64,000 bases of DNA from an uncultured Dehalococcoidia bacterium (lineage in GTDB: Bacteria > Chloroflexota > Dehalococcoidia > Lucifugimonadales > UBA1127): the NCBI GenBank assembly GCA_951812285.1, contig OX638292.1:2689001-2753000 (forward strand), in the 5' to 3' direction. The notes beneath the pieces are model-generated. The model had not been told where the DNA came from. It saw only the letters and a list, made by a program, of their open reading frames with translations, and made no database searches. The translations under genes and the position numbers were made by a program. Position 1 is the stretch's first letter; the number at the start of each line of letters is the position of its first letter. This document shows, in pieces, positions 1-64,000 of this stretch.

Positions 1-1082
1 GTGACGAGCTTTTCGAGGCTGCGGTCGGCGCGGGCGCCCCACTGGTCCTCGACGAGGGCGAGGTCCTGGATGGGGAAGGCCTTGATGCCGGTGAAGGAGT
101 AGTTCTTCTGGGCAATGCGGTCGACGAGGTAGTCGTTGTCCTTGTTCTCCTTGGCGAGGAACGTGCCGGGGATCTGCTCGGGGTAGGTGTAGCCGCCGTA
201 CTTGTCCTCCCAGACCTGCTCCTTCGAGAAGGGCTCGTAGCTCCAGCGGAGGCGGTAGTGGAAGCAACTCTCGTCGTCGATGGGGACGCGCATGTTGCTG
301 GCGTAGACGTTGGGGCCGGAGATGCCGGAGCCGGTGAAGGAGGGCATGAAGAACTGGCTGACCTGGGCGACGTTGGCGCCCTCGCCGAACTGGGCGATGG
401 AGATGTGGGCCTGGCCGTAGGGGGTGTCCTCGACCTGGTTGTGCTTGCGGTTGAGGAAGCTGTTGAGGCGGTTGCCGCCGCGGACGCGGTTGCCGGGGTT
501 GGATGCGTTGTTGTCGAGGGTGGAGTGGAGGAAGAAGCCGTGGGAGGGGTCGTAGTCGCCCTCGATGGCCTGGAAGTAGTTGCAGCGGAGGAGGTACTTG
601 CGGAGGTAGCGGCGGTCCTCGCCGAAGTCGAGCCACTCGAAGGTGGGACGCGGCGGGAGCTTGTCGGCGGGGCCCATGTAGGTCCAGACGATGCCGCCGC
701 CGTCGAATGAGGGGTAGGCCTTGACGGCGACCTTGTCCTTGTAGGTCTCGCCCTCGGGTGAGTTGGGGAGGTCGACGCACTTGCCGGAGACGTCGAACTT
801 CCAGCCGTGATAGACGCAGCGGATGCCGCATTCCTCATTGCGGCCGAAGAACAGCGGGGCGCCGCGGTGGGGGCAGTAGGCGTCGACGAGGCCGGGGTTG
901 CCGTTGGAGTCTCGAAAGGCGATGAGCTTCTCGCTGAGGAGGGTGACGCGGACGGGCGGGCAGTCTGCGGAGGGGATCTCCTCTGAGAGGCAGGCGGGGA
1001 TCCAATGCCGGCGGAAGAGGTCGCCCATGGGGGTGCCGGGGCCGGTCTGGGTGAGCAGGTCATTTTCCTCTCGGGTGAGCAT
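1..1082 (-). CDS. Rieske non-heme iron oxygenase, alpha subunit (3' end outside window)
   Basis: This is a ring-hydroxylating or demethylating oxygenase of the phthalate-dioxygenase type. A Rieske [2Fe-2S] domain passes electrons to a mononuclear iron that activates O2. About 360 residues are visible and the C-terminus runs off the left edge. The Rieske ligands are C70, H72, C89 and H92 (CPHRGAP ... CVYHGWKFD). The catalytic domain follows with NYFQAIEGDYDPSHGFFLH, which holds the bridging Asp and the two iron-binding His. The ATG at 1080-1082 is preceded by GGGGAGGAAACC, a strong ribosome site. The substrate cannot be read from the sequence, and no reductase partner is visible upstream. Confidence 0.9.
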   Translation of the reverse strand, partial: MLTREENDLLTQTGPGTPMGDLFRRHWIPACLSEEIPSADCPPVRVTLLSEKLIAFRDSNGNPGLVDAYCPHRGAPLFFGRNEECGIRCVYHGWKFDVSGKCVDLPNSPEGETYKDKVAVKAYPSFDGGGIVWTYMGPADKLPPRPTFEWLDFGEDRRYLRKYLLRCNYFQAIEGDYDPSHGFFLHSTLDNNASNPGNRVRGGNRLNSFLNRKHNQVEDTPYGQAHISIAQFGEGANVAQVSQFFMPSFTGSGISGPNVYASNMRVPIDDESCFHYRLRWSYEPFSKEQVWEDKYGGYTYPEQIPGTFLAKENKDNDYLVDRIAQKNYSFTGIKAFPIQDLALVEDQWGARADRSLEKLV

Positions 1083-1226
1083 GGTTTCCTCCCCTTGTGC
1101 TTCGCGCGGTGTGGTTGTCGGTATGTGGCGCGAATGTACGCGCGGGGGGTGGGGGTGTCAAGGATGGGGGGTGCTGTGTGTGGGACCCCCTTGGGTGAGC
1201 TGAGGGCGGGCGGCCCCTCCACGCCG

Positions 1227-1260
1227 CCCCTCTGGATTCCTGCCTTCGCAGGAATGACGA
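1227..1260. repeat. Dispersed palindromic repeat, family A
   Basis: This is a copy of the GGATTCCTGCCTTCGCAGGAATGACG repeat. Its core folds as TTCCTGC-cttc-GCAGGAA. Partial half-copies (GGGAATGACG) follow up to about 1310. The rest of 1083-1421 shows no gene. Confidence 0.85.
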
Positions 1261-1362
1261 ATTGGGGGGAGCAGGAATGACGAATTGGGGTAGCGGGAAT
1301 GACGGGTTGGGGGGGGCAGGAGGGACGCGACAGGGGCGGGGCTGATGTGGCGGGTGTGTGCG

Positions 1363-1396
1363 TTGACGATGATTGTAAGATGTAAGTAAATTACAT
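1363..1396 (+). promoter_or_regulatory. Candidate promoter with overlapping palindrome
   Basis: TTGACG (1363-1368) is followed after 18 bases by TAAATT (1387-1392). A perfect inverted repeat, ATGTAAGTAAATTACAT (1380-1396), covers the -10 region, which is a plausible operator position. The patch is AT-rich in an otherwise very GC-rich stretch and lies 26 bases upstream of the small gene at 1422. Confidence 0.4.
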
Positions 1397-1421
1397 TTCT
1401 GGTCTTGAAGGGAGGGTTGTT

Positions 1422-1679
1422 ATGGTGCATTTGAGTGTTGCGGCGTTGGCGGTGAAGACGGTGGTTGTTCCGCTGGCTAGGGTTGCCGCGAGGAAGGCGG
1501 TGCGGGTGGGGGTCCCGATTGCGGTGGAGCTTGTTGGGGAGTGGGTTGGGAGCGAGGTCCGGCGGAAGGTGCAGTCGGGGGAGGCTCGGAGCCGTTTGGA
1601 GGCGATGGGGCAGAGCGTCGGCGAGTGGCGGCGGTGGTTTGCGTCGCGGCCGGGGCGGGGGGTAGTGGTCGAGGGGTAG
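1422..1679 (+). CDS. Small basic hypothetical protein (85 aa)
   Basis: I do not recognise a family. The N-terminal 40 residues are hydrophobic with interspersed Arg/Lys (VHLSVAALAVKTVVVPLARV), compatible with an amphipathic or membrane-associated helix. A charged helical tail rich in Arg and Glu follows. Support comes from GGGAGGG eight bases before the ATG and from the promoter-like site with a palindrome just upstream. The gene stands alone between the divergent Rieske gene and the convergent HAD gene. GC-rich DNA easily produces spurious frames of this length, so the call is tentative. Confidence 0.4.
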   Translation: MVHLSVAALAVKTVVVPLARVAARKAVRVGVPIAVELVGEWVGSEVRRKVQSGEARSRLEAMGQSVGEWRRWFASRPGRGVVVEG

Positions 1680-1720
1680 GGAGGCGAGCGGCGGTCGCGG
1701 CGTGGGTACGCCCCGCTGCC

Positions 1721-1835
1721 CCGCCCCTCTGGATTCCTGCCTTCGCAGGAATGACGAGAGGGGGGGCCATTTGTGGGAGTTCGGTGCAGTTGCCGACCCC
1801 CGCCCATGGATCCCGGCTTTCGCCGGGATGGAGGT
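1721..1835. repeat. Two palindromic repeats, families A and D
   Basis: A family A copy (about 1721-1756, TTCCTGCCTTCGCAGGAA core) is followed by a variant with a GATCCCGGCtttcGCCGGGATGG core (about 1803-1835). They lie between the small gene and the 3' end of the HAD gene. Confidence 0.8.
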
Positions 1836-1892
1836 GGGGTTGGGCGGGATATGGAGGCGTGGGTTGTCGCGGAGGGTGAGGTTGGGCGGGGA

Positions 1893-2633
1893 TTACACGC
1901 CCTGGCGGAGGAGGGTTTCTACGTCTGCGAGGGTGTGGACGGTGGGGACGCCTTCCGGGGGTGGGTCTTCTGGCGGGGTGTCCGGGTAGCGATTGATGTA
2001 GACGGGGGTGATGCCGACGGACATGGCGCCCTCGACGTCGCCGGAGACGGAGTCGCCGACGTGGACGGCCTCGGAGGGGTTGGCGTTGGCGCGGGCGAGG
2101 GCGGTGAGGTAGATGGGCGGGTGAGGCTTGCCCATGCCGACCTCGCCGGAGGTGACGACGAAGTCGGCGTAGGCGTCGAGGCCGAGGTCGCTGGCGACCT
2201 GCTGCCCGGTCGAGCTCATGTTGGTGATGACGCCGACGACGTAGCCGGAGGCGCGGAGGCGGGGGAGGGTGTCGGCGACGTCGTCGAAGAGGGTCATGCC
2301 GTAGGGGATCTGCCGGACGCGCCGCCAGATCTGGCCGGCGACGGAGGGGGGCGCGTCGACGCCGGCGCCCTCGAGGATGAGGCGCTCGTACTCGGTGAAG
2401 AAGGTGAGCTGGTCGGCGGGGGAGCGTCGCTGGACCTGGCTGCGGGCGTTCTCGCGGGACATGAAGGCGTCGGCGCGGAGGTAGCCGCGGGCGATGCCGT
2501 CGGGGGTGACGGAGTAGCCGAAGTCGGCGCAGGCCTGGGTCTGGATCTGCTCTCGGGGGGGCCAGAAGCGGGCGAGGGTGTTGTAGAGGTCGAAGAAGAC
2601 GGCCTTGATGCGGTGGCTGCCGTTGGTGGTCAT
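1893..2633 (-). CDS. HAD-superfamily hydrolase (subfamily IA)
   Basis: This is a predicted phosphatase or dehalogenase-type HAD enzyme of 246 aa. Motif I is FFDLYNTLA, with the nucleophile Asp and a Tyr at the +2 position where phosphatases often have Asp. Motif II is VITNMSS, motif III is the Lys of GKPHPPIY, and motif IV is VHVGDSVSGDVEGA. The length and the helical cap between motifs I and II fit subfamily IA. No Shine-Dalgarno sequence precedes the ATG, so the message may be leaderless. The substrate is unknown. The gene is flanked on both sides by palindromic repeats and has no evident operon partner. Confidence 0.85.
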   Translation of the reverse strand: MTTNGSHRIKAVFFDLYNTLARFWPPREQIQTQACADFGYSVTPDGIARGYLRADAFMSRENARSQVQRRSPADQLTFFTEYERLILEGAGVDAPPSVAGQIWRRVRQIPYGMTLFDDVADTLPRLRASGYVVGVITNMSSTGQQVASDLGLDAYADFVVTSGEVGMGKPHPPIYLTALARANANPSEAVHVGDSVSGDVEGAMSVGITPVYINRYPDTPPEDPPPEGVPTVHTLADVETLLRQGV

Positions 2634-2685
2634 GGGGGTAGGGTAGCAGGTGGTGGGGTGCGGGGCAAAAGGGGGGGCGGCCCCC

Positions 2686-3475
2686 CGCGTCCGCCCATGC
2701 CCTGGGTTCCCGCTTTCGCGGGAACGACGGTAGGGGGCGGGAATGACGCGATGGAGGGAAGGGTGAATGGCGCGGCCGGGGGTGGTAGGGATGGCGGGAC
2801 GAGTCTGGAGGTGGCGACCCCGCCCCTGGATACCGGCCTCCGCCGGTATGGAGGTGGGGGTTGGGTGGGGATGGCGAGGGGGACGGCCCCGCGCGTCCGC
2901 CCATGCCCTGGGTTCCCGCTTTCGCGGGAACGACGAGGGGGGCGGGAATGACGCGTGGGGGCGCGGGAATGACGCGGAGAGGGTGGTAGGGATGGCGGGA
3001 CGAGTCTGGAGATGGCAGCCCCGCCCCTGGATACCGGCCTCCGCCGGTATGGAGGTGGGGGTTGGGTGGGGATGGCGACGGTAGTTGGTTGTGGGGTTGG
3101 GCCGCCGCCGGCCCCTCTGGGTTCCTGCTCCCGTATCGGGGTACGGGGCAAGCTTCGCGGGAACGACGGTAGGGGGGCGGGAATGACGAGGGGGACGCCA
3201 CCCCGCGTCCGCCCTTGCCCTGGGTTCCCGCTTTCGCGGGAACGACGAGGGGGGGCGCGGGAATGACGCGATGGTGGGAAGGGGTAATGACGCGGAGGGG
3301 GTGGTAGGGATGGCGGGACGAGTCTGGAGATGGCAGCCCCGCCCTTGGATACCGGCCTCCGCCGGTATGGAGGTGGGGGTTGGGTGGGGATGGCGACGGT
3401 GGTTGGTTGTGAGGTTGGGCCGCCGCCCCCGGCCCCTCTGGATTCCTGCCTTCGCAGGAATGACGCGTGGGCGGA
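2686..3475. repeat. Complex array of palindromic repeats
   Basis: The gene-free stretch between the HAD gene and gyrA is built from a composite unit repeated about three times, near 2690, 2898 and 3206. Each unit has a family C hairpin (TTCCCGCtttcGCGGGAA), GGGAATGACGCG half-sites, a GGGATGGCGGGACGAGTCTGG segment and a family B hairpin (ATACCGGCctccGCCGGTAT). A family A copy ends the array at about 3434-3466. Long open frames across it on both strands are low-complexity artefacts. Confidence 0.85.
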
Positions 3476-3499
3476 GGCGGGGGAAGGGACAGAAATGGG

Positions 3500-3531
3500 A
3501 AGAGCGGCGCCCCGATTGGGGCGCCGCTCTT
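3500..3531 (-). terminator. Hairpin terminator after gyrA
   Basis: A perfect 14-bp stem (AAGAGCGGCGCCCC) with a 4-base loop lies 24 bases past the gyrA stop. The U-tract is only moderate on the minus strand. The plus strand reads CTTGCTTTT after the stem, so the hairpin may act in both directions. Confidence 0.75.
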
Positions 3532-3554
3532 GCTTTTGGACTTGGTAGGGGAGG

Positions 3555-6308
3555 TTAGTCTTCTTCCGGCTCCTCTTCGTCTTCCCCGGCGTCTTCGACG
3601 TCCGTGTTCTCGAGGTCATCTACGATGTCCTCTTCCGGGGCGTCCTCGTCCTGGTCGGCGTCTAGGCCCTGGTCTTCGAGGGGCATGCCTAGCTGCTCGG
3701 CGCCGGCGGCTGCGTCCTCGATGTCCGAGGCTGCCTGGCCGTGCGGCGGGCGCGGGCGCCTGGTGGCGGGCTTGGCCTCGGCGTCCGCGTTGGCGGCCGC
3801 TGAGCGGCGGGCGACGCGCGGTTTAACCGCTTTCTCCTCAGGGGCGTCGGGCGGTGTGAGGATGGCCATAGAGGTGACCTTGTCGCCAGGATCCACGTTC
3901 ATGACCCTAACGCCGCCGGCACGGCGGCCCTGTTGACTGACCTCAGCCAAGAAGGTGCGGTGCACCTGAGCCTTGGCGGTGGCGATAATCAACTCCTCTG
4001 AACCTTGGACGATAATAGTAGCTGCAACTGGGCCAGTCTTGTCGCTCACATTGAAGGCGATAACGCCTTTGCCAGCTCGACCTTGACGGCGGAAGCGGTC
4101 CAAGCGCGTCAATTTGCCGTATCCGTTCTCAGTTACAACTAGAAGGTTTCCGTTGGGGACAACCACATCCATGGAGATGATACGGTCGTCGGAAGCTAGC
4201 TGCATAGACCGGACGCCCTTCGCTCCCCGATTGACTAGTCGAACCTGTCGCAGTGGATAGCAGACAGACATGCCGTTGCGGGTTACGACCATGATCTCGT
4301 CTTCGTCACTGGCGGCCCAGCTGGCGGAGATGAGGTGGTCGTCCTTCTCCAAGTCCATGGCGATGATGCCGGTGCTACGGATATTGGCGAAGCGTTCAAG
4401 TAGCACGCGTGCAATCTTGCCCTTCTGGGTCTCCATCACCAAGTAGCCTCCTTGGTGGAGGTCAGTGAGGGAGACGACAGAGGTGACACGATCATTGTCA
4501 GGGAGCGCCGGGATGAGCACCTTAATTGGAGTGCCACGGGTTGTCCGCGTTGTGTTCTCGGGGATGAGATAGCACTTCAAGGAGAAAACTTGGCCGCCGT
4601 CCGTGAAGAAGAGGATGGTGTCCTTGGTGTCCGTCTCCAGGGTGTGGCGGATGACGTCGTCCTCAGTGGTCTTGCGCATGCCCTGGACGCCCTTGCCGCC
4701 GCGGTGCTGCAGCTTGTAGGTGCTGAGGCTGGTGCGCTTGGCGTAGCCGTTGTTGCTGAGGGTCACGACCATGCGGGCGTGGGCGACGAGCTCGTCGCGG
4801 GTGAGGCGGCGGGCTTCCTCCGGGCGGACCTCTGTACGGCGGCGGTCGCCGAACTTCTTGCGGAGGTCCTGGTTCTCCTGCTTGACGGCGGCGCGTACGA
4901 GGGTCGGGTCGTTGAGGAGCGCCTCAAGCTCGGCGATCTGCCTGGTGAGCTCGGTGTGCTCCTCCTCGAGGCGGAGGTGGTCGAGGGCGGTCAGGCGGCG
5001 GAGCTGCATGTCGAGGATGGCCTGGGACTGAATCTGCGTCAGGTCGAAGCGGGAGATGAGGTTGTTGCGGGCAGCCTCGGCGTCGTCGGACCCGCGGATG
5101 ATGGCGATGACCTCGTCGAGGTTGTCGATGGCCTTGAGGAGGCCTTCGAGGACGTGGTCGCGGTCGCGGGCCTTGTCGAGGTCGAACTGGGCACGGCGGG
5201 TGATGACCTCGACGCGGAACTCGATGTAGTGGTGGAGGATGTCGCGAATGGTCAGCACCTGGGGCTGGCCGTCGACGAGGGCGAGCATGTTCATGTTGTA
5301 GGCCATCTGGAGGGGGGTCTGCTCGTAGAGGTTGCTGAGGACGTAGGCGGGGTCTGCGGCGGCGCGGAGCTCGACGACGACGCGGAGGCCCTGGCGGTCC
5401 GACTCGTCGCGGACGTCGCTGATGCCCTCGATCTTGCGGTCACGGGCGAGCTGGGCGATCTTCTCGACCATGCTGGCCTTGTTGAGCTGATAGGGGATCT
5501 CCGTGATGACGATCTGGTTGCGGTCTGAGTTGCGTCCCAGGGGCTCGATGTCGGCCTTGCCGCGCATGAGGATGCGGCCGTTGCCGGTCTGGTAGGCGGC
5601 GTGGACGTTGGCCTTGCCCTGGCCGGCCATGATGATGCCGCCGGTGGGGAAGTCCGGGCCCTGGATGAAGCGCATCATGTCATCGACGGTGGCGTCCGGG
5701 TGGTCGATGAGGTGGGTGATGGCGTCACAGAGCTCTCGCAGGTTGTGGGGCGGGATGTTGGTGGCCATGCCGACGGCAATGCCTGACGCGCCGTTGGCGA
5801 GCAGGAAGGGAAAGCGCGCGGGCAGGACGCTGGGCTCGTTCAGGGAGTCGTCGAAGTTGGGGGAGAAGTTGACGGTGTTCTTGTCCATGTCCTGGAGCAT
5901 CTCGGTGGCGATGGCGGCGAGGCGGGCCTCGGTGTAGCGCATAGCGGCGGGCGGGTCGTTGTCGATGGAGCCGAAGTTGCCCTGGCCGTCGACCATGGGG
6001 TAGCGCATGGTGAAGGCCTGGGCCATGCGGACCTGGGCCTCGTAGACGGAGGAGTCGCCGTGGGGGTGGTACTTTCCGAGGACCTCGCCGACGAGACGGG
6101 CGCTCTTCTTGTAGCCGGTGCCGGGGCGCATGGCGAGCTCGTCCATGGCGTAGAGGATGCGGCGCTGGACGGGCTTGAGGCCGTCGCGCACGTCCGGGAG
6201 GGCGCGAGCGACGATGACGCTCATGGCGTAGTCGAGATACGAAGCGCGGAGCTCCTCGTCAATGCGGCGGGGTTCAACGTTGCCGATGTTGCCTGCGTTG
6301 GTGGTCAT
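3555..6308 (-). CDS. gyrA: DNA gyrase subunit A
   Basis: This is the breakage-reunion subunit of DNA gyrase, which supercoils DNA together with GyrB. The protein has 917 aa. The active-site Tyr is in [10 protein letters not shown] and the quinolone-determining region reads [19 protein letters not shown], with Ser and Glu at the positions of E. coli S83 and D87. The C-terminal beta-pinwheel carries the GyrA box as QHRGGKG (usual form QRRGGKG). The last 90 or so residues form a long acidic, Ala-rich tail, making the protein longer than typical GyrA. The ATG is preceded by GGAGGAAGACAGCA. It is the last gene of the gyrB / PH-like / gyrA unit, 65 bases after the PH-like gene. Confidence 0.97.
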
Positions 6309-6373
6309 TGCTGTCTTCCTCCGGGATGGTATCTATCGCCCGCCGGGTGCGGGCGAACCTACTAAAGCGGGAA

Positions 6374-6850
6374 CTACTTCTTCCCCTTGGGTTCTGCCAG
6401 ATCTGCGTGTTCCGTAACCGTCCTGGCGAAGGTTTCCTGAGATGACTCAGGGCTCACCTGTGCTATGCGCCAACTCTCGTCCTTCTCGCGAACAATGTGG
6501 ACACCCTCTGCCAAATCACCGCCGCCAGTCGCGGCTACGCCGGTCAAGGACTTGTAGGGCAGTTCAACCGCGATGTCCCCACCGACGACCTTGTGCTTGA
6601 GAAAGAGGACTCTCTGGTCAGTGGCGAGAGCAACGCCACGGTCGCTGTGGTAGCCCCATATCTTTGGTCCACGCCCAAATAACCCGGCGGGTTCCAAGAA
6701 GGTGCAGTCCGACATCGCGAGTATGCCCTCGTCCGTCCGGAGGGTGTGCTGGAGAAGCCTTCGCTCGGCGACGTGCTTGCCCTTGCCCCATTGGGCCGGC
6801 TGAGCGGAGCGCCACTGTTCATCAATGCGCCCTATTTTTTCCTGGTTCAC
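6374..6850 (-). CDS. Bacterial PH-like domain protein between gyrB and gyrA
   Basis: This 158-aa protein resembles bacterial Pleckstrin-homology-like (YokE/bPH-type) domains. An N-terminal helical part (VNQEKIGRIDEQW) is followed by beta-rich strands such as LFGRGPKIWGYHSDRGVALA and TDQRVLFLKHKVVGGDIAVE, then ITLPYKSLTGV-like strands and a Lys-rich end. The chosen start is GTG at 6848-6850, preceded by GGGAG, because every upstream codon in this frame overlaps gyrB. It lies 64 bases after gyrB and 65 bases before gyrA on the same strand, so the three are probably co-transcribed. Its role is unknown. Base composition is less GC-extreme than in gyrB, so it may be a later insertion in the gyr unit. 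Confidence 0.75.
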   Translation of the reverse strand: MNQEKIGRIDEQWRSAQPAQWGKGKHVAERRLLQHTLRTDEGILAMSDCTFLEPAGLFGRGPKIWGYHSDRGVALATDQRVLFLKHKVVGGDIAVELPYKSLTGVAATGGGDLAEGVHIVREKDESWRIAQVSPESSQETFARTVTEHADLAEPKGKK

Positions 6851-6914
6851 GGTGAAGGTACTCCCGAAAGCTTGCACTTTGACAAGCCGCTGGCAAACGG
6901 ATGGCGCAAGCCCG

Positions 6915-9234
<2,320 letters not shown>

Positions 9235-9399
9235 CCCTTTGCAAGGGATTGAGGAGGGTTTCACGGATTGGGCGCAAGAGGGGGGTGTCAGGGGCGGAAA
9301 ATCCCGGGGTGAACGAGTGTCCGGACAGGGGGTGTGGGGGGCGTCCGGACGCCTTGGTGGGTTGGTGGAGTCGGGGCGAAGCGTGAGGGTTGGTGGTGG

Positions 9400-9870
9400 G
9401 AATGCCCCTCCCCGCCGCCCCTCTGGATTCCTGCCTGCGCAGGAATGACGAGACGGGGGTTGGTGGTGGGGTTGCCCCGCGCCTGGATACCGGCCTCCGC
9501 CGGTATGGAGGCGGGAGTGGGCGGGGACGGGGGAGGTGGTGGGTGGTGGGGATGCCCTGCCCCTGGATACCGGCCTCCGCCGGTATGGAGGCGGGAGTGG
9601 GCGGGGACGGCCGAGGAGGTTGGTGGTGGGGATGCCCCGCCCCTGGATACCGGCCTCCGCCGGTATGGAGGCGGGAGTGGGCGGGGACGGGGGAGGAGGT
9701 TGGTGGTGGGGATGCCCCACCCCTGGATACCGGCCTCCGCCGGTATGGAGGCGGGGTTGGGCGGGGGTGGCCGAGGAGGTTGGTGGTGGGGATTCCCCGC
9801 CGCGCCGCCCCTCTGGATTCCCCCGCTTTCGCGGGGGCAGGCTCTGCCTCCGCAGGAATGACGAGACGGG
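9400..9870. repeat. 80-bp tandem repeat array with palindromic cores
   Basis: Four copies of a unit recur at exactly 80-base spacing. The CTGGATACCGGCCTCCGCCG core starts at 9483, 9563, 9643 and 9723. Each unit has a GGTTGGTGGTGGGGATGCC lead, the ATACCGGC/GCCGGTAT hairpin and a GGCGGGAGTGGGCGGGGACG tail. Family A-type copies cap both ends (about 9417-9450 and 9805-9866). No gene is seen in 9240-9911. Confidence 0.9.
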
Positions 9871-9911
9871 GGCGCAGGTCTACGTCATCCCGGGCGATTC
9901 GGGAATCGCGT

Positions 9912-10556
9912 CTATGAGGAGCGCCAGAGGACGTCTCCGCAGAGGTCGGGGGCGTGGGGGCGGCTGGCGAAGTGGGCGTACTCCTCTTTGGCGGCGGCGA
10001 TGGTGGTGTCTGAGCCGTGTCCGGGATAGACGTTGGTGTCGTCGGGGAGGACGAAGAGGCGGCCGGTGATGCTCTCGATGACCTGCGCGAGGGCCTCGGG
10101 GGTCTGGGTCTTGCCCGGGCCGCCGGGGAAGAGGGTGTCGCCGGAGAAGAGGTGGTTGTCGAGCAGCAGGCAGACGCCGCCGGGGGTGTGGCCCGGGGTG
10201 TGGAGCAGGTCGAGGGTCAGCTCGCCGACCTGCAGGGTCCCGCCGTCCTCGAGGTGGAACTCGGGCGCGTTGGGGGCGAGGCGAGGGGTGTCCTCGCGGT
10301 GGAGGCCGATGGGGGCGGTGAGGCCGGCGCGGAAGGCGTCGTAGCCCTCGATGTGGTCGCGGTGGCCGTGGGTGATGGCGACGGCGGTGACGTCGGTGCC
10401 CTGGGCCTCGGCGAGGACGAGGTCGGCGTCGCGGGGGGTGTCGACGATGAGGCTCTTGCCCGTCGCCTTGCAGACGATGATGTAGGCGTTGTTGTCGAAG
10501 GGGCTGGCGACGATCTTGTGGATGCGCACGCGGTCGTCCTCGAAGTGCACGGCCAT
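9912..10556 (-). CDS. MBL-fold metallo-hydrolase (glyoxalase II-like)
   Basis: This 214-aa metallo-beta-lactamase-fold hydrolase probably binds two metals. The metal motif is THGHRDHIEG (HxHxDH), followed by HTPGHTPGG, GDTLFPGGPG (bridging Asp) and the final His of PGHGSDT. The length and motif spacing match the glyoxalase II-like group, which often cleaves thioesters, but the actual substrate cannot be told. The start is strong, with AAGGAGGACACC before the ATG. It is a single minus-strand gene between two repeat regions. Confidence 0.88.
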   Translation of the reverse strand: MAVHFEDDRVRIHKIVASPFDNNAYIIVCKATGKSLIVDTPRDADLVLAEAQGTDVTAVAITHGHRDHIEGYDAFRAGLTAPIGLHREDTPRLAPNAPEFHLEDGGTLQVGELTLDLLHTPGHTPGGVCLLLDNHLFSGDTLFPGGPGKTQTPEALAQVIESITGRLFVLPDDTNVYPGHGSDTTIAAAKEEYAHFASRPHAPDLCGDVLWRSS

Positions 10557-10616
10557 GGTGTCCTCCTTGGGTGTGGGTTGTGCTTTGATTTTCCTCAGGG
10601 CGAAGGGCCCGTCCCC

Positions 10617-10653
10617 GCCGCCCCTCTGGATTCCTGCCTTCGCAGGAATGACG
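10617..10653. repeat. Dispersed palindromic repeat, family A
   Basis: A single copy (CCCCTCTGGATTCCTGCC, with the arm CGCAGGAATGACG) lies between the divergent MBL-fold and ABC transporter genes. Confidence 0.85.
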
Positions 10654-10776
10654 CGAGTGGGGAGGGCGCCCCCTTATGACGGGGATCAGGCCAGGCTTCC
10701 ACGGGCTCAGTAAGAACGTTGGGCTGCTCCGGATGTGTCTGGCTGCCCGTAGTGTACTATAGGTTCGGAGGCGTTA

Positions 10777-11697
10777 GTGGAACCCATCGTCCAGGTTACG
10801 GACCTCGTCAAACGCTACGGAGAGTTCACCGCCGTCAATGGCATCAGCTTCGCCGTCGAACAGGGGGAGTGCTTTGGCATTCTTGGGCCAAACGGCGCGG
10901 GCAAGAGCAGCACCCTCCGCATCCTGACAGCCATCTCGCCGGCGAGCTCCGGCAGCGTCGTCATCGACGGGCTGGACGTGGCGCAGCACCCTCGGCAGGT
11001 GAAGGCGCGGCTGGGCGTGGTGCCGCAGGAGGAGGACCTGGATACGGACCTGCCGGTGCTGCAGAACCTGCTGGTGTACAGCCGGTATTTTCGGATGCCG
11101 CCGAAGCTGGCGCTGGAGAGCGCCACAGAGGCCCTCAACTTCTTCGAGCTGGGCGACCGGGCGGACACGAAGGTCGACACGCTGTCCGGCGGCATGAAGC
11201 GGCGGCTGGTCATCGCGCGGGCGATGTTGAACCGCCCCAAGGTGCTGGTGCTGGACGAGCCCACGACGGGGCTCGACCCGATGGGGCGGCACCTGGTGTG
11301 GGAGCGGCTGCTGGAGCTGCGCCGGCAGGGGATCACCACGGTGCTCTCGACGCACAACATGGAGGAGGCCACGGCGCTGTGCCAGCGGCTGGTCATCATC
11401 GACCACGGGGAGATCATCGCGGAGGGGCCGCCAACGGAGCTGGTGCGGCAATCGGCCGGGCGCGAGGTGGTGGAGGTTCGGCCGCAACTGGGGGAAATCG
11501 CGGCCGTGCGCGGTCGGCTGATGGAGCTGGGGCTGCAGGTGGAGCGCGCGGGGACGGCGCTGCTCGCGTACGGGTCGGACGCCATCGAGCTGGAGCGGCA
11601 ACTGGCGTCCGAGGGGCTGCAGGTGCTGTACCGGACGGCCAACCTGGAGGACGTGTTCCTGCGGCTGACGGGCCGCAGCATCGAGGAGGACGACTAG
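10777..11697 (+). CDS. ABC-2 type exporter, ATP-binding protein
   Basis: This is the nucleotide-binding subunit of a DrrA/ABC-2 type exporter, 306 aa. Walker A is GPNGAGKSS, the signature is LSGGMKRR, Walker B is VLVLDEPTTGLDP and the H-loop is STH. The C-terminal 80 residues form the accessory domain usual in this family. It starts at GTG, with GGAGG eight bases before. The stop shares one base with the next gene's GTG (TAGTG), indicating translational coupling to the permease. The substrate is unknown; the family exports drugs, lipids or polysaccharides. Confidence 0.92.
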   Translation: MEPIVQVTDLVKRYGEFTAVNGISFAVEQGECFGILGPNGAGKSSTLRILTAISPASSGSVVIDGLDVAQHPRQVKARLGVVPQEEDLDTDLPVLQNLLVYSRYFRMPPKLALESATEALNFFELGDRADTKVDTLSGGMKRRLVIARAMLNRPKVLVLDEPTTGLDPMGRHLVWERLLELRRQGITTVLSTHNMEEATALCQRLVIIDHGEIIAEGPPTELVRQSAGREVVEVRPQLGEIAAVRGRLMELGLQVERAGTALLAYGSDAIELERQLASEGLQVLYRTANLEDVFLRLTGRSIEEDD

Positions 11698-12467
11698 TGG
11701 AAGCGCCCAACGCCTTCTACGCCGTCGCCGTGTGGCGCAGGCACCGGGACGCCTTCCTCCGCAACTGGACGACGGAGGCGGGCGGCGTCTTCCTGGAGCC
11801 GCTCATCGTGTTGGGGGCGTTCGGGTACGGGCTGGGGCAGTTCGTTGGGGAGTTCGAGGGCGACGTGTCCTACGCCGCCTACATCACGCCGGGGCTGATC
11901 GCCGGGTACGCCATGTTCCACGCACTGTTCGAGGGGGCGTACGGGGCGTACCTGCGGCTCTCCATGCACCGGGTGTTCAACAGCATGCTGGCGACGCCGA
12001 TGCAGGTGGAGGACCTGGTGGCGGGGGAGATGATCTGGGGGGCGAGCCGATCGGTGCTGACGGCCATCGCCGTGCTGGTGGTGGCGCTGGGGTTCGGGCT
12101 GATCGAGTCGTGGCTGGCGGTGCTCGCCGTGCCGGCCGCGTTCCTGGTGGGGCTGGTCTTCTTCCCGATGGCGCTGAGCGCGACGGCCGTGGTGCCGAGC
12201 ATCAACTCGCTGAACAACGTGTTCACGGTGGTGGCGGTGCCGATGTACTTCGTCAGCGGCATCTTCTTCCCGGTGTCGAGCCTGCCAGACTGGATGGAGC
12301 CCATCGTGTGGGCGCTGCCGCTTACGCCCGCGGCGCACCTGATGCGCGGGCTGGTGCTGGGGCCGCTGGACATGACGCACCTGTACGCATTCCTCGCGCT
12401 GGTGGCGATGGCCGTCGTCTTCGGGCTGGTGGCCACCGCGCTGATGCGGCGGCGCCTCATCACGTAG
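11697..12467 (+). CDS. ABC-2 type exporter, permease protein
   Basis: This 256-aa ABC-2 membrane permease has about six hydrophobic segments, for example PLIVLGAFGYGLG, LTAIAVLVVALGFGL, VLAVPAAFLVGLVFF and FLALVAMAVVFGLVATALM. It also has the conserved amphipathic segment FVSGIFFPVSSLPDW typical of NodJ/DrrB-like permeases. The GTG start overlaps the ATPase stop, with GAGGAGG correctly spaced inside the upstream gene. It forms a two-gene exporter with that ATPase. Confidence 0.9.
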   Translation: MEAPNAFYAVAVWRRHRDAFLRNWTTEAGGVFLEPLIVLGAFGYGLGQFVGEFEGDVSYAAYITPGLIAGYAMFHALFEGAYGAYLRLSMHRVFNSMLATPMQVEDLVAGEMIWGASRSVLTAIAVLVVALGFGLIESWLAVLAVPAAFLVGLVFFPMALSATAVVPSINSLNNVFTVVAVPMYFVSGIFFPVSSLPDWMEPIVWALPLTPAAHLMRGLVLGPLDMTHLYAFLALVAMAVVFGLVATALMRRRLIT

Positions 12468-12489
12468 GTCGAAAGGAGCTTTCCCGCAC

Positions 12490-13194
12490 ATGGCCGAGGA
12501 ACGCAAGCCGGTCATCATCGTGACGGCGTCGACGGCGGGCGCGGCGCAGGCGTATGTCGACGCGCTGGCGCCGTTCGACGCGGAGGCGGTGGTCGTGACG
12601 CCGCTCAACGTCGAGGCCGAGCGCGACGCGATCGCGCGGATGGACGGGTTGCTGCTGTCGGGCGGCGCGGACGTGCACCCGAGGCGGTACGGGGAGCAGC
12701 CGGACCCGAACGCGGGGCTGCTGCTGAACGAGGCGCGGGACGCCGTCGACTTTCCGCTGCTGGACGAGGCGCTGTCGCGGGACCTGCCGGTGGTGGGGAT
12801 CTGCCGCGGGCTGCAGGTGCTCAACGTCGCGTGCGGGGGCTCGCTGCTGCAACACATTCCCGGGCACCGGGCCGAGGGGGACAACCCGCTCGTATCGGTG
12901 CAGCACCGGATCTGGATTACGCCGGGGAGCAAGCTGGCGGCGATCGTCGGCGCGGGCGGGCAGGTGCGGGTCAACAGCGTCCACCACCAGGGGCTGACGG
13001 AGGCTCGACGGGCACCGACGCTGATGTCGACGGCGTACTCGGTGGAGGACTCGCTTGTCGAGGGGCTGGAGAGCCCGCGGCACCGGTTCGTGGTGGCGGT
13101 GCAGTGCCACCCGGAGCGGACGACCGAGGTGCCTCGGCAGTTTCAGAATTTGTTTGGAGCGCTGGTGTACCAGGCGGCTACGCGGGAGGGGTAG
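12490..13194 (+). CDS. Class I glutamine amidotransferase-like hydrolase (peptidase C26)
   Basis: This gamma-glutamyl-gamma-aminobutyrate hydrolase (PuuD)-like protein has 234 aa. It shows LLLSGGADVHP near the N-terminus, the nucleophilic Cys in GICRGLQVLNVA, VNSVHHQG, and the catalytic His and Glu in VQCHPE. Family members release glutamate from gamma-glutamyl compounds. It lies 22 bases after the ABC permease with AAAGGAG upstream and may belong to the same transcript. No other putrescine-degradation gene is near, so the substrate is open. Confidence 0.88.
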   Translation: MAEERKPVIIVTASTAGAAQAYVDALAPFDAEAVVVTPLNVEAERDAIARMDGLLLSGGADVHPRRYGEQPDPNAGLLLNEARDAVDFPLLDEALSRDLPVVGICRGLQVLNVACGGSLLQHIPGHRAEGDNPLVSVQHRIWITPGSKLAAIVGAGGQVRVNSVHHQGLTEARRAPTLMSTAYSVEDSLVEGLESPRHRFVVAVQCHPERTTEVPRQFQNLFGALVYQAATREG

Positions 13195-13283
13195 GCGGCG
13201 CCCCTCGGTACCCCGCCCTACGACGGGCTCAGAGTGAGCGGCGCCACCCCGCCCTGCCCCTCTGGAGACGGCCCCACCGCACG

Positions 13284-13825
13284 CCGCCCCTCTGGATTCC
13301 TGCCTCCGCAGGAATGACGCGATTGTGGGCGGCGATGCGGGCGGGGTACGGACGCGGCAGCCCCTCCCCTGGATACCGGCCTCCGCCGGTATGGAGACGG
13401 GGCGGTGGTGTAGCCGGCGGCGACGCGCCCTTCGACGAGTTCAGCGTGGGCGTTCCCACCGCGCCGCCCCTCTGGATTCCTGCCTCCGCAGGAATGACGG
13501 CGGGGGGCGGGAATGACGCGGTGGTGGGCGGCGATGCGGGCGGGGTGCGGGCGCGGCAGCCCCTCCCCTGGATACCGGCCTCCGTCGGTATGGAGATGCT
13601 GGGCGGCGGTGTAGTAGGCGGCGACGCGCCCTTCGACGAGTTCAGCGTGAGCGTTCCCACCGCACCGCCCCTCTGGATTCCTGCCTCCGCAGGAATGACG
13701 ATTGGGGGGCGGGAATGACGGTGGCGGGCGCTGGTTTGCCAGGGGCTACGCACCGCTAGACGAGTTCAGAGTCAATGGCCCCACCGCGCCGCACCTCTGG
13801 ATTCCTGCCTCCGCAGGAATGACGA
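13284..13825. repeat. Palindromic-repeat array interrupted by the island
   Basis: Family A copies at about 13284, 13464, 13665 and 13789 alternate with family B copies at about 13367 and 13567. They are joined by GGCGGCGATGCGGGCGG and CGACGAGTTCAG linkers, giving a composite unit of about 185-200 bases. The array stops at the island's left junction. The same linker and family B unit resume right after the right junction at 53849. Confidence 0.88.
13812..13825. other. Left attachment junction (attL) of the island
   Basis: CGCAGGAATGACGA is the right arm of a family A palindrome. It is followed by AAACCAGCG-type sequence unlike the surrounding repeats. It matches CGCAGGAATCACGA at 53835-53848 except for one base. 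The likely crossover lies in the shared ACGA (13822-13825). Confidence 0.65.
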
Positions 13826-13865
13826 AACCAGCGAGACAATTTGACAAACTTCCTCAGGTACACTT

Positions 13866-13955
13866 GGGCAGTGGCGCTCTAGGGAGCAGGGCAAACAAGA
13901 AACTGTGCACTTCGACATGTTGCTCTATTGGGTTCAAGTCCCATGCAGCCCACCG
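13866..13955 (+). other. tRNA-3'-end-like sequence just inside the island
   Basis: TTGGG-TTCAAGT-CCCAT (13928-13944) is a T-arm with a canonical 7-base loop. GCAGCCC, A and CCG follow, as in a tRNA acceptor end. GGGCAGT at 13866-13872 can pair with GCAGCCC over six of seven positions counting one G-T wobble. No proper D-arm or anticodon arm could be fitted between. It may be a tRNA remnant or chance. Nothing else is seen in 13826-14015. Confidence 0.3.
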
Positions 13956-14015
13956 ATAGTAATTGTGGCAACCGGGTATGTTCCTTATTCAGCGACCGCC
14001 CCTATTGCCCGAGGC

Positions 14016-14813
14016 CTATGCTGCGGCGAATTCCAAGCTTCCGGTCTGCCTTGCCCTGTATTCGACCAATCGAAACAATACATAACCCCCAGCGAAGTAC
14101 GCGAGGCCAATCACTGCTTCAAGCAGGAGCTCTTCCCAGACGCTGGCTATTGAGACGCCAGCATGCAGGTCACGGAATGCGGCAAGTCCATGGGTCAAAG
14201 GCAAGAATTGGCTTAGCTGCTTGAGCACAACGGGTAACGCTGAAACCGGTATGACAGCTCCTGTTAGCGCAAGGAGCAGCCCTGAGAATCCAGAATACGT
14301 TAGGGTCCAATCCCTCATCACGAAAGTAAACGTTCCAATCAATAGGGCGAAGGCAATTGAAGAAGCGCTTATCGCCAGGAGGGCTAGCAAGCTACCAACC
14401 CAGTTGACGTGGTCGAGGGGCAAATGGACGAACACCCAACCTGCAGCTACGCCACTTGCGACGACGATTAGGCCGTTTGGAAAGTGCAAAAGCCCTCTCG
14501 ATGCGTAGTTTACGAGACGGTTGCTGGAGGTGGCGAAGACTGTGTACGCTGTTCCTCCAAGACGCTCGTACATGAAGGATTGCGTAATCCCCCCCATGTG
14601 GATGAAGACGATCGAATAAGCCAGACGCCCGATGACCAAATAGGCGCCGGTTTCGGAATCTACGGCGAATCTTCCTACCAAGCCAAACAACATGACCAGA
14701 AGCGCCGGTCGGACCACTACGTTGGATATGTACGATGTCCAACTAAGCCAGCCGAACAAGCCTTTGTAGTAGCTGTAACCCAAATAGCAGAAGTTCACTA
14801 CTGCGCGTAGCAT
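14016..14813 (-). CDS. ABC-2 family permease, subunit B of pair 1
   Basis: This 265-aa membrane protein has about six hydrophobic segments, for example LLVMLFGLVGRFAV, LIVVASGVAAGWVFV, LLALLAISASSIAFALLIG and LLLALTGAVIPVSALP. It is the ABC-2 half-transporter type that forms a heterodimer with a sister permease. Its start lies 9 bases after the stop of subunit A (14823-15713), so the two are coupled. The motif YKGLFGW near the N-terminus and FR-VE-R near the C-terminus recur in the decayed copy at 15942-16740. The cognate ATPase is probably the divergent, interrupted gene at 18234. Confidence 0.85.
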   Translation of the reverse strand: MLRAVVNFCYLGYSYYKGLFGWLSWTSYISNVVVRPALLVMLFGLVGRFAVDSETGAYLVIGRLAYSIVFIHMGGITQSFMYERLGGTAYTVFATSSNRLVNYASRGLLHFPNGLIVVASGVAAGWVFVHLPLDHVNWVGSLLALLAISASSIAFALLIGTFTFVMRDWTLTYSGFSGLLLALTGAVIPVSALPVVLKQLSQFLPLTHGLAAFRDLHAGVSIASVWEELLLEAVIGLAYFAGGYVLFRLVEYRARQTGSLEFAAA

Positions 14814-14822
14814 CTCATTACC

Positions 14823-15713
14823 TCACGATGTCGTCAGCGTTCCAGTTACGCGCAGGCGTCGTTCCACAGCCTTGAATAGCCAGTACGTCAACAGGACGTA
14901 ACCCAGTGAAATGCCCACAATGATGGCCCATCGGATTGCCACGTAGCTAATATCTGGTGTTTCCTCTATGGACTCAACCATCGCCTCCATAGCCCAGGAA
15001 GAAGGCAATGCTCTACCGACATACTCCATACCAAAGGGGAGATGCGTCACCGGGAAAACGAACCCGCTAAAGACAATGCCAAAAGCCGTGATGGCATTGA
15101 AGAAGCCGCCTTGTCCCCGAACCAGAACCATGAGCGGCATGAAAAGTACGCTAACAGCCAACATACTGATATAGGCGATACACAGTGAAGTGGCGAACCA
15201 AAGCGGGTTATTCAATACCAACAGGTGCCCAGCCATGAGCACTGCAATGAAAAAGGCGACAGCGCCGGACAGAAGACCAGGCAGATACGTTGCAAGCGCC
15301 TTGCCGGTCATGACAATGGCGAGGGACGTCTTCGTCACGAGATTAGGCTCAAGGGTTCCTCCAAACCTCTCGCCGCCCAACGATTGTCCCACGCGAAACA
15401 CTCCGGTGTTCCAAGCAGAAAGTAGGATTAGGCCCATCGCCACGTACGTGAATATTACTGGATCTTCTTTTCGGGAGGCTATCCAGGTGACCATCGTCGC
15501 CGTAGGCACGTTATTCAACATGGAGTTGACGAGCGAGAAGGGGGACAGCACCGACTTGGACTGTTGGCGAAAGGCGGCAACAAGAGCGTACAAGTTACCC
15601 ATGCCGCTTCGATTTAATATGTTGAGTACGTTCACGCGTTCCGGCCTCGGAGTTAACCTGTCCGGTAGGGCCGATTCAGCAACCAAGTCGGACAGGAGAG
15701 ATTTATGCTCCAT
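14823..15713 (-). CDS. ABC-2 family permease, subunit A of pair 1
   Basis: This 296-aa permease subunit has an N-terminal cytoplasmic segment of about 60 residues, then six membrane stretches (for example YVAMGLILLSAWNTGVF, LLSGAVAFFIAVLMAG, IVGISLGYVLLTYWLF). It ends in AVERRLRVTGTL. It is clearly paralogous to the broken gene at 16737-17732, sharing VERRLR(V/I)TGTL, the GVFR(V/I)G motif and the NNVP motif. It is coupled to subunit B downstream. The start at 15713 overlaps the small frame upstream by 11 bases. Confidence 0.85.
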   Translation of the reverse strand: MEHKSLLSDLVAESALPDRLTPRPERVNVLNILNRSGMGNLYALVAAFRQQSKSVLSPFSLVNSMLNNVPTATMVTWIASRKEDPVIFTYVAMGLILLSAWNTGVFRVGQSLGGERFGGTLEPNLVTKTSLAIVMTGKALATYLPGLLSGAVAFFIAVLMAGHLLVLNNPLWFATSLCIAYISMLAVSVLFMPLMVLVRGQGGFFNAITAFGIVFSGFVFPVTHLPFGMEYVGRALPSSWAMEAMVESIEETPDISYVAIRWAIIVGISLGYVLLTYWLFKAVERRLRVTGTLTTS

Positions 15714-15921
15714 CTAGCATAGCACAGGCGCGGTGGTCCCCGTAGTCCTTCGCCGTCATGACCACCACAAGAACGGGATCGCGCGGCTCCCATTCCTTTC
15801 CGCACACTTTCAGTACTGCGCAGCCCCACGGTCGTGCTCCAACCCATGCGCGTATCAGCAGGTTTGCGGGGACCTTCACCGTTTGGCGCCCACACTGAGT
15901 TAGGACTCTGTATGACTTCAC
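15703..15921 (-). CDS. Possible small protein upstream of the permease pair (72 aa)
   Basis: A GTG-started frame encodes VKSYRVLTQCGRQTVKVPAN and continues with Trp/Cys-rich residues. It fills the gap between the decayed permease copy and permease A, overlapping the latter's start by 11 bases, which suggests coupling. I do not recognise the family. The alternative is that it is a chance frame in the permease leader. Confidence 0.35.
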   Translation of the reverse strand: MKSYRVLTQCGRQTVKVPANLLIRAWVGARPWGCAVLKVCGKEWEPRDPVLVVVMTAKDYGDHRACAMLDGA

Positions 15922-15941
15922 ATCAGATCCATCCGCACCGT

Positions 15942-16740
15942 CTATACGGAGGACCTTTCCAGCCTGCCATTGCGCTTAGTGACATGCTCTACAGTCCGAA
16001 AGAGCCCGAAACCCACTGTCATGTAGACCCCGCCAACAGCTCTTGCCCCAATGCCGCTGCGCCATTACGCAATGGTTCGCTGTCGACGTAAAGCCGAATG
16101 GCCTCCAAGCTGTGGGTCAGTGGAAGCACGGACGATATCCTTTGCAGGGCAATTGGGAGTTCCGCCACCGGAATCACTGAACCGGCCAGGACGAGGACGA
16201 TGCCCGCCATCGTTAGGTACAGGCTTTGATAGTTTCTGATTGCAAAGGCGATGGACCTAGCAAACAGTGAGAACCCGATCGAGGACACGGACAGGGTCAA
16301 GATGGCAACGATCAGTGCGCCGTAGTTCATGGTTCCCCTATCAAGACCGAATGCGGCCCATGCGCCGATGAGACCACTCACAAAGACCAGTGGCCCATTT
16401 GGGAAATGAAAGACGCCTCTTGCCACATAGTTGAGGAACCGATTGCATGGCGTGGAAAACACCACGGATGCCGTTCCCCGGGCTCGTTCATAGTAGAAGC
16501 TCTGGACGATACCGACACATTGAGTCCAGACGATTGAGTAAGCAAGTCTTCCGACGACCAGGAAGGTCGCAGCGCTTTCGTCGATGGCGTACCGGCCAAT
16601 TAGGCCAAACAGAGTGACCATGAGAGCCGGGCGTATCAACACTTGGGGGATATAGGAACTAGGCATCCACCAGCCAAAGAGCCCCTTGTAGGTGAAACGG
16701 CTCTGATAGAACAGATTGAAGGCTCCGCTCTGATGTTCAT
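15942..16740 (-). pseudogene. Decayed ABC-2 permease, subunit B of pair 2
   Basis: This is a second copy of the 14016-14813 type. It begins with ATG at 16738-16740, overlapping the stop of its subunit A (ATGA). After five codons the frame must shift to continue as AFNLFYQSRFTYKGLFGW, which aligns with NFCYLGYSYYKGLFGW of copy 1. The main frame (about 16666-16019) matches the paralog. Near 16030 a second shift is needed to reach GVYMTVGFGLFRTVEHVTKR, equivalent to the paralog's C-terminus. The stop would be TAG at 15942-15944. With two frame breaks it is very likely non-functional. Confidence 0.75.
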
Positions 16741-17732
16741 GCCGTGCCCAACGTGCCGGTTATGCGCAGCCGTCGCTCCACCACCCCGAGAAGCCAGTAG
16801 GCGGCGAGAGCGTATGCAAGTGACAAACCCGCCACTATAAGCCAGCGCACAAAAATGTACTCGGTGGATTCACTCTACCCCGCCGCAGCTACGACAGACT
16901 CCATTGCCCACGGAGTCGGAAGCAACCTCGCTGGATTTTCCAAAACTGTGGGGAGCGCCGCGGCGGGGTAGACGAAGGCATTGAGCACCAATCCAAAGGC
17001 CGCCACAGTCCCGAAGAACCCAGCGCGGCCTTCCACGGGAACCAGCAATGGCGTGAACGGGAAGCTCGTAGACATGACGCCCAGGAAAGCCATGATCATG
17101 GACGGCGCGAAATAGAGCGGTGAGCCAATGTCCACCATTTGATTGCCGATGATTTGAGCAACGACAAATGCAGTCTGCCCCGAGAGAAGAGCTGGGATGA
17201 CCACAGCTAGTCCCTTGCCGGCCATGATGACCACCAAAGGGGTTCGCGATGTGAGACTGAACTCCAAGGTTTGCTGCCATCGCTCGTCGTCCAGGTCTGA
17301 ACCAATTCGAAACACGCCTCTATTCCAGAGAGCCAGCAAGACCACGCCAACAGATGCGTAGGTGAATCGCTCGGCATCTCCACTCCTGGTAGCGGTCCAG
17401 GCAATCACTGCGGACAGCGGGACATTGTTGGCAAACACATTAACGATTTCATCGGCTTGGAAGACAATCTTCAGCTGATTCTTGAAGATGGTTATGAGTG
17501 CGTAGACGTGACGGGAAAGTGGCGTCAAGAAGATCTCCTTAGCCAGCGGGCTACGGCTTGAATCAATGATAGAGGGATAGAAGGTCAGTTGAATGGGAGT
17601 GGAGAGACCACTAGCGTCATGAGAGTAGGGCAATCTCCATGTTCGGTGGGTGGCCACCCCTCGCTCCAGTTGGGCAACATGCAACAGCATGATGGCCTTC
17701 GAGCGACGAGTGGGCCGGACTCCTGTAGGCAC
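16737..17732 (-). pseudogene. ABC-2 permease subunit A of pair 2 with in-frame amber codon
   Basis: This is a paralog of the permease at 14823-15713. The frame is open from the 5' end to a TAG at 16875-16877. It then continues in the same frame with SESTEYIFVRWLIVAGLSLA and ends in VVERRLRITGTLGTA at 16737, exactly like the intact paralog's end. A single nonsense change therefore truncates the last transmembrane helix. The true start is uncertain; 17732 is the longest choice and ATG codons lie downstream. The 500 bases up to 18233 show no gene and separate it from the divergent ATPase. Confidence 0.8.
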
Positions 17733-19126
17733 GGGTGGTTCGCAGACTTGCTACCGCAAATGCCTGCGCGCGAATGCCTTTCATACTAAGTGACTCCTAG
17801 CTTGAGGGCTCCTTTCCTATGGGTGCACCATGCGCACGTAGTTCAAGGGGGAACACCTAACGGGCCGCGCGGTGTTCCGCCCCTACACAGGTCACTCGAC
17901 ACCAGTAGCTCGATGACGGACTGCGGCACCCTTCCGGTACCACATACGCTCCTCTAGATCGCCTTCGCCTAGCAGCCGGCATAGCCAGACCACCTAGTTC
18001 CTAGTCGCTCACGCCGATACAGAGTCCTGCGCGAATCTCTGGAAAGGCCAGATGGGTCAACTCAAGCCTGCTGACCCACTTGCACCAGGCCTCGACAGGT
18101 CTAGCGTTTCTCAGGGGACCAGTGTAAGTTGTATTGGAAGTAACCTCTGTCGGCGGTCGTGCGTTGCATTGCACTGTCAGAATACTCACCGTGGTCTTCA
18201 TGCTGGTTCGGGACGAAAAAGGAGGCGCATGACATGGTGGCAGACTCACCAGCCGTCGAATGTGTTGACCTGGGCCGGGTGTACGTCAGTCGTGGGCTGA
18301 CGGGGGGGAAGCGCGAAACCGTTGCCCTCAGGGACCTGAGCATTTCGGTCCCCAAGGGCATGGTGTTCGGTTTGCTGGGCCCGAATGGCGCTGGGAAGAC
18401 CACGACGGTCAAGATTCTCTCAACGCTCCTGACGCCGACCTCCGGCTTCGCCAGGATAGAAGGCCACGATGTGGTCAAGAGCGCTGGCCGTGTCCGAGAG
18501 AGGATCGGGTTAATCTTGGGAGGTGAACGGGGACTCTACGGCCGTCTCACGGGCTATGAGAATCTGCGGTACTTTGCGGCATTGAACCATATGTCGCCGG
18601 GGGATGCCAAACGCCGCTCGGAAAAGATGCTCGAGTTGGTTGGCCTTGCGGACCGCGGGGGCACGCTAGTGGAGCAGTACTCACGTGGCATGCGCCAACG
18701 GTTGCACCTCGCCCGTGGTCTTCTTTGCGAGCCCAGCGTGGTCTTCATGGATGAACCGACCATTGGCGTAGACCCAATAGGCGCCCAAGACCTTCGTGAA
18801 ATGGTCCCGCAACTGGTTGAACGCGGCATGACCGTGCTCTTGACGACCCACTACATGTTTGAGGCAGACCTGCTCTGTGACAGGATTGCTATCATTGACC
18901 AGGGTTCCCTCGTGGCACTAGGAACTCCGAGGGAGATCAAGGGTCAATTCTCCAACATGGGGGTAACCGAGATCACCATTAGGGTGCCTAGGCAAGGATT
19001 GCTGGAAGAAGTTTCCCAGATGGAGGGTGTTCTGAGAGCCACAGCCGGGTCTGACGGCTTGTTCCAGCGCATTATCTTAGGGAAGTATATACCTAACTAG
19101 CCAGCCGTCCTCGAGGAGATGCGATC

Positions 19127-19696
19127 CTATTCGACCTTCATCCACGGCCCGCAGGTGGACGTGAAGGCCATGTCCGTTTGCAGGATCTCCACGTAGGCGG
19201 CCCCCACCACGTTGCCATTGGCGAGGAGGTCATCGAAGCCGCCAGACAGGCCTCCTAGGCGGGCCCAATAACAGGAGTCCAAGACACTGTCACCCTCAAT
19301 GATTGTCCGGTAGAGCCCAGGCGCTATGTCGCTACCCACAAGCCATGTTCCTTCGCCGAAGTTGTCGTTCGGCGTGACCGGCCACTCAACGACCATGAAT
19401 GCCGGGCCGGGCTCTCCCTGTTTCCCCGCAGGACCCGCTGGGCCTTGTGGCCCCTGCGCCCCTACTGGTCCCTCTGGCCCTTGCGGTCCTGGCGGTCCCG
19501 CGGGCCCTGGTATGCCCGCCGCGCCAGGGATGCCTGTTGCTGCAGGGGACACTTGGCTTGCCGGGGTTGTTGGGGGCGCGGTGCCGGTGGTGGATGCCGT
19601 TGCTGCCTGAGGCACGTCGCAGCCGATGGACGCCAGGGCCACGAGCGCAAGAACACCGAGAACGACCAGGACGGTGATGCCGATAGACATCTTCAT
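19127..19696 (-). CDS. Collagen-like repeat lipoprotein, IS passenger gene
   Basis: This predicted exported protein has 189 aa. The start at ATG 19694-19696 (AAGGGG upstream) gives a classical signal: MKMSIG, a hydrophobic stretch and a lipobox-like ASIGC at about residues 24-28. A Thr/Ala/Pro-rich linker follows, then about 14 Gly-X-Y triplets ([20 protein letters not shown] and onward). The C-terminal domain has [27 protein letters not shown] and [11 protein letters not shown], a beta-rich, Cys-containing domain often found in exported actinobacterial and Chloroflexota proteins. It faces away from the transposase and ends 27 bases inside the left terminal repeat. Its likely role is at the cell surface. 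Confidence 0.75.
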
Positions 19697-19908
19697 GTTG
19701 AGACCCCTTGCGGTGAGGTTGCGCTCTCTCCCAAAAGCATCCCCCCATTCGCCCGCAAGGGGCCACGGAGGCAACCTCTCTAGGGGTTTACTCTTGGGAG
19801 AGAGCGTCGGTAGTGTAGGCGCACGGGGAGGGCGTGTCAAACTTGACGTCGATGGTTCAGGGTGTAGGATGCAGAAAATAGTAGTAGGAGTTTACGACAT
19901 GAGGAGGC

Positions 19909-20121
19909 TTACGGTTGGGGTGGAGATAAGCTGTACACGTCATCCAAAATCCGGCGGCACACCTGCCATACCTCCGCACAGTCCTCCTGAGACATCCCAG
20001 GAAACGTCCGGTTGTTGCCTTGAATCGATTCAAGGATGTGGTCAACCTGATCCCGTGGGGCTGCTCGAGAAAGACATTCGACAAGGATTACGATCGCTTG
20101 TACGTCCACGCGCCTAAACAC
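19909..20121 (-). CDS. Small hypothetical protein (70 aa), IS passenger
   Basis: Starting at GTG 20119-20121, GGAGG lies just upstream inside the Zn-ribbon gene, and this start overlaps that gene's stop (GTGTTTAG). The protein is helical and acidic (VDVQAIVILVECLSRAAPRD, EDCAEVWQVCRRILDDVYSL). I recognise no family. Coupling to the Zn-ribbon gene suggests a two-protein unit carried by the element. A chance frame cannot be excluded. Confidence 0.45.
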   Translation of the reverse strand: MFRRVDVQAIVILVECLSRAAPRDQVDHILESIQGNNRTFPGMSQEDCAEVWQVCRRILDDVYSLSPPQP

Positions 20122-20305
20122 GACGCCCTCCGCGCTGGAATGGCTTATCCCAATGCGGGCTCTTGCAACGAGGGCAGACCCGGGGCCGCTCTTCGCTGGT
20201 GAAGATGCGGGGGATCCACTCATGTCCACACCGGCAACGGTACGCCGTCACCGTCAACTCGAAGGCCCCGAGGCGTCCGTCCGTCGCGTCAGCTGTTGTC
20301 GTCAC
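20114..20305 (-). CDS. Small zinc-ribbon protein (63 aa), IS passenger
   Basis: Two Cys pairs form a likely zinc ribbon: YRCRCGHEW and PRVCPRCKSPHWDKP. Such short CGHxW ... CPxCxSxxW proteins are common partners of small operons; their biochemical role is not settled. The chosen start is GTG at 20303-20305, because AGGAGGTGGGTT sits directly before it, a better site than any upstream ATG. The 3' end overlaps the next small gene by 8 bases. It is divergent from the transposase. Confidence 0.6.
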   Translation of the reverse strand: MTTTADATDGRLGAFELTVTAYRCRCGHEWIPRIFTSEERPRVCPRCKSPHWDKPFQRGGRRV

Positions 20306-20404
20306 AACCCACCTCCTATTCTGGTATCCCATCCTACCACGCACGTTGTACCTTTAGGTAGCTACTTTCCTTGATAACCACTACTATGGCCGTAGTACAT
20401 CAAG

Positions 20405-21355
20405 GTGGGAATGGGCATGGCGCACAACGCACCGGGCAAGCACTCCCGCAAGGGGATCAGCCTTATCAAGCTGATCGAGATGTTCCCTGACGAGGCCGCG
20501 GCCGAGGGCTGGTTCGCCAGGGCACGGTGGGATGGGGGCGCGCCTACGTGTCCCTTCTGCGGCTCCCAGCGGGTAGCGACCATCGCCAACCGCAAGCCCA
20601 TGCCCTACCGCTGCAAGGAGTGCCGCAAGCACTTCTCCGTGAAGCACGGGACGGTCATGCAGTCAAGCAAGCTCGGTTGTCGGGTGTGGGCGATAGCGGT
20701 CTACCTGCTGACGACGGGGGTGAAGGGGACCAGCAGCATGAAGCTGCACCGGGACCTGGACGTGACCTACAAGTCGGCATGGCACCTCGCGCACCGGATC
20801 CGCCAGGCGTTCCCGCAGGTGACGGCCTTGTTCGCCGGGCCGGTGGAGGCTGATGAAACGGCCATCGGCGGGCTCGAGAAGAACAAGCACGCCGTCCACA
20901 AGTGGCGCCAGGGTCGAGGATCCGTGGGAAAGACCATCGTGCACGGGATCCTCGACCGGGAGACGAATCAGATCGTCGCGGGCGTGGTGACCATGCAGGA
21001 TGCCGCCACGCTGCAGGACCGCGTCCTGGCGGCGACGAAAGCTACGGCGCAGGTCTACACGGATGAAGCCGCGGCCTACATAGGCATTGCGCGGCGGCAC
21101 GAGGCCATCCGTCACGGCGCGGGCGAGTACGTGCGGGGCCATGCGCACACCAACGGGATTGAGAGCTTCTGGGCATTGCTCGACCGCGGCATCATGGGGA
21201 CGTTCCATCATGTCAGCCCGAAGCACCTTGACCGCTACGTCGGGGAGTTTGCGGGGCGGCACAATCAGCGACCCGCAGACACCATCATGCAGATGGCGTC
21301 CATCGCTGGCGGGATGGTTGGGAAGCGGTTAAGGTACGCCGACTTGGTCGCGTGA
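20405..21355 (+). CDS. IS1595-family (ISXO2-like) transposase
   Basis: This DDE transposase has 316 aa at most. An N-terminal zinc ribbon (CPFCGSQR ... CKECRKHFSV) recognises the ends. The catalytic core has VEADETAIGG, VYTDEAAAYIG and the Glu of NGIESFWALLDRG, the ISXO2 domain pattern (D, D, N/E variants). Several starts are possible within the first five codons (GTG 20405, ATG 20411, ATG 20417). The frame is intact and lies inside well-defined terminal repeats, so it is probably active. Confidence 0.93.
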   Translation: MGMGMAHNAPGKHSRKGISLIKLIEMFPDEAAAEGWFARARWDGGAPTCPFCGSQRVATIANRKPMPYRCKECRKHFSVKHGTVMQSSKLGCRVWAIAVYLLTTGVKGTSSMKLHRDLDVTYKSAWHLAHRIRQAFPQVTALFAGPVEADETAIGGLEKNKHAVHKWRQGRGSVGKTIVHGILDRETNQIVAGVVTMQDAATLQDRVLAATKATAQVYTDEAAAYIGIARRHEAIRHGAGEYVRGHAHTNGIESFWALLDRGIMGTFHHVSPKHLDRYVGEFAGRHNQRPADTIMQMASIAGGMVGKRLRYADLVA

Positions 21356-21389
21356 CGCCGCTCATGCACTAAAGGAGAGGGGAGCACAC

Positions 21390-21542
21390 ATGGCAAAGAA
21401 GGACCTCCGCAAAGGACAGCGATCCCGCCCCACAATCCCGTTGCCGAAAATAAACACAACGCCGGAGAAGCTGGCAAAGGAACTGCTGAAGCAACGCCCG
21501 TTGCGCGAGGTCGAACAAGAGAGGCAGAGGGAAGACGGCTAG
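21390..21542 (+). CDS. Small basic protein downstream of the IS1595 transposase (50 aa)
   Basis: ATG at 21390 is preceded by AAAGGAGAGGGG, an excellent ribosome site. The 50 residues are rich in Lys and Arg (AKKDLRKGQRSRPTIPLPKI, then TPEKLAKELLKQRPL). The TAG stop lies inside the right terminal repeat. The close coupling to the transposase gene (34 bases) suggests an accessory protein of the element. No domain is recognised. Confidence 0.6.
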   Translation: MAKKDLRKGQRSRPTIPLPKINTTPEKLAKELLKQRPLREVEQERQREDG

Positions 21543-21904
21543 TTAGGTATATAATTCCCTTATCTTATATACCCAGCTCGGTGCCAATCTTGAGCAGAAG
21601 ATTCGAGACCTTATCGGGAGCGAGAGCATAGAGGGCATGGTCACGCGCGAGCCCACCTTGGAGGAAGCCTACATCAGCATTCTCAGATAGCAGGCTCTCC
21701 AACATTGATCAATTCTTCGGCAAGTCTCGATTGGAAACGTCTCAACAGGTGCACTACTACGCTCGCCTCCTTCACCCTACTCCAGGAAATTCAAACGAAG
21801 GGGGCCAAGCTTAATAGATTCTTTGCTCAAGGTGATGAGGCGGAAAATACGGTCTTCAGAGGAGCGAGAAACTGAATTCACTTGGCCTTCGGCTCCCAGA
21901 CACA

Positions 21905-22463
21905 TTTGAACGTCACGCCTATTCCTGCGTAAGCCTCGGATGGAAGACGCGCTTTCCATCTTTGATCGTTACGCAAGCGACCCCTGTGTGAAGAAGTATC
22001 TGCCCTGGCATCCCCATCGGGATGTAGCGGAGACCCGGGCCTTTCTCTCCCGCCTATTGAAGGCACTGAAAGATGGCCGGACTGGCGCCTGGCTCATTGT
22101 GAGGCAGGAAGATGACAGGGTCATGGGTCTGGCATCGTTGACTCTACAATCCGCTAGGGAAGGAGAATTCCTGAGCAAGAAGAGGAGAGGCAGAAATAAA
22201 AGGTTGCCATTGGTTCTCATCTGGCTCAATCCGAGTGGGGCCAGGGATACGCGACTGAAGCTGCAGGGGCGCTCGTGGATTGGGGCCTACGCCGGAGCCA
22301 AGTCTTCCGAATATGGACGGTGTGCGACGTCGACAACGCCGCGTCGGCGAGGGTCTTGGAAAAGCTAGGCATGACTCGGGAGGGCATCTTACGGCGCTGG
22401 GGTATCCATCCCAACATCAGTCAAGAACCACGTGACTACTATTGCTATGCCCTCGCAAAATAG
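21905..22463 (+). pseudogene. RimJ/RimL-type GNAT acetyltransferase, frameshifted
   Basis: An N-terminal part (RLFLRKPRMEDALSIFDRYA, DPCVKKYLPWHPHRD, WLIVRQEDDRVMG) is in one frame. The acetyl-CoA site and C-terminus (GWGQGYATEAAGALVDWGLR, VCDVDNAASARVLEKLGM) are in another, changing around 22140-22230. A further break near 21910 separates the expected start (LETSRLFLRKP) from the rest. In family terms it would acetylate a protein N-terminus or small amine. It is not functional as read. The region 21691-21904 shows nothing else. Confidence 0.75.
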
Positions 22464-22645
22464 CGTGGATTGATGCAGCCCTACGCTTCGCGACCGCTAC
22501 GTGGGTGACGTTCCCTTGACCTATTCCCCATAGACACAGTACTCAACGGCCGCTCATAGCTCTGTCTTTCGTGTGAAGCTCGATGCAGCAGTAACAATGA
22601 CCACGCAGTTTTTCGTAACGCGGCTCGGTCCGCTAAAGGTGTGAA

Positions 22646-23119
22646 ATGGTCAAAACACGTTTGGCCGTCATTTCCGACTTGGATGAACTATAAGAATTGG
22701 TCTGCGACTTCAGAGTAGAACTGGGCCGAAGCGAGCCCGATGACTTGGCGGTTAAGCAGGCTCTGAGCACCCTCCTGAATGACGGCGAGGCAGAGTTCCT
22801 CCTTGCCATCTCTGACTCGGACAAGGCGGTTGGCTACATACAGCAGCGCTACCGATACTCACTCTGGCTGAGCGGCAAAGAAGCCACTCTTGAAGACATC
22901 TTTGTATCCCCGGAAGTCCGCAGACGGGGCTTGGGCACTCTCCTGGTGAGTTCTGCCATCGCGCGTGAAATAGGCGTCAAGGCCATCAAGCTGGATACAA
23001 ACGAAAGCAATCTGGCTGCCACTGAGTTGTATGAAAAGCTGGGGTTCTCAACGGGGTCATCTCGCCTTCCGAAATCTCGCCAACTATCATTGCATAAGAT
23101 CCTTGAAACCGGTGCTTAA
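22646..23119 (+). pseudogene. GNAT acetyltransferase with early in-frame ochre codon
   Basis: From ATG 22646 the frame reads MVKTRLAVISDLDEL, then TAA (22691-22693), then continues unbroken as ELVCDFRVELGRSEPDD to a complete GNAT core: EDIFVSPEVRRRGLGTLLVS (acetyl-CoA binding R/Q-x-x-G-x-G/A pattern) and ESNLAATELYEKLGF. The rebuilt length of about 157 aa is normal. A TTG at 22697 just after the stop could restart translation, but it would lose the first beta strand. Probably inactivated by one base change. Confidence 0.65.
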
Positions 23120-23445
23120 GAGGATCTTAGCTTGCAGGCGTGAAAGTGCGGACCAGACAGTATGACAACTTAACCGCCAGTAGACTGGATATGGGCATAG
23201 CGGTCGGACTTGTCCAAGACGGCATCGTGATACTCTTGCTCACTGGCTTCTCCGCGCCCCATAGAATTCGGAGAGGCATTACTTGACCAGAGCGGGCACG
23301 CACCGGGAGGGTTTGGGATTATCCCCTCCATGGAGTTGGCGAGTGACTCTTGTCTATGCGAGTCGCGAAGGCGAGTTGCTCGTTGCATCATCCGCCAATC
23401 GCGGTCTGCATTGACGAGAGGGATCGAGACGGGAGCATAGCGCAT

Positions 23446-23952
23446 ATGGAAGTGTTGGTCGGTGCGGCTGTTGTCGAGCGCAAGCCGGTGCTGCAAAGTC
23501 TCTTGCAGCTTTACCTTACGACTGCACGGAGTTCACCGGGGTTGACGTGAACAGGAACGGGGTATACGAGTATGGGTACTTCGATGAGTATTGGAGCGAC
23601 GCGGATAGATTTCCATTCCTGATTTACAGTGGCGCCAACATTGCTGGATTCATACTCATTAACGCCTACACGTTGGTCCTGCAACCCGGATCCGGAAGAT
23701 CGGTTGCTGAGTTCTTTGTTATGCGGAAGTACCGAAGACGTGGAGCCGGCAGAGCAGCAGCATTCCACGTCTTTGACAAACTCCCGGGGCTGTGGGAAGT
23801 TCGAGAGAGAACACAACCTGGCTGGTCAACGATTCTGGAGAACAATCATCACAGACTATTCTCACGGAGACTTCGTCGAAACAGCTTTGAAAGAGCGCAG
23901 TTGGAACGATCCTGTCCAGACTTTTGACAACTCGCGGAGGATTCAAGCATAA
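23446..23952 (+). pseudogene. GNAT acetyltransferase with two frameshifts
   Basis: The order of pieces is MEVLVGAAVVERKPVLQSLL (frame from ATG 23446), a missing base near 23518, YDCTEFTGVDVNRNGVYEYG and the central domain with AEFFVMRKYRRRGAGRAAAF, then a second shift near 23815 to AGQRFWRTIITDYSHGDFVE and a stop at 23952. The pieces together match a GNAT of about 165 aa of the kind that starts with a hydrophobic helix and an EYGYFD(E/P)YW motif. It is the third broken GNAT in 2 kb. The interval 23120-23445 has no gene. Confidence 0.7.
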
Positions 23953-24040
23953 GCTGGGCAGCAGCGAGAGACCACTATCTCCGAAGACGCTTCCAGCCCT
24001 TTTTTCTTACGCAACGGAAGACCCTTATTGGTTTCGATGG

Positions 24041-24303
24041 CTACTTTACCCTCCGCTGATAAGCCGCAATGATGTGGCTGCCACTGTCCACAAGGCCGGG
24101 AACCCCGTTCAACCTCCGTTCAAGTGCTACAGCCGTAGACCATGCTTGACCGTCCTCCCACACCTCTTCAAGCGCGCGCGAACATTCGTGGGCAGTCACG
24201 TTGCTCCCAACGACCTCAAGCATGTGGGAACTTGGGAACAATTGGGGCAACTCGTCACTGGTATACAGATGCATCGGGGGGTGTTGCGCGTTTCTTACCC
24301 GGG
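24041..24303 (-). pseudogene. Class I SAM methyltransferase, 3' part (split by IS21)
   Basis: This encodes the C-terminal part of the methyltransferase whose 5' part is at 28518-29109. From the CCCGGG at 24298-24303 the minus strand reads RVRNAQHPPMHLYTSDELPQ through EVVGSNVTAHECSRALEEV to GVPGLVDSGSHIIAAYQRR, stop at 24041. The frame matches the 5' part exactly across the 6-bp target duplication. The short space 23953-24040 has no gene. Confidence 0.75.
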
Positions 24304-24343
24304 TGTCAAGGGCGGCGGGAAGTTGGGCCATTAGGGTGTCGAA

Positions 24344-25974
24344 GTTCAGGGAAAAGGTCCGGTTAAGTGTTCAGCAAGAATGTCACTCGGTTAAGCCTCA
24401 ATGGTATCAGATGATGACGTTGAGGAAACCACGGGGGATTGTCGCGTTGGCGGACCCTCAGCGTCCGTGTATTTCTTGATGGTGGCCCTGTGGATTCCCA
24501 ATTCCCGTTCGATTGCCCGAAGCGACATCCCCTTGCGACGGGCTTTCTGAATCGCCTTCCATCGCTCCTTCTGAAGGAACGTCGGCTTGCGCGTTGGGGC
24601 GGCTGCGGGCCTGCCGGGATTGGCCGCGCCGTCAGTGATCAGACCGCCACCATTCTGGTCCTCTGCCCTTGAGCCCAGCGGTTCGAGAGTCGAGATCCAG
24701 TGTTCGCCCAACCCGTTGGCGCTGGAGGACCGGACAGGAACACTTTCGGAGCCTCCGTGGCCGTTCCGGAGAAATACCGGACTGGGTGGCGCCTCCTGGG
24801 AGGAGATGATGCGTCCCTCATGCCGCACCGACAGCCGGCCGCCCAGTCCTTGCAGGACCTCCACAGCCGCGCCGGCATAACTGGGACGTTCCCGCTCTGG
24901 CAGCAACTGCAGGGTATGCAGCTGGAATCTCACCGTGTTGTCCCTAGCCACTTTTCTGCGGTGCTTGAAGCACAGGATCTGTTCCAGGCACGGCTCTGGG
25001 TCCAGGGGCCGGAATGCAGGCTCAGGGTATTGCGGTGGAACACGGAAACGCCGGTTGAATCGCGGCAGGAACTGCTCCAGCACGCTGTTAGCTTCCCCGA
25101 TGCTGCTCGCCCCTGCCAGCCGCAGTTCGGTTACGAGGCGGTCCTGGAAAGTTTCCGCCATCCGCTCCACTTTTCCCTTGGCCTGGGGAGAGAGGGCGAA
25201 TAGCATCTGGATCCCCAGTTCGTCCATGGCCCGGCTGAACTGGGTTGGCATTCCGGGGAGGCCGGAGCCGGGCGTGTGCCTGAAGACCCCGTGCCGGTCG
25301 GTGTACAGGGCGAGGGGAATGCCGCGGCGCTGCAAGAGGCGCTGGATCAGCAGGAAGTAGCTGTGGGCGTCCTCCTTCTCGCAGAAGAGGGCGTCGACCA
25401 CCGTGCCGGTGGCATCGTCCACTGCGATCAGCAGCGTGAACGGTGGAATCCGGTCCCCCAACCACGGGTGATGACTGCCGTCCATCTGTATCAGCATTCC
25501 CAGCCGGGGCATTCGCTGGCGGCGTACCCGGTGCTTTGGCTGGCGCCTGTGCCGCGGACTGCTCAACCCGGCGTTGCCCAGGATGCGCCACAGGGTGGCC
25601 CTGCCGATGTCGATGCCGTCGCGGTCGCTCAGCACCTCGCTGAGATGGGTGTGGTTGGTCCCTGCGTACCTGGTGCGAGCCAGGTGAACCACAGCGGTTG
25701 CAACGGGCTCGGGAGTTGCGTTGGCCGGCTTGCGGCCCCGGAGACCGTGAGCAACGGTGGCAGCGCCTTTCTCCTGGTAAGCCGCAAGGATACGCCGGGT
25801 GTGTCGCGGGCTGACACACATGAGTGTAGCCGCCTGATCCAGCGTCATGTGCTCAGCCAGCAGGCTGTTGAGGATCTTGAGTCTCGTCTGTTCTTTGGGC
25901 GTCAAAGTCACATTCTCCATAAGTTGAATGTGACATTTCTGCTGGCCAGTTAGTGAGGACCTTTTCCCTGAACG
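24344..25974. mobile_element. ISNCY-type insertion sequence nested in IS21
   Basis: Perfect 17-bp terminal inverted repeats, GTTCAGGGAAAAGGTCC, lie at 24344-24360 and 25958-25974. A looser second match follows inward (AATGTCAC on both sides). One transposase frame fills the element. I could not find a clear target duplication. Confidence 0.85.
24391..25920 (-). CDS. ISNCY-type DDE transposase (integrase core)
   Basis: This 509-aa transposase has an N-terminal helix-turn-helix (LDQAATLMCVSPRHTRRILA), then an rve-type core: QMDGSHHPWL (first Asp), LYTDRHGVFRH (second Asp) and KGKVERMAETFQDRL (Glu). An unusual C-terminal helix-turn-helix region follows (KARRKGMSLRAIERELGIHR). Its length and domain order fit ISNCY-group proteins. 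The frame is intact. It starts 38 bases inside the right terminal repeat and covers nearly the whole element. Confidence 0.88.
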   Translation of the reverse strand: MENVTLTPKEQTRLKILNSLLAEHMTLDQAATLMCVSPRHTRRILAAYQEKGAATVAHGLRGRKPANATPEPVATAVVHLARTRYAGTNHTHLSEVLSDRDGIDIGRATLWRILGNAGLSSPRHRRQPKHRVRRQRMPRLGMLIQMDGSHHPWLGDRIPPFTLLIAVDDATGTVVDALFCEKEDAHSYFLLIQRLLQRRGIPLALYTDRHGVFRHTPGSGLPGMPTQFSRAMDELGIQMLFALSPQAKGKVERMAETFQDRLVTELRLAGASSIGEANSVLEQFLPRFNRRFRVPPQYPEPAFRPLDPEPCLEQILCFKHRRKVARDNTVRFQLHTLQLLPERERPSYAGAAVEVLQGLGGRLSVRHEGRIISSQEAPPSPVFLRNGHGGSESVPVRSSSANGLGEHWISTLEPLGSRAEDQNGGGLITDGAANPGRPAAAPTRKPTFLQKERWKAIQKARRKGMSLRAIERELGIHRATIKKYTDAEGPPTRQSPVVSSTSSSDTIEA

Positions 25975-26017
25975 TCAACAATAGGGCGGAGCAAAGGTGT
26001 ACCACCGCGGGTGATTG

Positions 26018-26060
26018 GTCAGGGTAAAGGTCCGTGCCAATTGTTCAGGGAGAATGTGAC
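26018..26060 (+). repeat. Orphan IS end similar to the nested ISNCY element
   Basis: GTCAGGGTAAAGGTCCG followed by a TGTTCAG...GAATGTGAC tail resembles the ISNCY left end at 24344-24386 over its whole 43 bases, in the same orientation. It has no second end or transposase of its own. It probably remains from an earlier insertion or a one-ended deletion inside the IS21. Confidence 0.5.
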
Positions 26061-26133
26061 CAAAGCAAGGGTGGCGGCCGACGGTTGGGGGATTTAGGAC
26101 GGTCTGCTGGACGACCTATGCGTCGTCCGAGGC

Positions 26134-26895
26134 CTAGGCAGCAGCGTTCCCACTGCTGTGCCTGAGACGGTAGCTGTCCCCGTTCATCTCTAGGATGTGG
26201 ATATGCACGTGGTGTGTCAGCCGGTCCAGCAGCGCCCCGGTGAGCCTCTCAGATTCGAAGACCTCGGTCCACTCGTCGAAGGGGAGGTTGGTGGTGACCA
26301 GGATGGAGCCCCGCTCGTAGCGCTGGCTGAACACCTCGAAAAGCAGTTCCGCTCCGGTGGGGGACAGGGGCACGAAGCCCACTTCGTCGATGATGAGCAG
26401 GTTAAGACGGGAGAGCCGCCGCTGGAGGTTGAGGAGTCTCCTCTCATCCCGGGCCTCCATCAGCTCGTGTACCAGGGATGCGGCGGTCGTGAATCCCACC
26501 GACATACCACTCTGGCAGGCGGCCAGCCCCAGCCCCAGAGCGACGTGGGTCTTGCCGGTGCCGCTGTTGTCGATGGCGATGACGTTCTCCCGGCGCTGTA
26601 TGTATTCACAGCGGGCCAGTTCCATGATAAGGGACTTGTTCACCGAGGGGATGGCCGTGAAGTCGAAGGTGTCCAGGCTCTTGACGGCAGAGAAACGGGC
26701 CGCCCGGATCTGGCGCTGCACCATGCGCTGATGGCGGTCAATGAGCTCCAGTTCGGCCTGACGCAGCAGGTACCTCGGGTGGTCCACACCCTCGGCGGCG
26801 CACTGGGCCGCCATCTTTCCGTATTCTAAGAGGAAGGTGGGCAGCTTCAACTCCTTCAGATGATGTTCCAAGAGCAACGTGGAGCGGTCACTCAT
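26134..26895 (-). CDS. istB: IS21 helper ATPase IstB, with altered Walker A
   Basis: This 253-aa AAA+ ATPase assists IS21 transposition. Typical features are PTFLLEYGKMAAQCA near the N-terminus, Walker B NLLIIDEVGFVP, TTNLPFDEWTEVF (sensor 1 region) and DRLTHHVHI. The Walker A reads IDNSGTGKTH, so the usual first Gly is Asp, a single-base change from GGC to GAC. This could abolish nucleotide binding. The ATG overlaps the istA stop by four bases (ATGA), the normal arrangement. Confidence 0.88.
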   Translation of the reverse strand: MSDRSTLLLEHHLKELKLPTFLLEYGKMAAQCAAEGVDHPRYLLRQAELELIDRHQRMVQRQIRAARFSAVKSLDTFDFTAIPSVNKSLIMELARCEYIQRRENVIAIDNSGTGKTHVALGLGLAACQSGMSVGFTTAASLVHELMEARDERRLLNLQRRLSRLNLLIIDEVGFVPLSPTGAELLFEVFSQRYERGSILVTTNLPFDEWTEVFESERLTGALLDRLTHHVHIHILEMNGDSYRLRHSSGNAAA

Positions 26896-28395
26896 GCGGC
26901 CCTCCCGGACAGCAACTTCATGTAGTCCCCGGTGGACGTAGTGCTGACCCGCATCCGGGGCAGATAGGAATACAGCTCCATGTCTAGCCTTGGGGGCCGT
27001 CCCTCCAGCCGGCAGAGCACCAGATGCTTCACGGCGTCGAAGCTCAGCGCCCACAGCCGGATGGCATCCCGCGCCGCCGATTGCACTTCCTCCAGCCTGA
27101 AGCTCTCCAACAGCCGCAGCACTTGGACGAACTCCCGCTTGCCCCTTCGTCCCATGCGGACCTCCAGCAGCCGGCGCAGGGTAGCGAACTCCTGGGGAAG
27201 CTCCCATCCCTGCAGCGGGGCGGCCTGGTCCAGAGCACCCGGCTCCTGCCCTAGGAGCGGCAGGTAGGGGATGGGGTCGAAGACGAGGTCGTCCCGCTGG
27301 TAGGAGCGGGAGTGTCGGGCGATGGTGTCCGACCCGCAGCTGATGACCACTTGGTCCACGTAGCCCCTTACCAGCACATCCCGATGCCCGTAGGCTACCG
27401 GCTGGCGCTGAGTAGTCGTTGGTGCGGTACCGGACCAGCGACAGGGAGCGCACCCGGCCCGCTTGCTTGTCGCAGGCATCATATGGCACCGACGGCAGTT
27501 GCAATAAAGCTTCCAGGTCTCGCTCCATGCGCTGACCGATGGTCTCAGTGTGGCCCCGGAGCTGGGCCTCCATCCGCGTCAGGCACTGCTGTTCCAGGTG
27601 GGCGTTCAGCGCCTCAAAGCTCTCGAAGGACGGCACCGGCACCAGGAAGTTGCGCCGGGCGCACCCCACCATCCCCTCCACCTTTCCCTTGTCGTTGCCC
27701 TTGCCAGGACGGCCGAACCGGTCCTCGTACACGTAATGGGACTGGAGCTCAGTGAAGGCTCGGGTGCGCTTTCGCCGGCCGTCCCCCAGTATCTTCGCCA
27801 CCGCCAGTCTGGTGTTGTCGTAGAGAATGCTCTGGGGCACGCCGCCCAGGAAGGCGAAGGCCGAGACATGACCGTCCAGAAACGCCTCGGTGGTCTCCGC
27901 CGGGTAGGCCTTCACGAAGCAGCCGTCGCTGTGGGGCATGTCCAGCACTAAGTAGTGGGCCCTCTGCTCCACTCCGCCGATCACCACCCGCGCCTCGCCG
28001 AAGTCGCACAGGGCGTGCCCTGGCGAATGAGACAAGAGCACGAACATCTCCCGCGACTGGCGGCGGTGCTCCCTTACGTAGTCCTTGACTATCGTATACT
28101 GGCCGTCGAACCCGTACTTGTCCCGCAGCCGCTCAAAGATGCGCGTGGCGGTGTGGCGCTGCTTCTTGGGGACGCTCAGGTCCTCTTCCAGAAACCGTTC
28201 TGTCACGCCGGTAAAAGGCTCCAGCTTGGGCTTGCCAGGCGGGCTATGCCTTCGGTAGCCCGGCGGCACGGAGCAGGTGACCATCTTGCGCACCGTGTCC
28301 CGGTGCAACCCGAACACCCGGGAAGCCTCCCGGATGCTCATGCCTTCCACCATTACCGCCCTGCGGACTCGCAGATACACGTCCACACGATACAT
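26892..28395 (-). pseudogene. istA: IS21 transposase IstA, frameshifted
   Basis: The N-terminal two-thirds (MYRVDVYLRVRRAVMVEGMS, a helix-turn-helix, then the DDE core with CDFGEARVVIGG, SILYDNTRLAV and GKGNDKGKVEGMVGCARRN) runs to VRYRTNDYSAP near 27405. One extra base there moves the continuation PVAYGHRDVLVRGYVDQVVI to another frame, ending LLSGRAA at 26892. Without the extra base the protein would be about 500 aa, as expected for IstA. Together with the IstB Walker A change this element is probably immobile. Confidence 0.85.
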
Positions 28396-28517
28396 CCATC
28401 CCACCGTCCATAGGCTTGACTTTAGGCCTATAAATGGCGCCGGACAATACACTTTTCAACCGCCATAAGTCAGCGGCCATTCCGCCCACGTGGTCCACTT
28501 TACCTCCGCCTCTTACA

Positions 28518-29109
28518 CCCGGGATGGGAATCTTGGCAGTGTGCCATCCTCAAGCACCCGCCACAAATGCCGTTGCTCCGGCTCCCTCAGGGCCTCGGTC
28601 TCCAAACCGCAAACGGTGTTGGCCAGTGCCCCGTAACGGCACATGACGCTGACCAAGAGAATGCACTGCGGACGAAGGACCCGCACCAACTCCGAGGCCG
28701 CGCGATACCGGTGCTCGCAAACGTAGGAAAGAGCTTCGCCGAAACAAATGACCTTGTCGAAGTATCCATCGGAAAACTGGGACAGGTCCAGGATGTCACC
28801 TTCCACGAAGGCGTCTACCCCGTCTGATAGTCCAGCCTCACTCACCTTTTCTTTCGCGAGTTTCAATTGCCCCGAAGAAAGGTCTAGAGCGGTTACCGTT
28901 GCGCCAACGCCAGCGGCGGCAATGGCAAACCTGCCTGGTCCACAGCCGGCGTCAAGTACCCGGTCGCCGGGTTCGATGTAGCGCTCGACAGAGTCACTGT
29001 GAATGATAGCCTTCAGGCGACCATGGGCCGTGTCTTGGAGTCGTCCCTATTCCACAGTCCCGTACGCATCATAGAAGACGCTCGTATATTTCGCATCGTA
29101 GTCTGCCAT
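28518..29109 (-). pseudogene. Class I SAM methyltransferase, 5' part, with amber codon and IS21 insertion
   Basis: ATG at 29107-29109 follows GGAGGCGACCG. Codons read MADYDAKYTSVFYDAYGTVE, then TAG, then GRLQDTAHGRLKAIIH in the same frame; Trp is expected there by analogy with related methyltransferases. The SAM-binding motif is RVLDAGCGPGRFAIAAAG, followed by VTALDLSSGQL and DKVICFGEALSYV. The frame reaches the IS21 target site at 28518-28523 (CCCGGG) and resumes at 24303. The rebuilt protein would be about 285 aa. Two independent lesions make it a clear pseudogene. Confidence 0.82.
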
Positions 29110-29558
29110 CGGTCGCCTCCGCGACAAAGATGTGTGAGACTTCCTAGTTTGTTTATTCATCTCTACGTCCCTAGGCTTCTGAATCCGTGGACATCAGATA
29201 CATCCTTGAAGGATCGCTGTTGCCAGTGCGCCTTTGTCATGCACCGCGAACCAAGACAGGAACGAGTGGGTGCACTTGAAGGTCCGTGCCCGCCTCTGGG
29301 ACAAGAATCGCCGTCCGCACATTACGAGGCATGACTATGACAAAGAGTTCGTGGCAATTCGAGCAAATCCCTCAGGTGCTCTTGGACAGTAACGCAGTAG
29401 ACGGCGAAAAGAGCAAGACAATGCAAGACCCTGCCGTAGCGCCAGTAAGTACCAGTTTAAGTCCAATGTAATGGGCAGAAAATGGCGTGGCTGCGAAGAT
29501 TCCAAGCCTCTCTCCTGATAAGCACATCACCTGACCTTGATAGTCATTCCTACCCGAC
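29110..29558. other. Gene-free spacer
   Basis: About 450 bases between the methyltransferase remnant and the nucleotidyltransferase gene. I see no convincing frame, terminator or repeat. Base composition is mixed and lower in GC than the flanks. Confidence 0.5.
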
Positions 29559-31097
29559 TTACACACCTTGAAGCCCCCTACTTGGAGGATATCCCCAGTG
29601 CACTCCCAGAAATGAAGTCAGTTCCCACAATTGCTGCCTCATCTCAACGTACCTCTCTCGGTCTGACAATGATCTGTATCCACAATACAGTTCGACGTCT
29701 TCGATGGCCAATTCTTTACCAACAAACGCAGAGCACCTCTGAGCGTAGTCCATTGCACTCTCAAGTGAATCGGGCCAATCGGCCAAGAGAGCCTTCGCCT
29801 TTTCGTATACTTCCCTCCTTTTGGCCAAAGCTCTTCTAAGCGTTACAAAGCGGTCTTCGCTTCCAGTTGTAGAGAATCCTTGATAGTAAAGGAAGACGTC
29901 AATGCCTGCCAGTAGTATATTCCTGGCCACCACCGCGGCTAAAGCGGGTTGGCTGGACTCCTTTGCACCAGTCAAATCCCAGAGTCTGCCTCCGTAGGGC
30001 AAATGAAATCCTCGAACCGCGGAAGCTTGGCTTAGTGCGAAACTCGAAGCAGCCAGTCGTAGTCTTTGGACCCGGGCAGCTGAGCGATGTTGGTATGTAC
30101 GGTGCGATATATCTTCGGCCTTAAACTCATGTAAATGGGGCACTACTCTGATTAATCCAAAGTTCTTCATTGCCCGTACAAAACCACGTTGTGTTAGTGA
30201 GGACCGATTGTTGCTGCTGGATTGAGGCACCCAAACGGCCGTGTCCGCCAAATCTATCCAGACTGCTTTGCCTGCAGGGTTGATGTGGTATACGTGTGTC
30301 TTATTTTGTACTAGATAGCTCTTAGATCCTACCGTAAACTCTTGGACTTGGGTACCTCTAGACAGCTCCCAGGCGATCTTTCGATCACGGCGGCCGAGGA
30401 TATATTCGCAATATGATCTAACCAGTTCAAAGTAGGCAGTGGGATCTGACGCATCTATCCGTTGGGTGGCCCATGCTTCCCTAAATTCAATACTAGATTC
30501 GCCAAAGGTCCGGGCCATCTTTTGAAATCGCCATTTCCTTGACGGGAACCCTTCACCGCTATTGGCCAACAAAGAATCGATGGTCCACTGCGCTGCGTCA
30601 AGACTAAGAAGTGCCGCTCCCCATGCATCTCCGGCCGCTAAGAGAACTTCTGCTTGCGTCAAGGCTAACCTTGATTTCTGAGAACACCATACAGCGTAGA
30701 GCTTCGAGATATGCTCCTTATTGAACAATATCTTCAGTTTGGCAAACTCAGTTTCGTTGTACACAGCTACGGCAATCGAGGTTCGATAATAGACATCTAT
30801 TGAGGCGTCGCTTAGCGAATAGATCTGTTTCTCGTCATTAACGGCTATTGCATTGATCCTATGAGCAAGACTTGTCAGCCATGATCGGGAATAGGTCTCT
30901 ATGTCCATGAACAGGTCCCGAAAGGGAAGAATACGTGGTCCTGCTATGGAGGAATCGTCTCCATCGCCGTCATCTATGACGAACACGTCAAAGTCAGATG
31001 TAGTATTGCCGAATCCCTCATGTCGGGAACCTGACACATAGACTACGTTACTCGCTGACGTAATTATGCGCTCAATGGGCAACTTGTCACTTGACAT
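29559..31097 (-). CDS. Nucleotidyltransferase-fold protein with PqqD-like segment
   Basis: This 512-aa protein starts with a polymerase-beta-type nucleotidyltransferase domain: VYVSGSRHEGFG followed by TTSDFDVFVI (GS motif and two Asp at about residues 35 and 37). A helical middle resembles the HEPN/KNTase C-terminal type. Residues about 255-320 (VGSKSYLVQNKTHVYHINPA, then GKAVWIDLAD) resemble PqqD, the small peptide-binding chaperone domain of RiPP pathways. The last 190 residues are helical and unrecognised. GGAGGGAGAGTC precedes the ATG. PqqD-like proteins and nucleotidyltransferases recur next to HPr-kinase-like genes, and such a kinase is encoded at 35134, so a shared pathway is likely. 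Confidence 0.7.
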   Translation of the reverse strand: MSSDKLPIERIITSASNVVYVSGSRHEGFGNTTSDFDVFVIDDGDGDDSSIAGPRILPFRDLFMDIETYSRSWLTSLAHRINAIAVNDEKQIYSLSDASIDVYYRTSIAVAVYNETEFAKLKILFNKEHISKLYAVWCSQKSRLALTQAEVLLAAGDAWGAALLSLDAAQWTIDSLLANSGEGFPSRKWRFQKMARTFGESSIEFREAWATQRIDASDPTAYFELVRSYCEYILGRRDRKIAWELSRGTQVQEFTVGSKSYLVQNKTHVYHINPAGKAVWIDLADTAVWVPQSSSNNRSSLTQRGFVRAMKNFGLIRVVPHLHEFKAEDISHRTYQHRSAARVQRLRLAASSFALSQASAVRGFHLPYGGRLWDLTGAKESSQPALAAVVARNILLAGIDVFLYYQGFSTTGSEDRFVTLRRALAKRREVYEKAKALLADWPDSLESAMDYAQRCSAFVGKELAIEDVELYCGYRSLSDRERYVEMRQQLWELTSFLGVHWGYPPSRGLQGV

Positions 31098-31507
31098 GAC
31101 TCTCCCTCCAGCGAATTCGTCTCACCTCAGGGGCACTTGATGGACATTCTGAACACAGAGTCTAATGGCGATCGCTATCTCTGGCAACTGTAGGGATCAT
31201 TCGCCAATGTGACGCAGAGTACTCATGAGCGCGGAGTTGAAGTGGGCAAATAGTGATGACAGGAAATTTGCACCCGACCATTCGTCTGAGCGGCTTCGAT
31301 GATGACGACCGCTAGTTGCGTAAGAGTCAAGGGGGTGCTTCCAAGTCTCATCATGAGAGACAGGCATCACGACAATGCAGCTACGTACTTCGACACCTAT
31401 AGATCCCTCCCCATCTCCGTATCCCAAACTGTCGGGGCCTGCCTGACCTGCGCCCCTGAGAGCTGATCCAAGAGAAATGTTAGTCTTGGGCAGCAGAAAG
31501 GGAGGAG
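31098..31507. other. Gene-free spacer upstream of the nucleotidyltransferase gene
   Basis: About 410 bases. A short frame on the minus strand (31197-31427) has no ribosome site or recognisable motif. The segment may hold the promoter of the nucleotidyltransferase gene, but I could not assign boxes. Confidence 0.4.
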
Positions 31508-32470
31508 ATGGCCAGGAGGAGACTCACACCGGAGCAGGTGATTAACAGGCTGAGAGAGGCGGAGGTAGCCCTGTCTGAGGGCAGCACGGTGGCTAAGGAC
31601 TCCCGCCGGATAGGCGTGAACCCAGCAGACCTTCTACCAGTTGCGAACAGAGTACGGGGGCCTCAGGATAGACCAGGTCAGACGCGTAAAGCAGGTGGAG
31701 CCGGAGTACAGCCGCCTGAGGAGAGATGTGGCCGACCTGGCACTGGACAACCAGATACTATGGGAGGCGGCGTAGGGAAACTTCTAATCCCTACCCGTCG
31801 CCGCCGGTACGTCGGCCACGGGAATGGTGCTCTTGGCGTCTCCGAGCGACGTGCCTGTAGAGTACTAGGCGTCCTCCCGTTCTACGCAGCGCTAACTGTG
31901 GGAGATGCGAAGCTGCTCAGTGTGGAGGTCATGGAGCTGGCAAGCCGGTTCGGCAGGTACGGCTACCTCAGAATCACCTCTTTGCTAAAGCATCGTGGCT
32001 TGGACGTGAACCATAAACGGGTACAGAGGCTATGGCGGCGGGGTGCCGTCGAAGCAGCCCAAGAGAGGACGGCTCTGGCTCAATGGCGGGTCTTGTGTGA
32101 GTCTGCGGCCGGAGTGGAAGATCAACGTGTGGGCATACGGCTTCGTGCTTATCAGGACCCGAGACGATAGAGGTGTGCGGCTGTTGACCGTTCTGGACGA
32201 GTACACAAAGAAGTGCCTGGCGTTCAGGGCGGAGCGCCACTTAAGGTCAGCTGACGTGATTGAGACGCTCGCCGAACTGATGTTGACCAGGGGAGTGCTT
32301 GACCACATCCGTTCGGACAACGCACCGGGGTTTACGGCCGGGGCTATGCGCGAGTGGCTTGGGAGAGTAGGAGCCAGGACGCTGTACATCGGCCTGGCTC
32401 ACCGTGAGAGAACGGCTAAATCAATTGCTTCAAGCCAAATTCACAAACGAAGTGCAACACCAGAGTAAGG
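31508..32470 (+). pseudogene. IS3-family transposase remnant (orfA and orfB, several frameshifts)
   Basis: The beginning, RRLTPEQVINRLREAEVALS, matches IS3-type orfA. Fragments after it belong to orfB: GRYGYLRITSLLKHRGLDVN, KRVQRLWRRG, KRGRLWLNGGSCVSLRPEWK, LLTVLDEYTKKCL and DHIRSDNAPGFTAG. They fall in at least three frames and the end of the catalytic domain is missing. No terminal repeats were found. Confidence 0.75.
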
Positions 32471-32489
32471 TGTTGACATAGGATACCGA

Positions 32490-33363
32490 CAGCTTTGCGT
32501 GGACGAACGATGCCAGATTGCCATCTACAGGCCAAGGGCTCCTCGCGGCGGCAAGTTGCAGCAGCCCTGGGTCGCGCGCCATCGACGTGGCGCGGGAACT
32601 GAAGCACAACCATTCTCCAGCCGGGGGATATGCATCCCCGTACGCCCACCAGGTCGCCCACAGCCGCCGATGGCGCCGGTCCCGGTTGGAACGGAAGTCG
32701 GCCCTACACGAGCAGGTATTGACGGGGTTTCAGTGGCGTCGGGCCCCATAACAGATTGCCGTGCGGCTAGGCCACAATTTGGGACGGCGGGTGATCTTGC
32801 ACGAGAGCACCTACCGCTTCGTCTATGCCCAGTTGGCCCGCACCAAGGACTACGCCTTGTGGCGGTGCCTGCCCCGGGCTAAGACTGGGCGGGGCGGCCG
32901 CCCCGCCGACCGCACCAGCCCCGCCGCCTTCATAGCCTACCGGGTGCCCCTGGCCCACCGTGCCCCCGCCGCGGCAGACAGCGCCACCTTTGGCCATTGC
33001 GAAGCGGACCTGATGAGCTTCGGCCCCGGGGTCCCGTGGTCTTGGCCCTCCACGAGCACCATTCCCGCCTGCTCCTGCCCGTCCGCCAACCAAGGAAGGC
33101 CGCTGACACCACCACCAATACTCTGCTCCACTTCCTCGCTCCCCTCCCCTAGCGTTGCGCCAGACCCTCACCCTCGACAACAGCACCGAGTTCGCCCGCC
33201 ACCACCGCCTCCATGCCTTGGGCATCCAGACCTTCTTCTGCGACACTCACTCACCATCGGACACGGCGGCCTTGCATCTGTACAACAATACGTCCCCGAA
33301 GTGCCTTGGCTACCGGACCCCCGTCGAGGTCTTCCGAGACCAGGTGTCACACTTCAAATGTTA
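32490..33363 (+). pseudogene. IS30-family transposase remnant
   Basis: Pieces in different frames follow IS30 order: DERCQIA, STWREL-type helix-turn-helix with LKHNHSPAGGYASPYAHQVA, RLGHNLGRRVILHESTYRFV, YAQLARTKDYALWRCLPRAK, DSATFGHCEADLM (first Asp), LTLDNSTEFARHHRLHALGI (second Asp) and, after a deletion of the catalytic Glu region, NNTSPKCLGYRTPVEVFRDQ. Stops and shifts occur throughout. It is older than the other elements here. Confidence 0.75.
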
Positions 33364-34332
33364 ATTCAACGTGCGCGGCTCGATGGCTCGATTGGGCAGA
33401 ACCTCAAGGTACGGTGGGTCGAGGGCGACGAGACCTGCACAATCCGTTGCTCCAACACAAGAATGTTCCGACTATCTCTTGTAATACCTACGGCGTTAGT
33501 GACATCTAGTCCTAGATGGCAATTACCCAAATAAATCATGGGGCCCGCCTTTCAGGAAAGCGAAATCGAGTATGCCAGACCGTTCTTGCAGGGCCTCGGA
33601 ACCGGACAAGCGGGCACCCATAGGCCAACACTGATGACCTGTTAACCTCCCGGGTGAGATTGACGTCTCTTTTGGCATCTACGTTGGCTATGTCCGGCAG
33701 AGAAAGATCTATGGCCAGTGAACCCTAGAAACGGCGCTTGGGGCTCCACGGCCCATGCGAGGAGCCCCAAGGAGCCACCATCGGGTGGAAGACGTCAAGA
33801 CGTCGCATCTCCATGCCTCCATGACAAGGATGCCCTTCCGGAGGAACACAAGGTTGACGAACAGACTAAACAAGAAGATCCGGAAGGATACTCACACGCA
33901 AGTGCTGTGATCCTCAGAGTATACTGGATGGGGCCACACATGAGCGTAGGTGACGGCACCCTAGCGCTCATTCCCGAACTCACGGTTCATGTGGTTGGGC
34001 GTAAGGGCCTCGTCCGGAAATTGCCATAACGAAACTAAGACATGACCCAACGTATTCGTTAGTGTACGGTGAATGATGCGTGCAGTTACAATCCTCTCCT
34101 CGGACAGCCATAGTTGTTCCTTCCACTTTGGCCCGGCAAAGGCAATTAACATCACATTTGGGTTCCAACAAAGGCAGCAGTAGTGTGGGAGGACTCCTTT
34201 TGGAGACGACTGCACTAGTAAACGATTCGTTCGAAGGCGTCCCTCTTGCAAGTCAGCCGAGTTGCACCAATGTTACCTTTGGTATTGTCCCTTTCAACGC
34301 TGACTCGATGTGCGCACTTGAGGAAAAATGGA
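33364..34332. other. Gene-free spacer
   Basis: About 970 bases between the IS30 remnant and the HAD gene. A minus-strand frame (33961-34251) contains PKWKEQLWLSEERIVTARII, which looks protein-like but has no start signal and no family I know. It may be debris of a lost gene. Confidence 0.4.
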
Positions 34333-35040
34333 ATGACTACAGGCGACTATTCGCAACGAATACTAAGAGCGGTAATCTTTGACCTCTACGGCACGCTTGT
34401 GGACGATGGAGACGTGCCAGGGCTTCGGCGCAGAGTTTGCATTGTGGCGATTGCCGAAGCTCTTGGCGTACGTGCCGATGAGTTTGAGAGGCTATGGGAT
34501 GCACACTTGGATGCTCGAATGAACGGGTTCCATCCTACATTTGAGCAATTGGTCACATCGTTGTGTGGTGAATTGGGAATTGCACCGTCGCCCTCACAAG
34601 TGGCGGAAGCTCGCAGACTTCGCATGGAGCAAATAAGGGGTCTACTGGCGCCAAAGGTCGGTTGCGTGGAAGCGCTAGGCATGATTCGAGGGATGGGGTA
34701 TAAGTTAGGCCTCATTAGCGATTGTTCTTGGGAAACAGTGAGTCTTTGGCCAGAGACACCATTCCTACCCCTCTTTGACGTGACGGTCTTTTCCTGCGTA
34801 ATTGGCCTTATGAAGCCGGACCCACAGGTTTATACGTTGGCCTGTCGAACTCTTGAGGTTGCGCCGGAGCGATGCCTGTACGTCGGCAACGGGGGCAGTG
34901 ACGAACTTGCTGGCGCCGAGCGGATAGGGATGAAAGTCTTGCGCATCCAAGCCCCCTATGAAGTCCCTCCAGACCACGCGAGGCCATGGGTCGGGCCGAA
35001 GGTTTCAACATTGTGTCAAGTGATCGAGTGGCTAACTTGA
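34333..35040 (+). CDS. HAD-superfamily phosphatase
   Basis: This HAD hydrolase has 235 aa. Motif I is VIFDLYGTLVDD, motif II is GLISDCSWE, motif III is the Lys of GLMKPDPQVY and motif IV is CLYVGNGGSDELAGAERIGM. The ATG at 34333 is chosen because the domain begins about ten residues later and GAGG lies upstream; the frame is open for 29 more codons without domain content. It is convergent with the operon at 35134-41190. It could remove a phosphate made by the kinases there, but this is only suggested by position. Confidence 0.85.
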   Translation: MTTGDYSQRILRAVIFDLYGTLVDDGDVPGLRRRVCIVAIAEALGVRADEFERLWDAHLDARMNGFHPTFEQLVTSLCGELGIAPSPSQVAEARRLRMEQIRGLLAPKVGCVEALGMIRGMGYKLGLISDCSWETVSLWPETPFLPLFDVTVFSCVIGLMKPDPQVYTLACRTLEVAPERCLYVGNGGSDELAGAERIGMKVLRIQAPYEVPPDHARPWVGPKVSTLCQVIEWLT

Positions 35041-35133
35041 ATCTTTTGATTGTACTAGATTGCACAGATTCTTAAGAGTAACTTTCTTCAGCCAGAATTC
35101 GGCCTTCCTGCAAACTGCCCCTTAAGTGTCGTC

Positions 35134-36195
35134 TCAGGGTTTGTTCAAGTACTCTAGTAACGACTTCCAATCAGTACCGCCCCATGGATTCCCCTCAGCC
35201 ATTAGCCACAAAGAAGGGCGGAGCAAATTCATTTGATCCTGCTCTGTCTCCAAGAAGTGTGGATTCTCAGCTTCTATCCAAGTCGGAGTTACTCTGTCCT
35301 TAACATTGGCGCTAGCTGCACTTGCTGCCAATTTATGCCGGTCCCTATCACACGCTACCAATGTGGCTGATCGCTGTGTCAGATCAAGACGACAGTCAAC
35401 CACGACTTCTAACCGGCAGTCCGCCCGAATTGACCACCCAAACGCTTCCCACAACTCCGGGTGAAAAGCGTATGCCTTTCGCCCAATCACTCTCGCCCCA
35501 TTTAGGCGTCTCAGCCAATTCACTGCATCCATTGCTTCAAGGGATATTGCTACCGCATATGGTAAACCCCGAACAATCACTCCCCCGTTGTCCTTGCGCC
35601 ATAATGCCTTGTCGTTCGCGATGTATTCCAATCCCGGGATATCTTTCATTGCAGAAAATAAAAAGGAAGTCTTTCCCGCTCCTTTATCTCCAACGAACAT
35701 TATACCCCTTGAGCCCATTGATGCAAATGCGCCATGAACTCTCTTCCATCCAGCTCTAATGAGATCAAATATGACCATCCCTCGAACAATCTGAAGCACA
35801 TCGATGCCATTGTCTAAGGTTTCGTTGGCATAATCCAGATACACCTTGTGCTGGTCCCTGTCCACGTGATAAACGGCCGCTCCATCATGCCTTATTGCCG
35901 TGAGTAGGGACCCCAGATGATAGAGATCTGCTAAGTGCTCTGAATGGAGAATGGTTTCGGTCTTCGGGCCTTGGGGGGTCACCTTATGGTGCTTGAAGCC
36001 GGCGGTGATTTCGACAACCCATTCCGTGGGGTCGCGCAACTGAAGGTCTTCCTTGCGTACGACAAAGAAAGGTTCGCACGTGGAAGCCAAGCATTCTAGC
36101 AGAGTCCACGAATTCGACACAACCCAAAGCCCCTTTCCAGGCAAAGGCTCCACGCGGAGACATGCGAACGCTCTCATTGGTCTTTCATTTTCCAC
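35134..36195 (-). CDS. HPr-kinase-like P-loop protein
   Basis: This 353-aa protein resembles HprK-related kinases. A non-conserved N-terminal part of about 150 residues precedes VHGAFASMGSRGIMFVGD and the P-loop GDKGAGKTS (K175, T176), followed by LEYIANDKALWR in the position of the HPr kinase acid loop. Such kinases without an HPr partner are known next to PqqD-like and nucleotidyltransferase genes in uncharacterised modification systems. It is the last gene of the minus-strand operon, and its start overlaps the end of the dTMP-kinase-like gene by 22 bases, so it is translationally coupled. The substrate is unknown. Confidence 0.72.
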   Translation of the reverse strand: MENERPMRAFACLRVEPLPGKGLWVVSNSWTLLECLASTCEPFFVVRKEDLQLRDPTEWVVEITAGFKHHKVTPQGPKTETILHSEHLADLYHLGSLLTAIRHDGAAVYHVDRDQHKVYLDYANETLDNGIDVLQIVRGMVIFDLIRAGWKRVHGAFASMGSRGIMFVGDKGAGKTSFLFSAMKDIPGLEYIANDKALWRKDNGGVIVRGLPYAVAISLEAMDAVNWLRRLNGARVIGRKAYAFHPELWEAFGWSIRADCRLEVVVDCRLDLTQRSATLVACDRDRHKLAASAASANVKDRVTPTWIEAENPHFLETEQDQMNLLRPSLWLMAEGNPWGGTDWKSLLEYLNKP

Positions 36196-36806
36196 AAGGC
36201 GGCCAATATCCCATTCGACAATTGGCGTGCAAGGATCTCTGCAGCGCGTGTGCCGTCAACTACCCACCAACGCTCCAGATCCCAGGCGGCTAGTTGGAGA
36301 TATGCGCTCCTTGCCTCAGTTTGGTAGGCCAGGTAGGCATCAATTTGGTTCCCTGATGTGGTTCGAAGCCAAAGAGGCCCACCCGCTTCAGCGAGCGAAA
36401 TGTGGGCCTTCCGTGCGACTGCGATTTGCGGTGGGGTATCTATCAATATAGTAAGGTCAGGCTGCTGTACCGTCGCCCATATGCTCGCCACTAGTGTTTG
36501 ATCGACCTCGTAAGCGATAGCATCCGACAAAGGTGAGGCAATGTGCCGATGGAAGAGCAAAATCTCATCGTCTGCCATTGGCGTATTGTGGAGCAGATCC
36601 GCAACACATGCGGCGCCCATGAATAAGCTCGTCAGTGGGTCAGGAAATGTCGCCTCTTCCTGGATGAGGGATTTGTAGACCTGTCGCAAGGATGTAGTGC
36701 GGTCTATTACGCGTACCAAAGCGCCGGCCACCGCAAGGTGTCGTGAAATGAGGCTAATCTGTGTAGATTTCCCCGCCCCGTCAATGCCCTCGAAAGCCAC
36801 TAGCAT
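36174..36806 (-). CDS. Thymidylate-kinase-like P-loop kinase
   Basis: This 210-aa protein starts MLVAFEGIDGAGKSTQISLI, the dTMP kinase P-loop. FHRHIASPLSDAIAYE fills the place of the usual DR(Y/F) substrate motif, and ILIDTPPQIAVARK corresponds to the lid-side strand. The start at ATG 36804-36806 overlaps the FGE-like gene by seven bases and is preferred over upstream codons that have no domain content. Divergence in the substrate region suggests a specialised nucleotide, sugar or protein kinase rather than housekeeping Tmk. Confidence 0.75.
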   Translation of the reverse strand: MLVAFEGIDGAGKSTQISLISRHLAVAGALVRVIDRTTSLRQVYKSLIQEEATFPDPLTSLFMGAACVADLLHNTPMADDEILLFHRHIASPLSDAIAYEVDQTLVASIWATVQQPDLTILIDTPPQIAVARKAHISLAEAGGPLWLRTTSGNQIDAYLAYQTEARSAYLQLAAWDLERWWVVDGTRAAEILARQLSNGILAALWKMKDQ

Positions 36807-37537
36807 CTGCTCATTACCGTAGCACCCGGAAAGACGACTCGAATGCCAGTAGCGTCTCCACCATGAAAAGGCCACTTACCAGAGCGTAGGTCCGATCGCA
36901 CATCCAGAGTACTGCGGTTATATGATGCTCCACGGACCGTCTTCATCACTTGTTCAGACCACTCAATTTGTACATTTCTGTCCAGAGCGAAAGGGGCGCC
37001 GGGGTGATACCAGTCGGCACACCATTGGCGGACGTTGTTGTAGCAATCGGCTAGGCCCCACGGTGTGAGGACAGTGTCTGCCGATGGAACTGGCAAGATT
37101 CTAGTTGACTGGTTGTAGTATGTGCATGCCGAAACCCAGGCTTCATTCGTCATTCCTGAGCGAGCGGCGACTTCCCACTCCGCCTCTGTAGGGAGTCGTC
37201 CCCCTATTGCCGCAGCAATGGCCTTGGCTCCCCACCATGTGATTCCAACAGCTGGCAGGTCGCCTCTGCCAGGAGAGGGTATGAGCCTACCCTCCGAACG
37301 CATGTAACCCAAGTGTCCGTTAACCTCATTAACATAGCGATAGGTGCCATCCATGTTTGGCTGGAATGCCATATCGGCAAGAATCTTAGTTACTTCCAAT
37401 GTCGTTAGCGTTCGTTGAGTGACGAAGAATTCGTGCAGTTTGACTGCATAGGAGTGCTCCTCGGAAGTAAGTGAGTAAATGCCGCCTGGAACATGGACAG
37501 CCGCCGCCCGAAGGGCCGTGGCGATATCACACATCAT
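36800..37537 (-). CDS. SUMF1/FGE-family protein
   Basis: This 245-aa protein of the formylglycine-generating-enzyme fold shows the usual order: PAVGITWWGAKAIAAAIGGR, LPTEAEWEVAAR, PWGLADCYNNVRQWCADWY (in place of GLYDMLGNVWEWC), VRGASYNRS and TGIRVVF. Family members oxidise Cys in sulfatases, or catalyse oxidative reactions on histidine-type substrates (EgtB/SenA), or lack activity. The catalytic Cys pair cannot be assigned here, so the activity is open. It overlaps the sulfotransferase stop by 11 bases and the next gene by seven. Confidence 0.78.
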   Translation of the reverse strand: MMCDIATALRAAAVHVPGGIYSLTSEEHSYAVKLHEFFVTQRTLTTLEVTKILADMAFQPNMDGTYRYVNEVNGHLGYMRSEGRLIPSPGRGDLPAVGITWWGAKAIAAAIGGRLPTEAEWEVAARSGMTNEAWVSACTYYNQSTRILPVPSADTVLTPWGLADCYNNVRQWCADWYHPGAPFALDRNVQIEWSEQVMKTVRGASYNRSTLDVRSDLRSGKWPFHGGDATGIRVVFPGATVMSRC

Positions 37538-38438
37538 AGTTAAGCCGCTCCATTACCCTCTTTGCAATAGCTGTGATGGTATTTGCCTGGCTTGGCGACA
37601 GCTCTTCGCGCCATTTGTGAATTACGTCGCCCGGCGACCTAAAGTAAGAGAAGGTCGAGTCGTCTTGGGCACTGTCCGAACGCCATGTTTCTTCCAACAG
37701 GGCCATTTGTCGTGGATCAGGTATAAGTCCCAAATGTCCCATAAGTTCTTCGATAGTGGTCCGCGGATCAGCCAGTAAGTCCTCTAACCGTAGAATCAAC
37801 CACTCGTTTTGGGTTGCATACTGCTGAACGATTTCTGTGCGCACCGTCCAAACTATGCTAGCCGCAACCACAGGGTCTTCTACATCGAACTGTTCAAATT
37901 GAGGTCTGCCAGCGCGATATCTCCGTCCTAATCTCGCGTATTCCCACCAAGACTCCAATAGATTGTTGCGAATGAGAGAAGCAATCGTCGCTCTCGGGTC
38001 TCGTAGAATCAGAACGCCACGCAATGGACCCAATGCGGCATCTATCCACGAGAGCTTATGAAGCAAGAAGGTTTCTTTAAACCCCCTAACGCCAGGCAGT
38101 TCCGCCCATAACCAGCGACGCAAGTTGATAATGTATGTATGAAGATAGGAGTCCACTGGAATGCTAGGATGAAGCGCTCGAATGCCCAAATCTTGGGCTG
38201 ACCAGGGATCCAATTCAGAGTCCCGAAATAGGGGTACATGTTGTGAAAAGGGCTCATTTATCGAATCTGCCATGGCGTGACATTTTATGAGATTGTGTAA
38301 CAAGGATGTACCGGACCTGTGTTGGCCAAAAAGCAGAAATGGCTGCCCCATAAAGCACCCTTCCCATCTGATCGCGTTAACGTTGTATCTTCCGCTAGAT
38401 GTATTGGGCAAGACGTTACCATTGTCTTCAAGAGACAC
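37527..38438 (-). CDS. PAPS-dependent sulfotransferase-family protein
   Basis: This 303-aa protein has the 5'-phosphosulfate loop FLLFGQHRSGTSLLHNLI near residues 34-51, the 3'-phosphate motif LILRDPRATIASLIRNN, and a C-terminal PGDVIHKWREELSP segment typical of sulfotransferases. It should move sulfate from PAPS to a hydroxyl or amine, in family terms. An internal ATG 30 codons in (MGQPFLLFGQ) is an alternative start. It lies 43 bases after the Nudix gene and is coupled to the FGE-like gene. No PAPS synthesis genes are in the window. Confidence 0.82.
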   Translation of the reverse strand: MSLEDNGNVLPNTSSGRYNVNAIRWEGCFMGQPFLLFGQHRSGTSLLHNLIKCHAMADSINEPFSQHVPLFRDSELDPWSAQDLGIRALHPSIPVDSYLHTYIINLRRWLWAELPGVRGFKETFLLHKLSWIDAALGPLRGVLILRDPRATIASLIRNNLLESWWEYARLGRRYRAGRPQFEQFDVEDPVVAASIVWTVRTEIVQQYATQNEWLILRLEDLLADPRTTIEELMGHLGLIPDPRQMALLEETWRSDSAQDDSTFSYFRSPGDVIHKWREELSPSQANTITAIAKRVMERLNYDV

Positions 38439-38481
38439 GATTGTGGCCGGCCACTAACATTGCTTGCCATTGCAGGTTAAC

Positions 38482-38943
38482 CTATAGGCCTAGATCGGAT
38501 TTGTTACCCATAAAGGGGAGTGAGGAATGGGGGTGAGGATGAAGTGAGCGAAGGAAACAAACGAAAGCCCTTCCAAATCCGAGTTCGGGTAGAGTCGCTA
38601 TAGGCTTGAAAGCAACGGCAGAAATTGGGTTTTCCTCAAAGCCTGGAGAAGGAATCCTTAAACCACCCCCCACACGAATCACCTGAAATCCTATGTCCAC
38701 AACTGAGTTCTCTTTGTCAAATCGGTGGGCTAGGTAAGAGAGGGACAGCACCTCAGTCTCTAGGCCCGTCTCTTCCTTCATCTCCCGCTGACATGCGTCA
38801 AGTAGTGTCTCGTGTATCTCGAGGCGCCCTCCGGGAAGGGACCACTCACGATTCGAAGAGATTCTCTGCCGCACTAATAGAACATTAGCGTCCTCCAAAA
38901 GGATACCCGAAACCCTCACTTCGTAAAGTCCCGTCGAGTTCAC
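38482..38943 (-). CDS. Nudix hydrolase
   Basis: This 153-aa protein has a complete Nudix box: GGRLEIHETLLDACQREMKE followed by ETGL (Gx5Ex7REUxEExGU). The preceding VLLVRQRISSNREWSLPGG is the typical substrate-side strand. It hydrolyses a nucleoside diphosphate-X compound; which one is not clear. The start overlaps the aminotransferase stop by four bases (ATGA), showing translational coupling inside the operon. Confidence 0.88.
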   Translation of the reverse strand: MNSTGLYEVRVSGILLEDANVLLVRQRISSNREWSLPGGRLEIHETLLDACQREMKEETGLETEVLSLSYLAHRFDKENSVVDIGFQVIRVGGGLRIPSPGFEENPISAVAFKPIATLPELGFGRAFVCFLRSLHPHPHSSLPFMGNKSDLGL

Positions 38944-40113
38944 GATGCGTGCTCCGCAACTGATTGGACTGCTTTCTCGAACGCCATTATGGAGTAGAGT
39001 ATGTCATCATCATCGTGGGCTGCACAGACGAAACTGTTGTGGCCATCAAGGAATAGTGCACCGAAAGAGGCGGATGCCCGAATGATTTGTGTTCGGAGTT
39101 CTTGGGCATCCTTTGATGCAGAGTCAGCATGAAGGTGAGGCATACATGGCCAACGATATGGTATTGCCTGTAACCGATCGCCTATGCCGCATTTCCTAAG
39201 AATTTGATTGAGCCCTACCAACAACTCACTCCCAGTCTTGGCAAGCATGGTTGGGATGTCCACCTCGTCGAGAAGACGTAATGTGGCGATTGCCGCGGCA
39301 ATCGCTCCAAGTTCCTCACCAAACGTACCCTTTATCCGAGCGGGCTTACGGAGAGCTAGAAATGGGGATGAGGTTATGACAGCGGCAAGGGGCAAGCCAT
39401 TTGCTATGCCCTTGCCAGCTATAGTTATGTCAGCACTTACTCCCGAGAGTTCTTGAACACCCCCGCGCGCAACTCGACAGGCTGTCTTGGTTTCATCGAG
39501 GACAAGGACGGAACCTGCTACAGAGGTTACAGAACGAATAGCTGCCAGACTCTCTTTAAGGTCACCCGGGAGTTGGATCGGGTCAATTACTACGCAGGCT
39601 AGTCGGTCTGCATGGGATCGGATAAGGGAGACCAAATCGTGAAGTTGACTGCCAGAAAACACTACCCTGTTTGAGACAGCTTCTTTAGTCACGCCAAGAA
39701 CTGGCGTCGCGCTACCGTGCTTCTTGTCGTAAACATGCCACTCAAGGCCAGCATCTATGAGTTCGTCGTGCCACCCGTGATATCCAATCCGGATAATGAG
39801 GGGACGCTTTGGTATAGGCGCGCGCCAAGCGAATTGCTGCCCCTACACCCTCGGAGGCAGTCTTGAAGAAAATGCAGCCGTCTTCAGCAGGGTACCTTGA
39901 AACAAGCATTTCTTCTAGTCGGCGAACTTCGACCGAGGCCCCTGGCAAAAGGGTGCCTCCAGCCACCCGAGATGCCACAGCGGATGTGATTTCTTGGACG
40001 CCATGGCCAAGAATCACAGGCCCATAACCGCATATCCAATCAACGTACTCCTTGCCGGATTGGTCAATGCATCTCCCGCCTCTGCCTGAAACCATTAATC
40101 GCTCAGTTGCCAT
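38940..40113 (-). pseudogene. Class III aminotransferase (glutamate-1-semialdehyde aminomutase-like), frameshifted
   Basis: The PLP enzyme starts MATERLMVSGRGGRCIDQSG and KEYVDWICGYGPVILGHG. Near 39805-39810 one extra base (AAAGCGTCCC on the minus strand) breaks the frame. In the other frame RPLIIRIGYHGWHDELIDAG continues without gap through VLVLDETKTACR (cofactor Asp) and ITIAGKGIANGLPLAAV (PLP Lys) to the stop at 38940. The rebuilt length of about 390 aa is normal. All neighbours in the operon are intact, so this is either a recent lesion, a programmed shift or a base-call error. The family interconverts amines and aldehydes or ketones. Confidence 0.82.
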
Positions 40114-40125
40114 TGTGCTTCCTTT

Positions 40126-41190
40126 TCATTGCCCTACAGCAGCAGATCCTCTTTGATTGGAGGACCGGTTGGACCGGCTAGTGTACACTTCATCAATAAT
40201 TCGATACACATCCAACTCTTCACGGAACGTGGGGCATGGCTCAGTTCTACCTGCCACCGAGTCAAAGAACTTACGTAATTCAGTTCCGTAGCCCGCCGTT
40301 TCATATCCAGCGTCTAAGTGTCGGGTTCGCCAGTATTCTCTCCCCCCTGGGAGCTGAGCATCCCTTGACTCTTGAGCACGATGAACTACTAGCTCTGATG
40401 GAGACGTAACCTCAATGACCTGATTGTCAACTGTGACTATATGAACGTGAAGAAGAAACCTAGGAGCAGCAGTCGAAACGACCACCTGCGCGCTTTGTCC
40501 ACGTTTCGTTTCAAGGTGTGAAGAAAGCGTGAATACTCCACCAATGGCCGGTTGCAAGTGGTGAGATACGTTATCCGCTTTGCCAATAGCAGACAAAGCA
40601 AGGTCAAAGGCATGTATCGCGTGAGTCAAGAGAAAGGCAGTCAGTGGCGCTTCACCCCATCGTGTACCTCTCGGGCCAGATGCGTAGTATTGAATGGAAA
40701 TACTGCTAACACTAGTAGCTTCGAGAATCTCGGAAACTCTGGCCCAAGCAGCAGTATATCTCAAATTGTGGGCAACCATGCCAATTCTGTGGCAACGTTC
40801 TGCCACTGTCGCCATAGAATGTAATTGTCTTGTAGTCAATGCGGGAGGTTTCTCTACCAAGACGTGGGCACCAAGTTGAAGCGCGGTTTCAGCAGCAGTT
40901 GCATGTAGTTGAGGCGGCCCTGCCATCACTACGACATCGGGTCTTAGGCGATGACAGAGTGCCGAGAAGTCAGCGTCTGCAGCTTCAATGTTATATTCCC
41001 TTGCGGCCCGCAAGAGGCGGTCTTCAGCATAGTCACAGACGCCAACGACCCGTGCGCAGCCAAGCGATACCAATGCTGGGAGCAATGTTGCCATCCCGTG
41101 CTCTCCACAGCCGACAAACACCACTCTAGGCAAACTTGCCTCGTTCATAGACGATCTCAGCTCATCGAGCATTCTATTCTCTTTCCCCAT
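40126..41190 (-). CDS. Gfo/Idh/MocA-family oxidoreductase
   Basis: This 354-aa NAD(P)-dependent dehydrogenase has the Rossmann motif VVFVGCGEHGMATLLPALVS, VVVMAGPPQLHATAAETALQ and the active-site Lys in HVLVEKPPALTT. The C-terminal domain carries ALTAFLLTHAIHAFDLALSA with a His in the catalytic-helix position. The family oxidises or reduces sugars and cyclitols. It is the first gene of the minus-strand operon, 12 bases before the aminotransferase; together they could oxidise and aminate a cyclic alcohol. The start is uncertain, since ATGs at codons 1, 7 and 15 are possible. Confidence 0.87.
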   Translation of the reverse strand: MGKENRMLDELRSSMNEASLPRVVFVGCGEHGMATLLPALVSLGCARVVGVCDYAEDRLLRAAREYNIEAADADFSALCHRLRPDVVVMAGPPQLHATAAETALQLGAHVLVEKPPALTTRQLHSMATVAERCHRIGMVAHNLRYTAAWARVSEILEATSVSSISIQYYASGPRGTRWGEAPLTAFLLTHAIHAFDLALSAIGKADNVSHHLQPAIGGVFTLSSHLETKRGQSAQVVVSTAAPRFLLHVHIVTVDNQVIEVTSPSELVVHRAQESRDAQLPGGREYWRTRHLDAGYETAGYGTELRKFFDSVAGRTEPCPTFREELDVYRIIDEVYTSRSNRSSNQRGSAAVGQ

Positions 41191-41829
41191 TCAGGATCAT
41201 ATGACTATGTACTGTATTGTTGCAGTCGGAGAAGTGTCAAGAGCACTCATTGCTCAAGCTTCACCGGATTCAGACCGCCTTCGCCTAAACCTTGTTTCCC
41301 AATTCGCGCTTTGCAAAGGCCTAGCTATTCGTGTTGGACTCGGTCCCAATGTAGAGCAGTCGCGAAGGACCGAAAATCTATTTGTGTCACCGCCGCAGGA
41401 TGGACGAGTCTTAACCCCTTTGCCTCATCCTCAAATCTGTGGCGTCTACGATGGCTGACTCCCGTTCAGCCTACCGCCGACGGACTGTAACCAGTTACCA
41501 TATGCTAGTTACCTTGTCGCGATGGCTCTTGGCAACGACTGCTATTTCAGCTCGGATTCCTTCCATTTCGCCAACAAATGGCCGTGAACGATAAATCTCT
41601 GGAGTGTTGCTGCCAACGGGCTCTGCCACATTCAACAGATTGCACTATCCGGCAAGTGAGCACAACAAGTCTTGGGCCACAACATTCACATCGACGGCAG
41701 GCGGCGTACCCGAATTGACTAGGATAGCCATCCTCACTTGTCGCTTTATCCAAGGCCTCAGGAGTCTTGCAAGAACTAGGTGCTGTTGTTTAGGAACCGA
41801 AACTCCAATGCTAATGGAATGTAGGCCGT
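41191..41829. other. Gene-free spacer, probable operon promoter region
   Basis: About 640 bases between the oxidoreductase gene and the IS3 element. No convincing frame is present. The operon's promoter should lie here on the minus strand, but no clear boxes were found. Confidence 0.4.
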
Positions 41830-41927
41830 CAGCGAAAATGGGACAGGTGAGGGGGTAGAAAAACACGAGAGTTTGGAGGCGGGGTTCGCTCCCTGGTTGA
41901 GGTAGAGTACTTCAGAGAGGAGCAGGG

Positions 41928-42335
41928 ATGTCCCCGACAAAAACAGGTAAGGCCGTGGCCGCTGAGGAGCGCACGGAGGAGGCAAAGTCCTTTGTCCGCA
42001 GGGCGAAGGCAGCTACCCGACACAAGCACACATCGGAAGAGAAGATTCGCATCGTGCCGGAGGGGATTCGCAGGGAGGTGACGGTCAACGAGCTGTTTAG
42101 ACGGGAGGGGATCAAGCCTCATTCCTACTATGCATGGACCAAGGAGTTCATGGAGGCTGGGAAGGAGAGGCTGGCCCGGGACACGTTGCGGGACGCTACC
42201 CAGCAGGAAGTACACCAACTCAAGAGAGAGAACGTAGAGCTGAAGCAGTTGGTGGCGGAGTTGTCCCTGGAGGGGTACCGTCTCAAAAAAACAGCCATAC
42301 CGATGCCCCAGGACGCCACCGGTACCAGAGGATGA
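41928..42335 (+). CDS. IS3-family orfA (helix-turn-helix protein)
   Basis: This 135-aa DNA-binding subunit begins with a basic stretch. The helix-turn-helix EEKIRIVPEGIRREVTVNEL with LFRREGIKPHSYYAWTKEFM follows, and a coiled coil (QQEVHQLKRENVELKQLVAE) ends the domain, as in transposase_8-type OrfA. The stop overlaps the orfB ATG (ATGA), so OrfB may be made by coupling rather than frameshifting. The upstream GAGAGGAGCAGGG supports the start. Confidence 0.85.
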   Translation: MSPTKTGKAVAAEERTEEAKSFVRRAKAATRHKHTSEEKIRIVPEGIRREVTVNELFRREGIKPHSYYAWTKEFMEAGKERLARDTLRDATQQEVHQLKRENVELKQLVAELSLEGYRLKKTAIPMPQDATGTRG

Positions 42336-43318
42336 GCGCTTTGGAGAAGACGGCGGTACTTGCCAGGGTAGCCTCCTCCTCCCTGCCCAAGCGGAAGGCG
42401 CTGGGTGAGCTTGGAGTCCCCAAGAGCACCTACTACCGGTGGCTCAGGCGGAAGGACCAACAAGGACTTGAGGACGATACAGGAGGAGGCAAGCCTCCCT
42501 GGAACAGACTTCCTTCTTGGGAGGTCGACAACGTTCTGTCGGCAGCCAGGGAGATGCCGGGGCTGAGTTGCCGGCACCTCGCCGCATGGGTCACCGACAA
42601 CAGGGGCTTCTCAGTCTCAGAGTCGACGGTCTACCGTATCCTTCGCAGGGAGGGTCTGGTGAAGAGGCCTGAGATGCGGCAGGTCGCGGGCAAGGAGTAC
42701 CACCGCAAGACCACCGGCCCCCACCAAATGTGGGCCACCGATGCCTCCTACTTCAGGGTGGTGGGCTGGGGCTACTACTACCTGGTCACCGTGATGGACG
42801 ACTATTCCCGCTTCATCCTGGCCCACAGGCTTCAACGAGACATGACATCCGACTCCTTCATAGAGGTGGTCCAGGACGCGGTGGACCGGGCCGGCATGGA
42901 CCGGGTCCCAATCACAGACCGGACCAGGCTGCTGAGCGACAGCGGCCCCGGCTATATATCCAGAGCCTTCAGGGACTACCTGGGTATGGTGGGCATCAGG
43001 CACATCCTGGCAGCCCCCTTCCACCCCCAGACCAACGGGAAGCTGGAGCGTTACCACCAGACCCTAAAGAGGGACGTGAACCAAGTGCCCTATGAGTTGC
43101 CCTCCGACCTTGAGGCGGCAATCGTGGCCTTCGTCAGCTACTACAACTACCGGCGCTATCACAAGGCCCTGGGCAACGTCACACCATCGGATGTCCTCAG
43201 AGGCAGGCGGGAAGAGATCCTACAACGCAGAAGGGAGGTAAAAGCCCTGACAATCGAACGGCGAAGACAGCACAACATGGCCCTCAGGGAGCTCGCCACA
43301 CCTCAAAACAGCCCCTGA
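42332..43318 (+). CDS. IS3-family orfB (DDE transposase)
   Basis: This 328-aa integrase-core transposase has an N-terminal HTH_21-type region (STVYRILRREGLVKRPEMRQ). The catalytic residues are in MWATDASYF (Asp), LLSDSGPGYIS (Asp) and TNGKLERYHQTLKRDV (Glu). YYNYRRYHKALGNVTPSDVL is the usual IS3 end. The frame is intact. It starts at ATG 42332, overlapping orfA by four bases. Confidence 0.9.
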   Translation: MSALEKTAVLARVASSSLPKRKALGELGVPKSTYYRWLRRKDQQGLEDDTGGGKPPWNRLPSWEVDNVLSAAREMPGLSCRHLAAWVTDNRGFSVSESTVYRILRREGLVKRPEMRQVAGKEYHRKTTGPHQMWATDASYFRVVGWGYYYLVTVMDDYSRFILAHRLQRDMTSDSFIEVVQDAVDRAGMDRVPITDRTRLLSDSGPGYISRAFRDYLGMVGIRHILAAPFHPQTNGKLERYHQTLKRDVNQVPYELPSDLEAAIVAFVSYYNYRRYHKALGNVTPSDVLRGRREEILQRRREVKALTIERRRQHNMALRELATPQNSP

Positions 43319-43646
43319 TCTCTCGGCTCTCTTTTTGTCCCACTTTTGCTGGTTGCCAACAGCTAATGGAAGTTGGACTCTCATTCGATTCAAACATGGA
43401 CTGGACAGCATCCATTCGTTGACAGCGTGCTTTGACAAACGGGGTGCTGGTGCTACCGCCAACCTCCACCATCTCCCGGCTACAAGCCGTTCGCTTCGGA
43501 ACCCGCTGGGGTTGGCACTTCCGCTTCATGGCCAATAGCGCCACCGCTAAGGACGTAATCGCTGTAGCCTACAATCAACCTCTCTCATCCCACCAACAGG
43601 TCTAGGTCCCTGTCTTGGCCGCTGCCCCTCCAATATGCCCGCATCT

Positions 43647-44117
43647 CTAGAGTGCTTCGTTTCGGCGCCACCAACTATAGGGATACTGTGCCAAGAACGA
43701 CGCATGATATCTGGGATCGTCAGTTACTTCTGTGCTAATCCACGAGGGGACCTTAACTGTTTGTTGGGCATTCAATAGTTCAATTTCAGCCACGTACAAG
43801 CCAAAGTTCTCGCCGAGATACACATCAAGGAGCCAGTTGGAGCCTTCAACCTTAACTACGCTTCGCATTTTTTCTACAATCGACCAAGGCGTCAACCCCA
43901 TTAACTCAATGGCATCGTTAGTGGGGATCACATATTCCCACTCACCTCTGACAATCCCTTTACCTGCCTTAACAGTAATAGTACAAGACGCAGACGACGA
44001 GCGAATTCTCACTTCAGGGTCCAAACTTAGATAGGCCTGCTTTAGATGCCTGCCTATTGCGCCCTCCGGGGCTCTATTTGGGTCATATAGGAATCGGCGC
44101 TCTACCTCTAGTCCCAT
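43647..44117 (-). CDS. CYTH-domain protein
   Basis: This 156-aa protein starts with GLEVERRFLYD, the ExExK-like signature of CYTH (here EVERRF). QAYLSLDPEVRIRSSSASC, SCTITVKAGKGIVRGEWEY and YVAEIEL form the alternating charged strands of the triphosphate tunnel. Family members are triphosphatases or class IV adenylate cyclases acting on a triphosphate-bearing substrate. GGAGGTACTCA precedes the ATG. It shares the strand of the operon at 35-41 kb, from which the IS3 element now separates it, so it may once have been part of it. The 295 bases between the IS and this gene hold no gene. Confidence 0.82.
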   Translation of the reverse strand: MGLEVERRFLYDPNRAPEGAIGRHLKQAYLSLDPEVRIRSSSASCTITVKAGKGIVRGEWEYVIPTNDAIELMGLTPWSIVEKMRSVVKVEGSNWLLDVYLGENFGLYVAEIELLNAQQTVKVPSWISTEVTDDPRYHASFLAQYPYSWWRRNEAL

Positions 44118-45586
44118 TGAGTACCTCCAGTGTAGCTCCCTCTCCTAACCCACGAAGTTCCTATCGTGCGTTGGAGTGCAGTTTTAGTGAGTTAATTCTG
44201 CGGGCCGCCAATTCGACTCCGGCCCTGTAAATGAGTAACCCAATCTCCAACACCTTTGGGCGACAGGCATGCCAGCAACCCAGGCAAAGATTGAATCTGA
44301 AAGTAATGCTGACTCAATCTTTACCGTATCCTGTTGAAGCTTATAATCGCAATAGCTCACAAAAGCAGAGTTGGGTGGAACGATGAACGTTACATGACAA
44401 TGATTGGCACCTACTTGGAAGAAGACTTTGTTGGGTTTCCGAAATACTCTGTTGGTCCATCCAGCATCCGCGGTCGTTCATACCGAAACACCAATAACCC
44501 TCCGCCCCAATCCAACTACAAGGCACTTCGCGGCTTGCAGGGTTACAATGGTATTCCAATAAGCAATTCTTAGACTGACAGGAAGCGTCCCGCCAGGAGG
44601 TTCTTATAGCCAAGGCTTGGATAGCGTAACCGTGGCTTCCTTCTTCTTCTCGGAATGTACTCAATAAGCTTCTCTCAAAAGCGGGGAGAGCGGTTTCGGC
44701 TCCACGCAATGGGCACACGTCGCCTAGACGTGGGGGTGTTGCGTGGTAGGACATCGTCGTGGATGCTATAGCGGACCCATGCGATGGGCGCACGACGACT
44801 AGGGATGGGGTGGGCGTGTCGGGGAAGCCGCAGCGGGCCCGTGCGAAGGGCACACCACGCCCATGGAGGGGTCGTACGGTGGTGGGGAATACCAGAGGGG
44901 TAACGCTACAGCCGGGCCACGGCAAGGGGGCCATGGCTTGGTGTCCGATGCGGTAGCAGCAATGCGGCGGCGGGCCTGCGGGGCGCCGCCCGCCAGCAGA
45001 GGGTAGGGGCAGCCCAACCGAAGCTCGGCCGCCTTGGAGGTGGGTATCAGTACGCCCCTCCGCACTGATGGCCGGGGGTCGAGTACCCAAACGCTTGTGC
45101 GCTTCGACAGCAGACGTGGACGCGCCTTGGCCACACCCCACCGGAACCGCTTGGCTACGCCTTGGAGATGCGACTCTTTCGGACCGGATGCCCGGCGCCG
45201 GCCCGCATCGCCGTGCCGCTGGAAGAAGGGCTTGTCACTCCGACCAGCCGGCGTCCCTCGTGGCGGGCACTTGGGAGAGCCGAGCTCAATCCCGCGTGGG
45301 CCGCCGGGTCAGGGACCAGACCCCCAGGTTTCACGAGCGGAAACGCTGGAAAGCAACATCACGTCAAGTGTGAGGGACGGCGACGGGGCTGGCTATCCCT
45401 CAGACGGGGGTGCATGGACGCACCCCGACCGAGCGCGAGTTGCCTCTCGGCGCCGGCGGCACAGCTCGCGCCTGAGGCAGGCGTTCCGGAACTCTTCCCA
45501 GCCCACAGGCTGGCAGCGAACGCACAGCCTCGGCGCCACCGAAGGCCCACGGACGGGACGCGCCGCATGCACGCGGGAGCGACCAC
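44118..45586. other. Gene-free spacer with degenerate direct repeats
   Basis: About 1.47 kb without a credible gene. Between about 44690 and 44960 a unit of 60-80 bases beginning AGCGG.CCCATGCGATGGGC followed by CAC.ACG recurs four times with much divergence. The GC content rises sharply from 44690 onward. Confidence 0.5.
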
Positions 45587-45796
45587 ATGACCTACACGGT
45601 CTACAAGAACCGGTCCAACAAGTACGCCTGCGTCCACCGGAGCACGTGCGACCGCCTGCGGCAGCACGGCGGCGGGAGTGCATGCAAGCCGGTCACCGGG
45701 AAATACGCTGACGGGCTCGCCGACAGAGAGGCCGCCGTGCAAGAGGCACGCAGCACGGGATGGATGGTCAGGTTCTGCCGATTCTGCGCACCCTGA
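45587..45796 (+). CDS. Small Cys/His-rich protein (69 aa)
   Basis: MTYTVYKNRSNKYACVHRST, CDRLRQHGGGSACKP and the final VRFCRFCAP show paired Cys that probably hold zinc. The layout (YxVYxNRxNxxAxVHxxxC ... CxFC.P) matches a recurrent, uncharacterised small bacterial domain. GGGAG lies 6 bases before the ATG. It is solitary and its role is unknown. Confidence 0.6.
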   Translation: MTYTVYKNRSNKYACVHRSTCDRLRQHGGGSACKPVTGKYADGLADREAAVQEARSTGWMVRFCRFCAP

Positions 45797-47426
45797 CGGC
45801 ACCCCGAGGCCGTGGCGCAGGGCAATCGCCGGGCGGCCACGAGCGCGCCCGCCCAGAGGCGCCGCCACCCGGCACCGGGAACTGGTCGATAGCCTCCTCC
45901 TCCGTCCCCGCGTCCTCCGGCCCCTCAGGGTGGCGCCGCCCGCGCGCCGCCACCCGCGTCGGCAGTGGCCCGGAGCACTACGTCGTCGCCGCTGGACGGC
46001 CGGCCGCTGCGTGATCCCACCCCAGGCGCCGTCCCGTGCCACGACGTTCGTTCAGCACGACTGCAGGTCCACGCCGTCCCTCTCGGCCCGCGTGCCGCGC
46101 CAAGCCCACATCGGCCGCGACCGATGCCCGACCCCGGCGCCGCCGCCTGCGTCCGGTCCGCCGGCCATCGCGTGCCGCTGTCCGGCTCCTAGCTTTGCCC
46201 TGCCACGCCTCCGCTCTCCCGTTCCACCGCCTCCTGGCCGACCGGTCGCTTCCAGCTACGCTTCGTGCCGTTCCGCTCGCGCGCCACCGCCCTCCAACCC
46301 TCTGCAAGTCCTAGGAGCAACCTTGCAGATCCCCGCCATCGCTCCTCGACGCACGGAGTTGGCGGGCCCCGTCTCGGGGCCCCGCCCCTCGACCCCACAG
46401 CTACGCCACTGCCCCCTGGTACGCTTGCGACCAACTTCGTTTCTCTGTACTACCGGCGAACCCGCCCGGTCGTCCCTTGCCAGCTGGGTTTCAGCGAGCG
46501 TGCGCCCGCGCTCCCCCGTTCATGGAACCCAATGTCTCGCTGCCACCCCGCACATGGAATCCTGCGTGTTGTGCCGCCGCACGGTGCGGAGCAAAGCCTG
46601 GGTGGCGAGAAAGCCGGCCACAACCCAGTCAGCATGCGTCAGAGCGTTCCCGCCGTGTCCGCCTCGACTGGGTCCTGCCTCTTGCACGTCTCCGCCCGGT
46701 CGGAACGAGCCTGCCTCGTCATGGTCCCGGCTCTGCGCCCGTCCACCTCTCCCTCAGCCACCTGTGCCCGCCACGCTGCACCCCACATGAATCGCCCGCG
46801 TCCGACGTCCCCGGCCCTCGCCCGGCCGCCCGGGCTCGGGCCCGCCAACCGCTCCGCAAACTTGCTGTTTTCAGCTAGGGGCCTTGCACGTACTTCGCCC
46901 AAAACCGGCCTGCAAGTCGTAGCTGCGTTTTGCAGAAAGCGGCAACGGGACGGCCCAGGAACCCGCCTCGACTGACCACCCCCGACGACCGCCGGCGCAT
47001 AGCTGCGCCAGCTACGACAGGGACACCGTCTCCCGCTCCCGACTCACGTCGATCTCCTGTACGCGGGTAGTACACCGCGGGATCGGGGTGGAGCCGCCAA
47101 TCTTGGACGGGGGTGCGTTCATGGACCCTCGTCGACGCCACGCGCCTGGGTGACGTCCTTCCCGTTCACCCCCTAACCTTGCCGGCCTCGATGAGGTCGA
47201 CTCGCGGGTGCGGCTCCTCCGTGTTCGCGACCGGCCGGAGAGCGTCTGTCCACATGAAGCCCTTGCGGCCTGGCGACTACCTAGTCCCGGTGAACATCGT
47301 GCTTGACAGTCCTTTGGTCAGCTGGCTACCTTGACACCGCCCTGACGGAGCGAAAGACGTGCGTTGGTCAATTTCTCTGGGATGCGGGGGAAGCGCCGAC
47401 GACGACACCACACAAGGAGAGCGTTC
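45797..47426. other. Long GC-rich stretch without recognisable genes
   Basis: About 1.6 kb, rich in C on the plus strand. Several long frames exist on both strands, but none has family resemblance, a ribosome site and a plausible composition together. It may be eroded coding DNA. The end contains the candidate promoter for the restriction gene. Confidence 0.4.
47303..47332 (+). promoter_or_regulatory. Candidate promoter of the GmrSD-type gene
   Basis: A perfect TTGACA (47303-47308) lies 18 bases before TACCTT (47327-47332), a weak -10. The expected leader of about 90 bases ends at the GmrSD-type start codon. Confidence 0.35.
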
Positions 47427-49376
47427 ATGGACAATGTCATCTCCCTTGAGGACCTGTTCCACAAGCGCCTGTTCAGCGTGCCCGACTACCAGCGGGGGTT
47501 CGCCTGGGGGCAAGAGCAGATTACAGACTTCTTGGATGACCTGGAGATTCTCTCTCCCGGGCGGTTCCACTACACCGGCACCGTCGTGCTCCACCGGCGC
47601 GCCAACTTGAATGAGTTGGAAGACGAGGGCGGCAACACCTATGTCCACATGGACATCGTAGACGGGCAGCAGCGCCTCACGACCATACTGCTGCTTTTGA
47701 ACGCGATCCGAGAAGTGCTCCAAGACCCCGCCATCGCGGCCGAGCGGCTGGCCCAAGGGATCAGTAGCAACTACATCGCCGCCACGGACCCCAACGGCCT
47801 GCCCATCCACAAGTTAACCCTCAACAGAGACACGAGGGACTTCTTCCAGTCTTACATCCTTGACGGCCACCACGCTTTCCCGGCCGCCAACGCTGCGCAC
47901 GACAGGCTGCGGGAAGCCCAGTCCCAGATCCGGGAGTACCTGGAACAGCACGTCTTGGCGAGGGAGGGTGCGGAGAAGGGTCACTGGCTGCGGGAGATGC
48001 ATTCCAAGGTAACGCAGCGTCTGAGGTTCACCCAATTCATCGTTGATGACGAGGCGGAGGTCGGGGTCATCTTCGAGGTCATGAACGACCGCGGCAAGCC
48101 CCTCACCGATCTTGAGAAAGTGAAGAATTATCTCCTGTATGTCGGGAGCGCCGTGGGTTTCGACAACCCGATCGCCAATGAGGTCAACGAGGCCTGGTCA
48201 AATATCTTCGGGCAACTGATGGCGGCGGGGCTGACGCGGCCCGACTTTGAGGACCAGCTCCTTCGTGTGCACTGGCTCTCTCACTACAACGCGAAGAAGA
48301 AGGACTGGGACGGGGCCAAGAGCATTCGGCGGCGATTCGACCTGCGAGAGTACCAGGACCGACTCCAGGACCTTGTCGGGGACGTTCGGAACTATTTGCG
48401 CACCCTTCGCGCCTGCGTGGCCCCCCTCTGCGACGCCTACCAGCCGCAACGGCAGGGCGCCTTCGCCACCTTCTCTGCCGGTCCCGCCAAGACGGACGCG
48501 GCGGCCTGGGGCACGCGGTTGCGGCGGGTGGGCTCCCTCGCGACCTTCCTCCCGTTGCTCGTCGCCGTTCGGACACGGTGGCCGGAGGACGCTGGGAAGT
48601 ACCTGGACGTGGTGAAGCTGAGCGAGGTATTCGCCTTCCGAGTCTACCGGTTCCTGGGGGGCCGGTCCGACTACGGCGAGTCCGCCCTTTACCGCATCGC
48701 ACACGACGTCGCGCAGGGCGCCGTGTCCTTTGACGAGGCCATCACCTGGTTCACGTGGGAACTCTACTGGCGCTGCCCGGACCTGACTTTCCATACCGCC
48801 CTCAGCGAAGGAAACGAACGCGTCCAGGTGGCCTACGGCAAGCGGTACCTGCGCTACTTCCTCTACGAGTATGAGACGTCCCTAGCGGCAGACAAGGGAA
48901 CGGTTCCCAAGGTGACTTGGGATGAGGTGCATAGCGAGGAACTCAAGGACACCATCGAGCACGTCCTCCCGCAGACTATTGAGGGCATATCGTACTGGAC
49001 CGAACGCTTTGGGGAGCACGGAAACGCAGAGCATGTGCGCCTCGTGCACGACCTCGGCAACATGACGTTGACCAAGTGGAATACCCAGTACAGCAACAAT
49101 CCGTTTCCGGCGAAAAGGGGGCACTTGGGACCGGAGACCACCTACTGCTATGCCAAGGCGCCCTTCTTCCAGGAGCAGGCGTTGGCCGGCTGGGAGGAGT
49201 GGGGTCCCGCCGAAATCGAGGAGCGGCGGGGGCAGATGCTTGCGTGGGCCAAGGAACGGTGGGGAGTGGACTTCAGCGGGGTTGCAGAGCCGACTCCCGA
49301 GGTGGAACTTTTTGATGACGAACAAGACGAAGACCCCGACTCATCGGTAGCCGAGTTTGCGGCAGGTTCTCCTTAG
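47427..49376 (+). CDS. DUF262-DUF1524 (GmrSD-type) restriction protein
   Basis: This 649-aa protein resembles type IV restriction enzymes that cut modified phage DNA using nucleotide hydrolysis. The DUF262 part has VPDYQRGFAWGQEQITDFLD, HMDIVDGQQRLTTI and VMNDRGKPLTDLEKVKNYLL. The DUF1524 part has the HNH-like nuclease: DTIEHVLPQ, then VHDLGNMTLTKWNTQYSNNP and FPAKRG. GmrS and GmrD functions are fused in one chain. ATG 47427 follows AAGGAGAGCGTTC. The gene is solitary and its GC content differs from neighbouring island genes, suggesting separate acquisition. It is the clearest defence gene in the island. Confidence 0.88.
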   Translation: MDNVISLEDLFHKRLFSVPDYQRGFAWGQEQITDFLDDLEILSPGRFHYTGTVVLHRRANLNELEDEGGNTYVHMDIVDGQQRLTTILLLLNAIREVLQDPAIAAERLAQGISSNYIAATDPNGLPIHKLTLNRDTRDFFQSYILDGHHAFPAANAAHDRLREAQSQIREYLEQHVLAREGAEKGHWLREMHSKVTQRLRFTQFIVDDEAEVGVIFEVMNDRGKPLTDLEKVKNYLLYVGSAVGFDNPIANEVNEAWSNIFGQLMAAGLTRPDFEDQLLRVHWLSHYNAKKKDWDGAKSIRRRFDLREYQDRLQDLVGDVRNYLRTLRACVAPLCDAYQPQRQGAFATFSAGPAKTDAAAWGTRLRRVGSLATFLPLLVAVRTRWPEDAGKYLDVVKLSEVFAFRVYRFLGGRSDYGESALYRIAHDVAQGAVSFDEAITWFTWELYWRCPDLTFHTALSEGNERVQVAYGKRYLRYFLYEYETSLAADKGTVPKVTWDEVHSEELKDTIEHVLPQTIEGISYWTERFGEHGNAEHVRLVHDLGNMTLTKWNTQYSNNPFPAKRGHLGPETTYCYAKAPFFQEQALAGWEEWGPAEIEERRGQMLAWAKERWGVDFSGVAEPTPEVELFDDEQDEDPDSSVAEFAAGSP

Positions 49377-49691
49377 AACTGAGAGAGGTCCTTCTGCAAA
49401 TAGACGAGCGCAATAATTCCCAAGCTAGGGCATAATCGCTGTAGTAGATGGTGGTGTTCCGCCATCGGGCCAGGTTCTTCCTTAGGACAAACGCTTTTGG
49501 TGCTAGCCTGGCAGGACTCCTGCATCACGCGGCGGTTCTGATCCAAGGGTCGGTTTCGCCCTCGTGAGGCCGGATGGCTGATGCTGCTCTGTTAGCCTAA
49601 GAGCCCCCGAGGGCCACCACAGAGCCTCCGAGCGGACACGAGCAGGAAGCAAGCCCATCGTCACGCCAGACGATAGAAGGGAGGGAATCCA

Positions 49692-50027
49692 GTGAGTCTC
49701 TATTCTGAGGTAGCGCCGCTGGTAGAATGCCCTCGGTGCGACCAAGTGGCCATTCCCATGTATGCCCAGCCAACGGCGGGCTTTATCGACCGGAGCAGCC
49801 CCATTGTAGGCGTCCAGTACAACGCCTATTGCCACGCCAACGGGTGTGAGCAGGGGTTATTCGGATGCCGTACTGACGAAGCGATGAGCTGGGAGGACTT
49901 CGACGGGATGCAGGCGCTTCTGGCCGATGTGACCGACGGTTCCGTATTTGGCCAGCTTCGCAACGCTGGTCGCCAGATGCGGACTCGCAGAGTTGTCTGC
50001 ATAGGTGGCAGAGCGCAGGCCAACTGA
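49692..50027 (+). CDS. Small hypothetical protein with Cys pairs (111 aa)
   Basis: GTG at 49692 is preceded by GAAGGGAGGGAATCCA. The sequence SEVAPLVECPRCDQVAIPMY, then YNAYCHANGCEQGLFGCRTD suggests a zinc-binding treble clef or ribbon, followed by an acidic helical tail. I do not recognise the family. No operon partner is evident. The 315 bases before it (49377-49691) hold nothing recognisable. Confidence 0.5.
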   Translation: MSLYSEVAPLVECPRCDQVAIPMYAQPTAGFIDRSSPIVGVQYNAYCHANGCEQGLFGCRTDEAMSWEDFDGMQALLADVTDGSVFGQLRNAGRQMRTRRVVCIGGRAQAN

Positions 50028-50519
50028 CCTCTAGTAAGCGTCCCGTCGGCGGAGCGTGGCTATGGAGGCAGCTACTGCCTTGTGGCATGTGTGAATCTAC
50101 TCTCCCACACCTCATCCCTGATATAGTGCATTCTCAACACATACTGAGCGAGCCAATGGTAGTCCCCGGGCTGTTCAGCGTATTCTTGCAAAGTCTGGCG
50201 GAGCTGCAGCATCTGCAAGACACCCCACTAAGTCCTCCATGCACCCGTCACCTGTTCGGCACTAACAGGATAGAGAACATGAATGAGTTCGCTCGTGGTC
50301 TTACCCCGGCTCTCCTTTGGCGAGAACGGAACATCGTCGAGCCGATTCCGGGCCAATGCCCTGATGGCTCCCATCCCACAAGTTTCAGTTTCAGAGTTGC
50401 TTCGTTTCATTTCACTACGTGGAGCTACTGTTCCTACTCGTCCTGGACCACCAACCGTTGCTCATCTTCGGATTGGTACCGTTGTTCGGCCCCATCGGCC
50501 CAAATCAGGCGTCCGTGTT

Positions 50520-50786
50520 CGCACAAGGGATACGCCTTCAATGTGGCGTGGGACGCCAGCGTTGGGATCGTCGTGGGCACGGTGGCGGCGACCGATGCGG
50601 ATGCAGGGGAGCGGTGCGCTGGGCAATCACCGCCGGGAACAATGGAGGCGCGTTTGCCATCCAGGGTGCGACGCGCGCCGTCCAATCGCCCAAGACTCTG
50701 ACACCGGGAACCACATACACTTGACGGTGCAGGCGAAAGAACAGAATGGTGGCACGGCGACGGTCACCATCACGGTAAGATCCTAG
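50520..50786 (+). pseudogene. Cadherin-type repeat fragment, frameshifted
   Basis: Three frames in succession give one cadherin-like repeat: YAFNVAWDASVGIVVGTVAA with TDADAGER, then WAITAGNNGGAFAIQGATRA and VQSPKTLTPGTTYT, then LTVQAKEQNGGTATVTITVR and stop. It looks like the last repeat of a lost surface adhesin. The surrounding 50028-50519 and 50787-50914 have no gene. Confidence 0.6.
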
Positions 50787-50914
50787 GGGTCAAGACGTCA
50801 CTACTCAGGATCGGCCGCCGAGCATCCAATCACCTTGCTCAATGATGATGACCTGGCACAGAGCTTGATCGAACGATGAGGCGCTACGACTGCGCGGCTT
50901 GAGTGGAGGGAATA

Positions 50915-51940
50915 ATGAACTACGAAGACTCAAGGCAATCAAACCCAAACGAGAAGAATGAAGATGAGGGCAGGGGAGGCCCATCGGAGGGTCTTGCGGC
51001 TAAGCTAGACCCTTTTGCGCCCTTCGTCAAGAGAACCGCTAGTGTCACTTTCGACCGTCAGGACATTTTCACGGCTTGCCTGGTATCTTCGTTTGTGAAG
51101 TCCTTCGAGTTTCTACGATTGACTTCTCTATCTGGAGGAGACGGTACCCTCTTTCTTACTGCATCACTAAGAAGTGTCGTTGAGGAAATCATCCTACTCA
51201 ATTTCCTCTCTAACTTATGCCACGACAAACGTGAGTATGCCTTGATTCGTCTCATGGAACTGGAAGTGAGGCAGAACGCTAAGCATCAGAATGCATTCTT
51301 TCGAACATTTCGCCCGTTTCAGCCCGTTATCCCAGTGAGCAGTAACGATGACAAACGGATACAGAAAGAACTGGTGGTTTTTTGGCAGCAGAACGGCTGG
51401 CCAAGGTTTCAGCCGGGGAATTCAACAGCCACTCCTCCGACAATCGAAATTGCCGCGAAATCCAAACCGGGTTTCCTAGAAGTAGTTTATGATTTCATCT
51501 ACCGACTGTCTTCTAACTCAGTCCATTTTCGGCCTGGAGCATTGCTACGGTTGGGTTGGGGCGCAGATAAGACTCATATGACTTTTGGCCCAAAACATCT
51601 TAGTAGCTACTTTCTTGGTATGTGTCAGGTATATGGATGCTACCTCTTTTGCCTCTATTTCGAATTGTTCTGCGAATTTCTAGAACTGAATCCAGATGAG
51701 AACGAGGCATTAGTAGAACTCAGGAAATACCTTCTATGGATGGTCCGCTGGCCGGAAATGGTTACATTTGAAGAAATGAATGTCCCTGCTCCCTCAGGTT
51801 TGACTCTGGTCAATGCACTCTTGCACGGAAGCTACGTTCGGATCATGGAGGGGGGCTTCATCGCCGGCACTATAGAGTTACTAAGGCTTGAGCAAGAGGG
51901 AATTCCGTTATGGCCGACGCATGGGATGGCTGATTCATGA
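50915..51940 (+). CDS. DUF5677-like protein
   Basis: This 341-aa, mostly helical protein has a charged N-terminus (DSRQSNPNEKNEDEGRGGPS). The stretch EVVYDFIYRLSSNSVHFRPG with nearby ALLRLGWG resembles the conserved helix of DUF5677 and related HEPN-like proteins found near defence genes. GTGGAGGGAATA precedes the chosen ATG. Its low GC content stands out from the chromosome. Its function is unknown; an abortive-infection role is a guess from family and from the neighbouring restriction gene. Confidence 0.6.
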   Translation: MNYEDSRQSNPNEKNEDEGRGGPSEGLAAKLDPFAPFVKRTASVTFDRQDIFTACLVSSFVKSFEFLRLTSLSGGDGTLFLTASLRSVVEEIILLNFLSNLCHDKREYALIRLMELEVRQNAKHQNAFFRTFRPFQPVIPVSSNDDKRIQKELVVFWQQNGWPRFQPGNSTATPPTIEIAAKSKPGFLEVVYDFIYRLSSNSVHFRPGALLRLGWGADKTHMTFGPKHLSSYFLGMCQVYGCYLFCLYFELFCEFLELNPDENEALVELRKYLLWMVRWPEMVTFEEMNVPAPSGLTLVNALLHGSYVRIMEGGFIAGTIELLRLEQEGIPLWPTHGMADS

Positions 51941-52200
51941 CTTCACAGATCCGTAAGCACTCGGTCGAAGGGAACTTCCCGTTGACCAGGTGTCGCGGTC
52001 GATCGTGTCGCCTCATCTGGTAGTGTTACCGTGATTCGAGTCAGCTCTAACCGAGGCTCGGCGAGCCGTCCTCTTTGACGCCCCCTGTTAAGGGCGGTAG
52101 AATACAAGCCAGAAAGAGGTTGACCCGGCGGTGCTGGCTACACCCCGGGCCGTGGCGCCACCTGGATGAGCAGGTGATGCGAAGGCATTCTAGCACTCGC

Positions 52201-52231
52201 AGACCCGCTTTCGACAGGAGGCGGGTCTTTT
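52201..52231 (+). terminator. Rho-independent terminator upstream of the recombinase
   Basis: AGACCCGC (52201-52208) pairs perfectly with GCGGGTCT (52221-52228), followed by TTTTTGG. It shields the recombinase gene from upstream transcription. The space 51941-52200 shows no gene. Confidence 0.75.
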
Positions 52232-52270
52232 TGGTTTTGGGTACATCAGGCAATGCAAAGGGAGGGACAC

Positions 52271-54076
52271 ATGCCGAGAGAACTGCACACAGCAAGGGAG
52301 CCCAACCGGGCGGCCATCTACGCCCGCGTCTCCGACAAGAGCCAGGCCGAGGAGGACAAGACCTCCCTCGGCGAGCAGGTCACTGACATGGAGGCCCACT
52401 GTGAGCGTAAAGGATTCCGCATCGTCGCCCGCTACCAGGAGGTGGGCCGGGGCTGGTCCAAGAAGCGGCCGGAGTTTCAACGCATGCTGGCCGACGCCCG
52501 GGCGGGCCGCTTCGACGTCATCGTCTGCTGGAAGTCGGACCGCCTGAGCCGGGGCATGTTCCCCGCCGCAGCGCTCATGGAGGTGGTGGAGGCCCACCAG
52601 CTCCGCATCGAGTCGGTCATGGACGCCATCGACATGAAGACCTTCGGGCTCATGGCCGCCATTGGGAAGATCGAGTTGGACAACTTCCGGGAGCGGGCCG
52701 CCATGGGCAAGCGGGGAGCCGCCAAGCAAGGCAGGATCTCCACCGGCCGCCCGCCCTACGGCTACCGCGTCGACGCCGACGGCCGCCCCGAGGTTGTCGA
52801 GGCCGAGGCCGAGGTCGTGCGCCGCATCTTCCACGACTACGTCCACCGGGGCCTCGGCACCGAGCGCATCGCCTGGGACCTGACGGACGACGGCGTGCCC
52901 ACGTCAAGTGGCGGCCGCACCTGGCACCCCTCTGTGGTGCAGCGTCTCCTGGGCAACCCCGTCTACACGGGGACGTGGGCCTACGGGCGGACCAGGAACA
53001 TCGCCACCGACGAAGGGAACCGGGTCTTCGCCCAGCCGGCCGACTCCTGGATCGCCGTGCCGGTGCCGCCCCTGGTGGACACGGAGACGTGGGAGGGAGC
53101 CCAGGCCGCCAAGCAGGCGCGGTACAGCGCCGCCCGTCGCAACACCAAGGCCCTCTATCTCCTCCAGCACCTGCTGCGGTGCACCGAGTGCGGTCGTAAG
53201 TTCCGGGCCGTCTCCCGCTGGCGGACCCACGCCACTCGGGGCGGCAAGCGGGTCGCCTATGACCTGAAGGCGCCTCTGCGCTACTATGCGTGCACGGGGA
53301 GCGTCCTGCGCCTGCGGTGCCGGGAGAAGCCCACTATCAAGGCGGAGCGGCTGGAACAGCGTGTGTGGGACGAGGTCAAGGGCGTTCTGCAGGAGCCCAG
53401 CGCCATCGTCGCCGGCATCGCGGCCCTGGGCGAGGGAGGTGGGGTGTCACTGGCCGAGGAGCAGGCCAAGGTCGAGCGGGACCTGCGGGAGGTGCAGCTG
53501 GAGGAGCAGCGGCTCGTCCGGCTCTTCGTCACCGGCAAGATTGCCGAGGAGATGCTGGACCTCCAGCGCAAGTTCATCACCGAGCGGATGGAACACCTGC
53601 ATGCCAAGGTGGAGGAGTTCCGAAGTCGTATGGCGACGGAGGTCTCTAGAGAAAAGATGGCTGAGAGCGTGCAGGCGTGGGCGGAGACGGTGGCCCAGGG
53701 GTTGGAGACTCTGTCCGCGGAGGAACAGCGTGGCGTTCTCCGGGAGGTGGTGGACGAGATAACGGTGGACCGCGACAACAACCTCGTCATCACCATCGCC
53801 ATCCCCCTGGAGCAGGACGAACAACAAGTTGCGTCGCAGGAATCACGATTGGGGGGTGGGAATGACGCGGTGGTGGGCGGCGATGCGGGCGGGGGGCGGG
53901 CGCGGCAGCCCCTCCCCTGGATACCGGCCTCCGCCGGTATGGAGATGCTGGGCGGAGGTGTAGTGAAGAGGTTTGTGGTTGGCGGGGTTGCCGCTTGTTG
54001 GCGGCGGGCGATTTGCGAATCGATCCTACGACTCGCGGCTGTTGACTACGGTGGCGGCTACGCCGAAGTGGTCTGA
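52271..54076 (+). CDS. Large serine recombinase (island integrase)
   Basis: This 601-aa site-specific recombinase is the likely integrase and excisionase of the island. The resolvase domain has AAIYARVSDKSQAEEDKTSL (catalytic Ser) and VIVCWKSDRLSRG. The recombinase domain contains GRPPYGYRVDADGRPEVVEA, and a zinc ribbon has LLRCTECGRKFRAVSR and YYACTG...RCREKP. A long coiled coil follows. The ATG at 52271 is preceded by AAAGGGAGGGACAC. The frame crosses attR at 53835-53848, so its final 80 or so residues come from chromosomal repeats. In the circular form the frame would instead continue as NQRDNLTNFLRYTWAVAL and stop. The 3' end overlaps the end of the convergent gene at 54026 by 51 bases. 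Confidence 0.92.
   Translation: MPRELHTAREPNRAAIYARVSDKSQAEEDKTSLGEQVTDMEAHCERKGFRIVARYQEVGRGWSKKRPEFQRMLADARAGRFDVIVCWKSDRLSRGMFPAAALMEVVEAHQLRIESVMDAIDMKTFGLMAAIGKIELDNFRERAAMGKRGAAKQGRISTGRPPYGYRVDADGRPEVVEAEAEVVRRIFHDYVHRGLGTERIAWDLTDDGVPTSSGGRTWHPSVVQRLLGNPVYTGTWAYGRTRNIATDEGNRVFAQPADSWIAVPVPPLVDTETWEGAQAAKQARYSAARRNTKALYLLQHLLRCTECGRKFRAVSRWRTHATRGGKRVAYDLKAPLRYYACTGSVLRLRCREKPTIKAERLEQRVWDEVKGVLQEPSAIVAGIAALGEGGGVSLAEEQAKVERDLREVQLEEQRLVRLFVTGKIAEEMLDLQRKFITERMEHLHAKVEEFRSRMATEVSREKMAESVQAWAETVAQGLETLSAEEQRGVLREVVDEITVDRDNNLVITIAIPLEQDEQQVASQESRLGGGNDAVVGGDAGGGRARQPLPWIPASAGMEMLGGGVVKRFVVGGVAACWRRAICESILRLAAVDYGGGYAEVV
53835..53848. other. Right attachment junction (attR) of the island
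   Basis: CGCAGGAATCACGA lies inside the recombinase frame. The sequence upstream is recombinase coding sequence; downstream, TTGGGGGGTGGGAATGACGC is chromosomal repeat. The single difference from attL (C for G) is explained if crossover took place in the following ACGA. Confidence 0.65.
53849..53950. repeat. Continuation of the split repeat array
   Basis: GGGAATGACGCGGTGGTGGG, GGCGATGCGGGCGGG and the ATACCGGCctccGCCGGTAT hairpin with GGAGATGCTGGGCGG match 13505-13605 almost base for base. Confidence 0.85.
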
Positions 54077-54757
54077 GAGCCGCTTCCCTTCTTCTTGGAC
54101 GTTGCTGATGGTGTGCAGCGCTTCTGTTACCAAGTCCTTGCTCAGGGCAATGTGGTCAATTGTCTTGCGGTCATGGAAGGCGTGGTCTGCGGTGATGATG
54201 GTCAGGCCGGGTGGGAATGCTTCCGCGAGCTTCGTTTGGAGGGGGTTGGGGGCGCGGGCTCCGGGGCCGATGATCTGGTTGAAGTCTCCCATCACTATGA
54301 GGCGCTCTGCGGGCAGTTGCGCGAGGATGGCGGGCAGGCCGTCGAGGTAGGCTTCGTGGTCTTGCCATCTCGCTTTGCGGTTGGCTCCTCGGTAGGACTC
54401 CGTGCGGCAGCCCCACCATGGGATGCAGACGCCGATGACAGTGATCGCGCCGAGGGGTGTCTGCGTGACGCCGGAGACGAAGCGGCCGGGCGGTAGGGAG
54501 GCGAGGCCGAGGTCATCGACTTGCTGCCAGGGCTGCTTCGACCAGAGGAGGACTTTGCGGCGGCTTGCGGGGGCGCGGTAACCGTAGTCGGGTTGGGCGG
54601 TGATGGTGTGGCCGGTGGTCGCGAGGAGGGCCTCGTGCGCCTCTGTGAGGCAGGCGACGTCAGGGGCGTGCTCCTCGATGTGGCGGAGGATTTCGGGGGT
54701 GCGCCGCGAGGAGGGCGTTGCCCACTCGGTGTTCCATGTCAGGGCGGTTAGTTTCAT
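54026..54757 (-). CDS. Endonuclease/exonuclease/phosphatase-family protein
   Basis: This 243-aa protein has the EEP fold: MKLTALTWNTEWATPSSRRT (Asn), VACLTEAHEALL (metal-binding Glu), RLIVMGDFNQIIG (GDFN), KTIDHIALS and RLSDHFGV (final Asp-His pair). Members cleave nucleic acids or phosphoesters. The ATG at 54757 follows GAGGAGAGCCC; the longer frame upstream only encodes repeat DNA. It marks the first chromosomal gene right of the island. Confidence 0.85.
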   Translation of the reverse strand: MKLTALTWNTEWATPSSRRTPEILRHIEEHAPDVACLTEAHEALLATTGHTITAQPDYGYRAPASRRKVLLWSKQPWQQVDDLGLASLPPGRFVSGVTQTPLGAITVIGVCIPWWGCRTESYRGANRKARWQDHEAYLDGLPAILAQLPAERLIVMGDFNQIIGPGARAPNPLQTKLAEAFPPGLTIITADHAFHDRKTIDHIALSKDLVTEALHTISNVQEEGKRLSDHFGVAATVVNSRES

Positions 54758-54807
54758 GGGCTCTCCTCTTTCGCTCTTACCCTCAATTGGGGGCTCCCCC
54801 CGCACCC

Positions 54808-54926
54808 CGCCCCTCTGGATCCCTGCCTTCGCAGGAATGACGATTGGGGTCGGCGGGTGGCGACGCGGGATGTGTTTGGGCGCGGACGCCACCGCCCCTG
54901 GATACCGGCCTCCGCCGGTATGGAGG
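54808..54926. repeat. Palindromic repeats, families A and B
   Basis: A family A copy (about 54808-54842) and a family B copy (about 54894-54926) lie between the convergently spaced minus-strand genes. Confidence 0.8.
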
Positions 54927-54943
54927 CTGATAGCGGCGGCGGG

Positions 54944-55414
54944 TTACGGTGGCGGGGGTGGCGGGCGGTCTGTGAGGTAGCGGCGGAAGCCTACTGTCAG
55001 GGCCTGGTAGCCGAGGCGGCGGTAGAAGCGGTGAGAGATGCGGCGGTGGTTGCGGCTCTGGAACTGGAGCTTGTAGCAACCGGCCTCGCGGGCGGCTTCC
55101 TCGCACCAGTCCATGAGGGCCCGGCCGATGCCCTGGCCGCGGTGGGCCTCGTCGACGACCAGGTTCTCCATCTGGCACCAGGGCATCGCGTGGTGGCTGA
55201 GGTTGGGTAGGACGGCCATCATCAGCGCGCCCAGGACGGCGCCATCGACCTCTGCGACGACGAGGCGCATGCCGGGCTGGCGGGTGACGGCGTCGATGGC
55301 GGCGCGGGCGGCGGGCGCGTCGGGGGCCTCCTCGGGCGGGTCGAGCTGGTAGAGGAGCTGGAGCAGCGCGTCGACGTCGCCGGCGTGGGCGTCGCGGATG
55401 GTGATTTCAGGCAT
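54944..55414 (-). CDS. GNAT-family N-acetyltransferase
   Basis: This 156-aa protein has the acetyl-CoA motif MENLVVDEAHRGQGIGRALM and the C-terminal CYKLQFQSRNHRRISHRFYR with RLGY. It ends in a Pro run. GCAGGAGGGACC precedes the ATG. It is intact, unlike the three GNAT genes in the island. Its substrate is unknown. It is divergent from plsY. Confidence 0.9.
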   Translation of the reverse strand: MPEITIRDAHAGDVDALLQLLYQLDPPEEAPDAPAARAAIDAVTRQPGMRLVVAEVDGAVLGALMMAVLPNLSHHAMPWCQMENLVVDEAHRGQGIGRALMDWCEEAAREAGCYKLQFQSRNHRRISHRFYRRLGYQALTVGFRRYLTDRPPPPPP

Positions 55415-55489
55415 GGTCCCTCCTGCTTGCGGGATGCGGCCAGTATAGTGGACGGGGGCCCGCGGAGATTGCCGTCGGCGCGCTCCTGA

Positions 55490-55508
55490 TGTTTAATGAG
55501 GTTAAACA
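55490..55508. promoter_or_regulatory. Perfect inverted repeat between divergent genes
   Basis: TGTTTAATGAGGTTAAACA has 7-bp arms with a 5-base centre. It lies 20 bases before the chosen plsY start and 76 bases from the divergent GNAT start. The AT-rich arms in GC-rich DNA suggest an operator. Confidence 0.45.
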
Positions 55509-55527
55509 CCCTGACTTGGGACTTTCC

Positions 55528-56214
55528 ATGCTGCCGATAACGCTCGCTTTTCTGGCCGGATACCTGTGGGGCGGAGTCCCCACTGCCTACCTTTGGGCGC
55601 GTTTCCGGGGCGGCATCGACATCCGGCAGTACGGGTCTGGCAGCATGGGGGCCTCCAACGTCATCGCGCACGTGGGGCGGCGCAGCGGGATGATCCTCGG
55701 GCTGGTGGACGGCTTCGTGAAGGGCACCGCGCCCGTGGTCGTGGCGAACTACCTGGGCTACTCCGAGTGGGTGCAGGCGACGGCCGGGCTGGGCGCGGTC
55801 GTCGGGCACAACTGGTCGCCGTACATGCGGCTGACCGGCGGGCGTGGGATCGCGACGACGGCCGGCATCCTGATCGGCTTCGGCATGTGGCCGGAGATCC
55901 TCTTCGGCGTCATATTCGGCGGCATCTGGGGCGGGCTGTTGCGCAAGCAGTCGGCCATCTACCTGCTGGCCGCAATGGCATTGAACCTTCCGCTCGCCTT
56001 CATGCTGAACGAGCTCGACGTCATCGAGCGCAACACCGTGCACATGACGGTGTTGTGGTCGGTGCTGGCGCTGATGGTGCTGAAGCGGCTGGTGGCCAAC
56101 TGGCAATCGCCGCTGGAGGGCGAGCCGATGGTGCGCGTCCTGCGCTACCGGCTGCTCTTCGACCGGGACATTGCCAACCGGGACGAGTGGATAACGCGCA
56201 GGCCGGACGAGTAA
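55528..56214 (+). CDS. plsY: PlsY-family glycerol-3-phosphate acyltransferase
   Basis: This membrane enzyme acylates glycerol-3-phosphate from acyl phosphate, the first step of phospholipid synthesis. The 228-aa form starts MLPITLAFLAGYLWGGVPTA, as family members do. GSGSMGASNVIAHVG corresponds to the GSGNxGATN motif, and VVGHNWSPYMRLTGGRGIAT to the GHxxPxxxxFxGGKG motif. There are about five membrane segments and a cytoplasmic tail of 60 residues, longer than usual. An earlier ATG at 55489 would add 13 residues but overlaps the inverted repeat. Substitutions in the motifs (S for N, R for K) suggest a divergent member. Confidence 0.85.
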   Translation: MLPITLAFLAGYLWGGVPTAYLWARFRGGIDIRQYGSGSMGASNVIAHVGRRSGMILGLVDGFVKGTAPVVVANYLGYSEWVQATAGLGAVVGHNWSPYMRLTGGRGIATTAGILIGFGMWPEILFGVIFGGIWGGLLRKQSAIYLLAAMALNLPLAFMLNELDVIERNTVHMTVLWSVLALMVLKRLVANWQSPLEGEPMVRVLRYRLLFDRDIANRDEWITRRPDE

Positions 56215-56219
56215 GAGCG

Positions 56220-56738
56220 ATGCAACAACAGCCCGGGGGGACGTTGGCGCCGATGGAGTGCACGTTCCATCCACAGACGGAGACCTTGCTGAAGTGCAGC
56301 AAGTGTGACCGGCCTATATGCGGCAAGTGCGCCATCACCACACCCGTCGGCGCCCGGTGTCCGGAATGCGCCCGGGTGCAACGGCTCCCCACCTACTCGC
56401 TCCCCGCGCCGCAGCTGGGGATGTCCGTCGCCGTTGCGCTGGTCGTTGGCCTCGGGTCTGGCGTCTTCCTGGGGTTGCTGGAGCAGCTCATCCCCGGCGG
56501 GTTCTTCGGCGCGATCTTCGTGGCGCTGGGCTACGTGGGGGCGGGCTACGTCATCGGCGAGTCGATCAGCCGGGCGAGCAACCGCAAGCGGGCGACGCCG
56601 CTGCAGCTGCTGGCGGTGTGCAGCTACGGCATCAGCATCATCACGTTCTCGCTGGTGGCGGGCGGGCTGGTGATCGGGTTGTACTCGCTGGTGGGGCTGG
56701 TGGTCGGCGCGGCGATGGCGGTGAACCCGTTCCGGTAA
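56220..56738 (+). CDS. B-box-type zinc finger membrane protein
   Basis: This 172-aa protein has CTFHPQTETLLKCSKCDRPI with CGKCAITTPVGARCPECAR, a B-box-like double zinc site, followed by four hydrophobic helices (VAVALVVGLGSGVFLGLL, GAIFVALGYVGAGYVIG and others). Bacterial proteins of this design are common and uncharacterised. It starts five bases after plsY, so it is co-transcribed with it. The last 10 codons are duplicated just downstream (56758-56789). Confidence 0.8.
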   Translation: MQQQPGGTLAPMECTFHPQTETLLKCSKCDRPICGKCAITTPVGARCPECARVQRLPTYSLPAPQLGMSVAVALVVGLGSGVFLGLLEQLIPGGFFGAIFVALGYVGAGYVIGESISRASNRKRATPLQLLAVCSYGISIITFSLVAGGLVIGLYSLVGLVVGAAMAVNPFR

Positions 56739-56789
56739 GAGAGGATTCGGGCCGCGCGGCGCGGCGATGGCGGTGAACCCGTTCCGGTA
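56706..56789. repeat. 32-bp direct repeat at the 3' end of the B-box gene
   Basis: The 32 bases at 56706-56737, which encode the end of the B-box protein (AMAVNPFR), recur exactly at 56758-56789, 52 bases later. The second copy also ends in a stop (TAG). Confidence 0.8.
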
Positions 56790-56829
56790 GTCGGGGGGCG
56801 CCTACTTTCGCGGAGAGAACTCCCCCATC

Positions 56830-56877
56830 CCAGCCCCGTATCGAGTACGGGGCTGGCTCTTCCCCCTGAGGGGGAAG
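56830..56877. repeat. Two adjacent perfect hairpins upstream of rplI
   Basis: CCAGCCCCGTA-tcgag-TACGGGGCTGG (11-bp stem) is followed by CTTCCCCC-tga-GGGGGAAG (8-bp stem). There is no T-run, so these look more like repeat hairpins than terminators. Confidence 0.6.
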
Positions 56878-56952
56878 GGGCCTGTTTGGCTTTGCGCTTT
56901 GGGCTAGCTGTGGTAACCTTGTAGGGTTCCATTCTTGCATAGGGGTGTTCCG

Positions 56953-57561
56953 GTGCGCGTGCAAGTTGTCTTTCTGGCGGATGTGCCGCCCAAGCATCTG
57001 GCGGGCGACATCCGCGCGGTGTCGGGCGGGTATGCCCGCAACTACCTGATCCCACAGGGGCTGGCGGCGCCGGCGACGGCGGACCAGCTGAAGCGGATCG
57101 AGAAGATCAAGAAGGCGGCGGAGGCCAAGCGGGCCCGTGACGCCTCCGACCTGCAGGGCGTCGCGAACCTGCTGGAGGGGCTGAGCGTGACGCTGAAGGG
57201 ACGCTCGGGCCAGGGCGGGCGGCTGTACGGCTCCATCACGACGATGGCGATTGCTGATGCGCTGACGGAGGCCGTGGGGCACGACATCGACCGGCGGATA
57301 ATCTCGCTGACGGAGCCGATCCGCGACCTGGGCACGTTCCAGGTGCCGGTGCGGCTGCACATGGACCTGATCCCGACGGTGACGGTGGTGGTCGAGGACG
57401 CGTCGGGGCGGTATTTTGCGGCTGTGCCTGAGACTGAGGGCGAAGAGAGCGCCGACGAGGACGCGGAGACGGTCGACGAGGTCTCGGAGGACGAGGCTGA
57501 GGACGCTGCGGAGGAAGAGGCGGCGGAAGCCGAGGCCGAGGAAGAGGACAAGCCCGAGTAA
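56953..57561 (+). CDS. rplI: 50S ribosomal protein L9 with acidic tail
   Basis: This 202-aa protein binds 23S rRNA. The N-terminal domain has VFLADVPPKHLAGDIRAVSG and GYARNYLIPQGLA, matching the L9 signature. The central helix and C-terminal domain (LYGSITTMAIADALTEAVGH) follow. The last 45 residues are almost only Glu, Asp and Ala, an extension not present in standard L9 (about 150 aa). The start is GTG at 56953, placing VRVQVVFL at the N-terminus. Confidence 0.92.
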   Translation: MRVQVVFLADVPPKHLAGDIRAVSGGYARNYLIPQGLAAPATADQLKRIEKIKKAAEAKRARDASDLQGVANLLEGLSVTLKGRSGQGGRLYGSITTMAIADALTEAVGHDIDRRIISLTEPIRDLGTFQVPVRLHMDLIPTVTVVVEDASGRYFAAVPETEGEESADEDAETVDEVSEDEAEDAAEEEAAEAEAEEEDKPE

Positions 57562-57584
57562 AACGACTGCGAATCGACCATTAG

Positions 57585-57608
57585 AACGGGCCCCAATGTG
57601 GGCCCGTT
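57585..57608 (+). terminator. Terminator after rplI
   Basis: AACGGGCCC (57585-57593) pairs with GGGCCCGTT (57600-57608), followed by TGCGTTG. The T-run is weak. Confidence 0.6.
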
Positions 57609-57789
57609 TGCGTTGTCTAGAACACCCCCGGTGTCAAGGGCGAAATTGGAATTTTCGCGCAACATCGTGCCTTGAAGCCCCTCCCTTGACGTCCTGTATT
57701 CTTGTGTCTCCCCCACTGGCGGGCACTTGCCAATGCCTGTTGGTTTTGGTATTTTCAGAACGAATGTTTGAATATCGGGTAGTTGGACG

Positions 57790-59166
57790 ATGGTCTACGC
57801 AGAGCGGATTCTCCCACACGACATAGAGGCGGAAGAGGCGGTCATCGGGGCGCTGCTGATCGACGGCGACGCCATTCACCAGGTGACGCCGGTGCTGCGG
57901 GCTGCGGACTTCTACCGCGAGCGGAACCGGTGGTGCTACGAGGCTGCGCTGGAGCTCTCGCAGCGGCCGGAGGCGATCGACCTGGCGACGCTGGGGCACG
58001 AGATGGCGCGGCTCAGCCGGCTGGAGGAGGCGGGCGGGTACGAGTACCTGAGCCAGCTTTCGGCGACGGTGCCGACGTCGGTCAACGTCGAGTATTACGC
58101 GCAGATCGTGCGGCGCACGAGCATCATGCGCCAGCTTGTCCACGCGGCGTCGGGCATCGCGAGCCTGGGGTACGAGAACGGCTCGGACGTGGACGAGACG
58201 CTGACGCGGGCGGAAGACCTGCTCTTCCGGCTGCGGGGCGCGGGCACGGGCCGGGACTTCGTCCATATCCGGGAGGTGCTGGACCGGTACCTGGAGGAAT
58301 CGGCGCGCGTCACGGCGGGCCCGTTGGGGCTAAGCTCGGCGCCGGTGCCGACGGGGTTCTCGGACCTCGACCAGATCCTGGGCGGACTGCAGCGTTCCGA
58401 CCTGCTGGTGATGGCGGCGCGGCCGGGCCTCGGCAAGACGGCGCTGGCGCTGAGCGTCGCGCGGAACGCGGCGCGGTACGGGGCGACGTCGGCGATCTTC
58501 AGCGTCGAGATGAGCCGCGACCAACTGGGGCAGCGGCTGCTGGCGGCGGAGTCGGGCGTGGACAGCTACCGGCTGCGGCAGCACCTGTACTCGGAGCAGC
58601 AGGAGCAGCGCATCGTGGACGCGACGGGCGTGCTGTCGGACCTACCCATCTACATCGACGACACGCCGATGCTGACGGTCATGGACCTTCGGAGCAAGGC
58701 GCGGCGGCTGCACTTGGAGCGGAACGTCGACCTCATCATCGTCGACTACCTGCAGCTCATGCAGGGGAACGACACGAGGGGCAACACCAACCGGGTGCAA
58801 GAGGTCAGCGAGATCTCGCGGTCGCTGAAGGCGCTGGCGCGGGACCTGAACGTGCCGGTGCTAGCGCTGTCGCAGCTCAGCCGCGCGGTGGAGAACCGGC
58901 CGTCGCACCGACCGCAGCTCTCTGACCTGCGTGAGAGCGGGAGCATCGAGCAGGACGCGGACGTGGTGATGTTCATCTACCGGGAGGACATGAACTTCAC
59001 GCAGGAGGAGTGGGAGGCCCGGTTTGTGGACAAGCCGTTCCCGAAGGACATCGCGGAGCTGATCATCTCCAAGCACCGGCACGGCGCGCTGGGCTCCCTG
59101 CACCTGCGGTTCGAGAGCAGGCTGGCGAAGTTCGTGAGCCTGACGGACCGCCCGGAGCCCTCGTGA
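57790..59166 (+). CDS. dnaB: Replicative DNA helicase DnaB
   Basis: This hexameric replicative helicase has 458 aa and no intein. The N-terminal domain begins with HDIEAEEAVIGALLIDGDAI. The RecA-like core has Walker A ARPGLGKTAL, SVEMSRDQL, Walker B VDLIIVDYLQLMQG, LALSQLSRAVENR and the DLRESGSIEQDADVV motif (arginine-finger region). The stop overlaps the ATG of the DnaD-like gene by one base (TGATG). The order rplI-dnaB is widespread in bacteria. A palindrome-like GCGAAATTGGAATTTTCGC lies upstream at about 57640-57658. Confidence 0.96.
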   Translation: MVYAERILPHDIEAEEAVIGALLIDGDAIHQVTPVLRAADFYRERNRWCYEAALELSQRPEAIDLATLGHEMARLSRLEEAGGYEYLSQLSATVPTSVNVEYYAQIVRRTSIMRQLVHAASGIASLGYENGSDVDETLTRAEDLLFRLRGAGTGRDFVHIREVLDRYLEESARVTAGPLGLSSAPVPTGFSDLDQILGGLQRSDLLVMAARPGLGKTALALSVARNAARYGATSAIFSVEMSRDQLGQRLLAAESGVDSYRLRQHLYSEQQEQRIVDATGVLSDLPIYIDDTPMLTVMDLRSKARRLHLERNVDLIIVDYLQLMQGNDTRGNTNRVQEVSEISRSLKALARDLNVPVLALSQLSRAVENRPSHRPQLSDLRESGSIEQDADVVMFIYREDMNFTQEEWEARFVDKPFPKDIAELIISKHRHGALGSLHLRFESRLAKFVSLTDRPEPS

Positions 59167-59822
59167 TGGCGGCCGGCCGACCGGCCGACGTGGTGCCGGT
59201 GCCGGCGGCGCTCTTCGGGCCGCTGCTGGAGGGCGTAGCTGATGTGACGTCACTCAGGTGCGCGCTGCGGGCCGTCTACGTGCTGCACCGGAAGCAGACG
59301 TCGCCGGAGCGCAGGGGACGGCTTGTGTCGGTGACTGCGGCGGAGCTGGCGGCGGACCCTGTGCTCGGCTTGCGCGGCGACGAAGGGGCGGTCGAGAAGG
59401 CGCTGGCAGAGGCGGCGGAGGTCGGCGTGCTGCTGCGCTCTGGGGCGGGGTACTGCCTCGACACGGCGGCGAACCGGCGCGCGGTGGCGGCGGGGGCGCT
59501 TTCGGATGGAGCGGCGCCTGATGTGGAGGCGCCCGTCGGTGCGGCCGCGGGGGCCCGGCCGGACGTGTTCCGGCTGTACGAGGAGAACGTCGGGGTCATC
59601 ACGCCGATGGCGGCCGAGCGTTTGAAGGACATGGAGACTGAATTCCCGCCGGAGTGGATAGCCGAGGCGTTTGCGGAGGCGGTGGTGAGCAACGCTCGCA
59701 GCCTGCGCTACGTCGAGGCGGTACTGCGGCGGTGGAGGGATGATGGCCGAGGAGATGGAGCGGCTGGGGGACGTGCTGGCGCGGTTCGAGCAAGCGAGAT
59801 CGTCCGGCGCCCCGTACGATAG
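59166..59822 (+). CDS. DnaD-like primosome protein
   Basis: This 218-aa protein has an N-terminal winged-helix-like half, an Ala-rich linker, and a C-terminal DnaB_2 (DnaD) domain: VFRLYEENVGVITPMAAERL, EWIAEAFAEAV and LRYVEAVLRRWRDDG. In Firmicutes, DnaD and the DnaB-like initiator act with the helicase loader at origins and stalled forks. The ATG shares one base with the dnaB stop. Its last 83 bases overlap the start of the next gene in another frame; the overlapped tail is Arg/Gly-rich and probably not conserved. Confidence 0.8.
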   Translation: MAAGRPADVVPVPAALFGPLLEGVADVTSLRCALRAVYVLHRKQTSPERRGRLVSVTAAELAADPVLGLRGDEGAVEKALAEAAEVGVLLRSGAGYCLDTAANRRAVAAGALSDGAAPDVEAPVGAAAGARPDVFRLYEENVGVITPMAAERLKDMETEFPPEWIAEAFAEAVVSNARSLRYVEAVLRRWRDDGRGDGAAGGRAGAVRASEIVRRPVR

Positions 59823-61131
59823 CCCCGAGGAGGAAGAGGCGCCCGTCTGCCCGCTGTGCAACGGCACGCGATGGGTGCGGGTTGACGTGCCCTTCGGCCA
59901 CCCGCGCTGGGGCTCCATCGACCCGTGCTCGTGCTGGGAGCAGGAGGGCGCGCAGGAGCGTCGTGACCGGCTGCTGCGGTACAGCAACCTCGGGGTGCTG
60001 GCGCGGTTCACCTTCGACACGCTGGACGAGGACGGGCGGAGCGAGGACCCGGACGACCGGCGAATGTTCGGCGCGGCCGTCGAGGCGGCCAAGGCGTTTG
60101 CGGAGGCGCCGACGGGGTGGCTGGTGTTCGCGGGGCCGAGCGGGTGCGGGAAGACGCACCTTGCTGCGGCGGTGACGCACCGGGCCGTCGAGGCGGGAAC
60201 GCCGGCGCTCTTCATGGTGGCGCCGGACCTGCTCGACCACCTGCGGGCGGCGTACGCTCCCAACAGCGACGCCGACTACGACCTCCTCTTCGACCAGGTG
60301 CGGAACGCGCCGGTGCTGGTGCTGGACGGGCTCGGCGCGCAGGCGTCGACGCCGTGGGCGCAGGAGAAGCTGTTCCAGGTGCTGAACCACCGCTACAACC
60401 TGGAGCTGCCGACCGTGGTGACGCTGGCGGCGCCGCTGGAGACGCTGGAGGAGCGGTTCCAGACTCGGCTGGCTGGCGCGGGCGCGGGCCCGGGAGAGGT
60501 ACACACGCTGGCGCTGCCGCGGTCGTCGGCGGGGAGGTCGCTGGGGTCGCTGCCGGAGCAGATGCGGGCGATGACCTTCGACGCGTTCTCGGTGGCGGGC
60601 AACCGGGCGAGCGCGCGGCAGCGGGAGTCGCTGCAGGCGGCGCTGGCGGCGGCGCAGTCGGTGGCGGCGGACCCGGCGGGCGTGTGGCTGGCGCTGGTCG
60701 GGCAGACGGGGGTCGGAAAGACGCACCTGGCGGCGTCGATTTGGAATGAGCGGATGCGGCAGGGGGAGCCGGCGTTCTTCGCGTTTGTGCCGGAGCTGCT
60801 GGACCACCTGCGGTACACCTTCGCGCCGAACAGCGCGACTACGTATGACGAGCTCTTCGAGCGGGTGAAGGGCGCGGAGCTGCTGGTGCTGGACGACCTG
60901 GGCGCGCAGGCGACGACGCCGTGGGCGCAGGAGAAGCTGTACCAGCTGCTGGTGCACCGGCACAACGCTCGGCTGGCGACCGTCATCACGATGCAGCTCG
61001 AGACTGTGCTGCAGCCCTCGATAGCGTCGCGGCTGAAGGACGACCGGTTCGTGACGGCGCTGGAGCTGGAGGCGCCGGACTTCCGCGACGGCTCGCCGCC
61101 GCCGCCGGCGGCGCCGCTGCGCGGGCGGTAG
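59740..61131 (+). CDS. DnaC/DnaI-like helicase loader with two AAA+ domains
   Basis: This 463-aa protein contains a zinc site (CPLCNGTRW ... CSCWEQ) and two successive DnaC-type ATPase domains. The first has GPSGCGKTH (132-140) and VLVLDGLGAQ; the second has GQTGVGKTH (321-329) and LLVLDDLGAQ. The two halves align closely (APNS..YD.LF, TPWAQEKL), so they arose by internal duplication. The first Walker B has Gly in place of the second acidic residue. Standard loaders have one such domain in about 250-300 aa. A second ATG at 59743 with GGAGG upstream may be the real start. It probably loads DnaB together with the DnaD-like protein. Confidence 0.85.
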   Translation: MMAEEMERLGDVLARFEQARSSGAPYDSPEEEEAPVCPLCNGTRWVRVDVPFGHPRWGSIDPCSCWEQEGAQERRDRLLRYSNLGVLARFTFDTLDEDGRSEDPDDRRMFGAAVEAAKAFAEAPTGWLVFAGPSGCGKTHLAAAVTHRAVEAGTPALFMVAPDLLDHLRAAYAPNSDADYDLLFDQVRNAPVLVLDGLGAQASTPWAQEKLFQVLNHRYNLELPTVVTLAAPLETLEERFQTRLAGAGAGPGEVHTLALPRSSAGRSLGSLPEQMRAMTFDAFSVAGNRASARQRESLQAALAAAQSVAADPAGVWLALVGQTGVGKTHLAASIWNERMRQGEPAFFAFVPELLDHLRYTFAPNSATTYDELFERVKGAELLVLDDLGAQATTPWAQEKLYQLLVHRHNARLATVITMQLETVLQPSIASRLKDDRFVTALELEAPDFRDGSPPPPAAPLRGR

Positions 61132-61219
61132 CGACACCCCCCCGGCCACTTAATGTCGGCACATTTGACGCAGAATTTCTGTGCCCGTAGAATGCGTGTG
61201 CGCCGAAAAGGAGGGAGTC

Positions 61220-61519
61220 ATGTGGTTTGGCGATACGCTCTTCTATGAAAAACCTATAGACATCACCATAGCACTTCCTCCCGAAAAGGTGACACTCACG
61301 CCGTTTTTTCATGACGTGCACATCCTGATGGAAGTTGGGGGGAACCACTACGACGCGCTTGTGCCGGATTGGGCGCTCAGTAAGGACAGGCGCTCCGTGC
61401 CTGCATTGCGTGCCGGTCGATGCGGGGACAAGGAGCTTGTGTATTTCCCCATTAGCAACGAGGGGCGTCCAACGTGGCTGATCCCAAGGAGCGATCTAGA
61501 GAGAATCCTAGTCAAGTAG
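61220..61519 (+). CDS. Hypothetical protein (99 aa)
   Basis: AAGGAGGGAGTC precedes the ATG at 61220. The sequence (MWFGDTLFYEKPIDITIALP, HDVHILMEVGGNHYDALVPD, LVYFPISNEGRPTWLIPRSD) looks like a small, beta-rich globular protein with conserved-type aromatic residues. I recognise no family. It lies 28 bases before dcd, so it may be co-transcribed. Confidence 0.65.
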   Translation: MWFGDTLFYEKPIDITIALPPEKVTLTPFFHDVHILMEVGGNHYDALVPDWALSKDRRSVPALRAGRCGDKELVYFPISNEGRPTWLIPRSDLERILVK

Positions 61520-61547
61520 ATACTCACGCGCAAGGAAATGATGTCAG

Positions 61548-62081
61548 ATGCTGCTGTCCGACGGTGAGATTCAAGAAGCGGTTGACTCCGGGGAGCTGAT
61601 TCTAGAGCCGCGGCTGGGTGTGAGGATTCAGCCATCATCCATCGATTTGACATTGGGCAACACCCTCCACGTACACAGCAGTCAACCAGTTCCTGGGATC
61701 AGCATTGACCCTGAATTGCTGCAGGTCAGGCAGTTCATTAGCGCTAACACCACCGAGGAGGACCTGTCGGACGGGCGCGTCTGGAAGCTGGAGCCGGGCG
61801 CCTTTGTCATTGGCGAGACGGTCGAGCGGGTAGGTCTTCCTCTGCACCTTGCGGGGCGCGTGGAGGGGCGGAGCCGTCTCGCGCGGCTCGGTGTCGGCGT
61901 GCATATTACTGCGCCGAAGATAGACCCCGGCTTTCACAACAACATTACCCTCGAGATCTTCAACCTCGGACCGTGGGCTATCGAGCTGAGGGCGGGGATG
62001 CGGATCTGCACTCTGATTGTCGAGCGGCTTGGACGTTCTGCGCAAGCAGGATATGGCGGGGTGTTCCAGGGCGCGCGGTAG
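61548..62081 (+). CDS. dcd: dCTP deaminase-family protein
   Basis: This 177-aa protein makes dUTP (or dUMP) from dCTP. RIQPSSIDLTLGN is the N-terminal signature. RVEGRSRLARLGVGVHITAP holds the substrate-binding Arg/Ser, and KIDPGFHNNITLEIFN has the catalytic Glu. AGMRICTLIVERL and YGGVFQGAR close the trimer site. HNN in place of the usual RGQ/xGx before ITLE marks a divergent subgroup; some relatives act on dUTP as well. Confidence 0.88.
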   Translation: MLLSDGEIQEAVDSGELILEPRLGVRIQPSSIDLTLGNTLHVHSSQPVPGISIDPELLQVRQFISANTTEEDLSDGRVWKLEPGAFVIGETVERVGLPLHLAGRVEGRSRLARLGVGVHITAPKIDPGFHNNITLEIFNLGPWAIELRAGMRICTLIVERLGRSAQAGYGGVFQGAR

Positions 62082-62168
62082 CGGTAGCGGGGCTGTTGGC
62101 GCGCTGGGGTTTTGCTACAATGCGCGCGTGTTCACACTTCACCGACACGATGCCCCGTTGGGGTGCGT

Positions 62169-63314
62169 ATGAAGATAGCCCTGGTTTCTCCTTATGACTT
62201 CGCGTTTCCGGGCGGGGTTACTGTCCACATAGAGCAGCTGGCGCAGGAGTTCAGCCGCCAGGGGCATGAGGCCTGGATCATCGCGCCGTCCTCTCAGCCG
62301 GCGAACGAGGTGTCCTTCGACCGCTTTGTGCGGCTTGGCGTGCCGGTGCCGGTGCCGGCGGGGGGGTCGGTCGCGCGGCTGTCGCTGTCGCCGTGGCTTT
62401 TGCGGAACGTGCGGGAACTGCTGGAGCGGGAGCGGTTCGACGTGGTGCACGTGCACGAGCCGCTGACGCCGCTGCTGCCGTGGCTGGTGCTGCACAGCTC
62501 CAAGACCATCAATGTGGGGACGTTCCATGCGTACCACGGGCGGAGCCACATCTACCCGTGGGCGGCGCCGCCGCTGCGGCACTGGTTCAAGAAGCTGCAC
62601 GGGCGCATCGCGGTTTCTCCGCTGGCGAAGATGTTTGTGGAGCGGCACTTTCCGGCGGACTACCGGGTGATCCCCAACGGCATCGACATCGGGCGGTACC
62701 ACGATGGGGTGGAGCCCTTCCCGCAGTTCCTGGACGGGAAGGTGAACATCCTCTTTGTGGGGCGGATGGAGAAGCGGAAGGGGCTGAAGTACCTGCTGAT
62801 GGCCTACGGCCGGCTGAAGTGGCAGTTCCCCAACCTGCGGCTGCTGGTGGTGGGGCCGGGTACGCCGGACAAGGACAGCTACCGGGTGCTGGGCGAGCAC
62901 AGCCTGGGGGACGTCGAGTTTCTGGGCGGGGTGTCGCAGGAGGACCTGGTGCGCTTCTACCGGACGGCGGACATCTTCTGCTCGCCGGCGACGGGGAAGG
63001 AGAGCTTTGGGATCGTGCTGCTGGAGGCGATGGCGTCGGGGACGCCGATCGTGGCGTCGCGGCTGGAGGGGTTCGCCACGGTCATGGAGGACGGGATGCA
63101 GGGGCTGATGGCGGCGCCGAAGGATGACGAGGCGCTGGCCGACGCGCTGCAGCGGATGATCCAGGACCCGACGATGCGCTCCGCGATGGGGGCGTTTGGG
63201 GAGCGGCGGGCGTACGAGTTCCGCTGGGAGCGGGTGGCCGGGCAGGTGCTGGAGTACTACGAGTTTGTGCGGGAAGAGGCTGAGCGCAACCGGCCGGCGA
63301 CGGCGGCGGTGTAG
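62169..63314 (+). CDS. GT4-family glycosyltransferase (PimA-like)
   Basis: This 381-aa GT-B enzyme has an N-terminal MKIALVSPYDFAFPGGVTVH typical of phosphatidylinositol mannosyltransferases, HEPLTPLLPWLVLHSS, RMEKRKGLKYLLMAYGRL, and the donor motif GKESFGIVLLEAMASGTPIV (E-x7-E). It ends directly before a CDP-alcohol phosphatidyltransferase, so the pair probably builds a glycosylated phosphoinositol-type lipid at the membrane. ATG 62169 has GGGGTGCGT upstream. Confidence 0.88.
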   Translation: MKIALVSPYDFAFPGGVTVHIEQLAQEFSRQGHEAWIIAPSSQPANEVSFDRFVRLGVPVPVPAGGSVARLSLSPWLLRNVRELLERERFDVVHVHEPLTPLLPWLVLHSSKTINVGTFHAYHGRSHIYPWAAPPLRHWFKKLHGRIAVSPLAKMFVERHFPADYRVIPNGIDIGRYHDGVEPFPQFLDGKVNILFVGRMEKRKGLKYLLMAYGRLKWQFPNLRLLVVGPGTPDKDSYRVLGEHSLGDVEFLGGVSQEDLVRFYRTADIFCSPATGKESFGIVLLEAMASGTPIVASRLEGFATVMEDGMQGLMAAPKDDEALADALQRMIQDPTMRSAMGAFGERRAYEFRWERVAGQVLEYYEFVREEAERNRPATAAV

Positions 63315-63932
63315 GTGACGGTGCAGATAGACCGGGCCAAGCTGCGAGCCACTTTCGCGCGGTACTACGAGGAGCCGATAGCGCGGGCGCTGATCTGGGC
63401 CCGCATCGGGCCGAGCGCGGTGACGCTGCTCGGGCTGGCGCTGGCGGGAGTGACGGCGTACCTGATCGCCATCGACCTGCTGCTGTGGGGCGGGCTGATG
63501 CTGATCGTGTCGGGCGGGCTGGACTCGATCGACGGGGCGGTGGCGCGGATGAGCGGGAAGGCGTCGAGCGCGGGTGCGCTGCTGGACTCGGTCGTCGACC
63601 GGGCGGCGGAGGGAGTCGTGCTGTTCGGCGTGCTGTGGCTGGCGGTCGAGTCGGACGATGGGACGCTGGCGCTGCTGACGTTCGTGGCGCTGCTGGGGTC
63701 GCTGCTGGTGAGCTACGTGGTGGCGCGAGCGACGGCGCTGGGGTCACCGCGGGCGGTTGGGCTGATGACGCGGCCGGAGCGGGTTGTGGCGCTGGCGATT
63801 GGGCTGGTGACGGGGTTCCTGACGATAGCGGTGGCGGTGATTGCGGTGCTGGCGACGCTGACGGCGGTACACCGGCTGTGGTACGGGTTGTCGACGCTGC
63901 GGGCGGGTGCCGACGAGGCGTCGGGGGAGTAG
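63315..63932 (+). CDS. CDP-alcohol phosphatidyltransferase
   Basis: This 205-aa membrane protein has the signature GGLDSIDGAVARMSGKASSA then GALLDSVVDR (Dx2DGx2ARx8Gx3Dx3D) and five to six hydrophobic helices. It joins a CDP-activated lipid to an alcohol; with the PimA-like gene beside it, inositol phosphate is a reasonable guess. The GTG start follows the glycosyltransferase stop directly (TAGGTG), so translation is coupled. The remaining 68 bases of the window show nothing. Confidence 0.9.
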   Translation: MTVQIDRAKLRATFARYYEEPIARALIWARIGPSAVTLLGLALAGVTAYLIAIDLLLWGGLMLIVSGGLDSIDGAVARMSGKASSAGALLDSVVDRAAEGVVLFGVLWLAVESDDGTLALLTFVALLGSLLVSYVVARATALGSPRAVGLMTRPERVVALAIGLVTGFLTIAVAVIAVLATLTAVHRLWYGLSTLRAGADEASGE

Positions 63933-64000
63933 GAGCGCGGCGGGCGCGGGCAGCCACGAGGGTTGCCGCAACGGCGTCGAGGTTGGGTGCTCAGGGGTCC

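Follow-up and report, generated by a model that had tools for sequence, protein, structure and literature searches.

P0001, a 512-residue protein encoded in a 64,000-nucleotide stretch of DNA from an uncultured Dehalococcoidia bacterium (the whole stretch is called the window here; its source genome is a single contig of 2.86 Mb), joins a nucleotidyltransferase (NTase) to an internal PqqD/RRE-like domain, and our working interpretation, in which we have about even confidence, is that it is an RRE-guided tailoring NTase of a RiPP-like (phosphopeptide) natural-product pathway. The DNA itself shows how the domains are ordered, that the catalytic residues and the surrounding gene set are conserved, that a PqqD gene lies beside the NTase gene in unfused relatives and that an IS has inserted in the window; from these we infer peptide binding, the nature of the transferred group and the order of the steps.

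Domain organization of P0001 and its relatives

The P0001 ORF (29559–31097, minus strand) starts at an ATG with a good ribosome-binding site, GCTGGAGGGAGAGTC, and its product has the order NTase, helical, PqqD/RRE-like, second helical, with both helical parts putatively HEPN-like. In the alignment of its relatives, residues 1–125 (30723–31097, minus) form a pol-beta/MNT-type nucleotidyltransferase domain with the catalytic signature G23-S24, D35-x-D37 and a third Asp, D65, so the GS...DxD nucleotidyltransferase site named in the first-pass annotation is indeed present. Residues 126–245 (30363–30722, minus) form a helical substrate domain that carries a G-x(6)-KW motif (G181, K188) and is probably HEPN-like; residues 245–324 (30126–30365, minus) are the PqqD/RRE-like segment supported by profile–profile comparison, and residues 335–512 (29562–30095, minus) are the second helical domain, which is a separate overlapping gene in two other genomes, G644 and G526.

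P0001 alone had no match in Pfam, NCBIfam, the PDB, phages, plasmids or genome contigs, and a single weak relative, in G526, was found among 247 genomes of its order. Further relatives were reached solely through G526 and G644 (Chloroflexota, same class, another family), the latter found with an alignment (E = 3e-22), and plasmid searches yielded those of S. virginiae, Exiguobacterium, S. durmitorensis, Nonomuraea, Parageobacillus and Corynebacterium. Among the ten NTases of the family that are joined by phmmer matches, S24, D35 and D37 are retained almost throughout and D65 in nine; S. virginiae has G-A instead of G-S, and S. durmitorensis has a His at the position of the third Asp. The G644 homolog exceeds the PF01909 cut-off (23.2 versus 21 bits), and P0001 itself gives no PF01909 match in the Pfam search.

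G644 encodes a 362-residue NTase–helical–PqqD-like protein whose end is overlapped by the gene for a second helical protein of 190 residues. P0001 residues 8–209 are 28% identical to the former (E = 6e-27) and residues 361–437 are 34% identical to the latter (E = 3e-7), and because P0001 thus aligns to both G644 genes, the PqqD-like part is internal in P0001 through the merger of two neighbouring genes. G526, a Chloroflexi MAG, has an NTase gene followed by an overlapping second gene whose product weakly matches NTase_sub_bind (E = 0.15). NTase–helical–PqqD-like chains are found in five members (window, G644, G526, S. virginiae and S. durmitorensis), and the PqqD part is absent from the members in G053 and Exiguobacterium. 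On the S. virginiae plasmid (L046:8488-11400) the NTase–PqqD fusion has unusual neighbours, namely an mtnA homolog and two proteins that resemble nucleoside-diphosphate kinases.

Identity of the PqqD-like segment

PqqD/RRE domains are small domains with which bacteria bind precursor peptides. The strongest support for a PqqD identity of the segment is the genomic context in unfused relatives. On the Parageobacillus and Corynebacterium plasmids the NTase ends at the helical domain and an annotated PqqD gene follows with a 4-base overlap; the products of these two genes pass PF05402 (E = 7e-11 and 5e-15), and their best NCBIfam match is lasso PqqD. The observation in the first-pass annotation that P0001 is a single fused chain stands; in these plasmids the two parts are separate overlapping genes.

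The segment, which includes SYLVQNKTHVYHINPAGKAV at about residues 260–279, is more difficult to recognize in isolation: single-sequence Pfam and NCBIfam HMM searches call no PqqD in P0001 (no PF05402 match), and single segments of family members match PqqD weakly. We compared a profile of the segments of P0001, G644, G526 and S. virginiae with an alignment of 24 PF05402 PqqD domains from Chloroflexota by hhalign, and obtained a match of 94.6% (P = 7.3e-8, score 40.0) over columns 9–67 of 67; 200 column shuffles had a mean score of 8.9 (sd 2.1, maximum 19.7) and always remained below half of the real value. With S. durmitorensis included the match was 92.2%. The P0001 segment by itself gave 36% (P = 4e-4) and a score of 22.1 that is higher than all 200 shuffles (maximum 17.4), in an alignment that covers the strand half and is poor in the helical half. 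AlphaFold2 models had a pLDDT of 35 (whole chain) and 47 (segment, two-row prediction), values too low for a confident fold or for recognition of the beta3-alpha3 winged helix of PqqD/RRE domains. Profile comparison thus supports a real PqqD-like segment, which the first-pass annotation had placed at about residues 255–320, while the Pfam and NCBIfam family calls are negative. A C-terminal PqqD domain suspected by eye on the Parageobacillus HAD protein was unsupported (0.8%).

A shared gene set around the NTase

In G644 the genes lie within about 9 kb in the order HAD, sulfotransferase, a SUMF1 + cytidylyltransferase-like + HprK-like fusion, second helical protein, NTase–PqqD, ABC ATPase and two ABC-2 permeases. 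Apart from the cytidylyltransferase domain, each of them has a homolog in the window, with E values from 1e-9 to 1e-118. The G644 fusion (L014:8047-10347) is a 766-residue protein with SUMF1/FGE-like, cytidylyltransferase-like and HprK-like kinase domains, the last of which has a sub-threshold TIGR04355 match (E = 1e-8). The window HprK-like kinase (35134–36195, minus; 353 residues, P-loop GDKGAGKTS) is homologous to the C-terminus of this fusion (E = 2e-9) and to a Parageobacillus HprK-like kinase (E = 2e-8) that is encoded about 6 kb from the NTase there. Since G644 holds homologs of both kinase and NTase within a few kb, the window kinase, 4–5 kb away from P0001, belongs to the same gene set as the NTase, in agreement with the link that had been drawn between them; no kinase was present within the 20 kb read in G526.

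The remaining shared genes of the window encode a SUMF1/FGE-like enzyme (36800–37537, minus; PF03781 E = 5e-24; homolog in the G644 fusion, 1e-9), a sulfotransferase (37527–38438, minus; PF13469; G644 homolog E = 5e-16), a HAD-family phosphatase (34246–35040, plus; PF00702; G644 homolog E = 5e-11), an ABC exporter ATPase (below) and the exporter's ABC-2 permease pair (14016–15713, minus), whose members are 41% and 37% identical to the G644 pair (E = 6e-62 and 2e-46). A second permease pair at 16019–17732, a weaker homolog adjoining the first, indicates a tandem duplication of the exporter permeases. Relative to G644 the window has in addition a thymidylate-kinase-like (TMPK-like) P-loop kinase (36174–36875, minus; PF02223 E = 1.2e-15), a NUDIX hydrolase (38482–38943, minus), which is a cluster gene without a G644 counterpart, a class-III aminotransferase (38940–40113, minus) and a Gfo/Idh/MocA oxidoreductase (40126–41190, minus) whose top NCBIfam match, under the cut-off, is inositol 2-dehydrogenase; a SAM methyltransferase gene lies at 28513–29109 (minus). 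TMPK-like kinases occur near the NTase at five loci (window, Exiguobacterium, Corynebacterium, Nonomuraea and S. durmitorensis). The genes are apparently a scattered, undescribed set for a modified natural product. The Exiguobacterium sp. Helios plasmid (L047:226-17334) has a natural-product cluster of its own, with the NTase, the TMPK-like kinase, alanine--tRNA ligase genes, an APH-like kinase, an MFS protein and an S66 peptidase.

Probable decay of the window copy

The P0001 reading frame itself is intact, and several of its neighbours are damaged. The exporter ATPase gene is split: its 5' part (18159–19079, plus) is 58.5% identical to residues 1–282 of the G644 ATPase (E = 1e-118), and its last 40 codons restart at 21562, where tblastn matches G644 residues 281–320 to 21562–21684 (plus). 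Between the two parts lies an IS1595-like element (19080–21559, no strand assigned; family name given by eye) with 24-bp inverted repeats, an 8-bp target duplication, TTATCTTA, and a transposase ORF at 20405–21355; it also carries a collagen-like Gly-rich ORF (19127–19840, minus). More transposase genes lie between P0001 and the HprK-like kinase. The aminotransferase is frameshifted into two ORFs and the methyltransferase has an in-frame TAG, either of which could be decay or sequencing error; the IS insertion cannot be a sequencing error. From the split ATPase, the frameshift and the stop we conclude that the window pathway is probably dead, that is, interrupted and non-functional, unless the small lesions are sequencing errors.

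Candidate precursor peptides

Three relatives, of three genera, have unannotated ORFs for 23–24-residue KKxYxxP peptides near their unfused NTase loci: MKKTYSTPKVTEVKVNTAVIINV (L050:5193-5264) and, in Corynebacterium, MKKAYRKPEATKAEFGAIMAWPG (L053:11208-11279), each just upstream of a CPBP protease gene, and, in Nonomuraea, MAVKKRYVKPVVRHIDLLGAVIID (L049:6257-6331), about 5.6 kb from the NTase. YxxP is the motif bound by RREs in lasso and linear polyphosphorylated peptide (LPP) leaders (PMC13381572, PMC9266682). Across 341 kb of other loci the KKxYxxP pattern turned up a single time, beside another PqqD, and it was absent from all 60 shuffled sets; this count is partly post hoc because the pattern was seen at one locus before it was searched for. 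On Corynebacterium glyciniphilum pCgly1 (L053:9368-13070) genes for a GNAT protein, an extra tryptophanyl-tRNA ligase, the 23-residue KKxYxxP ORF, the CPBP protease, the NTase and PqqD are consecutive, an arrangement suggestive of a cluster for a tRNA-synthetase inhibitor.

Searches of the window, G644, G526 and the Streptomyces loci revealed no precursor, so a peptide is only a putative substrate for the fused branch. In the window and G644 there was no credible YxxP candidate: the YxxP ORFs of the window were ruled out since they overlap other genes or IS sequence, 29047–29109 is the N-terminus of the broken methyltransferase, and the small ORFs common to the window and G644 spacers are just short chance matches. 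The earlier statement that no precursor is evident thus holds for the window, but three relatives do have nearby KKxYxxP peptides. Elsewhere, in Chloroflexota genome G011, an unannotated 48-residue ORF, MNKKTYTKPEIVQVKLVPTEAVLGGCKTDTSEVALGSYCNSTCPTIGT (L028:2847, plus), lies near a PqqD gene and is likely a Cys-containing RiPP precursor.

Comparison with known systems

The first-pass annotation had proposed a variant of the HprK-related gene sets. With the HPr-rel-A system (TIGR04352/TIGR04353 + NTase) the window shares the trio of HprK-related kinase, PqqD and NTase. However, the three window proteins match none of its models: P0001 has no match at E ≤ 1 in Pfam to PF14907, which we take to be the NTase family of both the HPr-rel-A set and the lasso pathways, the segment does not match TIGR04353 (HPr-rel-A PqqD), and the kinase does not match TIGR04352 and reaches TIGR04355 only below threshold (E = 0.03). 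The window NTase is moreover of the MNT/pol-beta type and fused, and the proposal was not borne out for the HPr-rel-A set as it is curated.

Two described pathways resemble the window set in logic. The P. alginolyticus lpp cluster, which makes LPP, has an HprK-like kinase, an NTP transferase, an RRE, an exporter and YxxP precursors (PMC13381572), and in the paeninodin/pseudomycoidin lasso pathways an HprK-like kinase (PadeK/PsmK), an NTase (PsmN) and a PqqD-type RRE act on a peptide (PMC9266682). In both, the HprK-like kinase phosphorylates a serine, and the presence of a further group on this phosphate depends on the NTase (PMC13381572, PMC9266682); PsmN reportedly leads to a hexose on the phosphoserine (PMC9266682), and LppN is termed uncharacterized (PMC13381572). 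The window resembles LPP in its HprK-like kinase and NTP transferase, whose family may differ from that of LppN, and the unfused relatives in their YxxP peptides. LPP has an SpI-like peptidase, a discrete RRE, an MsbA-like exporter and precursors of 35–200 residues; by contrast, the window has its RRE-like domain fused to the NTase, an ABC-2 exporter with separate subunits, additional SUMF1, sulfotransferase and TMPK-like genes and no precursor seen there, and the unfused relatives have CPBP protease genes and 23–24-residue peptides. The combination of HprK-like kinase, NTase and PqqD-type RRE is shared with the lasso pathways, yet neither of their hallmarks, the Asn-synthetase-like cyclase and the B2 peptidase, is among the scanned genes of the window set. 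By analogy, the window set would work like these HprK/RRE/NTase pathways, yet it fails the HPr-rel-A models and is without the discrete RRE and fused exporter of LPP.

Alternative explanations

Sugar, cyclitol and polyketide genes surround several of the relatives, so the most serious rival, although we judge it rather unlikely, is that the NTase acts on a free small molecule (an aminocyclitol, sugar or nucleoside product) in the manner of aminoglycoside nucleotidyltransferases. Its reaction would then be part of the biosynthesis or would protect the producer by inactivating the product, and the PqqD-like domain would be a scaffold or a binder of some other partner. Antibiotic NTases consist of an MNT-type catalytic domain plus a helical domain, a layout that P0001 shares, and P0001 has the catalytic GS, DxD and third Asp and the helical second domain of the MNT/NTP_transf_2 small-molecule enzymes. 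The neighbourhoods fit as well: the window cluster has the inositol-dehydrogenase-like oxidoreductase and the aminotransferase, Parageobacillus has myo-inositol-1-phosphate synthase and a DegT-like aminotransferase, and the Exiguobacterium genes include those for CDP-glucose dehydratase, an APH-like kinase and additional alanyl-tRNA ligases. Unlike the small-molecule enzymes, however, P0001 has an extra PqqD-like domain and biosynthetic kinase neighbours, PqqD coupling, fused or overlapping, recurs in three phyla, and KKxYxxP peptides are present at the unfused loci. We regard as very improbable that the segment is no more than a decayed linker or a small winged helix of a generic kind, with the kinase nearby by chance; the segment does fall under the Pfam and NCBIfam thresholds and its structure models have low confidence, but its profile score is far above the shuffles, its register agrees with PqqD, relatives have unfused PqqD genes at the same position, and the kinase is co-conserved in G644.

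Improbable, though less so, is that the unfused loci make microcin C-like peptidyl-nucleotide "Trojan horse" compounds, in which the NTase would put a nucleotide on the 23–24-residue peptide and the target would be an aminoacyl-tRNA synthetase, with the window a related, decayed branch. The microcin C NTase, MccB, is of a different nucleotidyltransferase fold, which speaks against this. Nonetheless, the neighbours of CPBP–NTase–PqqD at the Corynebacterium locus are an additional tryptophanyl-tRNA ligase, a GNAT gene and an ABC transporter, and the candidate precursor there ends in ...IMAWPG; at the Exiguobacterium locus an S66 peptidase is encoded along with alanine--tRNA ligases. Microcin C producers employ GNAT and MccF-type immunity (PMC9239234), and neither the window nor the G644 set contained recognisable immunity genes of this kind. 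The additional synthetase genes at these two loci, with the GNAT and S66 peptidase genes, hint at peptidyl-nucleotide antibiotics and should be taken as a lead only. Finally, NTase and HEPN-like domains occur together in MNT-HEPN toxin–antitoxin modules, of which P0001 could be a one-chain fusion, and the Parageobacillus relative is weakly MntA-like (E = 1e-4, far under the cut-off). We find this hardly credible and rejected it together with a role in defence: the R-x(4-6)-H RNase motif is absent from the two helical domains of P0001 and the second domain of G644, its one occurrence in the G526 ORF falls in the first residues, outside the aligned domain, a PADLOC search gave no match of weight, and the neighbours are conserved biosynthetic genes.

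Proposed function and implications

In the tailoring pathway that we favour, the PqqD-like domain of P0001 would bind a small precursor peptide by its leader, or a peptidyl carrier, and the MNT-type domain, together with the helical domains, would catalyse transfer of a nucleotidyl (or related phospho-) group; that an RRE-like domain presents the peptide to such an NTase is suggested by analogy with LPP and paeninodin/pseudomycoidin. The acceptor would be a side chain or a phosphate put on by the neighbouring HprK-like kinase, which the TMPK-like kinase perhaps extends, the SUMF1-like enzyme, sulfotransferase and HAD phosphatase would tailor the product further, and the ABC-2 transporter would export it. 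A broader reading, which we consider doubtful at present, is that RRE-coupled MNT-type NTases, accompanied by TMPK-like kinases, HprK-like kinases or both, are the mark of a so far unrecognised RiPP class that occurs in Bacillota, Actinomycetota and Chloroflexota. This class would be built on nucleotidylated 23–24-residue KKxYxxP peptides, possibly tRNA-synthetase inhibitors, and in its Chloroflexota branch the RRE would be fused to the enzyme, with SUMF1 and sulfotransferase steps as additions.

RREs are repeatedly accompanied by HprK-like kinases and NTases. P0001 and its relatives possibly couple a different NTase family to the RRE, and the unfused versions, which occur with tiny candidate precursors on two sequenced plasmids and in Nonomuraea, would offer a compact system in which the NTase reaction could be measured directly.
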